Below the pieces are notes generated by a model. The model did no database searches and was not told the DNA's origin. It saw only the letters and a program-made list of their open reading frames with translations. A stretch of DNA of 64,000 nucleotides from Planctomycetales bacterium (GTDB lineage: Bacteria; Planctomycetota; Planctomycetia; Isosphaerales; Isosphaeraceae): NCBI GenBank assembly GCA_027449865.1, contig DAIDKV010000235.1, positions 1-64,000 of the forward strand. The letters run 5' to 3'. Made by a program: the position numbers and the translations under genes. This document shows positions 1 through 64,000 of this stretch, one piece after another. Each line of letters starts with the position of its first letter. The first letter of the stretch is position 1.

Positions 1-21
1 GTGGGAGCGAACTCCACATAC

Positions 22-79
22 CAACCCGACGCGCCAGCGAGGGTTCCGAGAAGAAGACCCTCGCTGGCGCGTCGGGTTG
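22..79. repeat. Perfect 23-bp inverted repeat (hairpin)
   Basis: Positions 22-44 and 57-79 are exact reverse complements, separated by a 12-base loop. The arm contains GACGCGCCAGCGAGGGT. There is no T-tract after the stem, so a classical rho-independent terminator is not obvious. The element could be a dispersed palindromic repeat or an mRNA stabilising hairpin. Bases 80-314 hold nothing recognisable. Confidence 0.75.
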
Positions 80-314
80 TTATGAGACATCGGCCATCCA
101 ACGGTCACGCGCTCCAGGTGATCATTCCGCCGGGAAGTCGCGAATCGGTCGTTGCCCGGCGCGAGGCCCCGATCCACGGTTGTGCCCGGTCGCGCATGGA
201 CCGCGAGGAGCCATTCGCTTGAAGAGGATCCGGGTGTTGACGGGGAGCATCGCCGAGGCTCTTGCGTTATTCTGGTCGTTCGCCGGACGACCCGGCCACG
301 AGGAGCTGACGCTT

Positions 315-1364
315 ATGATCCGTACCGTCGTTGTCGGCCACGGCCTGGCCGGCCGATCGTTCCATGCCCCGCTGGTCCGCCGACAGCCTGGTCTGAAGCT
401 GCACGGAATCGTGGCCCGCGACCCGCAGGTCCGCGCGGAGGCCCTCTCGCTCTGGGGCGAGGACGTCCGCGGCTATGCGAGCCTCGACGAGGCGCTCGAC
501 GACCCGGCCGTCGAACTGTTCGTCATCGCGACGCCCCACGACTCCCACGCCGAACTGGCCGAGCGGGTGCTATCCGCCTTCCGGCATTGCGTCGTCGACA
601 AGGTCATGGCGCTCACCTCGGCCGAATGCGACCGGATGATCGCCGCCCGCGACCGCTCGGGCCGGATGCTCTCGGTCTTCCACAACCGACGCTGGGACTG
701 GGACTTCGCCACCCTTCGCCAGGTGATCGCCGATGGCCTGATCGGCCGGCCGATGCTCTTCGAGAGCGCAGTCTGCCGGTTCGCCTCTCCGCGTGGATGG
801 CGACGCGACGCCGCCTCGGCCGGGACCATTCTCCACGACTGGGGCGCGCACCTCGTCGACCAGGCCCTTCAAATGGGCCTCGGTCCGTGTCGACGTCTTT
901 CGGCCTGGATGATGCCGGCGCCCTGGGAGGGTGTCGACAGCGGCGGTCATGGTCGGATCATTCTGGAGTTCGACGAGGCGATCTTTCAGGTGGAGACCAG
1001 CCGGGTCTGTCGGATCGACCGGCCCCGGTGGTGGGTGGTCGGGACCGACGGCGGGTTCGTCAAGATGGGGATCGACCCGCAGGAAGAGGCGCTTCGCGCC
1101 GGCAACATCGACGCCGCGGCCGAGCCGTCGCTACTGGAAGGAATCCTCCGTCGCCACGACGGCTCGGGCCAGATTGTCGAAACCCGGGTGCCGACCGTCC
1201 GGGCGCACTGGGACTCTTACTATCGAAACATCGCCGAGCACCTGGCCGGTCGCGAGCCGCTGGCGGTCACGGCCGAAGAGGCGCGCGAGGTCGTCCGCGT
1301 GCTGGAAGCCGCGCTGGCGTCGTCGCGCGATCATGCGTTTGTGACCGGCCCCTGGGGCGGCTGA
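315..1364 (+). CDS. Gfo/Idh/MocA-family oxidoreductase
   Basis: A 349-aa NAD(P)-dependent dehydrogenase of the Gfo/Idh/MocA family, which typically oxidises sugars or inositols. The N-terminus is a Rossmann strand-turn (VVVGHGLAGRSFHAP). The segment VDKVMAL occupies the place of the family's EKP catalytic-lysine motif, and HNRRWDWDF followed by a W-R...G..HDWG..LVDQAL stretch matches scyllo-inositol dehydrogenase-like members. The ATG at 315 is chosen because AGGAG lies at 301-305 and because the Rossmann fold begins directly there; upstream in-frame codons look non-coding. The 3' end faces the minus-strand gene at 1372 with only 7 bases between. The exact substrate cannot be read from sequence. 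Confidence 0.85.
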   Translation: MIRTVVVGHGLAGRSFHAPLVRRQPGLKLHGIVARDPQVRAEALSLWGEDVRGYASLDEALDDPAVELFVIATPHDSHAELAERVLSAFRHCVVDKVMALTSAECDRMIAARDRSGRMLSVFHNRRWDWDFATLRQVIADGLIGRPMLFESAVCRFASPRGWRRDAASAGTILHDWGAHLVDQALQMGLGPCRRLSAWMMPAPWEGVDSGGHGRIILEFDEAIFQVETSRVCRIDRPRWWVVGTDGGFVKMGIDPQEEALRAGNIDAAAEPSLLEGILRRHDGSGQIVETRVPTVRAHWDSYYRNIAEHLAGREPLAVTAEEAREVVRVLEAALASSRDHAFVTGPWGG

Positions 1365-1371
1365 GCACGTT

Positions 1372-1632
1372 CTAGCCGCCGGATTGCAGCTCCTGAAGGA
1401 TGCCGACAACCAGCGCCGGGTCGCGCTTTTCCATCAGATGCTGGATCCTCGACTCGGGGAACTCCAGCTTGCGGAGGGTTTGCTCAACCTGCGTCCAGAG
1501 GCGATCGCGCTTCTTTCCCTCGGCGAGATAGAGCTCGGTCGCCAGCTCGGAGAGCCGTTGCGACTTGATCGCGTCGAAGTTGTTGTAGTACCGCTTGATG
1601 ATCTTCTGCTGGTAGGGACTGAAGTCGGCCAT
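1372..1632 (-). CDS. Small conserved-looking helical protein
   Basis: An 86-aa soluble protein starting MADFSPYQQKIIKRYYNNFD. It is rich in charged residues and predicted helix and has no membrane segment or signal peptide. I do not recognise a named family. The composition (YYNN, LATELYLAEGKK, LMEKRDPALVV) is coherent and codon use is like the neighbours, so it is probably real. The start at 1632 is preceded by a GAGGAG-like ribosome binding site about 11 bases upstream. It is convergent with the oxidoreductase gene and lies downstream of the large surface-protein gene on the same strand. No function is assigned. Confidence 0.6.
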   Translation of the reverse strand: MADFSPYQQKIIKRYYNNFDAIKSQRLSELATELYLAEGKKRDRLWTQVEQTLRKLEFPESRIQHLMEKRDPALVVGILQELQSGG

Positions 1633-1743
1633 TGGCCCGATCGTCTCCTCGTGCGTTCTGGGTTCGCGGGGTCGGCCCGACTCGATCAGAACCGAGGCAC
1701 CGCCGGAGGTCAAGCCGGCCGTGCCTCGGTTCCCGGATCTCGA

Positions 1744-3375
1744 TCAACCGGCGTGCCGGGTGTGGTGCGCCGAGGGGGCCCCGGTCGCGTCGGCTGCCGA
1801 CCGTCCGCTGACATGGTGGAGAAAGTCGTTCATGCTGTGGCGGAGGAGCGTCGGAACCTTCGTCACGACGGCCGACCTGGCGTGGTGGTCGGCCTTCTGA
1901 ATCGTGACCACGGGCCGGGGCGTCGATCGGGCGGCGGCCGGACGGGCTGCTTCCTTCCTCGACGTCGCGTGGACAACCGGCGCGTAGCTCACCGCGAGCT
2001 TCGCGTTGGGGCCGGGGTGGGCGTTGGCCGACCGGGTCACGGCGACCGCAGCCGTCGGCTGGATCACCACGCCAGGGTGCTTCTTCTCGATCTTCGCCAG
2101 TGCGTTGTAGATCGTTCCACCGCCCATGTATCGGTGCAGCCGGCCCTTCGCGACCGACGAGGCATAGGGCAGGTTCAGAACCGTGTTGCTCGACTGGAAG
2201 GCTTCCCCATTACTGAGCGTTCCCTGGAGATCGACGTTGTTCAGCCCCTTGTGCAGCGGAAGCTGGTTGGCGACGAAGACATAGGTGGCCGACGGGAACG
2301 GATCGCGGCGGGTCTTCCGGGTGATGTGCGCGATCGCATGGGCGCCATCGAGCGTGACCGAATTCGGCACGATCTGATCGACGTTGAACCCGGAGGTCCC
2401 CAGAACGTTGACCCGGACAAGGTCGCGGTGGAGCGAGTCGACGATCCGGTGCTCATGATAGTTGACATAGATCGTCGGCGACTGCGGCGGGCAGGGCGTC
2501 GGGGTCGGGGTGCCGGGCTGGGTCGCCGCGCCGATGTTCACGGAGGCGGCCGGGATAAAGGCGTCGCTGATCCCGTCGGCCGCCTCGGAGCCGCCCTGAC
2601 CGCCGACGTAGATCACGCTGCTGGAGGTCAGGGCATGACCCGTCTCAGCCTGGTAAAGCTGAGAGAAATGGGTAATGTTGAATTCCAGGTTGGGTGAGGA
2701 CGTGGAATTCTGGAGGAAGAAGTTTCCGGTGTACTGTGGCAACGGGGCGCCGAAGAAGGGGAGGTTGCTCGGATTGGCAACCGCGACCTCGTAGGGCTTG
2801 GTCGGCGAGGGATCGTTGGTCGTTGGGGTGGGCGGGGTGGAGGAGAAGCCGGCGACGATCTGCGGGGTCGTCGGGCTATTGAATCCGAGGAAGACCCCCA
2901 TGTACTTCGACCCGCCCATGTTCGCCGGATCGGTGAAGAACGGGTTCACGGCCAGCACAGCGGGGTTGACAGTCCCTGAGTTTCCGTTATTGTCCGAATC
3001 TCCAGCGATGACCTGGCCCTGGCCGGAGTTGCCGCTGGCCGGTTGATCGATACCCAAGGAGAGGGTATCCGAGCTCGAATTGTACGAGACGCGGATGTCC
3101 TTGATATAAAAGCCCGAGACGGAAATCAGATTCTGGAGTGCGGGCGGTATGACCGGTTCGAGGGTACTGGGATTGTTCAGGTCGGCTGGTACGACCACGA
3201 CGCCTGGGGACTGCGTAGCGGGAAAATCGACCGGGACGTTTCCGGTGAAGTTGACGCTCAGGAGTTGCCGATGATCCAGTGGTTCCACCGCGACGCCAGC
3301 ACGCCGGTTCGGCTGAAAAGGCCGGCGGGGACGCCACGAACGGACCGCCTGGAATAATCTTGAGAACAGAGACAT
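1744..3375 (-). CDS. Secreted surface protein with LE-x-R-x-LLS-like N-terminal motif
   Basis: A 543-aa protein. After a basic N-terminus (residues 1-29) comes VEPLDHRQLLSV, a variant of the LEPR-XLL-type motif that marks many exported planctomycete proteins. A beta-rich domain begins at FTGNVPVDF. It aligns by eye over about 250 residues with the divergent neighbour at 3651: YNSSSDTLSLGI against YNASTDTMYVGI, and NLEFNITHFSQL against DFEFTINNFSKL. A C-terminal third of about 230 residues, ending in a basic, Ala/His-rich tail, is unique to this copy. The start at 3375 follows AAAGGA on the minus strand. It is probably cell-surface or extracellular; no enzymatic motif is visible. Confidence 0.75.
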   Translation of the reverse strand: MSLFSRLFQAVRSWRPRRPFQPNRRAGVAVEPLDHRQLLSVNFTGNVPVDFPATQSPGVVVVPADLNNPSTLEPVIPPALQNLISVSGFYIKDIRVSYNSSSDTLSLGIDQPASGNSGQGQVIAGDSDNNGNSGTVNPAVLAVNPFFTDPANMGGSKYMGVFLGFNSPTTPQIVAGFSSTPPTPTTNDPSPTKPYEVAVANPSNLPFFGAPLPQYTGNFFLQNSTSSPNLEFNITHFSQLYQAETGHALTSSSVIYVGGQGGSEAADGISDAFIPAASVNIGAATQPGTPTPTPCPPQSPTIYVNYHEHRIVDSLHRDLVRVNVLGTSGFNVDQIVPNSVTLDGAHAIAHITRKTRRDPFPSATYVFVANQLPLHKGLNNVDLQGTLSNGEAFQSSNTVLNLPYASSVAKGRLHRYMGGGTIYNALAKIEKKHPGVVIQPTAAVAVTRSANAHPGPNAKLAVSYAPVVHATSRKEAARPAAARSTPRPVVTIQKADHHARSAVVTKVPTLLRHSMNDFLHHVSGRSAADATGAPSAHHTRHAG

Positions 3376-3650
3376 CGCGTCATCGTCCTTTCTTTCGCGG
3401 GCCCTTCCGCCGGGAAGGCGACCGACGAGGAGCATCGCTCGAACCGATGGAGGAGCCATCCTGGTTCGGGACGATCCGGAGTCGCGGCTCAATCCGCGGT
3501 CCGGATCACAACGTGGAGGAGCAAGCGGCGTCCATCGCTTGCCTGAGCGTTGGTTTGAGAGCCTGATCGTCCCCCTGCCGTGACCGGCCGAACGTCCGAT
3601 GCGGGCCGGGCCTGGGACGAGATCAACCATAACGTGGAAGGAGACTCGTC

Positions 3651-4553
3651 ATGGTTCGTTTCCGCGATGTCGCCTGGGCCGTGGCGGCGGCCGCCGTGCT
3701 GGCCGGGCCCCGTCCGGCCGCGGCGACGCCGATTACCCTGACCGGGAACGTCGCCAACGATTTCACGCAGGCCAACGGCAGCGTGATCGTCCCGATCGGG
3801 TACAAGGACAGCACCGGCACATTCCAGTACACCAGCGGGCCAAACTGGGTGGGCGTGCAGCAGACCGTGCCCAATGCGCTGCCGAGTGGCGCCTTCATGC
3901 AAAACGTCGCGTTCCACTACAACGCCAGCACCGACACAATGTATGTGGGCATCCAGGGCTTCAACGGAGCCAATGGACACGAAATCCTGGGCGACATGAC
4001 CGGCAACCCGAACGCGGCGGCGGATTCGAACCCGGCCCTCGGCTCGGTGGCCTCGGCGACCAATTCGTTCCTGGGCTCGAAGTCGATCGCGCTGAGCTTC
4101 GCGACCGCCTCGACCAACGCCGCGGGCCAGGAGGTGATGGGAACGCCGTCGATCATCGCCGGCATCCCAGCCGTCAAGCCGGACACGACCACTCCCGACT
4201 TCATGGTCGCCCACTACAACGCCAGCTCCGCCGGGCTTCCGTTCAGTTTCGGCAGTCCGATCACCAACGGCGGCTCGCTCGCGTTCAATACCTCGGCGGC
4301 TACCCCCGACTTCGAGTTCACGATCAACAATTTCAGCAAGCTCACCGGGATCAACCCGACCGGCCCCTTCTTCGTTCAGGGCTTCGACGGCATGGCGGGG
4401 AGTTCGGCCGGGAAGTCGCAGTTCCTCGGCCAGTACGTCCCCTCGGCTCAGGGTGGACTGAGCACTCCCGAGCCGGCGACCTGGCTCGCCTGGAGCCTGA
4501 TCCTCGGCGGGGCCGGCTGGCGCTATGGCCGTCGGCGGGTCGGACGTGACTGA
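3651..4553 (+). CDS. PEP-CTERM surface protein, paralog of divergent neighbour
   Basis: A 300-aa exported protein. It has a Sec signal peptide (residues 1-25, ending RPAAA), a single beta-rich domain (LTGNVANDF to about residue 270) and a C-terminal PEP-CTERM signal. The last consists of TPEPATWLAWSLILGG followed by an arginine cluster. PEP-CTERM tails are recognised by an exosortase, not present in this window. The ATG at 3651 has GGAAGGAG nicely placed upstream. The domain is paralogous to that of the divergent gene at 1744-3375, with 275 bp between the two starts. Its molecular role is unknown. A hairpin follows the stop. Confidence 0.8.
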   Translation: MVRFRDVAWAVAAAAVLAGPRPAAATPITLTGNVANDFTQANGSVIVPIGYKDSTGTFQYTSGPNWVGVQQTVPNALPSGAFMQNVAFHYNASTDTMYVGIQGFNGANGHEILGDMTGNPNAAADSNPALGSVASATNSFLGSKSIALSFATASTNAAGQEVMGTPSIIAGIPAVKPDTTTPDFMVAHYNASSAGLPFSFGSPITNGGSLAFNTSAATPDFEFTINNFSKLTGINPTGPFFVQGFDGMAGSSAGKSQFLGQYVPSAQGGLSTPEPATWLAWSLILGGAGWRYGRRRVGRD

Positions 4554-4597
4554 TCGGTATCCCCGCGATCGGAACGACATGGTCGAACATCCTTGCG

Positions 4598-4629
4598 CAA
4601 GACGGCGGTTCTCCGGGACCGCCGTCTTG
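4598..4629 (+). terminator. Hairpin after the PEP-CTERM gene
   Basis: Arms 4598-4609 (CAAGACGGCGGT) and 4618-4629 are perfect complements of 12 bp with an 8-base loop, followed by TATTTCGG. It sits 44 bases after the stop at 4553. This is a plausible intrinsic terminator with a weak T-run. The rest of 4554-4959 (about 400 bp) shows no gene. Confidence 0.6.
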
Positions 4630-4959
4630 TATTTCGGTCCGGCCCGTCTCCGGGATGCGGCCGATTCGTCCCGCCTCGACGCCTCGCCCCCTCCCGGCCC
4701 GAACGGCCCGACATCTCCCCGCTGGCCGTCCGACCGTCATCCCCTGCTGGGTAAGAGCCAACGACTTGCGCCGGGGGACCCGTCGTGACGTCCTTGACGA
4801 AGCCCCGGAGCCCGCGAATCATTCCCCCGATGCCGATCCCACCCGGGGCCGACGCTTGCACAGCCATTGCCGATCGGCGAACCTGTGATCAGGGTCGGGG
4901 TTGGAGCGTTCCCCTGCTTCGGGCCGATGCGCCCCCGATCCAGCGAGTCGGGTGATCCC

Positions 4960-5655
4960 ATGCGCCTGCAACCTCGAATCGACAGCACGGTCCTCTGGTC
5001 GGCCCTGCTCCTGATCGGCCTGGGCACGCCGCCGAACCTCTCAGCCCAGCAGACCTCGCCGAAGGCCAAACCGGCCGAGGAGACGGCCGTCGAGAAGGAT
5101 AAGCCGGAGCATGCCCCCTCCGAGCCCGCGCACGACGCGGACGTGAAGCCTCCGAGGCCGGGCGGACTCCGGATGTCGAGGGCCGTCATCTGCACCACCA
5201 TCGACGGCTTCGAGGATTACAAACCGCTCGTCGGTGCCGCTCAGACCAGCGAGGAGAAGCTCCTCGTCTATTACCGTCCGCTCCGTTACACCGTCGAGGA
5301 AAACGACGACCTTTACCGGGCCCACCTCATTCAGGACAACGTCCTTCGTCGGCGGGGCAAGAAGGAAGTGCTTCGCCAGAAGAAAAAGGTGGTCGACTAC
5401 GAGCCGAAGAGCAAGACTCCGCTTGGACCGATCTATATCAAGAGCACGATCTCGCTGAAGGGGCTCACGCCGGGCGAGTACGAGCTGACGATCATCCTCC
5501 ACGACGTTCTCGACCCCTCGGCGCCGCCGTCGACTCAGGTGGTGCCCTTCAAGGTGATCCCGCCGTTCGACCCGAGGACCAAGGAGGCCGCGCCGGGAAA
5601 AACCAGAACGCCGAAGCCGGCTCGATCCGAGGAATCCGGATCAGCGGGGGACTAA
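4960..5655 (+). CDS. Exported conserved-type protein, Ig-like beta domain
   Basis: A 231-aa protein with a signal peptide (hydrophobic stretch VLWSALLLIGLGTPPNLSAQQ, shown here to one residue beyond the likely cleavage site) and then a Lys/Glu/Pro-rich linker. After the linker comes a beta-sandwich-like region of about 130 residues (TIDGFEDYKPLVG, ISLKGLTPGEYELTIILHDV). The Pro/Lys-rich C-terminus ends in SEESGSAGD. The start at 4960 is preferred because the signal peptide begins there, with a modest GGTGA upstream; ATG at 4927 is an alternative. The family is not recognised. It resembles periplasmic or surface accessory proteins in character only. Confidence 0.6.
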   Translation: MRLQPRIDSTVLWSALLLIGLGTPPNLSAQQTSPKAKPAEETAVEKDKPEHAPSEPAHDADVKPPRPGGLRMSRAVICTTIDGFEDYKPLVGAAQTSEEKLLVYYRPLRYTVEENDDLYRAHLIQDNVLRRRGKKEVLRQKKKVVDYEPKSKTPLGPIYIKSTISLKGLTPGEYELTIILHDVLDPSAPPSTQVVPFKVIPPFDPRTKEAAPGKTRTPKPARSEESGSAGD

Positions 5656-5666
5656 CCCGTTCGGAT

Positions 5667-5697
5667 CTCGACCCAGGTACGGGTCATCCGGGTCGAG
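5667..5697 (+). terminator. Hairpin between exported-protein gene and tRNA-Gln
   Basis: CTCGACCC at 5667-5674 pairs with GGGTCGAG at 5690-5697 (8 bp, 15-base loop), 11 bases after the stop at 5655. There is no T-tract, so it could be a terminator or an mRNA-end stabiliser. Confidence 0.35.
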
Positions 5698-5751
5698 CAT
5701 CGCGGTCGGTCTTCCCCGCCGGGTCGGAATCGGCTAAAGTACCGTTACGAC

Positions 5752-5822
5752 TACCCGGTGGTGAAACGGTATCACAACAGGTTTTGGTCCTGTTTTTCCA
5801 GGTTCGAATCCTGGCCGGGTAG
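5752..5822 (+). tRNA. tRNA-Gln (TTG anticodon)
   Basis: A full cloverleaf can be drawn. The acceptor TACCCGG (5752-5758) pairs perfectly with CCGGGTA (5815-5821), discriminator G at 5822. The D arm is GTGA/TCAC. The anticodon stem ACAGG/CCTGT closes a loop TTTTGGT with anticodon TTG, reading CAA. The T arm is CCAGG-TTCGAAT-CCTGG. CCA is not encoded. Confidence 0.93.
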
Positions 5823-5838
5823 CTTGGGCGGAAATCGA

Positions 5839-7023
5839 TCAGCCTCGAAGGATGGGCAGGACCTCCGCCTGGAGGCCGCCGGTCACGTGAACGCCGCCCT
5901 GAGCGTCGACGAAGACGTTGACCTCGCTCCGAACGCCAAACTCGTGCAGGTAGATTCCTGGCTCGACCGAGAAGCAGGTCCGGGGCAGGATCCTGCGCTC
6001 CTCGTGGGTTTCCAGGTTGTCCATGTGGGCGCCGTTGCCGTGGACTTCCTGACCGATGTTGTGACCGGTCCGGTGAATGAAGTGGTCGCCGTATCCGGCC
6101 TGATCGATCACCCGTCGGCAGGCGGCGTCGACCTCCCAGCCCTGCAACGGCCGGCCGGCGGCCTGCGCCTCTCGGACGCAGGCGATCGCCGCGTCTCGGG
6201 CCTCGGCGACGATTTTGAAAACGGCGGCATAGCGCTCGGGAACCTCCTCGCCGACAAACCCAACCCGCGTCAGGTCGCTGTAAACGGCCCGAGGACGGTC
6301 CATCTTCGCCCAGAGGTCGACCAGTACGAAATCCCCGGCGCCGATGGTCGCGTCCTGACCGGCGATCGGCTCGTAGTGAGGGTCGCCACTGTGCGGGCCG
6401 ACGCCGACGATCGGAGGACTGTAGGTCGTCAGACCGTTCCGATGAAAGTGGTCCATGATGGCCGCCTGAACCTCGGTCTCGCGGATCGTGCCGCCCGCCC
6501 GGATTCGCTCGGCGATCAGGCCGAAAGCCAGGTCGAACCCAGCCGTGGTGAACCGCTCGGCCTCGCGATGCATCGCCCACTGGTCATCGTCCCAGGTCGA
6601 CTCGAACACCTGGATCAGGTCGCCCGACGAGACAACCTCAACACCTGTCGAGCGGACCATCTCGATCACGCCCGCGTCGACCTTGGAGACGTATGGGTTT
6701 GAGACCCTCGGCGCGTATTCCATCGCGACCCGATGACTTCCCTGAAGCAGGTCGGTCAGGCCCGATTCCAACTGCTGCCAGGTCAGATAGCTCGTCCGGC
6801 TACCGGGCAGGTCGTCGAGGGCGCCTGGCTCAATCCGGTGGACAAGCTTCTGGGGATTGCCGCGGGCCGGGATGAAGTAGAAGAACCGCCGAGACCCGGC
6901 CGGCTTCTGGTCGAGCCCCAGCACCCGACGGGCCAGAACGTTGCTCCCACGGAAGTCGTAAAGCAGCCAGCCGTCGAGCCCGGAGTCCCGAAGGCTCGCC
7001 TGCACCGCGTCGAGGTCGAACAT
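5839..7023 (-). CDS. M24 family metallopeptidase (Xaa-Pro peptidase-like)
   Basis: A 394-aa cytosolic protein with an N-terminal creatinase-like domain (about 1-165) and a C-terminal pita-bread M24 domain. Metal-ligand positions are recognisable: an Asp in VLVDLWAK, an Asp in YSDLTRVGF, His in HRTGHNIG, Glu in FSVEPGIY and Glu in EVNVFV. This pattern fits Xaa-Pro aminopeptidase or dipeptidase, which remove residues next to proline. The start at 7023 (MFDLDAVQ) is the first sensible ATG; further upstream in-frame sequence overlaps the divergent tmk gene. It is divergent from tmk-holB with about 120 bp between. Confidence 0.88.
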   Translation of the reverse strand: MFDLDAVQASLRDSGLDGWLLYDFRGSNVLARRVLGLDQKPAGSRRFFYFIPARGNPQKLVHRIEPGALDDLPGSRTSYLTWQQLESGLTDLLQGSHRVAMEYAPRVSNPYVSKVDAGVIEMVRSTGVEVVSSGDLIQVFESTWDDDQWAMHREAERFTTAGFDLAFGLIAERIRAGGTIRETEVQAAIMDHFHRNGLTTYSPPIVGVGPHSGDPHYEPIAGQDATIGAGDFVLVDLWAKMDRPRAVYSDLTRVGFVGEEVPERYAAVFKIVAEARDAAIACVREAQAAGRPLQGWEVDAACRRVIDQAGYGDHFIHRTGHNIGQEVHGNGAHMDNLETHEERRILPRTCFSVEPGIYLHEFGVRSEVNVFVDAQGGVHVTGGLQAEVLPILRG

Positions 7024-7146
7024 GCCCGCCACCCTCCGGTCACTGGAATCCCCCGGCTCCGATGGCTCGCGATGATAACAGAATCGATCTCGGCCGGCGT
7101 GGGGGAATCGCGTAAGATGGGGCGAGGTCGAGGAGGGCCCTCGTTC

Positions 7147-7830
7147 ATGAAGGATCGAGACAATCGCCGGAGGTCGCATCCCGGGTTCTTCCTGGTGCTC
7201 GAAGGCCCCGACGGCGGCGGCAAGACAACCCAGGCCGCCCGAATCGCCGACTGGCTCCGCGATCGCAGGGGCCTTGATGTCGTCACCTGCCGGGATCCCG
7301 GCGGAACGGCACTCGGCGACCGGCTTCGATCGATCCTGATGGAGCGCGAGACCGTTCCGCTCTCGATGCGCGCCGAGATGCTCCTCTTCATGGCGAGCCG
7401 GGCCCAGATGGTCGAGGAGATCATCCGGCCGGCGCTCGACACGGGGCACGTCGTCGTCTGCGATCGGTTCATGCTCTCGACGATCGTCTATCAGGGGCTC
7501 GCCGGAGGGCTCGATCCGAAGGAGATCGCGGCGGTCGGCCGAGTGGCGACCGGCGGCCTGCTCCCCGACCACACCATCGTGCTCGACGTCCCGGCCGAGA
7601 CCGCCCGCGCCCGGGTCGGGCCGGCACGCGACCGGATCGAGGCCCGACCGGCCGAGTATTACGAGCGAGTCCGCGCGGGCTACCTCGACGCCGTGAATGG
7701 GCGTCGAGGGCTCGCCAAACTCTACGGAACTCAGATCTCACTGGTCGACGCCTCGATGGACCCGGAGACCGTCTTCCTGCTGATCCGACGCGAGGTGTAT
7801 GGTGCCCTGGCACTCGATCCGAGGTCATGA
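7147..7830 (+). CDS. tmk: Thymidylate kinase
   Basis: A 227-aa dTMP kinase, making dTDP for DNA synthesis. The P-loop EGPDGGGKTT is at about residues 19-28. The nucleoside-binding DR-x-x-x-S motif (CDRFMLSTIVYQG) and a C-terminal Arg-rich lid region (GPARDRIEARPAEYYERVRAGY) are both present. AGGAGG at 7131-7136 places the start at ATG 7147; ATG 7117 is an in-frame alternative without as good a ribosome site. It overlaps holB by 32 bases, so translation is probably coupled. The tmk-holB pairing is common in bacteria and links precursor supply with the replisome clamp loader. Confidence 0.92.
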   Translation: MKDRDNRRRSHPGFFLVLEGPDGGGKTTQAARIADWLRDRRGLDVVTCRDPGGTALGDRLRSILMERETVPLSMRAEMLLFMASRAQMVEEIIRPALDTGHVVVCDRFMLSTIVYQGLAGGLDPKEIAAVGRVATGGLLPDHTIVLDVPAETARARVGPARDRIEARPAEYYERVRAGYLDAVNGRRGLAKLYGTQISLVDASMDPETVFLLIRREVYGALALDPRS

Positions 7831-8833
7831 CCGAGTCGTCGCGGAACTGCGGCGGAGCCTCCAACAGGGGCGATTCCCGCACGCGATGCTGTTCGTCGGA
7901 CTGGAGGGGATCGGCAAGCGCACGTTCGCCCGGAAGCTTGCCCAGGCGCTGCTCTGCGAGACCGTCGCGGCCGATCGGCTCGACCCGTGCGAGTCGTGCC
8001 CCGGCTGCCTCCAGGTCGAGGCTCAGACGCATCCCGACTACGCCGAGGCCGCCCGCCCCGAGGACAGGCACGAACTTCCGATCGCCGTGATCCGCGACCT
8101 CTGCGAGCACTTCGCCCTCAAGCCGGCCCGGGGAATTCGCAAGATCGCGATCCTCGACGACGCCGACGATCTGAACGAGGAAGCCGCCAACGCCTTCCTC
8201 AAGACCCTGGAAGAGCCGCCGCCGGGGGCCGTCCTGATCCTGATCGGAACCTCGGTCGAGGTCCAGCTTCAGACCATCGTCTCGCGATGCCAGGTCGTCC
8301 GGTTCGATCCGCTCCCCGCCGAGGATGTCGCCTCGATCCTGATGGATCAGGGCGCGGCCCGCGATCCGGACGATGCCGCCCGACTTGCCGCGCTCGGCGA
8401 CGGGAGCATCCGAAGAGCCCTCGGCCTGGCCGACCCGAACCTCGAACGGTTCCGACGCGGCCTGATCGACGAGCTCGCCTCGGAGCGCGGCTTCGACCCA
8501 CCCGCTCTGGCCCATCGCTTCCTCGAACACATCAAGCAGGCCGGGAAGGAGTCGGTCGATCAGCGTCGGCGGGCCGGGCTCCTGATCGGCGAGCTGGCCC
8601 GATTCTTCCGCGGTGTCCTCTGGCGGACGGCCGGGCTCGAGCCCCCCTGCCCCGATCCCGAGGACCGACGCGCCGCCGGCTCGGTCGCCGAACGCCTCGA
8701 ACCGGAAGACGTCTTCGTCCTCGCGGATCGATGCCTTGAGGCCGACTATCACCTCCAGCGCCGGGTTGCCACCAACCTGATCCTCCACTCGCTCGCCCAC
8801 GACCTGGGGGCCGTTCTCAACCGAAGGCGATGA
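7799..8833 (+). CDS. holB: DNA polymerase III delta-prime subunit
   Basis: A 344-aa clamp-loader subunit. It has an AAA+-like fold with a P-loop-like GLEGIGKRTFARKLA (about residues 34-48) and a zinc-binding cluster CESCPGC (about 63-69). Walker-B-like AILDDADDL and LEEPPPGAVLILI are followed by the SRC sensor (IVSRCQVVRF). The C-terminal domain is helical, as in other delta-prime proteins. It starts inside the 3' end of tmk and ends at 8833, overlapping the next start by 4 bases, so three genes form a tight operon. Confidence 0.88.
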   Translation: MVPWHSIRGHDRVVAELRRSLQQGRFPHAMLFVGLEGIGKRTFARKLAQALLCETVAADRLDPCESCPGCLQVEAQTHPDYAEAARPEDRHELPIAVIRDLCEHFALKPARGIRKIAILDDADDLNEEAANAFLKTLEEPPPGAVLILIGTSVEVQLQTIVSRCQVVRFDPLPAEDVASILMDQGAARDPDDAARLAALGDGSIRRALGLADPNLERFRRGLIDELASERGFDPPALAHRFLEHIKQAGKESVDQRRRAGLLIGELARFFRGVLWRTAGLEPPCPDPEDRRAAGSVAERLEPEDVFVLADRCLEADYHLQRRVATNLILHSLAHDLGAVLNRRR

Positions 8834-9252
8834 CGCCGCGAGGGTCCGCCCCGATGTATCTCTTCGCCTACGGCACCCTGATGCCAGCCAACCCGCAAGA
8901 AGCCGCTCGCGACGGCTGGCGGGCCGACGCCGTCCGCGGCCGGCTCTATGATTTCGGCCCGTACCCCGCGCTGATCGACCTCGGCCATCCCGACGCCGGA
9001 TGGGTCGAGGGCTTTGTTCGTCCCGTTTCGCTCCGCGAGTTGGAGGAGCGGTTCGACCCCTGGGAAGAGGTGGATCAGGGCCTCTACCGCCGCGAAGAGA
9101 CGATCACACGATCGAAACTCCGGGCCTGGGTTTACGTCTATCAGGGCCCCTGGCCCTCCCAGGCGCGTGGCCCCCTGAACCGATGGGAAGGAACGCGCCG
9201 GGCCCCCATTTTGCCCGACCGCGATTCTCGCAAGAACCCACACAATCCTTAA
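8830..9252 (+). CDS. Gamma-glutamylcyclotransferase-like (AIG2/GGCT) protein
   Basis: A 140-aa protein with the family's signature YGTLMP (LFAYGTLMPANPQ) and GRLYDFGPYPAL. The acidic segment RFDPWEEVD is where the catalytic glutamate lies in GGCT-fold enzymes. These enzymes cyclise gamma-glutamyl groups to 5-oxoproline. The start at 8830 overlaps the holB stop (ATGA). ATG 8854 (MYLFAYGTL) is equally plausible because the fold begins there and GAGGGT precedes it. The last 20 residues are a disordered tail. Substrate is unknown. Confidence 0.78.
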   Translation: MTPRGSAPMYLFAYGTLMPANPQEAARDGWRADAVRGRLYDFGPYPALIDLGHPDAGWVEGFVRPVSLRELEERFDPWEEVDQGLYRREETITRSKLRAWVYVYQGPWPSQARGPLNRWEGTRRAPILPDRDSRKNPHNP

Positions 9253-9366
9253 GTTCCTCGCGACTCTGACCGAAGAATCTGGGTGAGAAGAGGCCCCCGT
9301 GCGCCGGAATGAATGCTCGCGCGGGGCGGAGAGGCGATCAATCGGATGCGGGGCAAGCCGAGCCGG

Positions 9367-9384
9367 CCTGACATCGTTGTCAGG
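9367..9384. promoter_or_regulatory. 7-bp inverted repeat upstream of secretin gene
   Basis: CCTGACA-TCGT-TGTCAGG is a perfect dyad with a tetraloop, ending 36 bases before the proposed secretin start. It may be an operator or a leader hairpin. Otherwise 9253-9420 shows nothing. Confidence 0.35.
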
Positions 9385-9420
9385 GTCGGACGAGCTCCTG
9401 GTCGGTAAGGGGCGTGTGCC

Positions 9421-12400
9421 TTGGCTCCAAAGTCGCACATGGCGATGTCGGGGATCTTGCTGGCCCTTGGGCTTGTATCGATCGTCCGCGCTCAGGACTG
9501 CGGGGGTTTTGGCGACTCGCCGAGGGCGACGCTCCTTCCGGGGTCGGTGTCCTTCCATCCCGATCCCGGTCCTGTTCGCGGAGTGGAGACTCCGAGCTCG
9601 CCGCCCGCGCTCCTGGACCCTTCCGTCGTGCCGACGGCCATTCAAGGCCAGGCAGGCAGCCCCCCGGAGACCTCCTCCGCCGACGGTCCGCCCGCGATCG
9701 AGCCAATCCCGGAGGCCGCCGTGGCTCAGGCGGGTCCGCCCGGGTTAAGGGGATCGTCGAACGCAACGCCGCGGGGAGGCCAGCCGATTCAGGGCCGTTC
9801 GGGAGAGCGACCCGCTCCTCCGCCAGCCCGGCCTCCGGTCGCGCCTTCGCGAACGACGCCCACCACCCCCAACCAGGCCCCGGCCGGCCGACCCGCGCCC
9901 GCGGCCGCGGCCGACGTCGACCAGCAGGTTCTGATCGACCAGGCCGGCATGGTCACGATGCATGTCAACGAGCTCGATGTTCGCAAGCTGCTCGAATTCC
10001 TGAGCCGGCGCAGCGGATCGAACATCCTGGTCTCGCCGAAGGTCTCGGGGACAATTACCGCCAACTTCGAGGGGGTCACGGTCGAGCGTGTCCTCGAGGC
10101 GATCATCAAGCTCGCCAACCTGACCGACAAGCTGGAAGGAAAAATCCACTACCTGTACACCAAGGAAGAGCTTCAGGATGACGCCGAGTTGACCAAGAAG
10201 GAGCGGATTGTCACCAAGGTTTACAAGCTCAATTATGTCCGGGCTGACGAAATCTATGGAGTGATCCGGCCGTTTCTCAGCACCGACGTGGGGCAGAAGC
10301 GGATCGCGGTGACACCCTCTTATCGGTTCGGGATCAGCGAGTCGGCGACCTTCGTCTCGGGTGGCGGCCAGGGGATGTCGGCCGGTGGCGGCGGTGGTGG
10401 TGGTGGTGGCGGCGGTGGCGGAGTGGGCGGCCCCGGCGGTTCCGCGCCGACGGGTGGCGGCCCGACCATCGGCGGCTTTCAGCCTCCGACCGGCGGCAAC
10501 TCCATGGCCGATTACGACCACCTGATCATCCAGGACTATGAATCCAACCTCCAGATCATCGATCAGATTATTCAGAGGATCGACGTCCGACCGATTCAGG
10601 TTCTGATTGAGGCGGTCATCATCAGCGTCGACTACGAGCACGACCGCGAGCTGGGGGTGAATCTCGGTCTGGTGGATAATCTGGGCCAGACGCTTGGCAC
10701 GATTGGCAGCGGGACCGGGCTGAATGGGAACGTTGGTTTCACGCCGACCCGTCTCCTCACCGCTGGCGGCCAGATCGCGCAGGGCACGGCCAACGACGCT
10801 CAGGGCTTCACCTCCGCGACCAACGGCGTGAAGTTCGGCTTCATCTCGAACAACGTCACCGGTTTCATCCGGGCGCTCGAGACCATCGGCAGTACAAAAA
10901 TCCTCGCCAGCCCCCGAATCCTGGTCATGAACAAGCAGCGGGCCGAGATCCAGCTTGGCACTCGGCTGGGCTTCCAGACGCTCTCGCAGAACTTTACCAG
11001 CACCATCCAGCAGGTCCAGTTCCTCAACACCGGAACCTTGCTCCGGCTCCGCCCGTTTGTCTCCGACGACGGGATGGTCCGCATGGAGATCCATCCCGAG
11101 CGGAGTTCCGGCTCGGTGACGAACAACATCCCCAACCAGAATACCGCCGAGCTGACGACCAACGTGATGGTCCCCGACGGCTCAACTCTGGTGATCGGCG
11201 GACTGATCGAGGACGAGGACGACTACAGCTATCAGGGTCTCCCGGGACTCTCGCGATGGCCGGGACTCGGTTTTCTCACCGGGATCAATCAGAAGCAGGA
11301 GGGGCGCCGGGAGCTGGTCGTCGTGCTGACCCCGCACATCTGGACCGGCGATCCCATGGCCCACGCCTCGGCGGCCTCGGTCGCGGCCCCAATCGCCTCC
11401 GCGGCCCGGACACTCCCCAACGGAACCCAGACCTTCGACCTGGAGACCAGCGGCTCGCCAGGCGGGACGATCCCCTCGCAACCCGTCGCGGACCCTTCGA
11501 ACCCCGCGGCCGGAGCCAACCCCAACGTCGCGGCGGCAGCCGCCGCGGCCAGTGCCCTGGCCCCGAATCCCGCGAACTTCCCGGCGAGTGTCCATACAAA
11601 CGCAAAGGCCAATGCGAATGCAAATGCGAGGACGGGGCCTGCCCCGGCTCCGGCCGACGACCCCGCCCATTCCGATCCCTCGGCGGCCAAACGGCGAAAA
11701 GGGCCGATCCGTGAGTGGTTAGCCCGGCGTTCACGCCATCGAGCGACCGATCCGGCGGAGTTCGCCCGCGCCACCACCGCGCCGCCTGGACCAGGCTCGT
11801 CCGCGGCCGGGTCGGCTGCCCCCGCGGCTCAGGCCCCACACGCCTCGGTCCTCGATGGAGGAACCCCAGGAACAGCGACGGGCGCGACGCCCCAGCCATC
11901 GCCCCAGCAACAACTTCCCCTCTCTTCGGATCTTGGCCCGCGACGCAAGGCCGTGGGTCGCGAGTCGATGGCCAACGCGAGCCCTCCCCGCCGCGACCCG
12001 ATGCTCGCCCGCGCCGGCTGGAGCCTCGATCGCGCCGACGAGAAACCCCAGACACCGAAAATTGGGGAGCGGCAGGGCGTGTTCACCTCGCCGGAGCCTG
12101 CACACCACGCCGTCGTCGCCGGACCGCGCCGGCACACGGTCGAAGCGGGCGAGACCCTGGAGGCGATCGCCGGCCGCTATTACGGGTCGCGCCAGTACGC
12201 CGCCTCGCTCGGTGAATTCAACCGCGGACGATTCGCTCGGTCCGGCCTTCGTCCGGGTGACCTGCTCGTGATCCCACCACGCGAGGAACTCCCCGAGGTC
12301 GGCGGCTGGAAGGTTCAGCGATCCAACAATGAGAATCGCGCCCGGATGCAGACTCCCGACAACGAGACCAACGGCGGAACCCTGGACCTCACCTCGCGCC

Positions 12401-12588
12401 TCTCCCCTGGCCCGAGGGCCATCTACCACGTGATCCAACCAGACGAGACGCCGAAAAGCATCGCTCGTGATCGGCTCGGCGACTCTTCTCGGGCCGAGGA
12501 AATCGTGCGACTCAATCAACAAATGCTCGCGAGGGAGGGTCGCTGGAAGGCGGGGCTCCGAATCCTGCTTCCTCCCGACGCCCAGTAA
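9421..12588 (+). CDS. Type II secretion/type IV pilus-like secretin with C-terminal LysM repeats
   Basis: A 1055-aa outer-membrane secretin of the GspD/PilQ superfamily. Signal peptide 1-25 ([14 protein letters not shown]) is followed by a Pro-rich linker. N-type domains (about 170-310) include [21 protein letters not shown] 13-glycine run is encoded by GGN triplets at 10381-10434. The secretin core (about 350-645) contains [38 protein letters not shown] and [12 protein letters not shown] roughly 250-residue Ala/Pro-rich spacer then leads to two LysM-like modules (about 903-953 and 1002-1052; [16 protein letters not shown] and [15 protein letters not shown]), which in other proteins bind peptidoglycan. 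TTG 9421 with AAGGGG upstream is the longest start; ATG 9439 is possible. The 3' end overlaps the convergent prepilin-peptidase-like gene by 77 bp. Confidence 0.9.
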
Positions 12589-13015
12589 TCGCCCGAAATC
12601 CCAACGGCCCGACCAGCACCCACCAGGCCGTCGCCAGACCGGCGGCCCAGCTCGATACGAGGAAGACGAGCATCGGCACGGCTCCGAGCCGCTCCCAGGG
12701 GTCGCCCCCCACAACCGCGACCGCGGCAAGGTACGGCATCGCGAAAAGCACGCCAATGGCCAGTTCAACCGCCGGATACCGAACCGAGATCGGCGCTCGA
12801 CAGCCACGGCATCGGCCGCGAAGGATCAACCAGCCGAGCACCGGCACATTGTCTCGGGCCCGGATCGAGAGACCGCAGTTCGGACATCGCGACCGCGGCC
12901 TCGTGATCCGCATCCCCCTCGGAATTCGGTAGACACAAACGTTCAAAAAGCTCCCCACAGACAGGCCCAGGACCCACCAGAAGGCCGCCATCGCGGCATG
13001 ATGCTCGATCGTCAC
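12512..13015 (-). CDS. Prepilin-peptidase-like protein, methylase half only
   Basis: A 167-aa membrane protein matching the N-terminal (methyltransferase) domain of PilD/GspO. It has [15 protein letters not shown], then a four-cysteine zinc site CPNC...CRGC, then [10 protein letters not shown]. In full-length PilD an A24 aspartyl peptidase domain with two catalytic Asp follows. Here only about two hydrophobic segments and a polar tail follow, with no GxGD motif. It may be a methylase or assembly factor, or a truncated paralog. GTG at 13015 is chosen because it forms a GTGA overlap with the upstream stop and has GAGGG about 8 bases before it. Confidence 0.8.
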
Positions 13016-13524
13016 GGCGAGGCCCTCGCGATCTCTGCCCGAGCGGCCTCCCTCGTTCCCGGCCGCCCGATCTGAAACAGCGTCCACTGATGGTACAGTA
13101 GAATCAAATACAGTCCGAGGAAGATCGGCAGAAGCCAGCCGACCCGGAATCGTGTGCGAAATAGCCGATAATGCTGGTAAACCACGAGAAACGGAATTCC
13201 CATCGCTGTCAAAACATACTTGCCCATCAAAAAGGAAAACTCTCCGTGGTGGAGAAGATGTGCCATTACCGGATTGATCTCCTCGCTGTTGAGGTCGATC
13301 AATTCGAGCGTGAGCACGCCATCGAGAATCGTCAGGCCGAGCAGGGCCACGATCATCGCAAGCATCGAGGTCGGGAATCGATCGACAAAGTACAGCCCCT
13401 CACGCTCCTCGGAACGCCGTGGGCGAACCCGACGCCCACCAGGCCGAAAGGCGTCAAGCGGCGAGGTGGGCTGGTTTCGGCGGTCAGACCCATCGCGGAC
13501 CCTCGGAAACGGATTGTCTGTCAT
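13012..13524 (-). CDS. DUF5658-like membrane protein
   Basis: A 170-aa protein. A basic, Arg-rich cytosolic N-terminus (about 1-45) precedes four hydrophobic segments: [20 protein letters not shown], a segment around [30 protein letters not shown], and [18 protein letters not shown]. The layout [10 protein letters not shown]...[10 protein letters not shown] matches the DUF5658 type known to me, whose function is undefined. The start at 13524 has GGAA about 10 bases upstream. It is translationally coupled to the prepilin-peptidase-like gene through a GTGA overlap, suggesting a shared membrane role in the secretion/pilus apparatus. Confidence 0.65.
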
Positions 13525-13737
13525 GGTGTTGCGTTCCAATCGCGACCATGAGTGAGAACGAGGGCCGGGAACGTGCAACGCGCTCCCGGACGGGCCCTCA
13601 ATCCAGCTTATGCCACGTTTCGAGGCCCGTGGTCCTTCCCATACCATTCTTGATCGCCCGATCCCATCCTCCAGGAACACGGCGACGACTTCTCCATCGA
13701 TCCGGCCAACGGGTGGTCGTCTCGGCTCGGCCGTCGA

Positions 13738-15471
13738 TCATTCCTCCTCGGCCATGGTGACACTTAGCGCCGCTTCGAGGCTGGTCAGCCCCTCTCGCAC
13801 CTTCACCAGGGCGCTATCGAAAAGCATCTTCATCCCTTCCTCACGCGCCGCCTTGCGAAGCTGGTCGAGCGGTGTCCGCTTCTGAATGAGGTTGGTCAAT
13901 CGGGGCGTGATCCGAATCACCTCGAAGACACCGATCCGACCGCGATACCCTAGCCGACGGCACTGCAAGCAGCCCTTCGGCCGATAGAGCACCTCGCCGG
14001 TTGTCAGTCCGTGCGCCTCGGCAAGCTCGTCGGTGACCTCATAGGGCTCCTTGCAATGCGAGCAGAGCTTCCGGACCAGCCGTTGGGCTTCCAGAAGACG
14101 CAACGCACAGGAGAGCAGAAACGGCTCGATCCCCATGTCCTGAAGCCGGGTCACGGCCGAGAGAGCGTCGTTGGTATGGATCGTTGACAGAACGAAGTGC
14201 CCGGTCAGGGCAGCCCGCAGGCAGATCTCGGCCGTCTCCTGGTCGCGAACTTCGCCCACCATGATGATGTCCGGATCTTGCCGCAGGAAGGCCCGCAGGG
14301 CCGACTGGAACGTCAGACCCACCTGCGCCTTGACCTGCACCTGATTCATTCCCTTGAACTTGTACTCAACCGGATCTTCAACAGTGCAGATATTCACCTT
14401 GGAATCATTCAACTGGTTCAGACAGGAATAGAGGGTCGTGGACTTGCCGCTACCGGTCGGGCCAGTGACCAGAGCCAGGCCGTAGGGCGAGTGGATCGAC
14501 TCCATCAGATCCCTCGACTGTCGTTCGTCAAAACCCAGTCCCATCAGGTTGAGGGGAATCGCCCCCTTGTCGAGAATACGCATGACCATTTTTTCACCGT
14601 GTACCGTTGGCACGGTGTTGACGCGAAGGTCGACCCGCTTCTCGCCGGTCCTCAGCGCGATGGCGCCGTCCTGGGGAATTCGCTTCTCGGCGATGTCCAT
14701 CTTGGCGAGGACCTTCAATCGCGAAACAATCATGATGAAGGCGGTCTTCGACGGCGAGGGAAGCTCGTGCAGGACGCCGTCGATCCGGAGCCGGAACTTG
14801 CAGCCGTCCTCGAACGGCTCCAGATGAATATCGCTCGCATTGTTGCGCAGGGCCTGTTCGAGAATCTGGTTGACCATCCGGACGATTCGGCCATTGGCGT
14901 CGGACGGCGGGGTGGCATCGAGGTTGAGGATATTTTCATCCTGGTGCTCCTCGACCTCCGGAACGTCGAAGCTATCGCTTCCCTCGCCGATCCCCTTGGC
15001 GTTCTCGGCCGATTTGAAAAGCGCATCGAGCCGCGACTGAACGACCGAGAGAGGCGCGATCATCGGATTGATCCGCAGCCCGGTCATCAGCTCGAGCTCG
15101 TCGACGGCTCCCATCTCCTCGGGCGAGACAAAAAGGACATCAAGAACGTCGTCTCGGATTCGGTAGCCGCAGAACAATCGTTCGAGGCAGAGCTTCTCGG
15201 GCAGAAGTCCGCCGGCTTCCTTGTCGGCGTCACCGGCCTCGACATTGCTCGGGACCATCGGCAGGAAGAGGTCCTCGGCGTAAATTCGGGCGACCTCGGC
15301 CTCCGAGATGTAGCCGCCGCGGATCAGGGCGACCTCGGGCAATGTCTTCGAACCGGCCTTCTGAAGGACGCCCTCAAGCTCCTCCATCTGGTCGGGACGG
15401 AACCAGGATCGCCGTGTGAGCAGCTCCACGATGAGCGGCTGCATTCCGGCTTCCCGGAAGATGGTCTCCAT
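13738..15471 (-). CDS. GspE/PilB-family secretion/pilus assembly ATPase
   Basis: A 577-aa hexameric traffic ATPase that powers pseudopilus or pilus extension. The MshEN-like N-domain spans about 1-170. The ATPase core contains SDIHLEPFEDGCKFRLRIDG, Walker A GPTGSGKST, an Asp box (VEDPVEYK), Walker B QDPDIIMVGEVRD and the His box STIHTNDA. A zinc-binding CSHC...CLQC pair stands near the C-terminus, as in PilB/GspE. The start at 15471 follows GGGGGTGA; ATG 15444 is an alternative. It lies 42 bases downstream of the CheX-like gene on the same strand. It probably works with the secretin at 9421, although GspF- and GspG-type genes are not in this window. Confidence 0.92.
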   Translation of the reverse strand: METIFREAGMQPLIVELLTRRSWFRPDQMEELEGVLQKAGSKTLPEVALIRGGYISEAEVARIYAEDLFLPMVPSNVEAGDADKEAGGLLPEKLCLERLFCGYRIRDDVLDVLFVSPEEMGAVDELELMTGLRINPMIAPLSVVQSRLDALFKSAENAKGIGEGSDSFDVPEVEEHQDENILNLDATPPSDANGRIVRMVNQILEQALRNNASDIHLEPFEDGCKFRLRIDGVLHELPSPSKTAFIMIVSRLKVLAKMDIAEKRIPQDGAIALRTGEKRVDLRVNTVPTVHGEKMVMRILDKGAIPLNLMGLGFDERQSRDLMESIHSPYGLALVTGPTGSGKSTTLYSCLNQLNDSKVNICTVEDPVEYKFKGMNQVQVKAQVGLTFQSALRAFLRQDPDIIMVGEVRDQETAEICLRAALTGHFVLSTIHTNDALSAVTRLQDMGIEPFLLSCALRLLEAQRLVRKLCSHCKEPYEVTDELAEAHGLTTGEVLYRPKGCLQCRRLGYRGRIGVFEVIRITPRLTNLIQKRTPLDQLRKAAREEGMKMLFDSALVKVREGLTSLEAALSVTMAEEE

Positions 15472-15513
15472 CGACGTTCACCCCCGGCGGACCGGTCCCG
15501 AGCGAGGCCCGGC

Positions 15514-15969
15514 TCAGGGCTGGCTCTTCAGAACGGTGATCTGAAACGGTTTCCCCTCGCACAGAAACGACATCCGCGCCATCGGCCGGCTTCCGGGGAC
15601 GTGAAACAGAGCGTCGGTCCCCTCGCTGACCGCGGGCATCGACAGGTGGCTCGGCTCGGGAAGCAGGGCCATGATGTCGCCGCCAATCCTGTTGGTCAGC
15701 TCGTCGAGTGCGTCGTTGATCTGGTCGTGACGGATCTCTCGAACATCGGCCCCGAACAGGATCGCCGCGACGCGACGTGCCAGACCGCCCGAGCACTCAA
15801 CCATCACAGCGCCCCGCCAGGCGCCGCTAATCTGGACGCAACCGGTCATGAGACTCGCCCGGAGCCGGCCGACAACCGGTGTGGTACCCGGGCGTGCCTC
15901 CATTCCCAGCAATCGGGACCAGAGAGTTTCGATCGCCTCCGTCATCTGGCTGATCGCGACCTTGCTCAT
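15514..15969 (-). CDS. CheX/CheC-like chemotaxis phosphatase-family protein
   Basis: A 151-aa protein with the D-x3-E-x2-N signature of CheC/CheX-type phosphatases (DALDELTN, about residues 85-92), followed 18 residues later by a conserved-type Pro (HLSMP). CheX proteins dephosphorylate CheY-P; some family members instead regulate other response regulators. The start at 15969 follows GGGGAG. It is the first gene of a pair with the GspE/PilB-type ATPase, and no chemoreceptor or CheA gene is nearby. A role in controlling surface appendage activity is an inference from context only. Confidence 0.7.
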   Translation of the reverse strand: MSKVAISQMTEAIETLWSRLLGMEARPGTTPVVGRLRASLMTGCVQISGAWRGAVMVECSGGLARRVAAILFGADVREIRHDQINDALDELTNRIGGDIMALLPEPSHLSMPAVSEGTDALFHVPGSRPMARMSFLCEGKPFQITVLKSQP

Positions 15970-16390
15970 CTTCGAGACTCCCCGCGGGCGCTGGCGACGG
16001 TGAAAGGGACGTTGACATGGGATCGACCGAAGGCGAACCCGCGGCCTCCGCCACCAGTGGTCGCCAGGCCCGGTCGCGACGGATTTCCGAATTGAGCCCA
16101 CAACCCCTGTCGGAGCCGGCGCGATCGCGGGACTCGTTGGAACCCTGGAGAATCCTCCAAAAGCGATCGATTCACGCGCCATCCGCCCACTCACAATCGC
16201 ATCACAAACGAGGGAGCCGGGAGAATACGCGAGAGTTGGCCTCTCCTCAGGGAGTCTAGTACGGATTCGCGGCGGCGGTGTGAAAGCATGCGCTCTTCCG
16301 GACGGTGAACATGGCACCCGTAGGAAGTTCGTTGAGCCGGCATTCCTGGCGGGATCGGCCGATCCGGCGTTCCGACGCTGGCCAACGAAA

Positions 16391-16412
16391 AACCCCCTGT
16401 TTCCAGGGGGTT
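16391..16412 (-). terminator. Intrinsic terminator of tRNA-Met
   Basis: AACCCCCTG at 16391-16399 pairs with CAGGGGGTT at 16404-16412 around a 4-base loop. On the minus strand the stem is followed by a run of T (from the A-run at 16388-16392). It lies about 40 bases past the 3' end of tRNA-Met. The rest of 15970-16390 contains no gene that I can support. Confidence 0.85.
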
Positions 16413-16451
16413 AGACGCGTCTCGACGGGTTGTGTCGGCTACTGTCGGAAG

Positions 16452-16525
16452 TACCGGGGAGGCGACTCGAACGCCTGACCTGCGGATTATGAGACCGCCG
16501 CTCTAGCCAGCTGAGCTACCCCGGC
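16452..16525 (-). tRNA. tRNA-Met (CAT anticodon)
   Basis: Minus-strand cloverleaf: acceptor GCCGGGG pairs with CCCCGGT (a G-T wobble at 1-72), discriminator A. The anticodon loop CTCATAA gives CAT. The T arm is AGGCG-TTCGAGT-CGCCT. The paired first position argues against initiator tRNA, so elongator Met is likely. A CAT-anticodon tRNA-Ile (lysidine-modified) cannot be excluded by eye. Confidence 0.9.
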
Positions 16526-16537
16526 AAAGGAAGATCA

Positions 16538-16566
16538 ATCTTACCAGTTCCCTGACCGCTCCGCAA
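16538..16566 (-). promoter_or_regulatory. Promoter of tRNA-Met
   Basis: On the minus strand, TTGCGG (16561-16566) and TAAGAT (16538-16543) are separated by exactly 17 bases. They stand 12 bases before the tRNA 5' end, a good sigma-70-type match. Confidence 0.65.
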
Positions 16567-16757
16567 GGTGACCCAGTGTACCGAGCACCGGGCCCCTTCT
16601 TTCTACGGTCCGCCCGGGAAACAGGAACGACCTCCGGCGCACGCAGGGGCCCATCACCACTTCATGAGAGAGCCACCAGTCGAGGAGGCCCCGAGCCAGT
16701 CCCCGTTGACCCGACCGGGTGGAAAAGGAAACGGCCCTGTCCCCCAGCACTGGGCCC

Positions 16758-16787
16758 TTGACCTGACCCCGGTAGTTCGCCTATGAT
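16758..16787 (+). promoter_or_regulatory. Promoter of tRNA-Val
   Basis: TTGACC (16758-16763) and TATGAT (16782-16787) with an 18-base spacer, 33 bases before the tRNA. This is the clearest sigma-70-type promoter in the window. Bases 16567-16757 hold nothing else recognisable. Confidence 0.75.
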
Positions 16788-16820
16788 TCTTTCTCCGAAC
16801 CGAATCCCAGGGATACGGCC

Positions 16821-16894
16821 GGGCGATTAGCTCAGTTGGCTAGAGCGCCTGCTCGACACGCAGGAGGTCAGAGGTTCGAGTCCTCTATCGCCCA
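16821..16894 (+). tRNA. tRNA-Val (GAC anticodon)
   Basis: Acceptor GGGCGAT (16821-16827) pairs with ATCGCCC (16887-16893), discriminator A. The anticodon stem CCTGC/GCAGG encloses TCGACAC, giving GAC. The T arm is AGAGG-TTCGAGT-CCTCT. CCA is not encoded. The following 16895-17283 (about 390 bp) has only short, compositionally implausible open frames and no clear gene. Confidence 0.95.
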
Positions 16895-17283
16895 CTCGCA
16901 ACTTCTCGTAGTACAGCGACCTACAAAAGCTGTTCGCCATGGGCGGAGGGCGCGTTCCTCGCGGATCTCTGGCCCGGCTGCCCTCTGCAGCCCAACGCCC
17001 CTGGATAGGGAATTGGCCTCTGCCCCCGAGCGGGCTGATACCCACTCTCGCATCCTGGGCATTCACATCGGACCCCGCCTCCAGCGCAGCCTCGACGGCA
17101 CTCGCCTGACAAGAGTCGTCAGCGGCAATGAGCCCGAGTTTCCGACGCCTCTCCGTCTGGATAGGAGAGAAGCACCAGTCTTTAAACGACGTGACCCGAT
17201 CGGCAACGATGCCGTGCCCTGGCAGCTTCGCCGCGGCTCGACACTCGCTGGACCGCAGCCGATCGATCTGGCGACACGACAAA

Positions 17284-17309
17284 GCCCTTTGACCTTCGCG
17301 TCAAAGGGC
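17284..17309 (-). terminator. Intrinsic terminator of tRNA-Ser
   Basis: GCCCTTTGA (17284-17292) and TCAAAGGGC (17301-17309) form a perfect 9-bp stem with an 8-base loop. Read on the minus strand it is followed by TTTGTC, 17 bases beyond the tRNA-Ser 3' end. Confidence 0.7.
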
Positions 17310-17325
17310 CGCCTCGACAAACAAA

Positions 17326-17415
17326 CGGAGAGGGGGGGATTCGAACCCCCGAGACGGGTTTACCCCGCCTAACGGTTTAGCAAACCGCCGCTATCGACCA
17401 CTCAGCCACCTCTCC
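17326..17415 (-). tRNA. tRNA-Ser (GCT anticodon)
   Basis: Minus-strand class II tRNA with a long variable arm. The acceptor GGAGAGG/CCTCTCC is perfect, discriminator G. The anticodon loop TTGCTAA within GCGGT/ACCGT gives GCT, reading AGC/AGT. The variable arm contains a GGCGGGG...-type stem and the T arm is GGGGG-TTCGAAT-CCCCC. About 90 nt. Confidence 0.93.
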
Positions 17416-17473
17416 TGGCGAGAAACAGCATGCCGAAGAGAACTCCCGGCCGCCGTCTAGAAGTCATAGTGGA

Positions 17474-17503
17474 AACATAACAGATGGAAGGCGGGTGCGT
17501 CAA
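17474..17503 (-). promoter_or_regulatory. Putative promoter of tRNA-Ser
   Basis: On the minus strand TTGACG (17498-17503) is followed after 18 bases by TATGTT (17474-17479), about 60 bases upstream of the tRNA. The -10 match is moderate. Confidence 0.45.
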
Positions 17504-17650
17504 TTCATCGACCCCGACTTCCACTGCCTTTCCTTCCCATACGCATCCCTCCCTCACTGTCAGAGTGCGACCATCACGCGACCCATTCCGCCCGGATCGG
17601 CCGCGATCCCTCCCGGGAAGAGCATTCCCAGCGCGGCGCCGAGACGAACA

Positions 17651-20600
17651 TCAGACCGTCCGCGGCCTCGCCCGACTCCATTCCTGATCCAGTAACCGGG
17701 CTAACTCCCGGACATGCGGCTCCCGGACCATGCTGTGGTGCTGGCCAGGCACGGAATGCACCACCACCTCGCCCGCCCATCGGCCCCAGCCTCGATCAGG
17801 CGCCATCTCCACCGCCACCGGCGACTCCGTCGGTCGGAACAGGTCGACACGCCCAGGATAGGGCCTCAAAACGTATCGATCCGTAAGGACCATGTGATGG
17901 TGGAAAATCCGCTTCAGGTCGTCCAGAACCTGCCGGGCCAGCTCCATCGGCACGCCCGACTCGATCAGCCCCAGCCGCTTCGCGTGGTCCCAGAGGTACG
18001 GAAGCTGCTCGTCTGGCCCCAGCTCGGCAAGCTCCTCCAGCGAGAGGTCCAGGCCGTATTCCCGCCCAGGCTTCTCCGACCACTCCGGATCGTCGGACGT
18101 CTCGGCGGTGGTGTCCAGAAGCGCGAGAAACTCGATCGACTCCCCACTCGCGCGGAGTTGCTGGGCCATCTCCATCGCGATCAGGCCGCCCGCCGACCAC
18201 CCGCCAAGCCAGTACGGCCCGCTCGGCTGAACCTCTCGAATCGCCTCGATATACTCGGCCGCCATCTCCTCGAACCGGGCGGGCAAATCGGCCTCACCGT
18301 GCAAACCCCGCGATCGAATGCCGTACATCGGCCGATCCCGGCCGAGATGCCGCGCCATCGCCTGGTAACACACCACAATCCCACCAGGCGGATGCACAAA
18401 AAACCAGGGCGTGCCCGAGCCCTCCGGCTGAAGCGGGACAAGCAACTCCCTCGGCGCCGGTCGACCCGAGCCAGGTAGCCGACCCGACGAGGCCACCGAT
18501 CCCTCCCCAAATCGCTCGCGGATGACCTCCGGACACGCCTCGCCCAGGTAGTGCGACAGCCCCGCGATCGTCGGCGCGTCGAAAAGCGCGATCACCGAGA
18601 CCCGGTGCCCAACCCGCTCCTGAAGCCGGTTGATCAGGACCGCCCCGTCGATCGAGTTGCCACCCAGCTCGAAGAAATTGTCGTCCACACCCACCTGCTC
18701 CACCCGCAACACCTCCCGCCAGAGTTCCGCCAGAACTTCCTCCAGCGGCGTCCGGGGCGCGATCCCCGGACGAGCCAGCGCCGGCCGGTCACTCGGCGGC
18801 GGCGGGAGCGCTCGACGGTCCACCTTCCCACCCGGCGTGCGCGGAAGAGATTCGAGAACCAGGAACGCCGAGGGAATCATGTAATCGGGTAACCGCTCTT
18901 TCAAATGCCTGCGCACACTCTCGATCACGATCCCCTCGCCGACCAGGTGCGCCACCAGACGCGCTGCGCCCGGCTGAACGGTGACGACCGCCTCGCGAAC
19001 TCCCGGGTGCGCGATCAGGGCCGATTCCACCTCCCCCGCCTCGATCCGAAATCCACGAAGCTTCACCTGATGATCGAGCCGGCCGAGGAACTCGATCTGG
19101 CCGTCGGAGAGCCATCGGCAACGGTCGCCCGTCCGATAGAGCCGGCCGCCGCCGAACGGGTCGGGGACGAAGCGTTCCGCGGTCAGGGCCGGATCGTTCC
19201 AGTAGCCGCGCGCCAGCCCCGCGCCACCCAGAAAAAGCTCGCCCGGCACACCCGGAGCCACCGGCTGACCCTCGCGATCCAGGATGTACGTCCGAACGTT
19301 CGCGATCGGCCGGCCGATCGGAACCACCGACCTCGGCCCCCCACGACGGCAGGCCCAGCCGGTCGCGTCGACCGACGCCTCGGTCGGACCGTAAAGGTTG
19401 TACAATTCCACATCCAGGATCGCGAAAAGCCGCCGCGGAAGGTCGGGCGGCATCGCCTCGCCCCCACAACAGATCCAGCGGAGCGATCGACATTCAGGCA
19501 TCAGCGGATCGTCGAGCATCACTCGCAAGACGGCGGGCGGAACCTCCAGGATCGTCACCCCCTCGTCGATCACACGCTCCAGCAACCGGTGCGGATCGTA
19601 CTCCTCACCCGGTTCGGCCAGCACCATCCGCGCCCCCGCCCCGAGCGAGGGGAAGATCAACGCCACCGATGGGTCGAAGGTATACGGTAGGTTGTTCAGC
19701 ACCACGTCGTCAGCACGAACCGGCACATCACGATCCCGCCACTGAATCGTGTTCGCGATCGCCCGATGCTCGATCATGACCCCCTTCGGCCGACCCGTCG
19801 ATCCCGACGTGTACATAATATAGGCCAGATCGTCCTCGCGAACCCCACTCGTCGGCGGGCTCGATGGCTCCGACGAGTCCACATCCTCAAGGCAGAGGAT
19901 CGGAAGGCCGATGTCGGGAACCTCCACGCAGAGCGACCGACGCGTGACGATCGCACAGGGCGCTGTGTCTTCGAGAATCGTCCGCAGACGATCGGCGGGC
20001 GCCGCCGCGTCGAGCGGCACATAAGCCGCGCCCGCCTTCAGCGTCCCGAGAATCGAGACGATCGTCTCGGGCGACCGCCGGAAGAAGAGCCCGACCTTTT
20101 CCCCAGGCCCGGCACCCATCTTTCGCAGCCGATGCGCCAGCCGATTGGCGCGGGTCTCCAGCTCGGCGTAGGTCATCATCCCGGCGTCGGACGAGATGGC
20201 AACCGCCCCAGGCGTGCGCCCGGCCTGATGCTCGAAGAAGTGGTGCAGGCAAACGCCCCCGGGAAAGTCCACTCGCGTGCTGTTCCACTCGTGCAGCACC
20301 AGCCGGCGCTCGTCCTCGGTCAGCCAGGGAATTTGAGAGATCCTTCGCCCCGCATCCGCGGCGACCCCTTCAAGGATCGTGAGGAAATGCCCAACCATCC
20401 GCCGAACGGTCGCCTCGTCGAAGAGGTCTCGGTTAAACCGGAGCATCCCTTCAACCGTCCCGTCTCCCTCCTCGAAGGCCATTTCCAAATCCGACTGGCT
20501 GGATTGCAGCTCGACATAGTATTGCTCGACCTGGAGCCCGCCGACCGTCAACGTGGCTCCCGAAGGGGGCAGAAAGAACCGCCAGGCGCCAAGCTCCCGA

Positions 20601-21760
20601 GACCGGTGCGCCTTCTCCAGCGTGAACGAGACCTGAACCATCGGCGCCCGCGACGAATCCCGGCCAACGACCATCCGCTCGACGATCCTCCCGAACGGAT
20701 AATCCTGATGCTCCATCGCGTCGAGCACCGTCGCACCGACCCTGCGCAGAAGCTCGCGGAACGTCGGATCGCCCGAAAGGTCCGCGCGCAGAGGAATCAT
20801 GTTGATAAAATAACCAATCACATCCTCGAACCCGGGCCGCGTCCGTCCTGCGAAGGGCGAGCCGACGAGGAAATCGTCCTGTCCCGAGAGATGCCCAAGC
20901 TGCACCTGAAATGCGGCGAGCAGGACGGCATAAAGAGTCGTCGCCTCGCTCGCGGCGATCGTCTTCAGCCGGCGGACGAGACCCGCGTCGAGCCGCCAGG
21001 GAACCGCGCCGCCCCGATGGGTGAAAACCGGCGGCCGGGGATGGTCGGTCGGCAGGTCGAGAACCATGGGAGCGCCGGCGAGCTGTCGCTCCCAGTACGA
21101 CCAGAGGCGGTCTCCCTCGGGACTCGCAAGCAACTCTTCCTGCCACCGGACGAAGTCGCGATACTCCCGCGCCGGCGCGGGCAGGTCAGCCGACCGCCCC
21201 TCAACGGCCGCGGGATAAAGGGCCTGCATCTCCTCCAGCACCAGCACCAGCGACCAGAAATCGCCGACAATGTGATGGACCGTCAGCAGGAAAATGTGAT
21301 CGTCGTCGGCCCGGCGGAAGAGGTGCATCCGCATCAACGGGCCGCGCTCCAGGTCGAACGGTCGATGCGCCTCCGCGTCGAGCCGCCGTCGCAATTCGGC
21401 CTCATCCCAGGCCGAGGCCTCCGTGAATTCGAGCGGAAGCGGGGGATTCTCGTGGACCCGCTGCCAGAGCCGGCCTTCTCGCTCCTCGAACGTCGTCCTT
21501 AATCCCGGATGACGCGCCACCAGTTGCTGAACGGCCCGACGGAACGCCGGGAGGTCAAGCGGCGATCGAATCCTCGACGGATAACAGACGTGATAGGCCG
21601 AACCTTCGGGGTCCATCTGGTGCAGCGACCAGAGCCCACGCTGGCCGTGCGAGAGCGGAAATACCGCCGACCGCTCCGCCTTCTCGCGAAGTAGCCGCGC
21701 CAGCAGCCGCCGCTTCTCGTCGATCGACATCCCCTCGATGGGTCGCGCGGCGATCGTCAT
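17651..21760 (-). CDS. Nonribosomal peptide synthetase module C-A-PCP-TE
   Basis: A 1369-aa terminal NRPS module. The condensation domain (about 34-480) carries HHIVGDFWS at 162-170, with the catalytic second His and Asp intact. The adenylation domain (about 500-990) has YTSGSTGRPKG, LYNLYGPTEAS, YRTGDR and GGKVDRR. The PCP serine is in LGGNSI (Ser1036). The thioesterase (about 1110-1360) shows GWSAGG (Ser1189), Asp1216 and His1341. A hand-derived specificity code is D-P-A-E-C-G-L-V-D-K, which I cannot assign to an amino acid. Its ATG overlaps the PKS stop by 4 bases, so the acyl chain from the PKS is probably joined to one amino acid and then released by the TE. Codon use matches the neighbours. 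Confidence 0.94.
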   Translation of the reverse strand: MTIAARPIEGMSIDEKRRLLARLLREKAERSAVFPLSHGQRGLWSLHQMDPEGSAYHVCYPSRIRSPLDLPAFRRAVQQLVARHPGLRTTFEEREGRLWQRVHENPPLPLEFTEASAWDEAELRRRLDAEAHRPFDLERGPLMRMHLFRRADDDHIFLLTVHHIVGDFWSLVLVLEEMQALYPAAVEGRSADLPAPAREYRDFVRWQEELLASPEGDRLWSYWERQLAGAPMVLDLPTDHPRPPVFTHRGGAVPWRLDAGLVRRLKTIAASEATTLYAVLLAAFQVQLGHLSGQDDFLVGSPFAGRTRPGFEDVIGYFINMIPLRADLSGDPTFRELLRRVGATVLDAMEHQDYPFGRIVERMVVGRDSSRAPMVQVSFTLEKAHRSRELGAWRFFLPPSGATLTVGGLQVEQYYVELQSSQSDLEMAFEEGDGTVEGMLRFNRDLFDEATVRRMVGHFLTILEGVAADAGRRISQIPWLTEDERRLVLHEWNSTRVDFPGGVCLHHFFEHQAGRTPGAVAISSDAGMMTYAELETRANRLAHRLRKMGAGPGEKVGLFFRRSPETIVSILGTLKAGAAYVPLDAAAPADRLRTILEDTAPCAIVTRRSLCVEVPDIGLPILCLEDVDSSEPSSPPTSGVREDDLAYIMYTSGSTGRPKGVMIEHRAIANTIQWRDRDVPVRADDVVLNNLPYTFDPSVALIFPSLGAGARMVLAEPGEEYDPHRLLERVIDEGVTILEVPPAVLRVMLDDPLMPECRSLRWICCGGEAMPPDLPRRLFAILDVELYNLYGPTEASVDATGWACRRGGPRSVVPIGRPIANVRTYILDREGQPVAPGVPGELFLGGAGLARGYWNDPALTAERFVPDPFGGGRLYRTGDRCRWLSDGQIEFLGRLDHQVKLRGFRIEAGEVESALIAHPGVREAVVTVQPGAARLVAHLVGEGIVIESVRRHLKERLPDYMIPSAFLVLESLPRTPGGKVDRRALPPPPSDRPALARPGIAPRTPLEEVLAELWREVLRVEQVGVDDNFFELGGNSIDGAVLINRLQERVGHRVSVIALFDAPTIAGLSHYLGEACPEVIRERFGEGSVASSGRLPGSGRPAPRELLVPLQPEGSGTPWFFVHPPGGIVVCYQAMARHLGRDRPMYGIRSRGLHGEADLPARFEEMAAEYIEAIREVQPSGPYWLGGWSAGGLIAMEMAQQLRASGESIEFLALLDTTAETSDDPEWSEKPGREYGLDLSLEELAELGPDEQLPYLWDHAKRLGLIESGVPMELARQVLDDLKRIFHHHMVLTDRYVLRPYPGRVDLFRPTESPVAVEMAPDRGWGRWAGEVVVHSVPGQHHSMVREPHVRELARLLDQEWSRARPRTV

Positions 21761-24700
21761 GACACACGACCTTCCCCGTTGAGCAGCGCCATCAGCATCG
21801 CGTCAACCTGTTCACCTGGTAGATCCTCGATCCGAGAGAGGATTTCCATCGGCGGCGGCTCAACCGGCGGATGCGTCTCCAGCCGGTCGAGCCGAATCAC
21901 CTCCGGCGAGGGCGCCGGCTCCTCGGCGAGCCGATCGGCGAGCACCGAGGCGAGCCCGTCCAGCCCGGGGCATCGCATCAGCTCGACGATCGGCAGGTCC
22001 ACTCGAAGCTCGTGATGAATCCAGTTCCGAAGCTCAACGGCCATCAGCGAATCGATCCCAAGCTGAAGTAACGGCCGATCCCCCTCCCGCCGGTCGGGCG
22101 ACATTCCCAGCACCCGACCGAACTTGTCCCGGAGCAGCGCGCCAACCAGGTTCGGCCGATCGGCTGGCTCCGCCCCAAGGATCGCGTCAACACCCGAGAG
22201 CCCGTCCCTCGCCGATCGATTCTCGCCTGTGTCGCGCCGGCAGAGGTGCGCGAATCGTGGCGAAACCTGCCCCGTCACGCCGAGCCCACTCCATCGCGAC
22301 CACTCCACCCGCATCACACTTATCTGCACATGCCGGCGCAAGAGCGCCTTTTCCAGGGCCGCCATCGCCTGCGAAACCCGGAAGCTGAGCACGCCCTGAC
22401 GCTCCAGACGATCGCCCAGCTCGGCCCGACGCGCGAGGTATCCAACCTCGCCGAGATGGCCCCAGTTCATCGTCAGCGACGGCAATCCGAGCGACCGGCG
22501 ATGCCAGGCCATCGCATCAAGGAAAGCGTTCGCCGATGCATACGCCCCCTGCCCCGCGTGGCCAAAGACACTCGATAGCGAAGAGAACATCACAAAATGA
22601 TCGAGTGAGCGATTTCTCGTTGCCAGATGAAGGTTCCACGTCCCTTCAAGCTTTGGCGCCAGGACGCGAGCGATCCGATCGCGATCGAGGTTCACGAGCA
22701 GAGCGTCTTCCAGCACCATCGCCGCGTGGAAGATCCCGCGAAGCGCGGGCAACTCGCGATCGATCACGGCGAGGGTCGCGGCGAGGTCCTCTGCCCGCGT
22801 CACATCCGCCGCGCGAACCACGACCCTCGCCCCCCGACGTTCCAGATCGGCGACGGCCTCGGAGGTTTCGGGCCCCTCGGCGCCACGTCGCCCGACCAGC
22901 ACGAGCGTTCCGGCGCCTCGGTCGGCCATCCACTGGGCCAGGGCCAGTCCGAACCCGCCCAGGCCGCCGGTAATCAGGTAGCTCGCGTCTCGGCGGAAGG
23001 CCAGGGGCTCATCCTCGCCGGGGAGGATCCCCTCGGGGCGGTCGCCGAATGTCAGCACGACCTTGCCGATGTGCCGACCCGACTGCATGAACCGAAATGC
23101 GTCGACGGCTCGTCCGATCGGCCACTCACGACGCGGAAGCGGTTCGAGATCGCCCGACTCCACCCGCTTCACAATCGCGCGAAGCATCGAGCCCAGCAGC
23201 GCGGGCCGCTCGCGGATCACGCGGTCGAGGTCAATCGCCGAGAACGAGAGATTCCGTCGGAAAGGTTCCAGGCCAAGCCTCGTATTTTGATAGATGTCGC
23301 GCTTGCCAATCTCCAGGAACCGCCCGTAATCGGCCAGAATGCCCATCCCCCGAGTGATCGCCTCGCCCGGAAGGCTGTTCAGAATCGCGTCGACACCGCG
23401 TCCACCCGTACGATCGAGAACCTCATCCGCGAAGTCGAGCGAGCGCGAGTCCATCGCTCCCTCGATCCCAATCGCATGCAGATATTCGCGCTTTTCGACT
23501 GATCCCGCCGTCGCAAAGATCCTGGCTCCGATCGACTGGGCGATCCGCACGGCCGCGAGCCCGACTCCGCCCGTCGCGGCGTGGATCAGAACCGACTCGC
23601 CGGCCGTCAGCCGTCCCAGGTATTCGAGAGCGTACGAGGCCGTCAGAAAGGCGATCGGCAGCGTGGCGGCCTCCTCGAAGGTGAGCCGGGCCGGCTTCCG
23701 GGCGACCAGCTCGGCGCGGGCGATGACGAGACTCCCCATCGCGAACCCGGCGACCGCCACAACCTCATCACCGATCGCCCATTCCGAGACACCCGCGCCG
23801 ACCGCCGCGATCCGACCGGCGCACTCGGCCCCCAGAGGAATCGGTCCCTCGGCGAGTCCGGGATACATCCCCAGCGCCTTCATCACATCACTGAAATTGA
23901 GCCCGGCGGCGACGACCTCGATGACGACCTCGTCCGGCCCGGGCTCACGTCGATCGAGAGCCTGGATCGCCATCGCGTCGAGCGTTCCGACCTGCCGGAC
24001 GGCGAGCCGATACGGCATCGCTTCGGGGATCGGAGCGCCCTGCCCGTCCGGCGGCAACCCAGGCGCCGGCTGAAAGCGATGGACAAGCCGAACTCCCTCA
24101 CGCCAGGCAACCTCGTCCTCGTCGTCGTCCGACCGGACCTCGGCGAGAAGCGCGCCGAGGCCGTCGTCGACGGCGGAAGGATCCAGGTCCACCAGCCGGC
24201 ATCGAAGCCGCGTCGACTCGCCCGCGATCACCCGCCCCAGCCCGATCGCCGGGGATTGCGCCACGGCGATTGGTCCAGGACCAACCGCCTGGGCCCCCCG
24301 AGTCACCAGAAGAAGCCTCGCCGATCGCTCCGCCGCGACCCCCTCCCACGCCTGAACCAGCTCGACCACTCCAACCAGCCCCGCTTCCTGGTGAGCCGAG
24401 GGAGAGATCATGTTCTCAGGCTTTGGCGCGTCGAGGTTCGCCAGATGGACGATCCCCCGAATCGATTCACCCTGAGATTTCAGAATGCTTACCAGCGCGG
24501 GAGCGTCAGCAGCAAGGATCGCTCCATCTTCACGCAACGCCTCGGCGAGCCGTTCGCCGAGTCCCCCGCGATCGGCGACGATCAGCCATCGACCGGCCTC
24601 GTACCCGGAATCCTGGACCGACTTCTCCTGCCATTGGTAGGCATAAAACATCTCGTCGATCGAATCGCGGCCACCCCCGGCGACGCGAAGGCTTCGAAGC

Positions 24701-27700
24701 CCGCGCACTCGGGCGACGATTCGACCGTCGCCATCGTAGATGTCGACGTCGGAGACCGACCGCCTCGGTGTTTTTTCCAGGAGCCTGGCGTGCGCCCAGA
24801 CCAGGAGCCCCGGGCTACGATGGAGTCGAACCGACTCAATCTCGTGCGGCAGATAGAGCCCGCCATCGTATCGATCGAAATCCGCATCCGCCGGAATCAC
24901 GGCCTGAAGGCAGGCGTCGAGCATCGCCGGATGGAAGAGGTAGCCGTCCGTCGAAATCCCCTCGGGCAAGCGAATTTGGGCGATCGACTCACGATCACCC
25001 TGCCAGACCCGCTCGATTCCCCGGAAGTTCGGCCCGTAATGAAGGCCGATCCGCGAGAGGTATTCATAAGACGATTCTTGCTCATATTCGCGAGGACACC
25101 GGGCACGGATGGCGTCGAGCGACTCCACGGGCTCCTTGCCAGCCGGCCGGCGATGCACGGTCGCCAGGAGGTGCGAGGTCCATTCCGCGCGATCGTCGTC
25201 GACCGCCCGCGTGTGGACCTGCACCGTACCAGACTCGGGATCGAGGCTCGTCCGGAGCCGGAGCGGTCGGTCGAGATCGAGGAAGCACGGATTCGCGAGC
25301 CGGACATCGCGAATTTCGATGGAAGTGTTTTGCCTGTCTCCAGGCGTGGCGGCCATCGCCAGTTCGAGGTAGGCCGTCGCGGGAAGAATCGCCGCCTGCT
25401 GCACGCGATGATCGGCCAGGAACGGTAGCAATCGCAGGTCGAGTCGCGTCTCCCACGACGGTCGCGGAGTCTCCTGCTCGATGCCGAGCATCGGATGCGT
25501 CGGCCTGCTCAGCCGGCTGACCCGCGATTCCTCGGCCTCGTGCCAGTACCGCTCGCGACGCCAGGGATACGTCGGCAGCCGAAGACTCCCTCGCGGTTTC
25601 GGCATCAGTCCCGACCACTCGACCGGATATCCGATCGCGTGCAACGCGCCAAGAGATCGAAGCATGGTCGAACGTTCATTCTCATCGCGGCGAAGCGAGG
25701 CCAGCACCGTCACCGACCGATCGCGACTTCGAAAGACATCCACAATGGAAGAAGCTAGCACAGGATGTGGGCTTAGCTCCAGAAGCGTTTGGTACTCCCT
25801 ATCGAGGAGCCTGCGAATTCCATCCGCGAATCGAACGGTCCGCCGAACGTTTTGCCACCAGTATTCCGGTCCCAACTCGGTTCCGATGACCTGTCGTCCG
25901 GTCACGGTGGAGATCATCGGCCGCTTCGATTCGTCCGGCTGAGTTCCGTGGAGTGCCGATAGAAGCTCGTCGCGGATCGGATCCATCTGGGCGCTGTGGA
26001 ATGCGTAGGAAACCCGAAGAAACTTCGCGAAAACGCCCCGCGCCTCCAGCGCCGCGGCGATGGCTTCGAGCGGAGCCGACTCGCCGGAGAGTGTCACGGA
26101 ATCGGGGCTGTTCACGGCCGCGATCGAGACGCGATCGCCATGCGGGGCAATCAGCCGATCGGCTTCCTCGGGCGTGATTCCGGCGGCGAGCATTCGTCCG
26201 CGCTCGGGGGCCAGTTCCATGCAGCGTCCGCGATGGTAGATCACGCGGACGGCCTCTTCAAGTTTGAGGATGCCTGCCAGGTAGGCCGCCGCGACCTCGC
26301 CCACACTGTGCCCGATCAGGGCATCGGGCCGGACACCCCACGAAGCCCAGAGTTCCGCCAGACCCACCTGCAAGGCGAAGAGGCACGGCTGCGAGATGGC
26401 CGTGATCTCCATCCGAGAGCGTGGCTCGTCGGCCGAGAGTTCATCGAGAAGCGACCAGTCGCCGAGGGTTCGGACGATCGCGTCGCATCGCTTGATGACG
26501 CCTCGAAAGACGGGCTCGTCGCGGAGCAGTTGGCGCCCCATCGCCCACCACTGCGGCCCCTGCCCCGAGCAGACAAAGGCCAGCTTCGGCCGATCGCCCG
26601 ATGGCGTCCGCCCCTCGACCACACCCGATGGCGACTCGCCTCGGGAGTACGCGCGCAGGCGGTCCGCCAGCTCGCGCCGAGAGTCGGCCACTACCGCGAT
26701 CCGATGATCGTGGTGCGTCCGGCGAAGCGCGGCACTGGCGGCGATTTCGACGAGCGGCACATCCTCGGGCGATCGCTCGACGAAATCGGCCCAGACCTCG
26801 GCCGTCGCTCGAAGGGCCTCCGGACCTCGCGCGGAGAGCGGGACGAGCCAGGTCTCCGACTCGACCGTCGGCGCGGGGCCCTCGTCGGATCGGGGTGCTT
26901 CCTGAAGGACGACGTGGGCATTCGTCCCGCCGAAGCCAAACGCATTGACGCCCGCCAGCCGAGGGGCACCGCTCTCGGGCCAGTCCTCGGTTCGGGTCGG
27001 AACGCGAAGCTTCCATCGGTCCAGATCGATCTCGGGGTTGGGCCGCTCAAAGTGGAGATTGGCGGGAATCCGACGATGATGGAGCGCCAGCGATGCCTTG
27101 ATGAGCCCGGCGATTCCGGCGCCTGCTTCCAGATGGCCGATGTTCGTTTTCACCGACCCAAGGACGCAGGGACGATCGTCGGGCCGGCCCTCGGAAAGAA
27201 CGGTCCCCAGGGCTCTGGCCTCGATCGGATCACCGGCGAGGGTGCCCGTCCCGTGCGCCTCGACATAGCCGATGGCCGATGGTTTGATCCCCGCATCGCG
27301 GCAGGCTTCGCGGAGCAGCTCCTCCTGCGCCCGAGTGCTGGGCATGGTCATGCCGGGAGTCCGGCCGTCCTGGTTCATCGCGGTCCCTCGAACGAGGGCG
27401 TAAATGCGGTCGCCGTCGGCCATCGCCCGCGAGAGCGGCTTGAGGACGACCACACCAGCACCCTCGCTACGGACGAACCCGCCGGCGCCCGCGTCGAAGG
27501 CCCGACACCGGCCATGCGGCGAGAGCATCCCCATCCGCGAGAACCCGACGTACCAGTCGGGCATCAGCAGCGCATTGACCCCGCCAGCGATCGCCAGCGG
27601 ACAGCCGTCGTGCCAGATCGTTCGACACGCCAGATGCACCGCCACCAGCGCCGAGGAGCAGGCCGTATCCACCGAGGCGCTCGGCCCGCGAAGGTCGAGG

Positions 27701-28251
27701 CTGTACGAAATCCGGTTCGCCGCGATGCTCAGGGAGCCGCCGGTATTCGAATGCAGGTCGATCCCCGCGCGATCGCGGAAGCTCGTTCCCATCACCGGGT
27801 AGTCGAAGCTGGAGATCCCGACGAAGACCGAGGCGCGTGTCCCGGCCAGATGGTCGAGCCGCACTCCGGCGTCCTCAAGGCCCTCCCAGGCGACCTCCAG
27901 CAGCATCCGTTGCTGCGGGTCCATGCGCGCGGCCTCTCGCGGCGAGATCCCGAAGAACGGCGCGTCGAAGCGGTCGATCCCCTCGACAAACCCGCCCCAC
28001 TTGCTGTACGTCTTCCCCGGACGCGCGGGGTCGACGTCGTGAAAGGCCGCGATGTCCCAACGCTCCGGTGGGATCTCGATGATCGCGTCGACGCCCGATT
28101 CCAGCAGCGACCAGAACCCCTCGGGGTCGTTCGCTCGCCCGGGGAATCGGCATCCGATGCCGACGATGGCGATCGGCTCGCGACGGATTGGGTCCCTCAT
28201 CGAGACCGAGGGAAAGGCGATGGCCTTACCGTTGGCGTGGCGTTTGGACAT
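21757..28251 (-). CDS. Highly reducing type I polyketide synthase KS-AT-DH-ER-KR-ACP
   Basis: A 2164-aa single-module PKS. The KS (about 25-450) has the intact triad Cys198 (DTACSS), His333 (EAHGTGT) and His373 (NIGHLE). In the AT (about 555-850) GHSVGE holds Ser649, and YAFH at 749-752 is close to the malonyl-type HAFH. The DH (about 918-1190) has His948 (LADHRV) and a D-x3-Q pair in LDACLQ. After a structural pseudo-KR, the ER (about 1415-1735) has HAATGGVGLAAV. The KR (about 1755-1980) has TGGLGGFG, Tyr1904 and Asn1908, with LED in the LDD loop. The ACP serine is in GIDSL (Ser2068). There is no loading module or methyltransferase. Start 28251 has GGAG about 10 bases upstream. It should make fully saturated, possibly iterative, acyl chains. 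Confidence 0.94.
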   Translation of the reverse strand: MSKRHANGKAIAFPSVSMRDPIRREPIAIVGIGCRFPGRANDPEGFWSLLESGVDAIIEIPPERWDIAAFHDVDPARPGKTYSKWGGFVEGIDRFDAPFFGISPREAARMDPQQRMLLEVAWEGLEDAGVRLDHLAGTRASVFVGISSFDYPVMGTSFRDRAGIDLHSNTGGSLSIAANRISYSLDLRGPSASVDTACSSALVAVHLACRTIWHDGCPLAIAGGVNALLMPDWYVGFSRMGMLSPHGRCRAFDAGAGGFVRSEGAGVVVLKPLSRAMADGDRIYALVRGTAMNQDGRTPGMTMPSTRAQEELLREACRDAGIKPSAIGYVEAHGTGTLAGDPIEARALGTVLSEGRPDDRPCVLGSVKTNIGHLEAGAGIAGLIKASLALHHRRIPANLHFERPNPEIDLDRWKLRVPTRTEDWPESGAPRLAGVNAFGFGGTNAHVVLQEAPRSDEGPAPTVESETWLVPLSARGPEALRATAEVWADFVERSPEDVPLVEIAASAALRRTHHDHRIAVVADSRRELADRLRAYSRGESPSGVVEGRTPSGDRPKLAFVCSGQGPQWWAMGRQLLRDEPVFRGVIKRCDAIVRTLGDWSLLDELSADEPRSRMEITAISQPCLFALQVGLAELWASWGVRPDALIGHSVGEVAAAYLAGILKLEEAVRVIYHRGRCMELAPERGRMLAAGITPEEADRLIAPHGDRVSIAAVNSPDSVTLSGESAPLEAIAAALEARGVFAKFLRVSYAFHSAQMDPIRDELLSALHGTQPDESKRPMISTVTGRQVIGTELGPEYWWQNVRRTVRFADGIRRLLDREYQTLLELSPHPVLASSIVDVFRSRDRSVTVLASLRRDENERSTMLRSLGALHAIGYPVEWSGLMPKPRGSLRLPTYPWRRERYWHEAEESRVSRLSRPTHPMLGIEQETPRPSWETRLDLRLLPFLADHRVQQAAILPATAYLELAMAATPGDRQNTSIEIRDVRLANPCFLDLDRPLRLRTSLDPESGTVQVHTRAVDDDRAEWTSHLLATVHRRPAGKEPVESLDAIRARCPREYEQESSYEYLSRIGLHYGPNFRGIERVWQGDRESIAQIRLPEGISTDGYLFHPAMLDACLQAVIPADADFDRYDGGLYLPHEIESVRLHRSPGLLVWAHARLLEKTPRRSVSDVDIYDGDGRIVARVRGLRSLRVAGGGRDSIDEMFYAYQWQEKSVQDSGYEAGRWLIVADRGGLGERLAEALREDGAILAADAPALVSILKSQGESIRGIVHLANLDAPKPENMISPSAHQEAGLVGVVELVQAWEGVAAERSARLLLVTRGAQAVGPGPIAVAQSPAIGLGRVIAGESTRLRCRLVDLDPSAVDDGLGALLAEVRSDDDEDEVAWREGVRLVHRFQPAPGLPPDGQGAPIPEAMPYRLAVRQVGTLDAMAIQALDRREPGPDEVVIEVVAAGLNFSDVMKALGMYPGLAEGPIPLGAECAGRIAAVGAGVSEWAIGDEVVAVAGFAMGSLVIARAELVARKPARLTFEEAATLPIAFLTASYALEYLGRLTAGESVLIHAATGGVGLAAVRIAQSIGARIFATAGSVEKREYLHAIGIEGAMDSRSLDFADEVLDRTGGRGVDAILNSLPGEAITRGMGILADYGRFLEIGKRDIYQNTRLGLEPFRRNLSFSAIDLDRVIRERPALLGSMLRAIVKRVESGDLEPLPRREWPIGRAVDAFRFMQSGRHIGKVVLTFGDRPEGILPGEDEPLAFRRDASYLITGGLGGFGLALAQWMADRGAGTLVLVGRRGAEGPETSEAVADLERRGARVVVRAADVTRAEDLAATLAVIDRELPALRGIFHAAMVLEDALLVNLDRDRIARVLAPKLEGTWNLHLATRNRSLDHFVMFSSLSSVFGHAGQGAYASANAFLDAMAWHRRSLGLPSLTMNWGHLGEVGYLARRAELGDRLERQGVLSFRVSQAMAALEKALLRRHVQISVMRVEWSRWSGLGVTGQVSPRFAHLCRRDTGENRSARDGLSGVDAILGAEPADRPNLVGALLRDKFGRVLGMSPDRREGDRPLLQLGIDSLMAVELRNWIHHELRVDLPIVELMRCPGLDGLASVLADRLAEEPAPSPEVIRLDRLETHPPVEPPPMEILSRIEDLPGEQVDAMLMALLNGEGRVS

Positions 28252-28296
28252 GCGGTGCCCGCTCCATTCACTGGATCGCGTCCTATCCTGCAACTC

Positions 28297-28320
28297 GCAT
28301 GCCGGGTCCAGGGTCCATGC
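28297..28320. promoter_or_regulatory. Repeat-containing candidate operator in PKS/exporter divergent region
   Basis: GGGTCCA is tandemly duplicated (28304-28310, 28311-28317) and framed by GCATG (28297-28301) and CATGC (28316-28320). It lies 46 bases before the PKS start, inside the 215-bp region shared with the exporter operon. It is a candidate regulator-binding site; no regulator gene is adjacent. Confidence 0.3.
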
Positions 28321-28418
28321 CAGGGCCCCGCGCACGAGGACGCCCGATCCTTCTTCGGCAGGCCGGCCCGCTCGCTCGACGTGATCGTTTCGACGCTCCG
28401 CTCTCTGGTCGGTCGACA

Positions 28419-28427
28419 TGGTACAAT
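28419..28427 (+). promoter_or_regulatory. Extended -10 promoter of exporter operon
   Basis: TGGTACAAT matches the extended -10 form TGnTATAAT with one change. It lies 39 bases before the ATG at 28467. No -35 box is evident at the usual distance. Confidence 0.45.
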
Positions 28428-28466
28428 CCGATGGGTCGAACCGCTGGCAACCGAAATCGCGTGCCC

Positions 28467-29591
28467 ATGCCCTATTCGCTCAAGATTCTCTGTCGCGAGC
28501 CCCGGCGCTACTTGCCGGCGGTGCTGGCGGTCGCTTTTAGCGACCTTCTCATCACCGTGCAGGTGGGCTTGCTCCTCGGTGCTCTCTCGGTGCTCTCTCT
28601 CCCGATCGACCACGCCGCCGCCGATCTCTGGGTCGCCTCGCCCGACATCCAGAGCATCGAGCTGGGCTACCCGATCCCCGAGTCCTGGCGATCGCTTCTG
28701 GCAAGCCAGCCCGAGGTCATCGCGACCGAGCCCTATCTCTATGGTTACAGCTACTGGCGCAATCCGAGGGGCGGGTCGGAGGTCTGCTGCGTGATTGGCT
28801 CCCGACTCGAGTCGGGAGCACTCGGAGTCGTCAGCGATCTCTCGCCGACTCTCCGAGATCGCCTGACGGAACCCGGCTCCGTCGTCGTGGATGAGACGGA
28901 GCTCGAACGGTTGGGCGTCGACGGGGTTGGAGGAATCGCCGAGGTCGCCGGGCGCAGGGTTCGGGTGGTCGGCCTGGTGAGCGGGCTCAAAAGCCTCGGC
29001 CCACCCTACATTTTTTGCTCGATGCGGACCGCCTATCAAATTCAGCCGCTCTTCCGCGATTATCCCGGCCACACCATGTACCTGCTGGGACGGTGCCGGA
29101 ACCCGTCCGACGCCCCGGCCGTCGCCGCTCGACTCCGCCGTCGATCGGATCTCTCGGCCTTCACGAGCGGCGAGTTCTCCGCCCGGACACAGTTCTTCTG
29201 GGCGACACGGACCGAGGCCGGCATCGGCATGGGGTTCACGGCAATGCTCAGCCTGCTCGTCGGGATGGCGGTGACCAGCCAGACACTCTACGCCGCCACG
29301 GCCGCCTCGCTCCGGGAATACGCGGTGCTTCGGGCACTCGGAATCCCACGACGGAAAATGGCCGGTCTGGTGATGGCTCAGGCTCTCTGGGTTGGTCTGG
29401 CCGGGATCACGCTGGCGATGCCGTTGATCCAGGCGCTGGCCTCCAGCGGCGAAAGCGCCGGCGCCCGGGTTGTGCTGCCCGTCTGGCTCTACGCTCTCGG
29501 ATCGGGGCTAACCCTCTCGATGGCTCTGCTCTCCGGCCTGGCCGCGCTCCGCTCACTTCGACTGGTCGAACCGATCACGCTCCTCCGATGA
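28467..29591 (+). CDS. DevC-like ABC transporter permease (FtsX/MacB type)
   Basis: A 374-aa inner-membrane permease. One N-terminal transmembrane segment (about 17-40) is followed by a roughly 210-residue extracytoplasmic MacB-like domain and three C-terminal transmembrane segments (about 250-370). The loop ASLREYAVLRALGIPRRKM between segments is typical of the FtsX/DevC family. The start ATG 28467 fits an upstream extended -10; ATG 28431 is in frame but would overlap the presumed transcription start. It is the first gene of a permease-ATPase-membrane-fusion operon divergent from the PKS-NRPS genes. It probably forms part of a tripartite lipid or lipopeptide exporter. Confidence 0.85.
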   Translation: MPYSLKILCREPRRYLPAVLAVAFSDLLITVQVGLLLGALSVLSLPIDHAAADLWVASPDIQSIELGYPIPESWRSLLASQPEVIATEPYLYGYSYWRNPRGGSEVCCVIGSRLESGALGVVSDLSPTLRDRLTEPGSVVVDETELERLGVDGVGGIAEVAGRRVRVVGLVSGLKSLGPPYIFCSMRTAYQIQPLFRDYPGHTMYLLGRCRNPSDAPAVAARLRRRSDLSAFTSGEFSARTQFFWATRTEAGIGMGFTAMLSLLVGMAVTSQTLYAATAASLREYAVLRALGIPRRKMAGLVMAQALWVGLAGITLAMPLIQALASSGESAGARVVLPVWLYALGSGLTLSMALLSGLAALRSLRLVEPITLLR

Positions 29592-29616
29592 GATCCGGGA
29601 AAGGACCGTTCCGACG

Positions 29617-30327
29617 ATGCCCGACCAGCCCGCGCTGATCGCCCGCAACCTGGAGCGTTCGTATGGCGAGGGATCCTCCACCGCCCGGGTGCTGCGCGAT
29701 GTCTCGATCGAGCTCTATCCAGGCCGGGTCGTCCTGCTGATGGGACCCTCGGGCAGCGGCAAGTCGACGCTGCTGGCGGTCCTCTCCGGATTGCTGCGTC
29801 CCGACCGCGGCGAGGTGACGATCCTGGGTCGCTCCCTCTGGACGATCCGCGAGTCCGCTCGCGAGCGGTTTCGGCTCGAGCATTTCGGCTTCATCTTCCA
29901 GGGGTTTAACCTGTTCCCCTCTCTGACCGCCGCCGAGCAACTGGAGATGGTGGTTCGATGGGGCGAGGGCGCCTCCCCTCGCGAAGCGCGCCGACGAGTG
30001 GGCGCAATGCTCGATCAGCTTGGCCTGGGCGCACGAGGTCACATCCGGGCCGACCAGCTCTCGGGCGGGGAGAAGCAGCGTGTGGCCGTCGGTCGAGCAC
30101 TGCTCAAGAACCCTCGGTTCTGCTTCGCCGATGAACCCACCGGCTCGCTCGACTGGGGACACGGCGAGCAGGTGATCCGGCTCCTGCACGCGGCAGCGCG
30201 AGACCAGGGTGCCGTCCTCTTCGTCGTTGGCCATGATCCCCGACTGATCCCGTATGCCGACCGCGTCGTCCACATGGTCGACGGCCGGCTCTCCGACGAG
30301 CCCGCGTCCCTGGAGCCCACGTTATGA
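29617..30327 (+). CDS. DevA/LolD-like ABC transporter ATPase
   Basis: A 236-aa ATPase: Walker A GPSGSGKST (about 43-51), Q-loop FIFQGFNLFPSLTAAEQ, signature LSGGEKQR, Walker B FCFADEPTGSLD and H-loop VGHDPR. The sequence belongs to the MacB/LolD/DevA group that energises FtsX-type permeases. It is 25 bases after the permease stop and overlaps the next gene by 4 bases (ATGA), so the three are one operon. The partner permease and fusion protein favour an outward-directed exporter. Confidence 0.93.
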   Translation: MPDQPALIARNLERSYGEGSSTARVLRDVSIELYPGRVVLLMGPSGSGKSTLLAVLSGLLRPDRGEVTILGRSLWTIRESARERFRLEHFGFIFQGFNLFPSLTAAEQLEMVVRWGEGASPREARRRVGAMLDQLGLGARGHIRADQLSGGEKQRVAVGRALLKNPRFCFADEPTGSLDWGHGEQVIRLLHAAARDQGAVLFVVGHDPRLIPYADRVVHMVDGRLSDEPASLEPTL

Positions 30328-31385
30328 GTGCTGCGATTCGAGCTCTCGTCCTGGTCGCGATCGCGGGGGCCTTGATCGCCTCGGCGGTCCACTTCCAGGG
30401 CCGGGCCGCCGCGCCGGCTGGATCGCCTCCACCGTCGACGTCGACATCCGCCGACCGTGACTCGGGCCGGCTCATCTGCTACGGGACAGTCGATCTCGAG
30501 CAAGGCGTGGCCTCGCTATCGACCGTCGAGCCGGGTCGAGTGATCGCGGTCACGGTCGCCGAGAACCAGCACGTCGAGGCAGGCGCCGAACTGGTTCGGG
30601 TCGATGAGGCCGCGGCCCAGGCGCGGCTGGCCGAGGCCGAGGCGGCCGTCCGCCTGGCCCAGTTGCAGATGCGCGAGGCGGAAAAGCAGCCGTCGCTTCA
30701 TCGAATCCGTGTCGAGCAGCAAATCGCGATTCGGGACGCCATGCGGAGCCGGGTCGAGGCCGTCCGACGGACCCAGGAGCGCGAGGAACGGCTCGCGAAG
30801 TCAAATATCATCACTCAGTCGGACCGATCGATCAGCCAGGAGAAAATCCGTGAGGCTGAGGCGATGGAGCGCGCCGAGGCCTCCCGGCTGGAAGAACTGG
30901 AGGCGCAGGACATCGCCGGACCAATCGAGCGAGCCAGGCAGGAGTTGGTCGCGGCGGAGGCGCGCCGCGACCTGGCCCGGCTCGCGGTCGAGGGGCGTCG
31001 CATCCGGGCGCCCGGTCCGGGAACGGTTCTTCGGATTCTGGTCGCACCAGGTGACGTGCTGGGAACGCGTCCCGATCAGCCGGCGATCCTGTTCGCCGCC
31101 GATGGCCCTCGGGTGATCCGCGCGACCGTTGAGCAGGAGTTCGCCGGTCGGGTGAAGGAGGGACAGCCGGCGACAATCCGCGACGACGCCGACCCTACGA
31201 TGAGCTGGCGAGGGCGCGTCGGCCGGGTCGCTGGCTGGTACGGCCAGCGCCGGACGATTATGCATGACCCCTCGCAGATGACCGATGTCCGAACACTCGA
31301 ATGCCTCATCCGGCTCGACCCAGACCAGCCCGCACTTCGGCTCGGCCAGGGCGTCCGAATCGCCCTGGGAGCGGTCGAGCCCTGA
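30324..31385 (+). CDS. DevB/HlyD-like membrane fusion protein
   Basis: A 353-aa periplasmic adaptor. It has an N-terminal signal anchor (ALVLVAIAGALIASAV), a first lipoyl half (PGRVIAVTVAENQHVEAGAE), a long coiled-coil hairpin (about 95-205, Glu/Arg/Ala rich) and a second lipoyl half (RIRAPGPGTVLRILVAPGDV). A beta-barrel domain with GQGVRIAL ends the protein. HlyD-family adaptors bridge an inner-membrane ABC pump to a TolC-like channel. Together with the two upstream genes it forms the DevC-DevA-DevB set, in an order different from the cyanobacterial devBCA. Confidence 0.87.
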   Translation: MSAAIRALVLVAIAGALIASAVHFQGRAAAPAGSPPPSTSTSADRDSGRLICYGTVDLEQGVASLSTVEPGRVIAVTVAENQHVEAGAELVRVDEAAAQARLAEAEAAVRLAQLQMREAEKQPSLHRIRVEQQIAIRDAMRSRVEAVRRTQEREERLAKSNIITQSDRSISQEKIREAEAMERAEASRLEELEAQDIAGPIERARQELVAAEARRDLARLAVEGRRIRAPGPGTVLRILVAPGDVLGTRPDQPAILFAADGPRVIRATVEQEFAGRVKEGQPATIRDDADPTMSWRGRVGRVAGWYGQRRTIMHDPSQMTDVRTLECLIRLDPDQPALRLGQGVRIALGAVEP

Positions 31386-31439
31386 TGGATCGAGAGTGCG
31401 AACCAGGCACCCTTCGGGTTGCGGTGGGCTGCCTCGATC

Positions 31440-32237
31440 TCAATACTTGGCGAGATCCTGGGGATGGGGATCGCCGTGAACCTTTTTTGTGAGGTCGGCG
31501 GCCCCTTCGAGCATCATCTTCAACTCGCTATTCACGGCGATGAACTGCCACCCTTCCCGGGCGCGTCGGATCGCGTCCTCGGGGGAGAAGACGTGCAGGC
31601 CGCAGGGAACGTTGTTCCGCTGCGCGGCCTCTCGAATGCGGGTCAGGGTCGCCTCGAAGGTCTCCTTGTCGGCAAAGGTTCCATCGGCCGACCGCATCGA
31701 GTAGGTCAGATCATTCGGGCCGACAAAGATGGCGTCGATCCCGGGGACCGAGTAGATCTCATCGGCGATGTTCACGGCGTCGATGTGCTCGGTCTGGAGC
31801 ACGACGAGGATCTCGTCATCGGCGTGGCGGTAGTACTGATCGGAGGTCGTCCCGAAGTTGATCGCGTGCATACCGCCTCCGATCGAGCGATTGCCCTTCG
31901 GGGGATACTTGCACGCGGCGACGATCGATCGGGCCTCCTCCGCGCTCATGACCATCGGCGCGACGATGCCCATGGCGCCCGAGTCGAGCACCATTTTGAT
32001 GTACTCGTGCTTGCCGGTCGGGACGCGGGCGAGCGGAACGCAGCCGGCGTCGGCGATCGCGGCGAACATGTAGGCGGCGGTCTCGATGTCGGTGTGAGTA
32101 TGCTCCATGTCGACGGTGAGCCAGGGCAGGCCGACCCTCGCCATGAACCGCGCCGCGGCGACGCTGCCGAGCGTCAGCCAGGTACCGAACTGCGGCTTCC
32201 CCGCGCGCAACGCCCGCTTAACTGGATTCTCTTTCAA
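31440..32237 (-). CDS. HpcH/HpaI-family aldolase
   Basis: A 265-aa class II pyruvate aldolase-family protein. The family reversibly cleaves 2-keto-3-deoxy sugar acids or 4-hydroxy-2-oxo acids to pyruvate plus an aldehyde. Typical motifs are [45 protein letters not shown] and [12 protein letters not shown]. The Glu/Asp metal ligands are at the expected places in QTEH...and PGIDA. The start is TTG at 32237, because no in-frame ATG precedes the conserved N-terminus; a weak GGGG lies upstream. It stands alone, so the actual substrate cannot be deduced. Confidence 0.85.
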
Positions 32238-32374
32238 GGCAGTGCCCCGTCATGTGGTGGGAGGTATCCGGTCGAGGATTCCGGGGACTCGGGATCGTCG
32301 TGCCGATCCTCCCGAGTTTCGCACGCCGAGAGGCCCCCGGCAAGCCCGGCGAGGATCGAGGTTCGACAGGCCCC

Positions 32375-33355
32375 TCAACGCGTCCGGGCGCGGAGGGCCA
32401 ACGCCCCGATCAGGAACGCGGCGATCGCGAGTGTGGAGGGCTCGGGCGCGGGGGTCGGCAGCGGGCCCGAGGGTGCCGATCCGGCGGACGGAGGGCCCGA
32501 GGGCGTTGGGCCGGTGCCTGTTCCGCTGTTGCTACCGCCCGACGAGGAGTTCCCCGGGTCGCCGCCCCCGGATGTCGGCGGCGCGCCAGCCGGCGTGAGG
32601 AGCAGAGCGTACGCCTTCCCCGAGGCATCGACTCCGTACGCCCCAATCTGCCCGCTGTCATTGATGCTCAGGGCACTCGTCAGTGTCAGGCCCGAGCCTG
32701 CGGGGATCGCCGAGTTGAGATCGATCAGCCCGCCCGAGCCGTTCCAGAAGAAAGCGTGGTTATTGGCCTGCGCCGGAGTGGGGATGTAGGAGCCCACCAC
32801 TTGCCCCAGATCGTTGATCCCATAGGCGTTCCCGCCGTTCGTCGCGATCATCCGCGAGCCGGTCCCGGGCGTGAAGATCGACGGCCCGGAGATCATCTGA
32901 CCAGCGGGATTGATCCACGATGACCCGCCGACCACCTGCCCCAGGTTATTCACGGCGTACGGGGCGATGGTCGAATTGGGAACCGAGGCATCGACCGGCG
33001 GCAGGGCCGTGGCCTGGCCGCCGCTGACGATGTATCCGTCCATGTGACCCGCGGTCGGATTCCAGGCCCGGCCCACCGTGTCGAGGCCGTTGTTCGAAGG
33101 CTCGGAGACGGAGTAATACCGCTGGTCCCCAGCCGGCACCGGGCCGGTCGCCGCGTTGCCGAAATCCAGCCCGTCGAGCGCGGGGTAGGTCACTTTCCCC
33201 TGCCCGTTCACAAGGACGCCCGGCCCATCGATCGTGGTCGGCATCGGACCCAGGTTCTGAACCGTGTAGAACGGGACGGCCCGCGCCGCAGGAACCACAA
33301 CGAGGCCGAAAAACATCCCGAGACCGATCACCAGAGCAGGGAATCGTCGGTGCAT
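32375..33355 (-). CDS. PEP-CTERM protein with HAF-type repeats
   Basis: A 326-aa exported protein: signal peptide (LVIGLGMFFGLVVVPAARA, about residues 8-26), then repeats of the HAF type (AYAVNNLGQVVGGSSW, AYGINDLGQVVGSY, HAFFWNGSGGLIDL, ALSINDSGQIGAYG). A Gly/Ser/Pro-rich spacer and a PEP-CTERM tail (PAPEPSTLAIAAFLIGALA plus arginines) follow. HAF repeats resemble short beta-propeller-like blades of unknown function. The start at 33355 has GGAAGGG about 9 bases upstream. An exosortase elsewhere in the genome is expected. Confidence 0.85.
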   Translation of the reverse strand: MHRRFPALVIGLGMFFGLVVVPAARAVPFYTVQNLGPMPTTIDGPGVLVNGQGKVTYPALDGLDFGNAATGPVPAGDQRYYSVSEPSNNGLDTVGRAWNPTAGHMDGYIVSGGQATALPPVDASVPNSTIAPYAVNNLGQVVGGSSWINPAGQMISGPSIFTPGTGSRMIATNGGNAYGINDLGQVVGSYIPTPAQANNHAFFWNGSGGLIDLNSAIPAGSGLTLTSALSINDSGQIGAYGVDASGKAYALLLTPAGAPPTSGGGDPGNSSSGGSNSGTGTGPTPSGPPSAGSAPSGPLPTPAPEPSTLAIAAFLIGALALRARTR

Positions 33356-33626
33356 CGACAGGCCCTTCCGTGAGAAGCCGAATCCAACCCTCTCCGTCGC
33401 CGGGTCGGACACAGAAGACGATCATCTCCACCTCATGCCCACTCACATACTTGGTGCTGCCTGGATCGTCAAGATCGAAAGAAATCGAATCGCTACCCAT
33501 TGACCTCACATAATCTTCAACAAAATCACCTCCGGTCTTCCCCGCGTGCCGGCTATTATTGAGAGCTTCCGGTGACCCGCCGATGCCGTCGCGTCCGGTG
33601 GGGGCTGGATCGAGCCCGAGGATGGC

Positions 33627-34802
33627 ATGCGCGTCACGATCGTCACCGAGACGTACTTCCCGCAGGTCAACGGCGTATCGAGGACGCTGGGGGAACTGGT
33701 CCGGCATCTGCTCGCGGCTGGCGACGAGGTCCAGTTGATCCACCCCAACTATGGCCACCGGGCCGCGGCCGGCGTGGAGCCGCAGGACTGGCATGCTGTC
33801 CGCTCGGTAGTGCTGCCGTTCTACAAGGAACTGCATCTGCCGCTTCCGCCGTTCGGCGGGGTGAGACAGGCGGTCCAGCGGTTTCGGCCCGACATTCTGC
33901 ACATCGCCACCGAGGCAACGCTCGGTCTGGCCGCTCTCCGGTTCGCGCTTCGGCGGCGGATTCCTGTTGTCTCGAGCTTCCACACCAATTTCGACCAGTA
34001 CAGCCGGCATTACCGGGTCGGCTGGGCCCGGGGAGTGATCGAGGGCTACCTTCGCTGGTTCCACAACCGAACGCTGGAGACCTACGTCCCCTCGCGGGCA
34101 ACCATCGCCCAGCTCGAACCGCTGGGTTTCGAGCGGCTGGTCCTCTGGCAGCGAGGCGTTGATGCCTCGATGTTCCATCCGAATCGGCCCGGCCGTTCTG
34201 AAGTCCGGAAGGCTCTCGGATGGGGCGAGCAAGACCCGGTCATCGCCTACGTCAGCCGGATCGCGCCTGAGAAGAACGTCGATTTCCTGGCCGACGCCCT
34301 GGCGAAGGTCATCGTCCGGCGCCCGGAGGTCCGGATCCTGATGGTCGGCGACGGACCCTCGCGTCCGGCCCTTGAGCGCAGGCTCGGCGACGCGGCGAAA
34401 TTCGTCGGCTACAAGACCGGCGCCGATGTCGCCGATCACTACGCCGCCGCCGACCTTTTCGCCTTCGCCAGCAAGACCGAGACGTTCGGCAACGTCGTCC
34501 TTGAGGCGATGGCCTCGGGCCTTCCGGTTGTCGCGCTCCGCGCCGGCGGAGTCGGCGAGACGGTCCGCCCCGGCCAGACCGGAATCCTGATCGATCCTGA
34601 CCAGTCGCCCGACCGGATGGCCGATGCCCTCGTCGGCCTGATCGAACATCCCGAGGAACGCCGACGGATGGCCGGCGAGGCCCGTGCCTACGCCGAGGGA
34701 CAGAGCTGGGACGCCATCATGGGCGGCCTTCGCGACCGCTATCGGGGGATCGTCGAGTCTCGATGCGTCGCCCCGGAACCGGCCGTCTCGAACCGCCCGT
34801 AA
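33627..34802 (+). CDS. GT4-family glycosyltransferase (MgtA/SQD2-like)
   Basis: A 391-aa GT-B glycosyltransferase. The N-terminal half has TETYFPQVNGVSRTLGEL and SSFHTNFDQYSRHY. The C-terminal donor domain has YVSRIAPEKNV, MVGDGP, KTETFGNVVLEAMASGLPVV and RAGGVGETV. The E-x7-E pattern (TETFGNVVLEA) is present. Closest in style to GDP-mannose-dependent alpha-mannosyltransferases or SQD2-like enzymes; donor and acceptor are unproven. Its 3' end overlaps the convergent membrane glycosyltransferase gene by 64 bp. The 271-bp upstream region (33356-33626) separates it from the divergent PEP-CTERM gene. Confidence 0.88.
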   Translation: MRVTIVTETYFPQVNGVSRTLGELVRHLLAAGDEVQLIHPNYGHRAAAGVEPQDWHAVRSVVLPFYKELHLPLPPFGGVRQAVQRFRPDILHIATEATLGLAALRFALRRRIPVVSSFHTNFDQYSRHYRVGWARGVIEGYLRWFHNRTLETYVPSRATIAQLEPLGFERLVLWQRGVDASMFHPNRPGRSEVRKALGWGEQDPVIAYVSRIAPEKNVDFLADALAKVIVRRPEVRILMVGDGPSRPALERRLGDAAKFVGYKTGADVADHYAAADLFAFASKTETFGNVVLEAMASGLPVVALRAGGVGETVRPGQTGILIDPDQSPDRMADALVGLIEHPEERRRMAGEARAYAEGQSWDAIMGGLRDRYRGIVESRCVAPEPAVSNRP

Positions 34803-36433
34803 ACCCCGCGCCGCAGATACAGCCCGCGAGCGATCGTCGAGGGAAGATAATTCGCGTCGAGGAAGGCCCGCAACTTCGGGAACGGCGGATATCCGGTGAA
34901 GATCAGCTCGGGCGGCCGGGCCTTCAGCGTCGACAGAATCTCATCGACCCTCGGCCCGATCAACGGGTGATCCCGGCCCGCCTGGTCGCGGAGCAGATTG
35001 TCGACGAAAAAGTGACGGGTTGGGCTATCGAGCCTCGAATAAAAGTTCAGCGGGCTTTGCCATCCCCAGACATAGAGCCGAGGCGAATCCCACCCCTCAA
35101 CCCGTCGTCCGATCTCGCGGCCCATCTCGCGCAGGACAACCCACTGCCGCCCGCCCTTGTATCGGATGGTCAGCTCCTCGGGCTCAACGCCCAGGTAGCA
35201 TCGGGCCTGCAAAACCAGCGTCCCCGCGATGGCGACGACCAGGGCCGCCGTCGCCAACCCGATGAGCCCCCGGCGACCGCCTCGCGACCGATCCGCCACG
35301 GCCCCGATCGCGTCCCCAAGCGCGATGGCCACCGCGATCGTCGAGGTCGGAACCGGAAGCAGGTAATAATGCGGCCAGTAAAGCCCAGGCAGGACGACCT
35401 GCAGCCAGGAGGCGACGACCCACCCGGCGACAATCCTCCGCCGAGCCTCGCCGGCCGCCAGAGAAACCACCGAGCCGACCGACGCCAGCCAGAACGGCCA
35501 GCTTCCGCCGGCCCACCAGACAAGGTAATCGGTCGAGCCAAACGGCCAGGGTAACTCGCCGCGGGGATCGGCGTTGCCGGTCAGCCAGCGAACCGAGGGC
35601 GAGGGTGCGTTCGGCTCGGGAAGGGTGTCGGTCGCCAGGGCCCGGGCCTGGAGGACGATGTCCTCATAAGCCGATTGACCCGCGCCCCTCGCGATCACGA
35701 TCGAACCGGCGACCACGCCGACGGCGAGCATCCCCACGCTGAGGGCCATCGCGTCGACAAGACCGCGCCGCGATCGACCACCCCGAATCATCAGTGCCAC
35801 GAGAACCACCGCCGCCGGAACGACAGCCACCTGCTTGACCATCGCCGCGGCCCCGATCGCGAGCCCCGCGGCGACGAGCCATCGCCGATCGTCGCGGGTC
35901 CAGGCGCCGACCGTCGCCGCCAGGCCAAGTAGCGAGAACAGGTTCATGAAGTGTTCCATGTTCGACCCGTTACCGAAGAGGTAAGGATCGGTGCTGACCA
36001 GCAGGAAGAGCCCTGGGGCCAGAGCCGCGGCGATCCGTCCCGAGAGCCGGAGCGCGACCCACCAGGCCGCGGCCATCGCTCCGAGAACGAACGGAATCGC
36101 CAGCACCCGAATCGCCAGCTCGCGATAGCCGCCGATAGCGACGGCCGCCGTGTAGATCCAGTAGCCGAGCGGCGGCTTGTACTCGGTGAGATCACGATAC
36201 AGGGCGTCGCCGAGACAAACGCGATGCCCCATGTAGGCGTAAGCCGCCTCGTCACAGTCGAGCGGCTCACTGGCGCGGCCCACCACCGGCCAGAGCGCAA
36301 GCCCTGTCGCCTCGCGGACGTCGGCGCCGAAGGTGTGCGCCCGGTACCAGACGGCGGCGACCATCCAGAGGACGAGAATCAGGCGGTCCCATCGCATCGA
36401 TTCGGTTCCCAGCCGGTCCGGCTCGCGGCTCAT
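34739..36433 (-). CDS. GT39-like polytopic membrane glycosyltransferase
   Basis: A 564-aa integral membrane protein with about ten hydrophobic segments. It has the hallmark first loop of the PMT/ArnT superfamily, with an acidic motif after helix 1 (LDCDEAAYAYMGHRV) and YKPPLGYWIY. Such enzymes transfer a sugar from a polyprenyl-phosphate donor on the outer face of the inner membrane. The start at 36433 gives an ATGA overlap with the upstream gene. It is the third of three coupled genes (M28 peptidase, PMT-like, PMT-like). Acceptor is unknown. Confidence 0.82.
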   Translation of the reverse strand: MSREPDRLGTESMRWDRLILVLWMVAAVWYRAHTFGADVREATGLALWPVVGRASEPLDCDEAAYAYMGHRVCLGDALYRDLTEYKPPLGYWIYTAAVAIGGYRELAIRVLAIPFVLGAMAAAWWVALRLSGRIAAALAPGLFLLVSTDPYLFGNGSNMEHFMNLFSLLGLAATVGAWTRDDRRWLVAAGLAIGAAAMVKQVAVVPAAVVLVALMIRGGRSRRGLVDAMALSVGMLAVGVVAGSIVIARGAGQSAYEDIVLQARALATDTLPEPNAPSPSVRWLTGNADPRGELPWPFGSTDYLVWWAGGSWPFWLASVGSVVSLAAGEARRRIVAGWVVASWLQVVLPGLYWPHYYLLPVPTSTIAVAIALGDAIGAVADRSRGGRRGLIGLATAALVVAIAGTLVLQARCYLGVEPEELTIRYKGGRQWVVLREMGREIGRRVEGWDSPRLYVWGWQSPLNFYSRLDSPTRHFFVDNLLRDQAGRDHPLIGPRVDEILSTLKARPPELIFTGYPPFPKLRAFLDANYLPSTIARGLYLRRGVYGRFETAGSGATHRDSTIPR

Positions 36434-38334
36434 CGAAGCCGGTACAGCCGGACGGGGAAGAACGGGTCCTGCTTCGACCGGAAGACCTGCCGATCGGCCG
36501 AGAGCCCCAGCTCGACCCGGAGCGCATCGAGCTGATCGGCCCAGGTCTCGGGGTTGATCTCCGCCAACGGAGGCGGCTCGAACGACCCCCAGAGCAGGTG
36601 CGTCACGCCGTATTGCCGGATCACCTCGTGGATCCGCCTCGGGTCGTAGTTGCGCGGCATCAAGACGGTCGCCCGGTCGCTGGCGACCCGCAACTCCCAC
36701 GGGAACCAGGTCATGATCCGCGCCTCCGGGGGAACCGCTCCAGGATTCGCTCGAATCCAGTCGCCCGCCTCCCGAATCGCCGGCCAGTGAAGCTGAAACC
36801 GCTTCTGAGTCAGCCACGACGCATCATAGGCCCAGGTCGGATCCGCCCAGATCATCGCGAGGTATCCCACCGCCATCCAGGCGACGACCGGACGCCGAAT
36901 CCGCCATCGGGCGACCCACTCGACCCACCCGGCCACCGCCGTCGGGAGCATCAGGACATAAACGGGCACGTAATACCGGCCAAGCTGCGCCACCTGGGTC
37001 ACGTCGGCGACGCTCTTGAGCGTCGCGACCACAAAAACCGCGAGCATCACGGCGATCAGTCCGTCAGTGGCGCCGCCCGGACGTCCCCTCGTCCGCAACC
37101 GCCCGAAGAATCCGGCCACCACCGGCAGGCCGAGGATCATCGTCGAGTACACGACGATGATGATCAGCGCCTTGATCTTCACCCGGACGACCTCGGGCGC
37201 GTTCGCGAGGTTGTAGAACTGCGCCGGTCGGGTGTTCCCCTTCTCGTAATGGTGAACGGTCCAGGAGAAGTTGTACTCAAAATAGGAGGTGTAGCTGTGA
37301 AACGGCCGGCCGTACTCGCGATAGGTCGCGAGGGCCCAGGGGGCGATCGCGATCGCCATCGCGACGACCCAGGCGATCAACGCGATCGGTTGCCGCCGGG
37401 CGTATCGGACGAGAAAGACCAGCCCCGCGGCGGCGAGGATCGCCAGCGCCGTCGTGCGAGCCAGGATCGCGAGCCCGCCCAGGCCGCCAGCCAGAAGCGC
37501 CAGGAGGATGGAAGTCGCGCCCTCTCGGCCGATCCGCCAGCACTCGGTGAGGGCCCAGACGGCGAGGATCGTGGTCAGCACGACCAGGCTCTCACGCAGC
37601 ACGAACCCGGCATAAATCGCGTGGACCGGCAGCACGGCCATGACCGCCATCGCCCCGAGCGCGACCTTCGGCCCAAATCGTCGGCGAGCAAAGCCGTAGA
37701 GCGCGGGCAGGGCGAGCAGGTTCATCGCGAAGCTGCACGCCTTGCCGGCCGCAAACCGCGCCTCGACCGGATCGTCGGGCGAGACTCCGGCAATTCGCAT
37801 CGCCAGCGCGCGGACGTAGCCGTCGAGCGGCGTCGCCCAGTCGTCGAGGACCCCGCGCCCCTCGCGAATCCTCGGATAATCCTCGAAGAAACTCTCCACG
37901 TAATGCTTGACCGGCCCCTCGCCGCGGAGGATCGACGTCGCGATCTCGACATAATGCGAGCTATCCCCGGGGACGAGCGGCAGGTTGCTTCCGACGATCC
38001 AGATCATCGCCCGAAGGAGATAGGCGACGCCAAGGATCGCCAGCCAGGCCCTCGCGTGTCGGCTAATCCAGGGCGAGAGGGACAGGGCGAGGGTCGCGTA
38101 AGTCGCGAGAATCGCCAGGTGCGCTCGGGTCAGGACAAGCTGCGAGGGCCGACGGAGCCGGGCGATCAGCGGAACCTCGTAGAACTGATGCGCGACCGCG
38201 TCGAAGACGGTCGCGACCCAGCCGAAGCGGAGGTCGAGCCAGCCGGCGAGGATCGCTCCCACGCCGACCGCCAGGGCCGCCCCGATCATCCACGCCCGGC
38301 GTCCCGGCGTCTCGCCATTGACGCCACCACTCAC
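36430..38334 (-). CDS. GT39/PMT-like polytopic membrane glycosyltransferase
   Basis: A 634-aa protein with many hydrophobic segments and a Gly/Ala-rich core. The acidic loop VPGDSSHYVEIATSI after an early helix is like the catalytic Asp loop of GT-C enzymes, and the soluble C-terminal part (MTWFPWELRVASDRATVLM) is of a type common in dolichyl-phosphate-mannose-like transferases. It begins with a 4-bp overlap on the M28 peptidase stop and ends with a 4-bp overlap on the second transferase. Paralogy with the following gene is weak at sequence level but the fold class is shared. Confidence 0.75.
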   Translation of the reverse strand: MSGGVNGETPGRRAWMIGAALAVGVGAILAGWLDLRFGWVATVFDAVAHQFYEVPLIARLRRPSQLVLTRAHLAILATYATLALSLSPWISRHARAWLAILGVAYLLRAMIWIVGSNLPLVPGDSSHYVEIATSILRGEGPVKHYVESFFEDYPRIREGRGVLDDWATPLDGYVRALAMRIAGVSPDDPVEARFAAGKACSFAMNLLALPALYGFARRRFGPKVALGAMAVMAVLPVHAIYAGFVLRESLVVLTTILAVWALTECWRIGREGATSILLALLAGGLGGLAILARTTALAILAAAGLVFLVRYARRQPIALIAWVVAMAIAIAPWALATYREYGRPFHSYTSYFEYNFSWTVHHYEKGNTRPAQFYNLANAPEVVRVKIKALIIIVVYSTMILGLPVVAGFFGRLRTRGRPGGATDGLIAVMLAVFVVATLKSVADVTQVAQLGRYYVPVYVLMLPTAVAGWVEWVARWRIRRPVVAWMAVGYLAMIWADPTWAYDASWLTQKRFQLHWPAIREAGDWIRANPGAVPPEARIMTWFPWELRVASDRATVLMPRNYDPRRIHEVIRQYGVTHLLWGSFEPPPLAEINPETWADQLDALRVELGLSADRQVFRSKQDPFFPVRLYRLR

Positions 38335-40037
38335 GGCTTCGCCGCCTTCATCATGGCCTCTCGGCGTGCCTTGAACTCGCTGCCTGGCTTCCAGGCGGGG
38401 AGCGTGGGCTCCTCGGCCACCTGGTATCCGAGTTCGACGAGCAGCTTCAGGTCCTCGGCAGCGCCGGAGAGATCCCAGTCGGGTTTGACCTCGTCGCTCG
38501 GCTTGTGATAGTCGTTCGCGGTGTACTCGTCCTGCTTCTTCTGGCCGAAGTCGGCCGATTGGCCGACGTAGTTCCGGCCGCCCTTCGGATCCATCGCGGG
38601 AACGCCCTTCTTGGCGAACTCGAAGTGGTCCGAGCGGTAATAGTATCCCTTCTCGGGGCTCGCGTCGGGGGCAACGGTCCGTCCACGCCGGCCGGCGATC
38701 TTGACGAGGCGGTCGTCAAGGTCGGTCTGGCCCATGCCGATGCTCAGGATGTCGCGCGTCGGCCCCCAGAGATTGATCACGTCAAGGTTGATATCAGCGA
38801 CCGTCTTTTCGAGCGGATAGAGCGGATGGCTCGCGTAGTATTTCGCGCCGAGCAACCCCTGCTCCTCGGCGGTGACGAACAGGAACAGGACCGAGCGTTT
38901 GGGAGCGGGCTCGATCCGAGTGAACGCCCGGGCGATCTCCAGGATCGCGGCGACACCCGAGGCGTTGTCGGCCGCTCCGTTGAAGATCGGGTCGCCCGAT
39001 CGCTCGGGGTCGCGGCCGAGGTGGTCCCAGTGCGCGGTGTAGACCAACATCTCGTCCTTGAGTTTGGGATCGGAGCCCTCGACGCGGCCGAGGACGTTCT
39101 TCGACTGGACGACGCGATGGGTGAGGGTCATGTCGAACCGGGCGGTTTCGCCGAGCGGGACCGGCCGGAAATCGCGGCGGGCGGCGGCCTTCATCAGGGC
39201 GTCGAGGTCCTGCCCGCCCGCGCTGAGGATCGAGCGAGCCTTCTCCTCGGTGATCCATGCTTCCACGGCGACTCGCCCGTCCACCTCGGCCTCCGGGGCC
39301 CGCGGGATGTCGAAGTTTTCGCGGCTCCAGCTCCCGCGGACAACCTCAAACGGATAGCCGGCGGGCCCGGTCTGGTGGATCAAAAGCACCGCCGCTGCGC
39401 CCTTTTCCGAGGCGATCTCGTACTTGTAGGTCCATCGCCCGTAATAGGTCATGGCCCGGCCCTTGAAGACCGAGTCGTCGAGCCGCGAGGGGTCCTTCGG
39501 ATCCGGCACCGGCGGGTCGTTCACGAGCATCAGGAGCGTCTTGCCGCGGACGTCAAGGCCCTTGTAATCGTCCCAGTCGTACTCGGGGGCGACGACGCCG
39601 TGGCCGACGAAGACCACATCGGAGCCATTCACCTCGACCTTTTTCTCGTCGCGACGTGAAACCGCGACGAAGTCTTCGGGGAATTTCAGAACGATCGGGC
39701 CGCCCCGGGTCGAGATCGCTCCCTCGACGCGCGTGGCGCGGAAGCCGACGAGCGGCACGTTCTGAACATAAGTCCCATCCGGATGGCCGGGCTTGAGGCC
39801 CATCTTCCGGAGCTGGCCGGTCAGGTAGTCGATGGTTTTCTGTTCGCCGGGGGTTCCGGGGCCTCGGCCCTCGAAGTCGTCGGAGGCCAGCACCTTGATG
39901 TGGTCGAGGATCGCGCCGGGGCGGATCCCCTCGATGGCTTTTTCGACGGCAGGCGGCTCGCCGCCGGCTCCGATGGTGAGCCCGGTCAGGAGGAGGATCG
40001 TCGTCGAAGCGAACCAACTTCGGAGATCGCGTCTCAT
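38331..40037 (-). CDS. M28-family zinc aminopeptidase with PA domain, exported
   Basis: A 568-aa secreted peptidase. It has a signal peptide (ASTTILLLTGLTIGAGG), a protease-associated domain (about 120-290) and an M28 catalytic domain with zinc ligands in AHWDHLG (His, Asp), NGAADNASGV (Asp), TAEEQG (the general-base Glu pair), DINLDVIN and YHKPSDE (His). It should release N-terminal amino acids outside the cytoplasm. The start at 40037 has GAGGA 5-6 bases upstream. It heads a coupled operon with two membrane glycosyltransferases; why a peptidase is coupled to them is unclear. Confidence 0.9.
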   Translation of the reverse strand: MRRDLRSWFASTTILLLTGLTIGAGGEPPAVEKAIEGIRPGAILDHIKVLASDDFEGRGPGTPGEQKTIDYLTGQLRKMGLKPGHPDGTYVQNVPLVGFRATRVEGAISTRGGPIVLKFPEDFVAVSRRDEKKVEVNGSDVVFVGHGVVAPEYDWDDYKGLDVRGKTLLMLVNDPPVPDPKDPSRLDDSVFKGRAMTYYGRWTYKYEIASEKGAAAVLLIHQTGPAGYPFEVVRGSWSRENFDIPRAPEAEVDGRVAVEAWITEEKARSILSAGGQDLDALMKAAARRDFRPVPLGETARFDMTLTHRVVQSKNVLGRVEGSDPKLKDEMLVYTAHWDHLGRDPERSGDPIFNGAADNASGVAAILEIARAFTRIEPAPKRSVLFLFVTAEEQGLLGAKYYASHPLYPLEKTVADINLDVINLWGPTRDILSIGMGQTDLDDRLVKIAGRRGRTVAPDASPEKGYYYRSDHFEFAKKGVPAMDPKGGRNYVGQSADFGQKKQDEYTANDYHKPSDEVKPDWDLSGAAEDLKLLVELGYQVAEEPTLPAWKPGSEFKARREAMMKAAKP

Positions 40038-40294
40038 GGATTCCTCGGGGTCTACCGCGTCGGCCGCGATGGGCGGCCGGATTCCCTCGGCTTTGAGGCT
40101 CTCGATCATAAGCGAAAGGCCGAGGCGCGGCGACGGGGTCACTTCCCCGCCGTCCGGATCGGGATTACGATAACCTCGCGAGAAGCCCGTCTCCGAAAAA
40201 ACGGAGGACCGGTGGCACGCGGCGGCCCGTTCCGAGCATGAGATCCCCGGAGGCTGAGCGAGATTCGAGGGCATCACGAACGGGAGCGGCTCCG

Positions 40295-40552
40295 ATGGAT
40301 TCGACGCGCGCACTGGTCCTGGCGATTTTCTGGTTCCTGTTGGCGGACGTGGCGGGTGGGACGTTCGGCCTCGTGGCCGGGCGCTGGGCGATGCCGGGCG
40401 TCGAGCCGCTGCTGGGCGACCTCGCCGGCGGGATCTTGCTGGTGAGCGTTCCACTCGGCCTCTTCGCGGGCGGACTTCTGGGCGCCGCGTCGTTCGGATG
40501 GCTCGCCGCATCGTGCCTGGGCGCTTCGCGGCCGGCGATCGTCGGCCGATAA
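40295..40552 (+). CDS. Small membrane protein
   Basis: An 85-aa protein with two hydrophobic segments (LVLAIFWFLLADVAGGTFGL and a Gly/Leu-rich second one ending in GWLAASCLGA). GGGAG lies about 8 bases before ATG 40295; ATG 40238 is an in-frame alternative. It ends 14 bases before the nitrilase start and is probably co-transcribed with it. Family not recognised. Confidence 0.5.
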   Translation: MDSTRALVLAIFWFLLADVAGGTFGLVAGRWAMPGVEPLLGDLAGGILLVSVPLGLFAGGLLGAASFGWLAASCLGASRPAIVGR

Positions 40553-40566
40553 GGGAGTGATCGTCG

Positions 40567-41517
40567 ATGAATCCGGTCCGGGTCGCGGTCGTTCAGGCGG
40601 CCTCCATTGCCTTCGACCGCGACGCTACCTTGAATCGCCTCTCGGAATTCTCGGACCAGGCCGCCCGGTCAGGCGCCCGTCTGATCCTGTTCCCCGAGGC
40701 GTTCGTTTCGGGCTACCCGCGCGGCCTCGACTTCGGCGCGCGGGTCGGCTCGCGAACCCCCGAGGGACGCGAATGGTTCCGCCGCTACTGGGAGGCGAGC
40801 GTCGACGTCCCCGGCCCGGCGACCGAGGCGATCGGCCGGATCGCTCGTCGGACCGGAGCGCACCTGGTGATCGGCGTGACCGAACGCGAGGGCGGAACGC
40901 TCTACTGCACCGTCCTGTTCTTCGGACCAGACGGAACGCTCCTGGGCAAGCACCGGAAGCTGATGCCAACCGCCTCCGAACGGCTGATCTGGGGCCAGGG
41001 AGACGGCTCGACGATGCCCGTCCTCGAAACGTCGATCGGCCGCCTGGGCGCCGTGATCTGCTGGGAGAACTACATGCCGATGCTCCGGATGCACATGTAC
41101 GCCCGGGGCGTCCAGCTCTACTGCGCCCCGACCGCCGACGGCCGCGAAAGCTGGCTCTCGACCCTCCGGCACATCGCGATGGAGGGTCGGTGCTTCGTCC
41201 TCGGATGCAACCAGTACGCACTCCGATCCGACTATCCGGCCGATTACCCGGCGATCCAGGGGGATGATCCGTCGACGGTGATGTCGGCGGGAGGAAGCTG
41301 CATCGTCGACCCACTCGGTAAGATCCTCGCCGGCCCGGCGTTCGACGGGCCAACCATCCTGACCGCCGACCTCGACCTCGACGAGATCCCGCGCGCCCGG
41401 CTCGATTTCGACGTCGTCGGCCACTACGCGCGGCCCGACGTCTTCCGGCTGATCGTCAACGAGGCCGCGACGCCCGCCGTTGTCCGTGATTCACAAGCCC
41501 GCTCATTCCTTGGATGA
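40567..41517 (+). CDS. Nitrilase (carbon-nitrogen hydrolase)
   Basis: A 316-aa enzyme with the Glu-Lys-Cys triad of the nitrilase superfamily: Glu44 in FPEAFVSGYP, Lys131 in KHRKLMPT and Cys165 in ICWENYMP. The ICWENYMP box and the ERLIWGQGDGS segment are typical of true aliphatic/aromatic nitrilases, which turn nitriles into acids plus ammonia, rather than amidases. AGGGAG precedes ATG 40567 by about 9 bases. Natural substrate is unknown. Confidence 0.9.
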   Translation: MNPVRVAVVQAASIAFDRDATLNRLSEFSDQAARSGARLILFPEAFVSGYPRGLDFGARVGSRTPEGREWFRRYWEASVDVPGPATEAIGRIARRTGAHLVIGVTEREGGTLYCTVLFFGPDGTLLGKHRKLMPTASERLIWGQGDGSTMPVLETSIGRLGAVICWENYMPMLRMHMYARGVQLYCAPTADGRESWLSTLRHIAMEGRCFVLGCNQYALRSDYPADYPAIQGDDPSTVMSAGGSCIVDPLGKILAGPAFDGPTILTADLDLDEIPRARLDFDVVGHYARPDVFRLIVNEAATPAVVRDSQARSFLG

Positions 41518-41560
41518 GGCGCGATGCAAGCGAATCCGAACGATCGCCGAACCGATCCGT

Positions 41561-41637
41561 GAGGCCCTTCGTAACACGGTTCAGCCGTTCTGGGGCCACC
41601 CCAGAACGCCCGAGGAAACCACGGAAGGGCCTCGATC
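41561..41637 (+). promoter_or_regulatory. 5' leader with nested stems masking the Shine-Dalgarno
   Basis: GAGGCCCTTC (41561-41570) is the exact complement of GAAGGGCCTC (41624-41633), which contains the GGAAGGG ribosome site of the next gene (ATG 41638). Inside this outer stem a perfect 10-bp hairpin forms (41586-41595 with 41599-41608, CCA loop). The folded leader would block initiation, so it may be a translational switch such as a thermometer, protein-bound or metabolite-responsive element. It matches no riboswitch class I know. Confidence 0.55.
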
Positions 41638-42669
41638 ATGAGCCGTCACGCCCGCTTCCATCGCCGAACCCCCATCGTCGAGAACCTCGAAGAACGCCGG
41701 CTGCCCAGCTTCTTCGGATCCTCGTACTCGAACCAGGTCTACTACCAGGCCCAGATCGTCCGCCATGAATACGACCAGTATGTCAGCGAGGTGAAGCGCC
41801 TGGAGCTGGCCTCCCGGGCGACCCCGGCCGAGTATCTCGCCCTCCGCGATGATGCTCGGGCAATCTCGGCGGATGCCTCGGCAGCCGGCCTGCCCACCAC
41901 GACGGCCCAGCTCAAGGCCGTCTCGGCCACCCTGATTCTTGACCGGGCCCCCCTCGACGGCTCGTTCGACAACGCCGCCTGGACCGAGGTCACCACCCGG
42001 CTTTCGGGCACGCTCGATGGGCTCCACGTCCCGCAAACTCTGATCGTCCAGACGGTCGCCGACATGCGGACGCTCGCCGATTCGGCAGGTGTCGACCCGT
42101 TCGGCTTCTCCACCTTCACCGACGACTTTAACACCCTCCGCAACGGCGAGCAGTCGCTGCCGGCCAACTCGGGCTATCACTTCGAGGATCCCGGACTCTT
42201 CTACAGCCAGCATCTCCGTGGCTTCTTCCGCGGCTGGGGCACCCAGAAAAAGAACGCCCGGACACAACTCGACCGCGACCTCGCCGCGATCGAGCGCCTG
42301 TCCCCCGCCGGCGCGGGGGTCATCCGTCGCGATGCCTCCATTCTTGAAAGTCTCAGCGCCTGGGTCCCCAGCTCGACCATGAACCGACTCAACGCCGCCT
42401 ACCTGGCCGCCTTCGCACAGGGAACACCATCGGCCGCCTCGCTCTCCTCGCTCCGCTCGACGCTCGCTGGCATCCTCGGGCCGGCCGCCACACCACACCG
42501 CCTCAATTCGATCGGCCGGCTGGTCATCGATGCCCCCGCCCTGGAAACAGCGGTCGCCGATTCGTCGACGGCCGTCCAGACCATCGTCCGCGACGTGGCA
42601 GCCCTCGTGGATGCCGGCGGTGGCGAGACGCTGAACCCCTTCCGAGTCACCATCCAGCCGGGCCGGTAA
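41638..42669 (+). CDS. Exported-type helical protein with LEERRLPS N-terminal motif
   Basis: A 343-aa protein. A short basic leader (MSRHARFHRRTP) is followed by VENLEERRLPSFFG, a variant of the LE-x-R-x-LLS-like motif of exported planctomycete proteins. The remainder is mostly alpha-helical, with no cysteine and no catalytic motif (YYQAQIVRHEYDQYV, LDRDLAAIERL, LDAGGGETLNPF-like C-terminus). It is probably targeted to the cell surface. Its ribosome site sits in a predicted stem (41561-41637), suggesting regulated expression. No function is assigned. Confidence 0.7.
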   Translation: MSRHARFHRRTPIVENLEERRLPSFFGSSYSNQVYYQAQIVRHEYDQYVSEVKRLELASRATPAEYLALRDDARAISADASAAGLPTTTAQLKAVSATLILDRAPLDGSFDNAAWTEVTTRLSGTLDGLHVPQTLIVQTVADMRTLADSAGVDPFGFSTFTDDFNTLRNGEQSLPANSGYHFEDPGLFYSQHLRGFFRGWGTQKKNARTQLDRDLAAIERLSPAGAGVIRRDASILESLSAWVPSSTMNRLNAAYLAAFAQGTPSAASLSSLRSTLAGILGPAATPHRLNSIGRLVIDAPALETAVADSSTAVQTIVRDVAALVDAGGGETLNPFRVTIQPGR

Positions 42670-42866
42670 GCCGCAATCACCCCACGCCCGTGAAGTTCGC
42701 GAAAGACCCCACTTCGCGCCGCCGAAGGAATACCCTATCAATAAAGTTGACTCGCCGAGCCCGCTCGGTGAGCCGACGACCGCGATGGCGACCCTCGCCC
42801 CACCACGCACCCGCGAGTCCGGGCCCGTCCCTCGCGCCTTCCTTACGAGACCCAGGAGCCGCCTCG

Positions 42867-43715
42867 ATGAGCGATGCCGCCGCCACCACCATCCGCGTCG
42901 GGCACAGCCCCGATTCGGACGACGCCTTCATGTTCTATGCCCTCACCCACGATAAGATCGAGACCGGCGGCCTCAAGTTCGTCCATCAGCTTGAAGATAT
43001 CGAGACCCTCAACCGACGCGCGCTCTCCGGCGAGCTCGAAGTCTCGGCTGTTAGCATCCATGCCTTCGCCTATCTGGCCGACAAGTATGCCCTGCTCGCC
43101 TCGGGCTCCAGCATGGGTGATCGATATGGACCCACTCTCGTCACCCGAGAGGCCATGACCCTCGATGATCTCAAGGGGCGCACCATTGCGATCCCGGGCA
43201 AGCTCACAACCGCCTATCTCACGATGCAATTGTGCCTCGGCAAGGACACCCCGGTGGTGGTGATGCCGTTCGACGAAATTCTGCCGGCGGTGGCCGAGGG
43301 GAAGGTCGAGGCCGGGTTGTTGATCCACGAGGGGCAGCTTTATTACGGTGACCGGGGGCTGCACCAGGTGGTGGATCTGGGTGAGTGGTGGTTCCAGCAA
43401 ACGGGGCTCCCCCTGCCGCTCGGTGGCAACGTAGTCCGGCGCGATCTGGGAACAGAGATGGTCGAGAAGATCGCCCGGATGCTGAAGGAAAGCATCCAGT
43501 ACGCCCTCGATCATCGTGCCGAGGCCCTGGAGTATGCCCTGCGCTATGCCCGCGACCTCGAGCCGGCGCTGGCCGACCGGTTCGTGGGGATGTACGTCAA
43601 CGACTGGACGATCGATTACGGTCCGAGAGGTCGCGAGGCCGTTCGCACACTCCTGGCCCGCGGAGCGGAAGCGGGTTTAGTCCCGGGCCCGCTTGACGTA
43701 CAATTCGTGGGTTGA
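42867..43715 (+). CDS. mqnD: 1,4-dihydroxy-6-naphthoate synthase
   Basis: A 282-aa enzyme of the futalosine menaquinone pathway, which converts cyclic de-hypoxanthine futalosine to 1,4-dihydroxy-6-naphthoate. The N-terminal [15 protein letters not shown] is the MqnD hallmark. [17 protein letters not shown]-type and [11 protein letters not shown] segments form the periplasmic-binding-like fold, with the conserved His in the latter. The start at 42867 follows GGAG, and length is typical. Menaquinone as respiratory quinone is implied. The 197 bp upstream (42670-42866) shows nothing distinctive. Confidence 0.92.
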
Positions 43716-43743
43716 CCCCCCGCCCGTCCGCGAGAGGATAACC

Positions 43744-46494
<2,751 letters not shown>

Positions 46495-46603
46495 AGACTT
46501 CGCCGTGAGTCGCCCTCCCCGTTGATCGAGCGCGCCATACGGACCCTAGACCCCTTGCCGGGGCACTTGAATCCACCCGTTCCCGATACAATCAGGAGTC
46601 GCG

Positions 46604-47623
46604 ATGATTACGGAGCAAGTGCAGACGGAGGCCAAACCCGTCGTGAACAAGACCCAGGCCCTGGTCTGGCTCCGCCAGATGATGCTGATCCGCCGCTTCG
46701 AGGAGCGCGCGGAGATGCTCTACCAGAAGGGCGGGAAGATCGGCGGGTTCTTTCACCAGTACAGCGGCCAGGAGCCCGTGGCGGTCGCCTCGATCGGAGT
46801 GCTTCGAGAAGACGATTACGTCATCACGGCGTACCGCGACCACGGCCACGCGCTGGCCCGAGGGATGACAGCGCGGGCCGGGATGGCCGAACTGCTGGGG
46901 AAGGTGACCGGCTGCTCGAAGGGGAAGGGCGGCTCCATGCACTTCTTCGACGCCGAGAAGGGGTTCCTCGGCGGACACGCGATCGTCGGCAGCCACATCG
47001 CCCTGGCGGCGGGCGTCGCCTTCGCGAGCAAGTATCGCGGCGAGGACCGCGTTTGCATCTGCTACATGGGCGACGGTGCCATTAACCAGGGCTCGGTCCA
47101 CGAGACCCTGAACATGGCCGCGCTCTGGAAGCTCCCGGTCATCTACGTCGTCGAGAACAATCTCTACGCGATGGGGACCTCGCTGGCCCGGTCGTCCTCG
47201 GTGCTGGACCTCACCGTCCGTTGCGCCGTCCCGTACGGCATCCCCGGCCACCAGATCAACGGCAACGACGTCGAGTTGATGGCCCGAACAACCCGAGAGG
47301 CCGCCAACCGGGCCCGCGCCGGCGAGGGGCCAACGTTCATCGAGGCCCAGACCTACCGCTACAAGGGCCACTCGATCAGCGACCCGGGCAAGTACCGCCA
47401 GAAGGAGGAGCTGGACGAGGCGATCCGCCACGACCCGATCCTCGTTTACGAGAACATCCTCAAGGAGCGCGGCTGGATCGATCAGGAGGCCATCGACCGG
47501 ATGCGCGAGGGCGTCAAGGAGGAGATTGAGGAGAGCATCGAGTTCGCCGAGGCGAGCGAGCAGCCGCCCCTCGAAGCCCTCTACGAAGACATCACGGTGG
47601 CCCCGTTCATCCCACAGGAGTGA
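46604..47623 (+). CDS. pdhA: Pyruvate dehydrogenase E1 component, alpha subunit
   Basis: A 339-aa thiamine-diphosphate-dependent subunit that decarboxylates pyruvate and reductively acetylates E2. The ThDP motif GDGAINQGSVHETLNMAALW ... ENN and the phosphorylation-loop-like region around YRYKGHSISDPGKYR are present, as is the FEERAEMLYQKGGKIGGF N-terminal helix. ATG 46604 follows AGGAG. It is followed 2 bases later by pdhB, so E1 alpha and beta are co-translated. Confidence 0.94.
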   Translation: MITEQVQTEAKPVVNKTQALVWLRQMMLIRRFEERAEMLYQKGGKIGGFFHQYSGQEPVAVASIGVLREDDYVITAYRDHGHALARGMTARAGMAELLGKVTGCSKGKGGSMHFFDAEKGFLGGHAIVGSHIALAAGVAFASKYRGEDRVCICYMGDGAINQGSVHETLNMAALWKLPVIYVVENNLYAMGTSLARSSSVLDLTVRCAVPYGIPGHQINGNDVELMARTTREAANRARAGEGPTFIEAQTYRYKGHSISDPGKYRQKEELDEAIRHDPILVYENILKERGWIDQEAIDRMREGVKEEIEESIEFAEASEQPPLEALYEDITVAPFIPQE

Positions 47624-47625
47624 CC

Positions 47626-48603
47626 ATGCCCGTCCTGACGTTCCGCGAGGCCCTCAATCAGGCCATGACCGAGGAGATGGAGCGCGACGACCGCGTCTTC
47701 CTGATGGGCGAGGAGGTCGCGCAGTACGACGGAGCCTACAAGGTCAGCCAGGGGATGCTCAAGAAGTTCGGCCCGAGCCGGATCATTGACACGCCGATCT
47801 CCGAGGGCGGCTTCGCCGGCATCGGCATCGGCGCGGCCATGGTCGGGCTCCGGCCGATCGTCGAGTTCATGACGTTCAGCTTCAGCCTGGTGGCGATCGA
47901 CCAGATCGTCAACAACGCGGCGAACATGCGGTACATGAGCGGCGGCCAGTTCGCCGTCCCGATCGTCTTCCGGGGCAGCTCGGGGATGGCGGGCTGCCTG
48001 GCCGCCACCCACTCGCACCGCCTCGAAGCCTGGTACGCGCAGATCCCCGGCCTCACCGTCGTTCTGCCCGGCACCCCGGCCGACGCCAAGGGCCTCCTCA
48101 AAAGCGCCATCCGGTCGGATGACCCCGTGGTCTTCATCGAGCACGAGGTCCTTTACCACGAAAAGGGAGAGGTCCCCGAGGGCGAGCATGTCGTCCCGAT
48201 CGGCAAGGCCGACATCAAGCGCGAGGGCTCCGACGTCACGCTGATCACCTACTCGCGCTCGCTCAAGGCAACGCTCGCCGCTGCTGAGAAGCTCGCCGAG
48301 GAAGGAATCGACGCCGAGGTGGTCGACATCCGGACCATCCGACCGCTCGATCTGGATACCCTGCTCACCTCGATCGGCAAGACCCACCGCGGCGTGATCG
48401 TCGAGGAAGACTGGCCGTACTGCGGCCTGGGCGCCGGGATCGCCGACCGGATCACCCAGGCGGCCTTCGACGAGCTCGACGCGCCCATCCGTCGGGTCGC
48501 CGCCAAGGACGCGCCGATCCCGTACAACCGAACGCTGGAGGCCTCGATGCTCCCGTCGGTCGACCGGGTCGTCGCGGCCGTCAAGGATGTGATGTACGTC
48601 TGA
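47626..48603 (+). CDS. pdhB: Pyruvate dehydrogenase E1 component, beta subunit
   Basis: A 325-aa transketolase-like beta subunit of the E1 heterotetramer. Typical segments are REALNQAMTEEMERDDRVFLMGEEV, here REALNQAMTEEM and FLMGEEVAQYDGAYKVSQG, plus TPISEGGFAGIGIGAAM and EDDWPYCGLG-like VEEDWPYCGLGAGIAD. ATG 47626 is preferred over GTG 47620 because AGGAG fits it. It directly follows pdhA and lies 94 bp before the E2 gene. Confidence 0.94.
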   Translation: MPVLTFREALNQAMTEEMERDDRVFLMGEEVAQYDGAYKVSQGMLKKFGPSRIIDTPISEGGFAGIGIGAAMVGLRPIVEFMTFSFSLVAIDQIVNNAANMRYMSGGQFAVPIVFRGSSGMAGCLAATHSHRLEAWYAQIPGLTVVLPGTPADAKGLLKSAIRSDDPVVFIEHEVLYHEKGEVPEGEHVVPIGKADIKREGSDVTLITYSRSLKATLAAAEKLAEEGIDAEVVDIRTIRPLDLDTLLTSIGKTHRGVIVEEDWPYCGLGAGIADRITQAAFDELDAPIRRVAAKDAPIPYNRTLEASMLPSVDRVVAAVKDVMYV

Positions 48604-48697
48604 AGCCGGCGTCGCGCGGGCGAGGTCGCCAGGATCCGCCCGCCGCGATCGTCCGCATCCCCCCCGCCGATATACCGACCGCCCAGGGAGAACCGAC

Positions 48698-50041
48698 GTG
48701 CCGATCGAAGTGACGATGCCGAAGCTCAGCCCGACGATGGAGACCGGCGTGATCGCCCAGTGGCTGGTCAAGGTCGGGGACAAGATCAAGGAAGGGGACG
48801 TGCTGGCCGACATCGAAACCGATAAGGCCACCATGCAGATGAAGTCGTACGACGATGGCACGATCGTCCACATCGACCACGGCGCCGGCGACGAGGTGGC
48901 GCTCGGACAACGGGTGATGGTGCTCGCGAAAAAGAACGAGGATCCCAAAAAGGTCGCCGCCGACCTCGGCCTTGGCGGCGAGGCGAAAGCCGCGCCGAAG
49001 GCCGCCGCCCAGCGTGCCGAGGCCTCAGCGCCCGTCGCCGCCGCGGCGGCGAGCGGCGTCGCGTCCACCGGCGGACTGGTCGCCGATCGGGCGGGCGGCA
49101 ACGGCAACGGCAACGGGCATCCCTCCTCGGACAATGGCCAGCAGGCCGCCGCCGTGCCCTCGCACGGTGGACGGGTCAAGGCAAGCCCGCTCGCCCGGAA
49201 GCTTGCCGCCTCGGCCCAGGTCGAACTGGCCGGAATCCAGGGCTCGGGCCCGAACGGGCGGGTCGTCCGCCGCGACGTCGAGGCCTACATCCAGGCTGGC
49301 CCCTCGAAGGCCGCCACGCCCCAGGCGGCTCCAACCACGGCCGCCGCCCCGATCGCCGCGCAACGCATCCCGCACTCCCGAATGCGCAAGACGATCGCCC
49401 AGCGCATGGTTCAGGCCAAGCAGACCGCCCCCGAGATCCACCTGACCGTCGACATCCGCGTCGACCGGCTGGTCGCCGCTCGCGAGGAGCTGAACAAACG
49501 GCTCGCCCGCGAGGGCGTGAAGCTCTCGCTCGGCGACTTCGTCACCAAGGCGGTCGCCATGTCGCTCCGGGCCCATCCGGGCGTCAACGCCAGCTACGAG
49601 CCCGACGCGATCGTCCGCCACGGCGAGGTCAACATCGGGATCGCCGTCGCTCTGCCCGAGGGGCTGATCGTCCCGGTCCTGCACCGCGCCGACACGCTGG
49701 GCCTCCGCGAAATCCGGAAGCGGAGCGAGGCCCTGGCCGCCGCCGCCCGGTCGAACAACCTCAGCGGCGAGCAGCTCACCGGCAGCACGTTCACAATCTC
49801 GAACCTCGGCATGTTCGGCATCCGACAGTTCGACGCCATCCTGAACATGCCCGAGGTCGGCATCCTCGCCGTGGGCACCGCCGACAAACGGCCGGTCGTC
49901 GAGGGAGACAGGCTCGTCGTCGGCACCGTGATGACCGTCACCCTCACCGCTGACCACCGCGCCGTCGATGGCGCCATGGCCGCCGAATTCCTCCAGACCC
50001 TCAGGGGCCTGCTCGAGGAACCGACGTCCATGCTGCTCTGA
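48698..50041 (+). CDS. Dihydrolipoamide acetyltransferase (PDH E2)
   Basis: A 447-aa E2 core protein. One lipoyl domain (1-80) has the lipoylated Lys in IETDKATMQM (about residue 44). An Ala/Gly/Asn-rich linker leads to a peripheral E3/E1-binding domain (about 160-200; SPLARKLAAS, GSGPNGRVVRRDVEAY), a second linker, and the catalytic domain (about 220-447). The active-site motif is DHRAVDGAMAAEFL. It transfers acetyl groups to CoA. It starts with GTG at 48698 after AGGGAG. It forms one complex with the E1 genes upstream and E3 downstream. Confidence 0.95.
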   Translation: MPIEVTMPKLSPTMETGVIAQWLVKVGDKIKEGDVLADIETDKATMQMKSYDDGTIVHIDHGAGDEVALGQRVMVLAKKNEDPKKVAADLGLGGEAKAAPKAAAQRAEASAPVAAAAASGVASTGGLVADRAGGNGNGNGHPSSDNGQQAAAVPSHGGRVKASPLARKLAASAQVELAGIQGSGPNGRVVRRDVEAYIQAGPSKAATPQAAPTTAAAPIAAQRIPHSRMRKTIAQRMVQAKQTAPEIHLTVDIRVDRLVAAREELNKRLAREGVKLSLGDFVTKAVAMSLRAHPGVNASYEPDAIVRHGEVNIGIAVALPEGLIVPVLHRADTLGLREIRKRSEALAAAARSNNLSGEQLTGSTFTISNLGMFGIRQFDAILNMPEVGILAVGTADKRPVVEGDRLVVGTVMTVTLTADHRAVDGAMAAEFLQTLRGLLEEPTSMLL

Positions 50042-50064
50042 GATGAGCCAACGAACACAGGCAA

Positions 50065-50125
50065 GTAGGTCAGACTTTCCAGCCCGACGGGGTTTCTCCC
50101 GGTCAGCCTGGAAAGCCTGACCTAC
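50065..50125. repeat. Palindromic repeat element between E2 and E3 genes
   Basis: GTAGGTCAGACTTTCCAG (50065-50082) is complementary to 50108-50125 with one mismatch in 18 bp and a 25-base loop. The right arm contains its own dyad (CAGCCTGGAAAGCCTG). The sequence resembles a dispersed palindromic repeat of planctomycete genomes. In the transcript it would fold into a stable stem ahead of the E3 gene, 14 bases before its ATG. Confidence 0.75.
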
Positions 50126-50139
50126 ATCAAGGGATTTCC

Positions 50140-51525
50140 ATGGCCTACGACTACGACATTGTGGTAATTGGCGGCGGTCCGGCCGGGTATGCCGGAGCGA
50201 TCCGTGCCGCGCAGCTCAAAAAGCGGGTGCTCTGCGTCGAGCGTGACAAGCTGGGCGGGATCTGCCTGAACTGGGGCTGCATCCCGACCAAGGCGTTGCT
50301 CACCAACGCCCACCTGGCCGAGTTGATCCACCACCACGGGGCCAATTTCGGCTTCACCGGCCAGGTGGGGTGGGACTTCGCCCAGATCATCAATCGAAGC
50401 CGAGGCGTCGCGGGTCAGCTCAACAAGGGGATCGAGGGGCTCTTCCGCAAGTACAAGGTGAACCACAAGCTCGGGACGGCAAAGGTCGTCGCTCCGCACA
50501 AGGTTCAGATCGGGAATGAGACCGTCTCGACCGAGTCGATCGTGATCGCCACGGGCGTTCGCGCCCGCCCGCTCCCGGGAGCCGAGTTCGACGGCCAGAC
50601 GATCCTCTCGTCCAAGGAGGCGATGAGCCTCACCAGCCAGCCGAAGTCGATGCTCATCATCGGCGCCGGGCCGATCGGGCTGGAATTCGGCTACTTCTAC
50701 AACGCCCTCGGCACGAAGGTCACGGTCGTCGAGCTGCTCGACCGGATCGTCCCCGGCGAGGACGAAGAAGTGTCCGCCGCGCTCCAGCAAAGCCTCACCA
50801 AGCGCGGGATCATCTTCCACACCGGCTCGAAGACGAGCAAGATCGTGAAGTCGGACAAGGGCGTCACGGCCGAGATCGAGACGCCGAAGGGCAAGACGAC
50901 CGTCGAGGCCGAGAAGATGCTCGTCGCCATCGGCGTGGTCGGTAACGTCGAGAACCTGTTTGCCGACAGCGTGAAGGTCGAGCTGGTCAAGAACCACATC
51001 AAGGCCGACCCGAAGAACGGTTACGTCACGAGCGTCCCGGGAATCTACGCGGTCGGCGACGTGATCGGCCCGCCCTGGCTGGCCCACGTGGCGCACCACG
51101 AGTCGATCTGCTGCATCGAGCGGATCTGCGGCTTCTCCGACCGGACGGTCGACTACACGACGATCCCCGGCTGCACGTACACCGACCCGGGCGTCGCGAG
51201 TGTCGGGCTGACGGAGAAGGCCGCGCGCGACGCTGGCTATCAGGTCCGCGTGGGCAAGTTCCCGTTCCAGTACAGCGGCCGGGCGCTGGCCTCCGACGAG
51301 ACCGAGGGCTTCGTGAAGCTGGTCTTCGACGCGAAGCTCGGCGAGCTGCTGGGCGCCCACCTGATTGGCTCGCAGGCAACCGAGCTGATCGCCGAACTGG
51401 TGATGGCGAAGAAGCTCGAAGCGACCGAGGAAGAAATCCTCCACGCGATGCACCCGCACCCGACCTATTCGGAAGCGGTGATGGAAGCCGCCGGCCAGGG
51501 GCTCGGCGAGTCGATTCATATCTGA
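50140..51525 (+). CDS. lpdA: Dihydrolipoamide dehydrogenase (PDH E3)
   Basis: A 461-aa FAD flavoprotein that reoxidises dihydrolipoamide with NAD+. FAD-binding GGGPAGYAGAIRAAQ, redox disulphide GGICLNWGCIPTK, NAD-binding GAGPIGLEFGYFYNALG, a second FAD motif GIYAVGDV and the C-terminal His-Glu pair in HPHPTYSEAV are all present. AAGGGA precedes ATG 50140. It completes a four-gene PDH set; the 98-bp gap before it holds a palindromic repeat that could alter its expression relative to E1/E2. Confidence 0.95.
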   Translation: MAYDYDIVVIGGGPAGYAGAIRAAQLKKRVLCVERDKLGGICLNWGCIPTKALLTNAHLAELIHHHGANFGFTGQVGWDFAQIINRSRGVAGQLNKGIEGLFRKYKVNHKLGTAKVVAPHKVQIGNETVSTESIVIATGVRARPLPGAEFDGQTILSSKEAMSLTSQPKSMLIIGAGPIGLEFGYFYNALGTKVTVVELLDRIVPGEDEEVSAALQQSLTKRGIIFHTGSKTSKIVKSDKGVTAEIETPKGKTTVEAEKMLVAIGVVGNVENLFADSVKVELVKNHIKADPKNGYVTSVPGIYAVGDVIGPPWLAHVAHHESICCIERICGFSDRTVDYTTIPGCTYTDPGVASVGLTEKAARDAGYQVRVGKFPFQYSGRALASDETEGFVKLVFDAKLGELLGAHLIGSQATELIAELVMAKKLEATEEEILHAMHPHPTYSEAVMEAAGQGLGESIHI

Positions 51526-51529
51526 ACAA

Positions 51530-51950
51530 TTACCACGGCTCACGTGGAATGGTCTCACCCCCGGCGATCGTCGAGAGCGCCTCGAAGACCCGGGGGTGGA
51601 TCGTATCGGGGATGAAGCGGACCGAGCCGTCGGCGAAGGCCACGTTGGCCCCCGTCGGCGAATCCAGGCCGCCGAACTGAGGCCCCGTCCCGATGTAGGG
51701 GAGATCCGGTCGTATCGAGCCCGCGGACAGTCGCCGGGCCGCCCGAGAGCCAGGAACCGCGTATCCGGCCCGACTCGGCCAGGACCATCGTGTAGGCCAT
51801 CCCGTCGCGGACATCCGCTGGGGTCGTCTGGCGATCGTACCCGAAATAACTAAAATTATCCAAAATCTGATGCAACCAAATCAGGCCCGCGAGCCCCACC
51901 GCCACGCCCGCGATCCAGAGCAACTTCCGCCCAATCGTCCAGCGCCCCAT
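51530..51950 (-). pseudogene. Frameshifted DUF1559-like protein
   Basis: Two overlapping minus-strand frames together make one protein. The N-terminal frame (start near 51950) reads MGRWTIGRK, a membrane segment, then RDGMAYTMVLAES. The second frame, to 51530, reads PDLPYIGTGPQFGGL, then NVAFADGSVRFI and FEALSTIAGG. The latter is the DUF1559 C-terminus around its H-x9-DG region. The switch occurs near 51705-51715 and would need a single-base change to restore one frame. The protein is also much shorter than usual for DUF1559, lacking the prepilin-like N-terminal domain. It is a pseudogene, or a sequencing error in a real small gene. Confidence 0.6.
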
Positions 51951-52040
51951 AACAAGCCCCCGCCCCCCAAAGGATCGAGGCCAATCCCTCACCATCTTAC
52001 CTTTGTCGGAGATTCAAAGGGAAGAGGCTCGCGGTGAGGG

Positions 52041-52268
52041 TTATTCGCCGGGCTGATCGCTTTCGAGGTGGATCGATCCATCCGCATGCTTGATTGCCTT
52101 GCCCCAGTGGCGGGAATGGCCCGGATCGATCGGGCCATCGAGGGTCACCACCTCCACGGGATACTCGCCCGGATCCGCGTCGTCCAGAAGTGCCTGGATT
52201 TCCTTGCTGGTCCCGCCATCGCCAAGGATCTGGTCCCCACGACGGACCCGGTAGAAGGTCGTCATCAT
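52041..52268 (-). CDS. Small soluble hypothetical protein
   Basis: A 75-aa acidic protein (MMTTFYRVRRGDQILGDGG ... HLESDQPGE). It has no membrane segment or known motif. GGAG lies about 8 bases before the start at 52268. The N-terminus FYRVRRGDQILGDGGTS looks like a small beta-rich fold. It is probably expressed, but the family is unknown to me. Upstream 52269-52510 contains no further gene. Confidence 0.5.
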   Translation of the reverse strand: MMTTFYRVRRGDQILGDGGTSKEIQALLDDADPGEYPVEVVTLDGPIDPGHSRHWGKAIKHADGSIHLESDQPGE

Positions 52269-52510
52269 CTCTCATGCTCCGATCTGGATTCCTGTCCACG
52301 CGTCCGATCCACTCGGCCGACGCGATTCTCCTTTCAACCGGCCGCAAACGGCGAGCCGCCGGCTCAGCGGCGATTCGCCACTTCGAAAAGACGGGGATCG
52401 TCTATTTTTTCCCACGTGGATCCACATCTGGACCTCCATGTCCTACGGTAAGATTGGAGCCGCGATACGGCCCCCAAGACGGAGTTCCTCGAAGAAAGAG
52501 CGACTCAACG

Positions 52511-53158
52511 ATGATTTCGCTCGGCGAGAACAAAGATAGGCAAGATGCGATGTCTCGCCAGTTAGTTTGGGTTCCAATCGTGCATACGAGGGAAGACCTG
52601 GGACGACTCGGAGCCCAGGTCGAGGAGGCGTTTGTCCGGCGGATGGGCCGGTCGCGATGGGAGGCGCATCAAAATTCGGTTGAGGCGTTATGGGAGAGAA
52701 TCCAGCGCCGGATCGAGGAGATGAAGCTCGATCTTCACCGGGTCCGTCTCTATCAGGATGGGCTGCCGGTTTGCGGTCAGGAAGAGTCGATCGTCCGCGA
52801 GCTGTCGACGCAGGGGAGCCGGAATCACCAGTTGCTTGCCGACCTGATCGATCGGGGTGCCACGCTGGTGGGAACGGAGTCGCCGCAACTGTTGATCCAG
52901 GAATATCAGCTCAACCGACGCATTCTGGGCGAGGCGCCTGGCGGTTCGCTGCCCCGGTCGAGAGCCGAGGCCATCCGCGACGAGGCGGCGCGATTGCTCG
53001 AATCCCGCGATCGTTTCATCGCCGACCGGATCGTTGAGACTCTCCAGCCGGGCGAGACCGGGTTGGTCTTCCTGGGGATGCTGCATTCGCTCAAGGGCCG
53101 GCTGCCAGCGAATATCGCGTTGACGGTCCTCCGGCCGACTAAATCGTTCGTTTTGTGA
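52511..53158 (+). CDS. Uncharacterised helical protein upstream of gas-vesicle genes
   Basis: A 215-aa cytosolic protein rich in Arg, Glu and Leu. It opens with VWVPIVHTREDLGRLG and closes with ETGLVFLGMLHSLKGRLP and a beta-like ending. No membrane segment or catalytic motif is visible. ATG 52511 is used; ATG 52550 is possible. It precedes the Hsp20 gene by 97 bp on the same strand, so it may be part of the gas-vesicle transcription unit. That association is positional only. Confidence 0.55.
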   Translation: MISLGENKDRQDAMSRQLVWVPIVHTREDLGRLGAQVEEAFVRRMGRSRWEAHQNSVEALWERIQRRIEEMKLDLHRVRLYQDGLPVCGQEESIVRELSTQGSRNHQLLADLIDRGATLVGTESPQLLIQEYQLNRRILGEAPGGSLPRSRAEAIRDEAARLLESRDRFIADRIVETLQPGETGLVFLGMLHSLKGRLPANIALTVLRPTKSFVL

Positions 53159-53255
53159 CGCCGAGCGCCGAGACCCGGCCGCGGGGAGGCCCCCGCGCGC
53201 TCGCCGTTGGATGGGATTTACGTCCGTTCCTCTACAATCGAAGTGCGAGGTTGCC

Positions 53256-53768
53256 ATGTCGACATCCGGTCCCAGGCGCTCCTCCGGGGGCGCCGATCTG
53301 GGCGGCTTCCTGGGCGGCTTGACGAACCTGATCGAGAAGCTCGGAGAGCTGGCGGAAACCGGCCAGGAACTCAAGGGCGTCAAGGAGTTCGGCCAGGAGG
53401 GCGGCGTGCAGGGCGTCTTCGGGTTCACCATCCGGACCGGCCTTGGCGACCGTGAAGGCGGGGTCAAGGTCGAACCGTTCGGCAACGTCCAGAAAGACGA
53501 GCAGACCGGCCGCGCCACGGTCCGCGAGGTCATCGAGCCGCCCGTCGACGTTTTCGAGGAGGCCGACCACGTCCTCGTCGTCGCCGAGATGCCCGGCATC
53601 GGACCCGACGATCTCCGGATCGAGTTGAAGGACGACATCCTGACGATCGCCGCCCAGCGCGGGCCAAAGAAGTATCGCAAGGAAGTCTTGCTCCCATCGA
53701 GCTTCCCGGCCGAGGCCATGTCGACGACCTGCCGGAACGGCATCCTGGAAATCAAGCTGGCCCGCTGA
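53256..53768 (+). CDS. gvpH: Hsp20-family small heat-shock protein (GvpH-like)
   Basis: A 170-aa protein. A Gly-rich N-terminus (about 1-80) precedes a compact alpha-crystallin domain (about 90-165): PPVDVFEEADHVLVVAEMPG, IELKDDILTIAA, YRKEVLLPSSF and the closing NGILEIKLAR. This is the architecture of GvpH, a chaperone-like accessory protein in gas-vesicle gene clusters. The start at 53256 follows GCGAGG. The CDC48-type ATPase gene begins 37 bases later. The GvpH identity rests on domain plus context. Confidence 0.82.
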   Translation: MSTSGPRRSSGGADLGGFLGGLTNLIEKLGELAETGQELKGVKEFGQEGGVQGVFGFTIRTGLGDREGGVKVEPFGNVQKDEQTGRATVREVIEPPVDVFEEADHVLVVAEMPGIGPDDLRIELKDDILTIAAQRGPKKYRKEVLLPSSFPAEAMSTTCRNGILEIKLAR

Positions 53769-53805
53769 GCAAACTCAGGACGTTCGCAAGGGAGACAGAC
53801 GCATC

Positions 53806-55959
53806 ATGACGATCGAGGAAGCAACCGCGGCGAAACTCAGGGTGGCCGAGGCGATGCCCAGGGACCTCGGCCGGGGACTCGCCCGGCTCGACCCGGCCGA
53901 CCTCGAACGGCTGGGAGTGGGTGTCGGCGAGATTCTGGTGATCACCGGCAAACGCACAACGGCCGTCAAGGCCATGCCCTCTTTCAAGGAACATCGAGGA
54001 CAGTCGCGAATCCAGGTCGACGGCCTGACTCGCGAAAACACCGGCGCGGCGATCGACCAGATCGTCGAGGTCGCACGCGCCGAGGCAAGGCCCGCCGAAC
54101 GCGTCGCGATCGAGCCCCAGGGCATCCAGCCCGCGGAGCGCGACCTGCGCTACATCGGCAGCAAGCTCGACGGGCTCCCCGTCATCAAGGGCGACCGCAT
54201 CCGGGCGCCCCTCTTCGGCAGCCGATCGGCCGATTTCGTCGTCGTCAGTACCACTCCGGCCGGTCCCGTCGTCATCAATCCGACGACCGAACTTCAAATT
54301 GTCCGCCCACAGAAAGACGCCGGCGCGACCCGAAACGGCAAGTCCGGCGCCCCTCCGCTTTCCTATGAAGACATCGGCGGATTGAAGCGTGAGCTGCACC
54401 GCATCCGTGAAATTGTCGAGCTGCCGCTCCGATATCCCGAGGTCTTCCAGCGCCTCGGCATCGACCCGCCCAAGGGTGTCCTGCTCCAGGGCCCTCCCGG
54501 CTGCGGCAAGACCCTGATCGCCCGCGCCGTCGCCCACGAGACCGATGCACGGTTCTTCACCGTCAACGGCCCCGAGATCATCCACAAGTTTTACGGCGAG
54601 AGCGAGGCCCACCTTCGCAAGATCTTCGACGAGGCCGCCAAACACGCACCCAGCATCATCTTCATCGACGAGATCGACGCCATCGCGCCGCAACGCGAAC
54701 GCGTCGTCGGCGACGTCGAGAAGCGGGTCGTGGCCCAGCTCCTGGCCCTGCTCGACGGGCTCGATCGCCGCAAGAACGTGATCGTCCTGGCCGCGACGAA
54801 CCTCCCCAACGCGCTCGACCCAGCGCTCCGGCGCCCGGGTCGGTTCGACCGCGAGATCGCGATCTCGATCCCCGATCGCGACGGCCGTAAGGAGATCCTC
54901 GAAATCCACAGCCGGGGGATGCCGCTGGCCTCCGACGTCGACATGCCCCACCTCGCGGCGATCACCCACGGCTTCGTCGGCGCGGATCTCGAGGCCCTCT
55001 GCCGAGAGGCGGCCATGCTCTGCCTTCGCCGCCTGCTTCCCGCGATCGACTTCGCCTCGGGCCAGATCCCCTATGAGACCCTTCGCGCGCTCGAGGTCCG
55101 AATGGCCGACTTCGAGGCCGCCCTCTGCGAGGTCGAACCCTCGGCCATCCGCGAGGTCTTCGTCGAGGTCCCAGACGTCGGCTGGAATGACGTCGGCGGG
55201 CTCGGCGAGGTCAAGAACCGCCTGATCGAGTCGGTCGAGTGGCCCCTGAAACATGCCGAGGTCTTCGGCCGCGTCGGCGTCAAGCCGCCCAAGGGCATCC
55301 TCCTCAGCGGACCGCCCGGCTGCGGCAAGACCCTCCTCGCCAAGGCCGTCGCCAGCCAGACCCAGGTCAACTTCATCTCCATCAAGGGACCCGCCCTGCT
55401 CTCGAAATACGTCGGCGAATCGGAACGAGGCGTCCGCGAGGTCTTCCGCAAGGCCAGAATGGCAGCTCCCTGCATCCTCTTCATCGACGAAATCGACGCC
55501 CTCGTCCCAACCCGAGGCGGCAGCGACGACTCGCACGTCACCGAACGTGTCATCGGCCAGTTCCTTGCCGAGGTCGACGGCGTCGAGGAGTTGAACGGCG
55601 TCCTGATCCTGGCCGCCACCAACCGCCCCGACATCATCGACCCCGCCATCCTCCGACCAGGCCGCTTCGACCTTCACCTGGAAATCCCCCTGCCCGACGC
55701 CGACGGTCGTCGCGAAATCTTCCGAATCGGTCTCCGTGGCAAACCCCTCGCCGGTGCCGTCGACATCGAGTCGCTCGTCTCCGCAACCGAGGGCTTCAAC
55801 GGAGCCGAAATCCAGGCCGTTTGCACCCGCGCCGCCTGGTCCGCCATCCGTGAGGCTCTCGCCCACGCCCCAGCCGAGGACGACTCGCCCGACGTCCAGA
55901 TCTCCGCGAGCCACCTCGCCGATGCTCTGAACTCCCTGAACCGGGACAACCAACGCTGA
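53806..55959 (+). CDS. CDC48/p97-type double AAA+ ATPase
   Basis: A 717-aa protein with a CDC48-type N-domain (about 1-175: double-psi barrel-like RLDPADLERLGVGVGEILVI, YIGSKLDGLPVIKGD). D1 AAA (about 185-440) has Walker A GPPGCGKT at 229-236 and Walker B IIFIDEIDA. D2 AAA (about 455-700) has GPPGCGKT, CILFIDEIDA and arginine-finger-like RPGRFD in each. This is the archaeal VAT/eukaryotic p97 arrangement used to unfold or remodel protein assemblies. It sits between gvpH and gvpF with short gaps, pointing to a role in building or dismantling gas vesicles. ATG 53806 follows GGGAG. Confidence 0.9.
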   Translation: MTIEEATAAKLRVAEAMPRDLGRGLARLDPADLERLGVGVGEILVITGKRTTAVKAMPSFKEHRGQSRIQVDGLTRENTGAAIDQIVEVARAEARPAERVAIEPQGIQPAERDLRYIGSKLDGLPVIKGDRIRAPLFGSRSADFVVVSTTPAGPVVINPTTELQIVRPQKDAGATRNGKSGAPPLSYEDIGGLKRELHRIREIVELPLRYPEVFQRLGIDPPKGVLLQGPPGCGKTLIARAVAHETDARFFTVNGPEIIHKFYGESEAHLRKIFDEAAKHAPSIIFIDEIDAIAPQRERVVGDVEKRVVAQLLALLDGLDRRKNVIVLAATNLPNALDPALRRPGRFDREIAISIPDRDGRKEILEIHSRGMPLASDVDMPHLAAITHGFVGADLEALCREAAMLCLRRLLPAIDFASGQIPYETLRALEVRMADFEAALCEVEPSAIREVFVEVPDVGWNDVGGLGEVKNRLIESVEWPLKHAEVFGRVGVKPPKGILLSGPPGCGKTLLAKAVASQTQVNFISIKGPALLSKYVGESERGVREVFRKARMAAPCILFIDEIDALVPTRGGSDDSHVTERVIGQFLAEVDGVEELNGVLILAATNRPDIIDPAILRPGRFDLHLEIPLPDADGRREIFRIGLRGKPLAGAVDIESLVSATEGFNGAEIQAVCTRAAWSAIREALAHAPAEDDSPDVQISASHLADALNSLNRDNQR

Positions 55960-56033
55960 ACCCGACGCAGAAGCCCGGCCAGTGTCGACCGGGCCGCGTC
56001 CTCTTTCGCCTTGTCGCGAAGCAGGGAGGTCTC

Positions 56034-56810
56034 ATGCAGTCTGCTACGTATCTCTATGGCTTCACTCGTTTGGGTCCGGCGCTGCCGGCCGGTCTACGTG
56101 GGGTTGAGGGGGCGCCGGTCCGTCCGATCGCAATCGGGGATCTGGCCGCGGTCGTGGGCGAGGTCCCCTCGGCGCCGTTTGAGTCGGGAGCCGTCTCCGA
56201 CCCAACCTGGCTGATCCCCAGAGTGCTGGAGCACGAACGAGTCATTGAGGCGATGAGAACCGCCGGCCCCGTGATGCCGGTCCGGTTCGGATCGCTTTTC
56301 AGCACGCCAACCGCCCTGGAACAATGGGCGGCCGGCAACCTCGGTTCCATCGATGAATTCCTCGACCGGTCCACCGATCGAGACGAATGGACGTTCCGGC
56401 TTTCGGTCGATCTCGCTTGCGCGACCGAGGCTCTGGCGGTCGTCGACCCGCGATGGGCCGCAATGGTCGAGGCCCTGCCGAGATCGCCGGGAGCTCGATA
56501 TCTCCGCGAGAAGAAACTGGCCGAGTCGGCCCGAGCGGAGGCGATCCGCCGGGCCTCGACCATTGCCGGGGCGGTCCGCGTCGCGGCGCGCCGGCTGGCC
56601 GAGGAACGCCTGCTCCCGCTCCGTCAACCCGACGAGGCCGGTATCCATCCCATTCTGAACGCCGCCTATCTCGTGGCTCGCTGCGAAGTCGGAGTGCTGC
56701 GACGCACTGTCGAATCGACAGCCGAGGGCCTTCCGTGCCTGCGCATCGAATCGTCGGGGCCATGGGCCCCCGCGCACTTCTGCCCGGCCCTCGCCGCGCC
56801 CGGACACTGA
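56034..56810 (+). CDS. gvpF: Gas vesicle protein GvpF/GvpL family (copy 1)
   Basis: A 258-aa member of the GvpF/L family. The family's landmarks are ATYLYGFTRLG at the N-terminus, AAVVGEVP, the HERVIEAMRTAGPVMPVRFGS block and, near the end, LNAAYLVAR. GvpF and GvpL bind the shell protein and help start assembly. GGGAGG is 6 bases before ATG 56034. It ends the first sub-operon, with a strong terminator 42 bases downstream. A second family member is at 59365. Confidence 0.88.
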   Translation: MQSATYLYGFTRLGPALPAGLRGVEGAPVRPIAIGDLAAVVGEVPSAPFESGAVSDPTWLIPRVLEHERVIEAMRTAGPVMPVRFGSLFSTPTALEQWAAGNLGSIDEFLDRSTDRDEWTFRLSVDLACATEALAVVDPRWAAMVEALPRSPGARYLREKKLAESARAEAIRRASTIAGAVRVAARRLAEERLLPLRQPDEAGIHPILNAAYLVARCEVGVLRRTVESTAEGLPCLRIESSGPWAPAHFCPALAAPGH

Positions 56811-56841
56811 TCGTCCGCGCCCAGTCTTGAACCACACCCAG

Positions 56842-56886
56842 CAGACTCGGCCCCGAACGCCATTCGGGTTCGGGTCTGTTTTTGTT
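56842..56886 (+). terminator. Intrinsic terminator between gvpF and gvpA
   Basis: CCCGAAC (56852-56858) pairs with GTTCGGG (56868-56874), extended by CAGA/TCTG, and is followed by GTTTTTGTTTT. It separates the gvpH-cdc48-gvpF unit from gvpA. Confidence 0.8.
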
Positions 56887-56928
56887 TTCATACATGGTGA
56901 ATCTCATAAAAAAAATCTCTACAGACAA

Positions 56929-56958
56929 TTGCCCATGAGCAAGATCATGTTCTAGGAT
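56929..56958 (+). promoter_or_regulatory. Putative gvpA promoter
   Basis: TTGCCC (56929-56934), an 18-base spacer and TAGGAT (56953-56958), about 90 bases before gvpA in a locally AT-rich 56881-56965 stretch. GATAAT at 56956-56961 is an alternative -10. Confidence 0.4.
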
Positions 56959-57049
56959 AATAACGGAGCGGCGATGAGGTTCGCCGCACCGGGGCTCGCG
57001 AGGTACTTGCGAGCGAGAGGCCGAACACCCTGATTGAGGAGATAGACAG

Positions 57050-57268
57050 ATGGCTAAGGTCATGAAGTCGACGGACAGCTCCAGCCTGGCCGAGGTCGTG
57101 GACCGGATCCTGGACAAGGGCATCGTGATCGACGCGTGGGCGAAGGTGTCGCTGGTCGGCATCGAGCTGCTCTCGGTCGAGGCCCGCGTCGTGATCGCGT
57201 CGGTCGAGACCTACCTGAAGTACGCCGAGGCGATCGGCCTGACGGCCACCGCCGCGACGCCGGCCTGA
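57050..57268 (+). CDS. gvpA: Gas vesicle major structural protein GvpA
   Basis: A 72-aa shell protein. The sequence [18 protein letters not shown] followed by [20 protein letters not shown] and [15 protein letters not shown] is the classic GvpA helix-beta-beta-helix rib unit that polymerises into the gas vesicle wall. GAGGAG is well spaced before ATG 57050. It has its own promoter region and a strong downstream hairpin, as expected for the most abundant product of the cluster. Confidence 0.97.
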
Positions 57269-57337
57269 CGACGAGCCGATGCTCCGGCCCTCCCGCCGTG
57301 GAACTGCGACGAGGGGGGCGTCGGGGTGTCGGCCCGG

Positions 57338-57369
57338 GGCCCGGGCTGACATCTTGTCAGTCCCGGGCC
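57338..57369 (+). terminator. Strong hairpin after gvpA (attenuator-like)
   Basis: GGCCCGGGCTGACA (57338-57351) pairs with 57355-57369 over 14 bp with one bulged T and a 3-base loop. No T-tract follows, so it is more likely a partial terminator or a stabiliser of the gvpA message than a full stop. Confidence 0.6.
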
Positions 57370-57391
57370 TCTAGCAATGGGAGGCATGTCC

Positions 57392-57808
57392 ATGTCGGAT
57401 TTCGCCGATCGAATGAAGGCGTTCACCGATCACCTCCGTGATTCGATCGAGGCCCGCGGCGAGTCGCTCGCGGCGGTTCACGATGCGACCACGGGACTGC
57501 TCGACGACACTCGGTCCTTCCTGGGCCGGGTCGCCGACGAGCATCGGGAGCGTTCCGAGGAACTGCGGGCGACGATGGAGTCGCACAGGGAGGATCGTCG
57601 CCGTCGGGTCGCCGAGATGCGGCACGACCACCAGGAGGCCCTGCAAGCCATGCGGGGCGAGCTACAACAGACGCTTTCCGAGGCGCGACGGACGCGCCAG
57701 GACACGTGCGAGCGGATGTCGGAGACATTCCGCCAGGCACGCCACGAACTCGCCGCGGACCTGCGGGCCGCCGCGGGGGCCTGGCGGGCCTTCGCCGCAA
57801 GCCGATGA
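57392..57808 (+). CDS. gvpC: GvpC-like coiled-coil gas-vesicle protein
   Basis: A 138-aa, almost wholly helical protein rich in Arg, Glu and Ala. Segments such as DDTRSFLGRVADEHRERSEE and ESHREDRRRRVAEM recur with a spacing near 30 residues. They resemble the 33-residue repeats of cyanobacterial GvpC (pattern T-R-x-F-L then R-x-E/Q-A-E). GvpC wraps and strengthens the GvpA shell. Position directly after gvpA, as in cyanobacteria, supports the call. GGGAGG at 57379-57384 fits ATG 57392; ATG 57386 and 57377 are in frame. A generic coiled-coil protein remains possible. Confidence 0.6.
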   Translation: MSDFADRMKAFTDHLRDSIEARGESLAAVHDATTGLLDDTRSFLGRVADEHRERSEELRATMESHREDRRRRVAEMRHDHQEALQAMRGELQQTLSEARRTRQDTCERMSETFRQARHELAADLRAAAGAWRAFAASR

Positions 57809-57946
57809 GCCCGCAAGGGCCTCGGCCGCCGGGCTGATGACCGGCCCGGCGGCCATCCGCGATGCTGCCGATCCCTTCACGATGACGTCCAGGAATACCG
57901 CCCTCGCCCCACAACACGACGACCACGACAAGGAGGCCCAGAGGCC

Positions 57947-58936
57947 GTGAATACTCCACCTGAAGACCTGAATGTCCTGGCCCTCAAGCAGCGGCCCGAC
58001 TTCGTTCAGACCCCCTGCGTTCAGAGCCTCGCCGAGCGGGCCCTCTGTTACCTGACGGCCGGATACCCCGTCCACTTCTCCGGACCCGCAGGCACCGGCA
58101 AAACCACCCTCGCCATGCACGTCGCCGCCCAGCTCGGACGCCCCGTCGTCCTGATCCACGGCGACGATGAGTACGGCAGCTCCGACCTCGTCGGCGGGCA
58201 GCTCGGATACCGATCGACTCGCGTCGTGGATAACTTCATCCATTCAGTTATGAAAACCGAAGAGAATGTTTCGAAAACATGGGTCGATCACAGGCTCACC
58301 AACGCCTGTAAATACGGTTTCACCGTCATCTACGACGAGTTCAACCGCTCGCGGCCCGAGGCGAACAACGTCCTTCTGGGCGTGCTGGAGGAGCGGCTTC
58401 TGGAGATGCCCGTCGGCCGGGTCAACGAGGGCTTTCTTCAGGTCCATCCCGGTTTCCGCGCCATCTTCACCAGCAACCCCGAGGAGTATGCCGGTGTCCA
58501 CAAGACGCAGGACGCGCTTCTCGACCGGATGGTGACGATCACGGTCGGCCAGTATGACCGCGAGACCGAGGTCCGGATCACGGCCGCGAAGTCGGGGCTG
58601 GAGGTCGAGGACGCCGCTCGAATCGTCGATGTGGTTCGCGCCTTCCGGGACCTCGGCGTGCTCTCGCTCTCGCCGACGGTTCGCGCCTGCATCATGATCG
58701 CCAAGGTGGCCGCGCTCCGGGGGGCGTCGGTCGCTTCGGATGATCGCGTCTTCCTCGAAACCTGCCGCGATGTCCTCCGCCTCGACTCGGTGAAGATCAG
58801 CCGCGAGGGAGTTCCCGCGGGTGGCGCCTGGCTCGAAGAGATCGCGGCCCGCTTCTGCCCCACTTCAGCTCCCCGCGCCGGGATCCGAAGCCGTGTTGAC
58901 CTGCTCGGGACCGGGACGCATCACTCCGAGAACTGA
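57947..58936 (+). CDS. gvpN: Gas vesicle protein GvpN (AAA+ MoxR-like ATPase)
   Basis: A 329-aa ATPase with Walker A GPAGTGKTT (about residue 46), GDDEYGSSDLVGG, Walker B TVIYDEFNRSRPEANNVLL and the sensor IFTSNPEEYAGVH. This is the standard GvpN sequence. GvpN is needed for gas vesicle enlargement. It starts at GTG 57947 after AAGGAGG. The 138-bp region before it (57809-57946) shows no separate gene. Confidence 0.95.
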   Translation: MNTPPEDLNVLALKQRPDFVQTPCVQSLAERALCYLTAGYPVHFSGPAGTGKTTLAMHVAAQLGRPVVLIHGDDEYGSSDLVGGQLGYRSTRVVDNFIHSVMKTEENVSKTWVDHRLTNACKYGFTVIYDEFNRSRPEANNVLLGVLEERLLEMPVGRVNEGFLQVHPGFRAIFTSNPEEYAGVHKTQDALLDRMVTITVGQYDRETEVRITAAKSGLEVEDAARIVDVVRAFRDLGVLSLSPTVRACIMIAKVAALRGASVASDDRVFLETCRDVLRLDSVKISREGVPAGGAWLEEIAARFCPTSAPRAGIRSRVDLLGTGTHHSEN

Positions 58937-58985
58937 TCGCCGCCCGGCGTCGGGCCGGGCTCTTTTCGGGAAGCGAGGTACGACG

Positions 58986-59351
58986 ATGGGGCGGGATCGT
59001 AAAGGGGTCCAGGGCATTCGGACGATGGGAGCGCTGGTCGACTCCAGACGCACCCGGACGGCGGCCGGGGCCCTGCTCGAGCTCTCGGCGATGGCCAACG
59101 AGAAGCTGCTGCTGCACAAGGAACTCGACCGCTGGAAGTCCCGCCACGCGGAGATCCGCCGGCGGCTCTCCGAAATCGCCGCCAAGGAACAGCGGCTGAT
59201 GGCCCACGTGCAGGCCCAGCCAGGTGGAGCGGTCGCCGGGATTCCGGCCATCGAGGCTCCGGGAACAATCCTCACGGATGAAACCGCAATGGATGCACCG
59301 GTCGATCCTCCGGCGGGTCGGAGGATGAAGGTGAAAGAATTTTCCTATTGA
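58986..59351 (+). CDS. GvpV-like small gas-vesicle accessory protein
   Basis: A 121-aa protein. The N-terminal half has IRTMGALVD and LLELSAMANEKLLLHKELDR, followed by a coiled coil, a pattern like GvpV of cyanobacterial clusters (IRTM, then LEL-x-EK-x-L). The Pro/Ala-rich C-terminus ends in KVKEFSY. It lies between gvpN and gvpF2 in the same direction, with 13 bases to the next start. The family match is by eye and short, so the gene symbol is withheld. Confidence 0.5.
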   Translation: MGRDRKGVQGIRTMGALVDSRRTRTAAGALLELSAMANEKLLLHKELDRWKSRHAEIRRRLSEIAAKEQRLMAHVQAQPGGAVAGIPAIEAPGTILTDETAMDAPVDPPAGRRMKVKEFSY

Positions 59352-59364
59352 AAGGGAACCCGTC

Positions 59365-60150
59365 ATGATCTCCGTCGTGCATCCCGCCGAGACCGCCATC
59401 GCCGGTCCGCGCGGGCGATATCTTTATGCGATCGTCGATGGCCCCGAGACCGCCGGATCGATCGGGATTCCCGGCATCGACGGCGCCGAGGTTTACGCCC
59501 TCCGCGATGGCCAAATCGCCGCCGTCGTCAGCGACCTGCCCGACCGGAAGGTCCGTCCCGAGCGGCGAAAGCTCGCCGCGCACCACGAAGTGATGCGCCG
59601 GCTCATGTCAGAACGGACCGTCCTGCCGATGGCCTTCGGACTGATTGCCGACGGCCCCGAGTCGGTCCATCGCATCCTCCGGCTCAATCATGAGGCGTTT
59701 GCCGAACAGCTCGACCGGCTCCGCGACAAGGTCGAAATGGGCCTCCGCGTCACCTGGGACGTCCCCAATATCTTCGAGTACATCGTCGCCAGCCACTCCG
59801 AACTGGCCGCCTATCGCGACCAGATCTTCCGAGGCGGTCGCGAACCGTCGCACGAGGAGAAAATCGAGCTCGGCCGCAGCTTCGACCGCCTGATCAACGA
59901 TTCACGCGAGGCCGCAATCGCTCGCGTCCGCGCCGCGATCGAACCTCGATGCGAGGAAATCATCGTCAATCGACCCCGCGACGAACGCGACGTGATGAAC
60001 CTCGCCTGTCTCGTCGATCGATCGAGGATCAAGGACTTCGAGGCCGGCGTCGTTGAGGCCGCCCGTGGCTTCAACAACGATTTCTCCTTCGATTTCAACG
60101 GTCCCTGGCCGCCTCACAACTTCGTCGACATCGAGCTAAAACTCTCCTGA
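59365..60150 (+). CDS. gvpL: Gas vesicle protein GvpF/GvpL family (copy 2)
   Basis: A 261-aa family member: GRYLYAIVDGPE, HHEVMRRLMSERTVLPMAFG, a long central coiled coil and the C-terminal MNLACLVDRSRIKDFEAGV, closing with SFDFNGPWPPHNFVDI. This ending, with NGPWPP-type aromatic motif, is a hallmark of GvpF/L. AAAGGG precedes ATG 59365. It is followed 25 bases later by gvpG. GvpF and GvpL cannot be separated by eye; copy 1 lies at 56034. Confidence 0.92.
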   Translation: MISVVHPAETAIAGPRGRYLYAIVDGPETAGSIGIPGIDGAEVYALRDGQIAAVVSDLPDRKVRPERRKLAAHHEVMRRLMSERTVLPMAFGLIADGPESVHRILRLNHEAFAEQLDRLRDKVEMGLRVTWDVPNIFEYIVASHSELAAYRDQIFRGGREPSHEEKIELGRSFDRLINDSREAAIARVRAAIEPRCEEIIVNRPRDERDVMNLACLVDRSRIKDFEAGVVEAARGFNNDFSFDFNGPWPPHNFVDIELKLS

Positions 60151-60175
60151 CCCGGCCGAGACGGAGGACCCTCAC

Positions 60176-60511
60176 GTGTTCCTCGCCGACGACGTGATCC
60201 TGTTCCCGTTCCGGTCGATCCTCAAGGTCTTCCACGAGATCTACAAGGCCGCGATCGAGGATATCCGCGCCGAGGCCGACTCGATCCGACTCGAGCTGAG
60301 CCAGCTCTACCTGGCACTCGAGTCGGGGGCCGTCTCCGAGGATCTCTTCGACGCCCGCGAACGCGTCCTCCTCGATCGGCTCGATGCCATCGAAGAGCAG
60401 CGCGGGATGCTCGGCCAGGAAGACGAGGACGACGACGAAGCCGAGGACGACGACGAATTCGAAGACGATTTCGAGGAACAGGACGACGAGACCGAGCCCG
60501 AAGACGAATAG
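60176..60511 (+). CDS. gvpG: Gas vesicle protein GvpG
   Basis: A 111-aa protein. A helical GvpG core (FRSILKVFHEIYKAAIEDIR, ELSQLYLALESGAVSEDLFD) is followed by an extremely acidic tail of about 35 residues made almost only of Asp and Glu. The starting codon is GTG 60176 with GGAGG upstream. GvpG is an accessory assembly protein that acts with GvpF/L. The acidic tail is longer than I would expect for GvpG. Confidence 0.82.
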   Translation: MFLADDVILFPFRSILKVFHEIYKAAIEDIRAEADSIRLELSQLYLALESGAVSEDLFDARERVLLDRLDAIEEQRGMLGQEDEDDDEAEDDDEFEDDFEEQDDETEPEDE

Positions 60512-60547
60512 CCGAACATCGATCATCACGATCCGGAGATCCTGGCC

Positions 60548-60910
60548 ATGAATCCGATGCTGGACGAGGAACCACTCGCCGAGACGATGCTGAACGACGA
60601 CGACGAGGAGAGCGACGCCGAGATCAGCCGGCCGCCGATCGTCGTGCCGCCCCGCCCTGCCCCGGCGCCCGCCATGACCACGCCGCACGGTCGGACACGG
60701 GTACTGCCCAGGCTCCTGGCGATGGCCGACACCTATTATCAAGGCGGCTCGCTTCGCCAGGCGATCGAGCTGTATTTCGAGCTGGTCCACGACCACGCCG
60801 GCTCGCCCCAGGCCCGCCAGGCCGAGGAACGGCTGCTGGCGGTCGCCCGCACTTACGAGCAGGCCGGCGAGCTTCGACAGGCGAGAGGGATCTATGAACA
60901 ACTCCTTTGA
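60548..60910 (+). CDS. TPR-like protein within gas-vesicle cluster
   Basis: A 120-aa protein: acidic N-terminus, Pro-rich linker, then two tetratricopeptide-like helices pairs (LLAMADTYYQGGSLRQAIEL and LLAVARTYEQAGELRQARGI). TPR-like folds bind peptides or other subunits. GGAG lies before ATG 60548. It overlaps gvpJ by 17 bases, so it is embedded in the operon. It is not a Gvp family I recognise. Confidence 0.7.
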   Translation: MNPMLDEEPLAETMLNDDDEESDAEISRPPIVVPPRPAPAPAMTTPHGRTRVLPRLLAMADTYYQGGSLRQAIELYFELVHDHAGSPQARQAEERLLAVARTYEQAGELRQARGIYEQLL

Positions 60911-61145
60911 TTTCGAGAAGCCGGCCGAGATCGGGCCGGCTCCCGACCGGCGGGTCTCGCTCTGCGAGGCCCTCGACCGGATGCTCAACACGGGCGTGGT
61001 CGTCGCGGGCGAGGTCGTGATCTCGGTCGCGGATATCGACCTGGTCTATCTCAACGTCCAGCTCCTGCTGGCTTCCATCGAGACGGCCTGCGGCCTGCCC
61101 CGCTATCCTGCCGGCGAGCCCCAAAGGATTCCGAGCGCCCCATGA
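60894..61145 (+). CDS. gvpJ: GvpA-family minor protein (GvpJ/M/S type), copy 1
   Basis: An 83-aa GvpA-like protein with LCEALDRMLNTGVVVAGEVV followed by ISVADIDLVYLNVQLLLASI. The GvpA fold is kept but the N- and C-termini differ, as in GvpJ/GvpM/GvpS, minor tip or accessory shell components. GAGAGGG precedes ATG 60894. It ends with an ATGA overlap on gvpK. The letter is tentative. Confidence 0.85.
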   Translation: MNNSFDFEKPAEIGPAPDRRVSLCEALDRMLNTGVVVAGEVVISVADIDLVYLNVQLLLASIETACGLPRYPAGEPQRIPSAP

Positions 61146-61462
61146 ACCCGACACCTTCCCCCGCGACGACGACCCCAGGCGGCCTCCGTATTGCCTTCCA
61201 ACCGGACGACGTCCGGAGTGGCCTCGGTCGGCTCGTCCTCACGCTCGTCGAGCTGATTCGCGAGCTGCTCGAACGCCAGGCCATTCGTCGAATCGAGGCC
61301 GGATCGCTCACCGAGCCCGAAATCGAGCGAATCGGCACCACGTTCCTCAGGCTCTCGGAACAGATGGAAATCCTCAAGACCGCCTTCGGCCTTGAGGGCC
61401 AGGACCTTAACCTCGACCTCGGCCCACTCGGGCCCCTGCTCGATTCCTCCAATCGACGATGA
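61142..61462 (+). CDS. gvpK: Gas vesicle protein GvpK
   Basis: A 106-aa protein. The block LVLTLVELIRELLERQAIRR, then a Gly/Glu segment (EAGSLTEPEIERIG) and LSEQMEILKTAFGLEGQDLN, is characteristic of GvpK. Length fits. It starts with ATG 61142 overlapping the gvpJ stop. It is required for gas vesicle formation in other bacteria; its molecular role is uncertain. Confidence 0.93.
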   Translation: MNPTPSPATTTPGGLRIAFQPDDVRSGLGRLVLTLVELIRELLERQAIRRIEAGSLTEPEIERIGTTFLRLSEQMEILKTAFGLEGQDLNLDLGPLGPLLDSSNRR

Positions 61463-61497
61463 CGTTCCTGTAACCGCTCCCAAACCAGGACCCGAAC

Positions 61498-61851
61498 ATG
61501 AGTCCGACCGTAACCGCCAGGCCGACCGCCCTTGCCCGCGAGGAGGTCCGCTGCGCCTTCTGCCGGGGCCGGGGAACTGACCCGTTCCACCTGCTCTCCG
61601 ACCGCTCGACCTGCGGCGCCTGTGGCGGACGTGGCACGGTCAACGTCCCCACTCCGCATGTCCCCTGTGCCTATTGCGAGGGCTCGGGCAGCTTCAAGAC
61701 CTTCCGATGCCCGGTCTGCGAGGGAGCCGGCGTCGTCGAGGCTCCGGAAGGCCCGACACGCACCTGCCCCACCTGCGACGGCCTCGCCTTCGAACATTCC
61801 AGCGGGCTCGTCTGCCTCACCTGCCGAGGACGCGGCACACTCCCCGCCTGA
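61498..61851 (+). CDS. Zinc-finger protein with DnaJ-like CxxCxGxG repeats
   Basis: A 117-aa protein with several cysteine pairs arranged like the DnaJ central domain (CAFCRGRGT, CGACGGRGT, CAYCEGSGS, CPVCEGAGV, CPTCDG, CLTCRGRGT). That domain binds unfolded or exposed segments via two zinc sites. There is no J-domain, so it may deliver or hold GvpA-type clients. CAGGA precedes ATG 61498. It lies between gvpK and the second GvpA-family gene. It is not a standard Gvp family. Confidence 0.8.
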   Translation: MSPTVTARPTALAREEVRCAFCRGRGTDPFHLLSDRSTCGACGGRGTVNVPTPHVPCAYCEGSGSFKTFRCPVCEGAGVVEAPEGPTRTCPTCDGLAFEHSSGLVCLTCRGRGTLPA

Positions 61852-61882
61852 TCGAACCAAAATTTCAAAGGATGATGTCATC

Positions 61883-62203
61883 ATGTCGATTCAGATGCCA
61901 CAGGGCGCCAATCATTCGATCCACAGCGCGACGCTCGCCGATGTCCTTGAGCGCGTGCTGGACAAGGGACTGGTGATCGCCGGGGATATCAAGGTCAAGC
62001 TCGTCGATATCGAGCTGCTCACCATCCAGATCCGCCTGGTCGTCGCCTCGGTCGAGAAGGCGCGTGAGATGGGAATTGACTGGTGGTCGACCAATCCCGA
62101 TCTCGGCTCTCGCCTGAAGGCGCCCGACGCCCAGGCCGAACTGCTGGAACTTCGCGAGCGCCTCGCTCGGCTGGAGTCACAGGCGGCCGGGGCGTCGTGC
62201 TGA
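61883..62203 (+). CDS. GvpA-family minor protein (GvpJ/M/S type), copy 2
   Basis: A 106-aa GvpA-family protein: LADVLERVLDKGLVIAGDIK, then KVKLVDIELLTIQIRLVVAS, then a longer C-terminal helix (AELLELRERLARLESQAAG). The longer tail resembles GvpJ. AAAGGATG precedes ATG 61883. It closes the gas-vesicle cluster; the next gene is convergent, with 88 bp between. J, M and S cannot be distinguished here. Confidence 0.87.
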   Translation: MSIQMPQGANHSIHSATLADVLERVLDKGLVIAGDIKVKLVDIELLTIQIRLVVASVEKAREMGIDWWSTNPDLGSRLKAPDAQAELLELRERLARLESQAAGASC

Positions 62204-62291
62204 GGTTGGACGAGAACGATTTCCGACACCAGGCGATGGCTCGAACAGGCGACCGATTCCGCCCGGAATCGTCCCCGGGATTCCCCGGACC

Positions 62292-62912
62292 TCACTCGCC
62301 CGAAACGGTCAGATCGTCGAACGAAGTGCGGGCGTCGGCCTTCGACCAGAGTCCAATCCGCCCCGCTTCCAGGTACGTCGAGTCCTCGGCGACGAGGAGC
62401 TTCTTGCCGTCGAAATAGCCGAGGATCTCACGTCCGGTCATCGTGATCCGAAGGGTATGCCATCGGCCATCACCGGGAACATCCGCGTGATCGAGCTGGG
62501 TCCGATGACCGTTCTCCACCTTGTAAACCCGAAGGTTGTCTTCCAGCGGATTGTAGCGGGCGATGTAGTAATTCTCCGGGTCGCGAGCCCGCCAGACCAC
62601 GCCGCCGCCACGGTCGATCTCGCCCGAGACCGCCTTCAATCGCACGCCAATATCCAGATCCCGAAACTCCTCGCCCGAGAGGAGCGCCACGTTGAAACTC
62701 TTGCTGGAATTGCTAGCCTTTTGCGCCATGACATGATTGTCTCCATCGCGCTCGACCTCCCACCGGCCGACCGCGGCGGTGAACCCCCTCGCGATCCGGC
62801 CGGGCTCATCCGCCTCGAAATTCCAGACCCTCTTCTTCAGGTCACCCGCGCGAGCCCAACCCATCGCCAGCATCACCATCGCCAGGATCAATCCGTATCG
62901 ATCACGCCTCAC
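62292..62912 (-). CDS. Exported LamG/DUF1080-like beta-sandwich protein
   Basis: A 206-aa secreted protein. It has a signal peptide (YGLILAMVMLAMGWARAG), then a concanavalin-like beta-sandwich with WNFEADEPGRIARGF, GGGVVWRARDPENYYIARYN, HTLRITMTGREILGYFDGKK and GRIGLWSKADARTSFDDLTV. This arrangement resembles LamG-like/3-keto-disaccharide-hydrolase (DUF1080)-type domains that bind or act on glycans. GTG 62912 is used, with GGAGGG about 10 bases upstream. No catalytic residue can be assigned. Confidence 0.75.
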   Translation of the reverse strand: MRRDRYGLILAMVMLAMGWARAGDLKKRVWNFEADEPGRIARGFTAAVGRWEVERDGDNHVMAQKASNSSKSFNVALLSGEEFRDLDIGVRLKAVSGEIDRGGGVVWRARDPENYYIARYNPLEDNLRVYKVENGHRTQLDHADVPGDGRWHTLRITMTGREILGYFDGKKLLVAEDSTYLEAGRIGLWSKADARTSFDDLTVSGE

Positions 62913-62940
62913 GTCTCATTCCCTCCAAAAGTTCCACGAA

Positions 62941-63987
62941 TCAGCCGGCAAACTCCGACACGAGAAACGCCGCCGTGCGCTCCCAGGCTTTTGCGGCGGC
63001 CTCGAAGTCCACCTTCATCGCGTGAACCGTTCTCGGCGTCTCGATTCTCGTGGTCGCGTTCGTGGTCCGAAGCAGCGGTATCTGCGCGCTCGGCCCAGCG
63101 GCGAGCCTCGCCTCCATCTCGGGGCTAAGTAAATGATCGGCCAGCGCCCGCGCGGCATCGAGATGAGGCGCTCCTTTGATCACCGCGATCGTGTTCGGGA
63201 TGAAGAGCGTCCCCAGTTCATCCGGCTTGCGGTCGGGATACACAATGGCGACCGGGCTCCCGGCCTCAACCTCGCCGATCGCATCGTCGGTGTCGGTCAG
63301 CCCGAAGGCGATCTGCCCCGAACCGGCGGCCGTCGCCACCTGCTTGTTCCCGGAGAAGACCTGCACCTCGTTGGCCTTCAATTCCCGGTAAAATCGCTTC
63401 GCCTCGTCATCACCCCAGACCGTGAACAGGCAGGCGGCCTGCGTCGCCGTCGTGCCGAAAAGTGGCTTCGCAATCCCGATCTTTCCCTTCCATTTCGGGT
63501 CCAGAAGGTCGCGAATTCCCCGCGGTCGCTCGGCCTCGGAGATCAGCTTCGTGCTGACGATCAACACCCGCGCCCGACCCGCGAAGCCGTACCAGGTCCC
63601 GTCCTTCGCGCGAAACGTCTCGGGAACGTCGTCCACGTGCGACGGCCGGATCGGCTGCAATAATCCCCGCTCCTTCAACCGGATCGTATTCAAGATCTCG
63701 TTGTTCCAGAAAAGGTCGCATCGCGGACGCGAACTCTCGGCGATGATGTCGTTCGCCAGGCCCACGGTCTTCGTGCTCTCCACATCAAACTTGGGCAACA
63801 CCTCCACTCCCGTCCGTTTCGCATAGTCACGCAGAACCGGCTCGCCAAACTCTCGATCCTGCGCCGAGTAGACAACCACTCGCCCCCGGCCCTCGCCAGT
63901 ACCCCAACTCCGATCGCCCCCACAGCCCGCCATCGCCAGAATCACGGCCGCCCCGGCCAGTCGATCAATCAGCCCCTTCCTCATCAT
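62941..63987 (-). CDS. Solute-binding lipoprotein (iron(III)-type ABC transporter)
   Basis: A 348-aa extracellular solute-binding protein of family 1. It has a lipoprotein signal with lipobox LAMAGCGG (Cys about residue 22), then VVVYSAQDREFGEPVLRDY, CDLFWNNEILNTIRL, WYGFAGRARVLIVST and GLTDTDDA. Members such as FutA/FbpA carry Fe(III), but related proteins bind other ligands; the tyrosine ligands cannot be confirmed by eye. No permease gene is in the window, and the neighbour downstream is the LamG-like protein. The 5' end is close to the window edge but the gene appears complete. Confidence 0.85.
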   Translation of the reverse strand: MMRKGLIDRLAGAAVILAMAGCGGDRSWGTGEGRGRVVVYSAQDREFGEPVLRDYAKRTGVEVLPKFDVESTKTVGLANDIIAESSRPRCDLFWNNEILNTIRLKERGLLQPIRPSHVDDVPETFRAKDGTWYGFAGRARVLIVSTKLISEAERPRGIRDLLDPKWKGKIGIAKPLFGTTATQAACLFTVWGDDEAKRFYRELKANEVQVFSGNKQVATAAGSGQIAFGLTDTDDAIGEVEAGSPVAIVYPDRKPDELGTLFIPNTIAVIKGAPHLDAARALADHLLSPEMEARLAAGPSAQIPLLRTTNATTRIETPRTVHAMKVDFEAAAKAWERTAAFLVSEFAG

Positions 63988-64000
63988 TCCGCCTCCGCTT

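Follow-up and report, generated by a model that had tools for sequence, protein, structure and literature searches.

Does a polyketide synthase (PKS) and nonribosomal peptide synthetase (NRPS) gene pair that faces a three-gene ABC exporter belong to one pathway and, if so, what would that pathway make and where would the product go? The question is raised by a divergent locus in an Isosphaeraceae genome. In the window, by which we mean the whole 64,000-nucleotide stretch of DNA analyzed, the PKS and NRPS genes lie on the minus strand, and a permease-ATPase-adaptor operon lies on the plus strand. In our reading, which we consider probable, the locus is a lipo-amino-acid biosynthesis and export cassette, and its product is a secreted accessory N-acyl amino acid (a signal, surfactant, or antibiotic-like compound). 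Scans with Pfam and NCBIfam found all five genes where the initial annotation had placed them. The features are as follows.

17651..21760, minus strand: NRPS with C-A-PCP-TE architecture, 1369 aa (C, 33–486; A, 509–854; PCP, 1009–1072; TE, 1120–1357); Pfam domains, motifs, and match to 4zxh.
21757..28251, minus strand: fully reducing type I PKS, KS-AT-DH-ER-KR-ACP; Pfam, ortholog alignment, and collinearity with 9d2y.
28252..28466, no strand: divergent intergenic region, ~215 bp; start codons from ortholog alignment.
28419..28427, plus strand: extended -10 promoter-like element of the exporter operon, TGGTACAAT; TGGTANAAT in orthologs.
28467..29591, plus strand: permease, 374 aa, MacB-fold (type VII) ABC, DevC-like; FtsX PF02687, 5e-9.
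29617..30327, plus strand: ABC ATPase of the DevA/LolD/MacB type, 236 aa; PF00005, 1e-32.
30324..31385, plus strand: membrane fusion (periplasmic adaptor) protein of the HlyD type, 353 aa; PF13437, 2e-7.

Two of these boundaries depend on start site assignment. The permease open reading frame spans 28188–29591, with the start ATG at 28467. The PKS open reading frame opens at 28419, and Met57, at 28251, is the candidate true start. In the ortholog alignment, Met57 is the first residue in four orthologs, and its codon is preceded by a GGAG-like element in most; this suggests that 28251 is most likely the true start and that the intergenic space is ~215 bp rather than 47 bp.

A single promoter shared by the two arms, as first proposed, was not borne out. 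In all seven orthologs from Isosphaeraceae, among them the relocated exporter of one draft genome (G008), the extended -10 element TGGTANAAT precedes the ATG of the permease by 47–105 bp, against a background expectation of 0.004 per 150 bp. No equivalent conserved element was found on the PKS side of the intergenic region; a shared divergent promoter was therefore rejected. The exact element was absent upstream of the exporters in a second family. A near-palindrome of the GGGACG...CGTCCC type was seen in the PKS leader of two genomes (G013 and G030), with an altered version in a third (G019; L046, L047, and L049); it is absent in the window and could be an operator or a leader structure.

Both enzymes have complete catalytic domains and carrier proteins, as a hybrid PKS-NRPS assembly line would, with one caveat in the DH domain. 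In the PKS, the KS motifs (DTACSS, HGTGT, and NIGH), the AT motif (GHSVG with YAFH), the ER and KR nucleotide sites, the KR Ser/Tyr, and the ACP serine are present and conserved in orthologs. The same is true of the C-domain HHxxxD, the PCP serine, and the TE Ser/His motifs of the NRPS, in which HHIVGD, LGGNS, GWSAG, and GQHHS are conserved; the TE end looks frameshifted in the G008 draft. YAFH is an AFH-type AT motif, which we take to be the form expected for malonyl-CoA rather than methylmalonyl-CoA. In the DH domain, the His and Asp are intact, but HxxxGxxxxP has another residue in place of its glycine; because of this replacement, the full saturation of the acyl chain predicted from the domains is likely rather than certain. 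A heterocyst glycolipid or PUFA-type PKS was rejected, with 394.6 bits on the PfaA-type model TIGR02813 against a cut-off of 1010, as was a NasY-type N-acyl amino acid synthase pathway, for which there is no stand-alone synthase gene among the five conserved genes.

The junction between the two enzymes is informative. Their genes overlap by 4 bases, the PKS C terminus carries IEDLPGEQVDAMLMALL, and the NRPS N terminus carries MSIDEKRRLLARLLREKA; each is a candidate docking helix. Across the split versions, the helix types are EDLxxEQVDALLxxLL at the PKS C terminus and LSLAEKRMLLAQLL at the NRPS N terminus. In two other genomes, the PKS and NRPS are one fused protein (G229, 3531 aa, L120:4276-14868; G250, 3549 aa, L121:3906-14552), and the docking-helix pair is absent at the junction of both fusions. 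The gene overlap, the helix pair in the split forms, and the fusions that lack it are good indirect evidence that the PKS and NRPS act in series, with the chain handed over directly through a candidate docking pair. Such naturally fused proteins are an unusually clear indication of the enzymes that work one after the other, and here they also pinpoint the candidate pair. On strong grounds, the acyl chain carried by the PKS ACP would thus pass directly to the NRPS C domain via the docking helices, and the C domain would very probably link it to the one amino acid that the A domain activates; release of the acyl-amino-acid product would fall to the TE domain. The earlier suggestion that one acyl chain is joined to one amino acid is supported. 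The fusion in G250 (L121) faces a gene for a further NRPS module and a KAS III-type gene.

Throughout Isosphaeraceae, the A-domain code is DPxExGLVDK; it is DAAPCGLIDK or DAAPCGLINK in the second family and DATQVGLVEK or DACESGLVEK in the fusions, so different lineages probably activate different amino acids. The exact codes were not matched in a literature search. An ornithine-type reading, based on acidic residues at two pocket positions, was dropped because the code varies in the second family and the fusions.

How the acyl chain is built is the point on which an alternative survives best. There is no loading module or acyl-AMP ligase in the cassette, which suggests that the PKS is probably iterative or extends a fatty acyl primer. 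It is quite possible, if not our preference, that the PKS extends a fatty acyl primer supplied by primary metabolism only once, in which case the cassette would tailor a lipid tail and not build it; the five conserved genes include no loading domain, acyl-AMP ligase, or second module, as this would predict. Against it, mono-modular reducing PKSs are known, and enzymes with the KS-AT-DH-ER-KR-ACP order have been proposed to be iterative (swfA, PMC3908369). The window PKS also has the same domain order as mycocerosic acid synthase (MAS; 9d2y), an iterative reducing PKS with which it is collinear and matches end to end, although MAS has no NRPS partner and the window AT has an AFH-type motif. MAS itself extends a preformed acyl primer, so the single-extension and iterative readings overlap.

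The initial annotation assigned the exporter to the DevC-DevA-DevB kind. This stands for its general type, its gene order (C-A-B), and its nearest family, DevC, but not for membership of DevBCA, which the family cut-offs and the permease tree both contradict. The permease scored 71.9 bits (5e-20) on TIGR01185 devC, the only NCBIfam permease model that it matched at 1e-3; the cut-off is 290 bits, and cyanobacterial DevC controls score 500–512 bits. The best of all NCBIfam models for the ATPase was TIGR02982 DevA, at 208.2 bits (cut-off, 295.8), and the adaptor scored 51.7 bits on the DevB model (cut-off, 129). Phylogenetic analysis of the permease placed the seven window-family orthologs in a fully supported clade inside a planctomycete branch, separate from a fully supported clade of cyanobacterial DevC, with MacB and LolC/E outside (support 100/100); the tree has several long branches, and its deep order is uncertain. 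Annotated cyanobacterial DevC sequences were reached via a related paralog from the window's own genome, and no cyanobacteria were among the plasmid homologs of the window permease itself. Five cyanobacterial controls have the gene order B-C-A.

Three known systems were considered for the exporter and rejected: DevBCA proper, because the permease, ATPase, and adaptor all score below their cut-offs and the permease lies outside the cyanobacterial DevC clade; MacAB, because the ATPase and permease are encoded by separate genes (29617–30327 and 28467–29591) and because of the tree and scores; and LolCDE, because there is one permease, no LolC/E match at 1e-3, and an HlyD-type adaptor. Tree and profile scores also answer a doubt raised in the initial annotation itself: the exporter does not cluster with macrolide or LolCDE transporters. 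On these sequence comparisons, it is its own planctomycete branch of MacB-fold ABC pumps.

A sequence search of the PDB with the permease found no relative. AlphaFold models of the permease (pLDDT 62) and adaptor (pLDDT 59) were of low confidence and were used for fold class and hairpin only. Foldseek matched the permease model to MacB, LolCDE, and HrtB, and the fold in this low-confidence model is of the MacB/LolC/HrtB type. In the adaptor model, an N-terminal anchor helix is accompanied by a long helical hairpin at approximately residues 95–223, which was modeled with high confidence, the remainder with low; such a hairpin would be suited to reaching an outer-membrane channel. The genome has many matches to TolC-family (OEP-family) outer-membrane proteins, none of them in the cassette; HgdD is the TolC-type protein with which DevBCA works. 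The exporter is predicted to work like the DevBCA or MacAB tripartite pumps, yet lies outside DevBCA by cut-off and tree. It would carry the product across the inner membrane, and a TolC-type outer-membrane protein encoded elsewhere in the genome would complete the exit from the cell.

To what extent do the synthase and exporter genes travel together? In 45 sampled Isosphaeraceae genomes, exporter orthologs (73–95% identity) and NRPS orthologs (64–91%) occurred together in seven; one 77%-complete draft had the NRPS ortholog without the exporter, and 37 had neither (Fisher p = 1.8e-7 for co-occurrence, a guide rather than an exact probability since the genomes are related). Across a class-wide sample of 348 genomes, exporter orthologs of at least 63% identity were found in 9 of 12 synthase carriers and in 0 of 336 others. 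Values of dN/dS against the nearest relative were ~0.08 for the permease and the KS domain, 0.10 for the ATPase, and 0.14 for the NRPS, consistent with purifying selection on the cassette genes. Given the co-occurrence and the purifying selection, the linkage of exporter and synthase is real and not due to chance.

Synteny, which the initial annotation had asked of related genomes, proved to be conserved. PKS and exporter are directly adjacent in the window and in four other genomes (G001, G013, G019, and G033), and the class-wide sample has the divergent cassette also in two genomes (G244 and G268) of the second family, f3, which is probably Gemmataceae, given that a contig named as Gemmataceae nests within the f3 permeases. 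The neighbors of the cassette are entirely different from one genome to the next, and no other gene is common around it, which argues that the unit is exactly five genes. A secretin gene, a prepilin-peptidase-like gene, and a PilB/GspE-type ATPase gene, with a CheX gene adjoining, lie at 9421–15471 in the window; this type II secretion or type IV pilus region is beside the cassette and is not conserved with it.

Adjacency of PKS and exporter is frequent but not obligatory. Singulisphaera acidiphila DSM 18658 (G030; 100% match to plasmid NC_019893.1) carries the cassette with 5 kb of unrelated genes (AbrB-family, isochorismatase, and TetR) separating PKS from exporter; the G008 exporter lies on a different contig, next to a helicase gene; and no exporter was found within the DNA read around the fused synthases of G229 and G250. 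In a third family, a distant PKS-NRPS homolog (G295) is preceded by a different MacB-type permease and followed by a related ATPase. Export by a pump of the MacB fold may therefore be a recurring need of the product, and the particular pump changeable.

The distribution is also patchy, with close orthologs in 8 of 45 family genomes and 12 of 348 in the class sample, so the product is most likely an accessory metabolite and not a universal envelope lipid. These counts are unlike those of a structural lipid and weigh against the cassette product being an envelope lipo-amino acid on the cell surface, an analogue of the heterocyst glycolipid layer, which we consider improbable. That the permease comes closest to DevC among curated families and the ATPase scores best on the DevA model would suit such a product, as would the export of a PKS-derived glycolipid by DevBCA in Anabaena (PMC8277102), but the exporter does not fall within the clade of cyanobacterial DevC, and the Anabaena DevBCA paralogues have varied roles, in drug export and resistance as well as with glycolipid (PMC8277102), which limits the value of the heterocyst analogy. 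The cell-surface export first suggested is thus unsupported where it implies a structural lipid. It is just as doubtful that the exporter serves for self-resistance or general efflux, with some other natural substrate, and was set beside the synthase by chance: the G008 exporter is indeed away from its synthase, and same-branch exporters stand beside asparagine-synthase-like and SDR genes, and once a squalene/phytoene synthase gene, with no PKS, but the clade of at least 63% identity occurs in synthase carriers only (9 of 12 versus 0 of 336), and the distant synthase is accompanied by a MacB-type pump of another kind.

A secreted accessory N-acyl amino acid thus remains our preferred reading. 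A wider one, which we put forward only tentatively, is that a perhaps mobile cassette makes a new class of reduced polyketide lipo-amino acids, with a new pump branch repeatedly recruited and a head group that varies by family. If true, this would be a dedicated, possibly horizontally mobile planctomycete cassette, and the pump branch would serve lipid or peptide pathways.

Comparison with known systems separates what is familiar in this locus from what is new. Cyanobacterial DevBCA and its paralogues are likewise three-part ABC exporters beside acyl-chain or peptide synthases: a Gloeothece PCC 7822 plasmid has PKS-ACP-FAAL-DevBCA, and an Anabaena WA102 plasmid has NRPS-desaturase-DevBCA. The pairing of PKS or NRPS with an exporter, presented in the initial annotation as DevBCA-like logic in a planctomycete, is therefore present but not new. 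Those loci differ from the window in their B-C-A order (C-A-B here) and their FAAL or desaturase gene, which the window lacks; its permease is on a separate branch and scores far under the family cut-offs. AB3403-type modules (4zxh/4zxi), EntF, and SrfA-C share the C-A-PCP-TE architecture of the NRPS, which matches 4zxh over its full length, but the NRPS here has a PKS ACP as its partner, together with a candidate docking pair.

The PKSs of two Deinococcus plasmid pairs (sp. QL22 and sp. KNUC1210) are 43% identical to that of the window over the full length and are followed, with a 4-base overlap as in the window, by a condensation-domain or adenylation-domain gene. Unlike in the window, thioester reductase and aminotransferase genes come next, and the A-domain code is different; no DevBCA-like exporter is annotated in these plasmid stretches. 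Radical SAM-type and KAS III genes also follow in these Deinococcus loci (L108 and L109), which are uncharacterized as far as annotated. Among planctomycetes, the stieleriacines are lipo-amino acids too, N-acyl tyrosines made by NasY, but this is a stand-alone synthase that works with fatty acyl-ACP and not a PKS-NRPS (PMC12479983). A genome-mining study has counted the PKS clusters of Isosphaeraceae, with no product assigned (PMC5352709).

A partial literature search found no earlier description of the cassette, the exporter branch, the natural fusions, or the docking pair. The cassette is a small, complete, and testable biosynthesis and export unit that is present in a cultured, sequenced bacterium, S. 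acidiphila DSM 18658, in a phylum with many predicted and few characterized natural products. The exporter branch could provide a handle on matching MacB-fold pumps to lipid-like cargo.

Cargo may vary within this branch. In the second family, exporters at 49–57% identity are widespread in the absence of the synthase, which suggests that the branch handles more than one cargo, and a member is also found beside an NRPS cluster in G019. In f3, same-branch exporters follow or are near a conserved ORF of ~660–700 aa (L052, L054, L056, L058, L059, L060, and L062). The one scanned (L052) is asparagine-synthase/glutamine-amidotransferase-like and is accompanied by an SDR gene; at L054, a squalene/phytoene synthase gene is downstream of the exporter. 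Another candidate lipid factory with an exporter was seen in G044 (L061:12868-19998), where a DevC-like permease and adaptor adjoin the start of a FAAL-CMAS(cyclopropane synthase-like)-ACP-KS-AT-DH megasynthase. The window's own genome has a second DevC-like permease (L063 and L064; G000:C206, ~78–93 kb) that scores 112 bits on the devC model and is closer to DevC than the window permease; a pair of stand-alone ketosynthase genes lies ~11 kb away. A relative of this second permease is found beside a ketosynthase match in G022 (L034).
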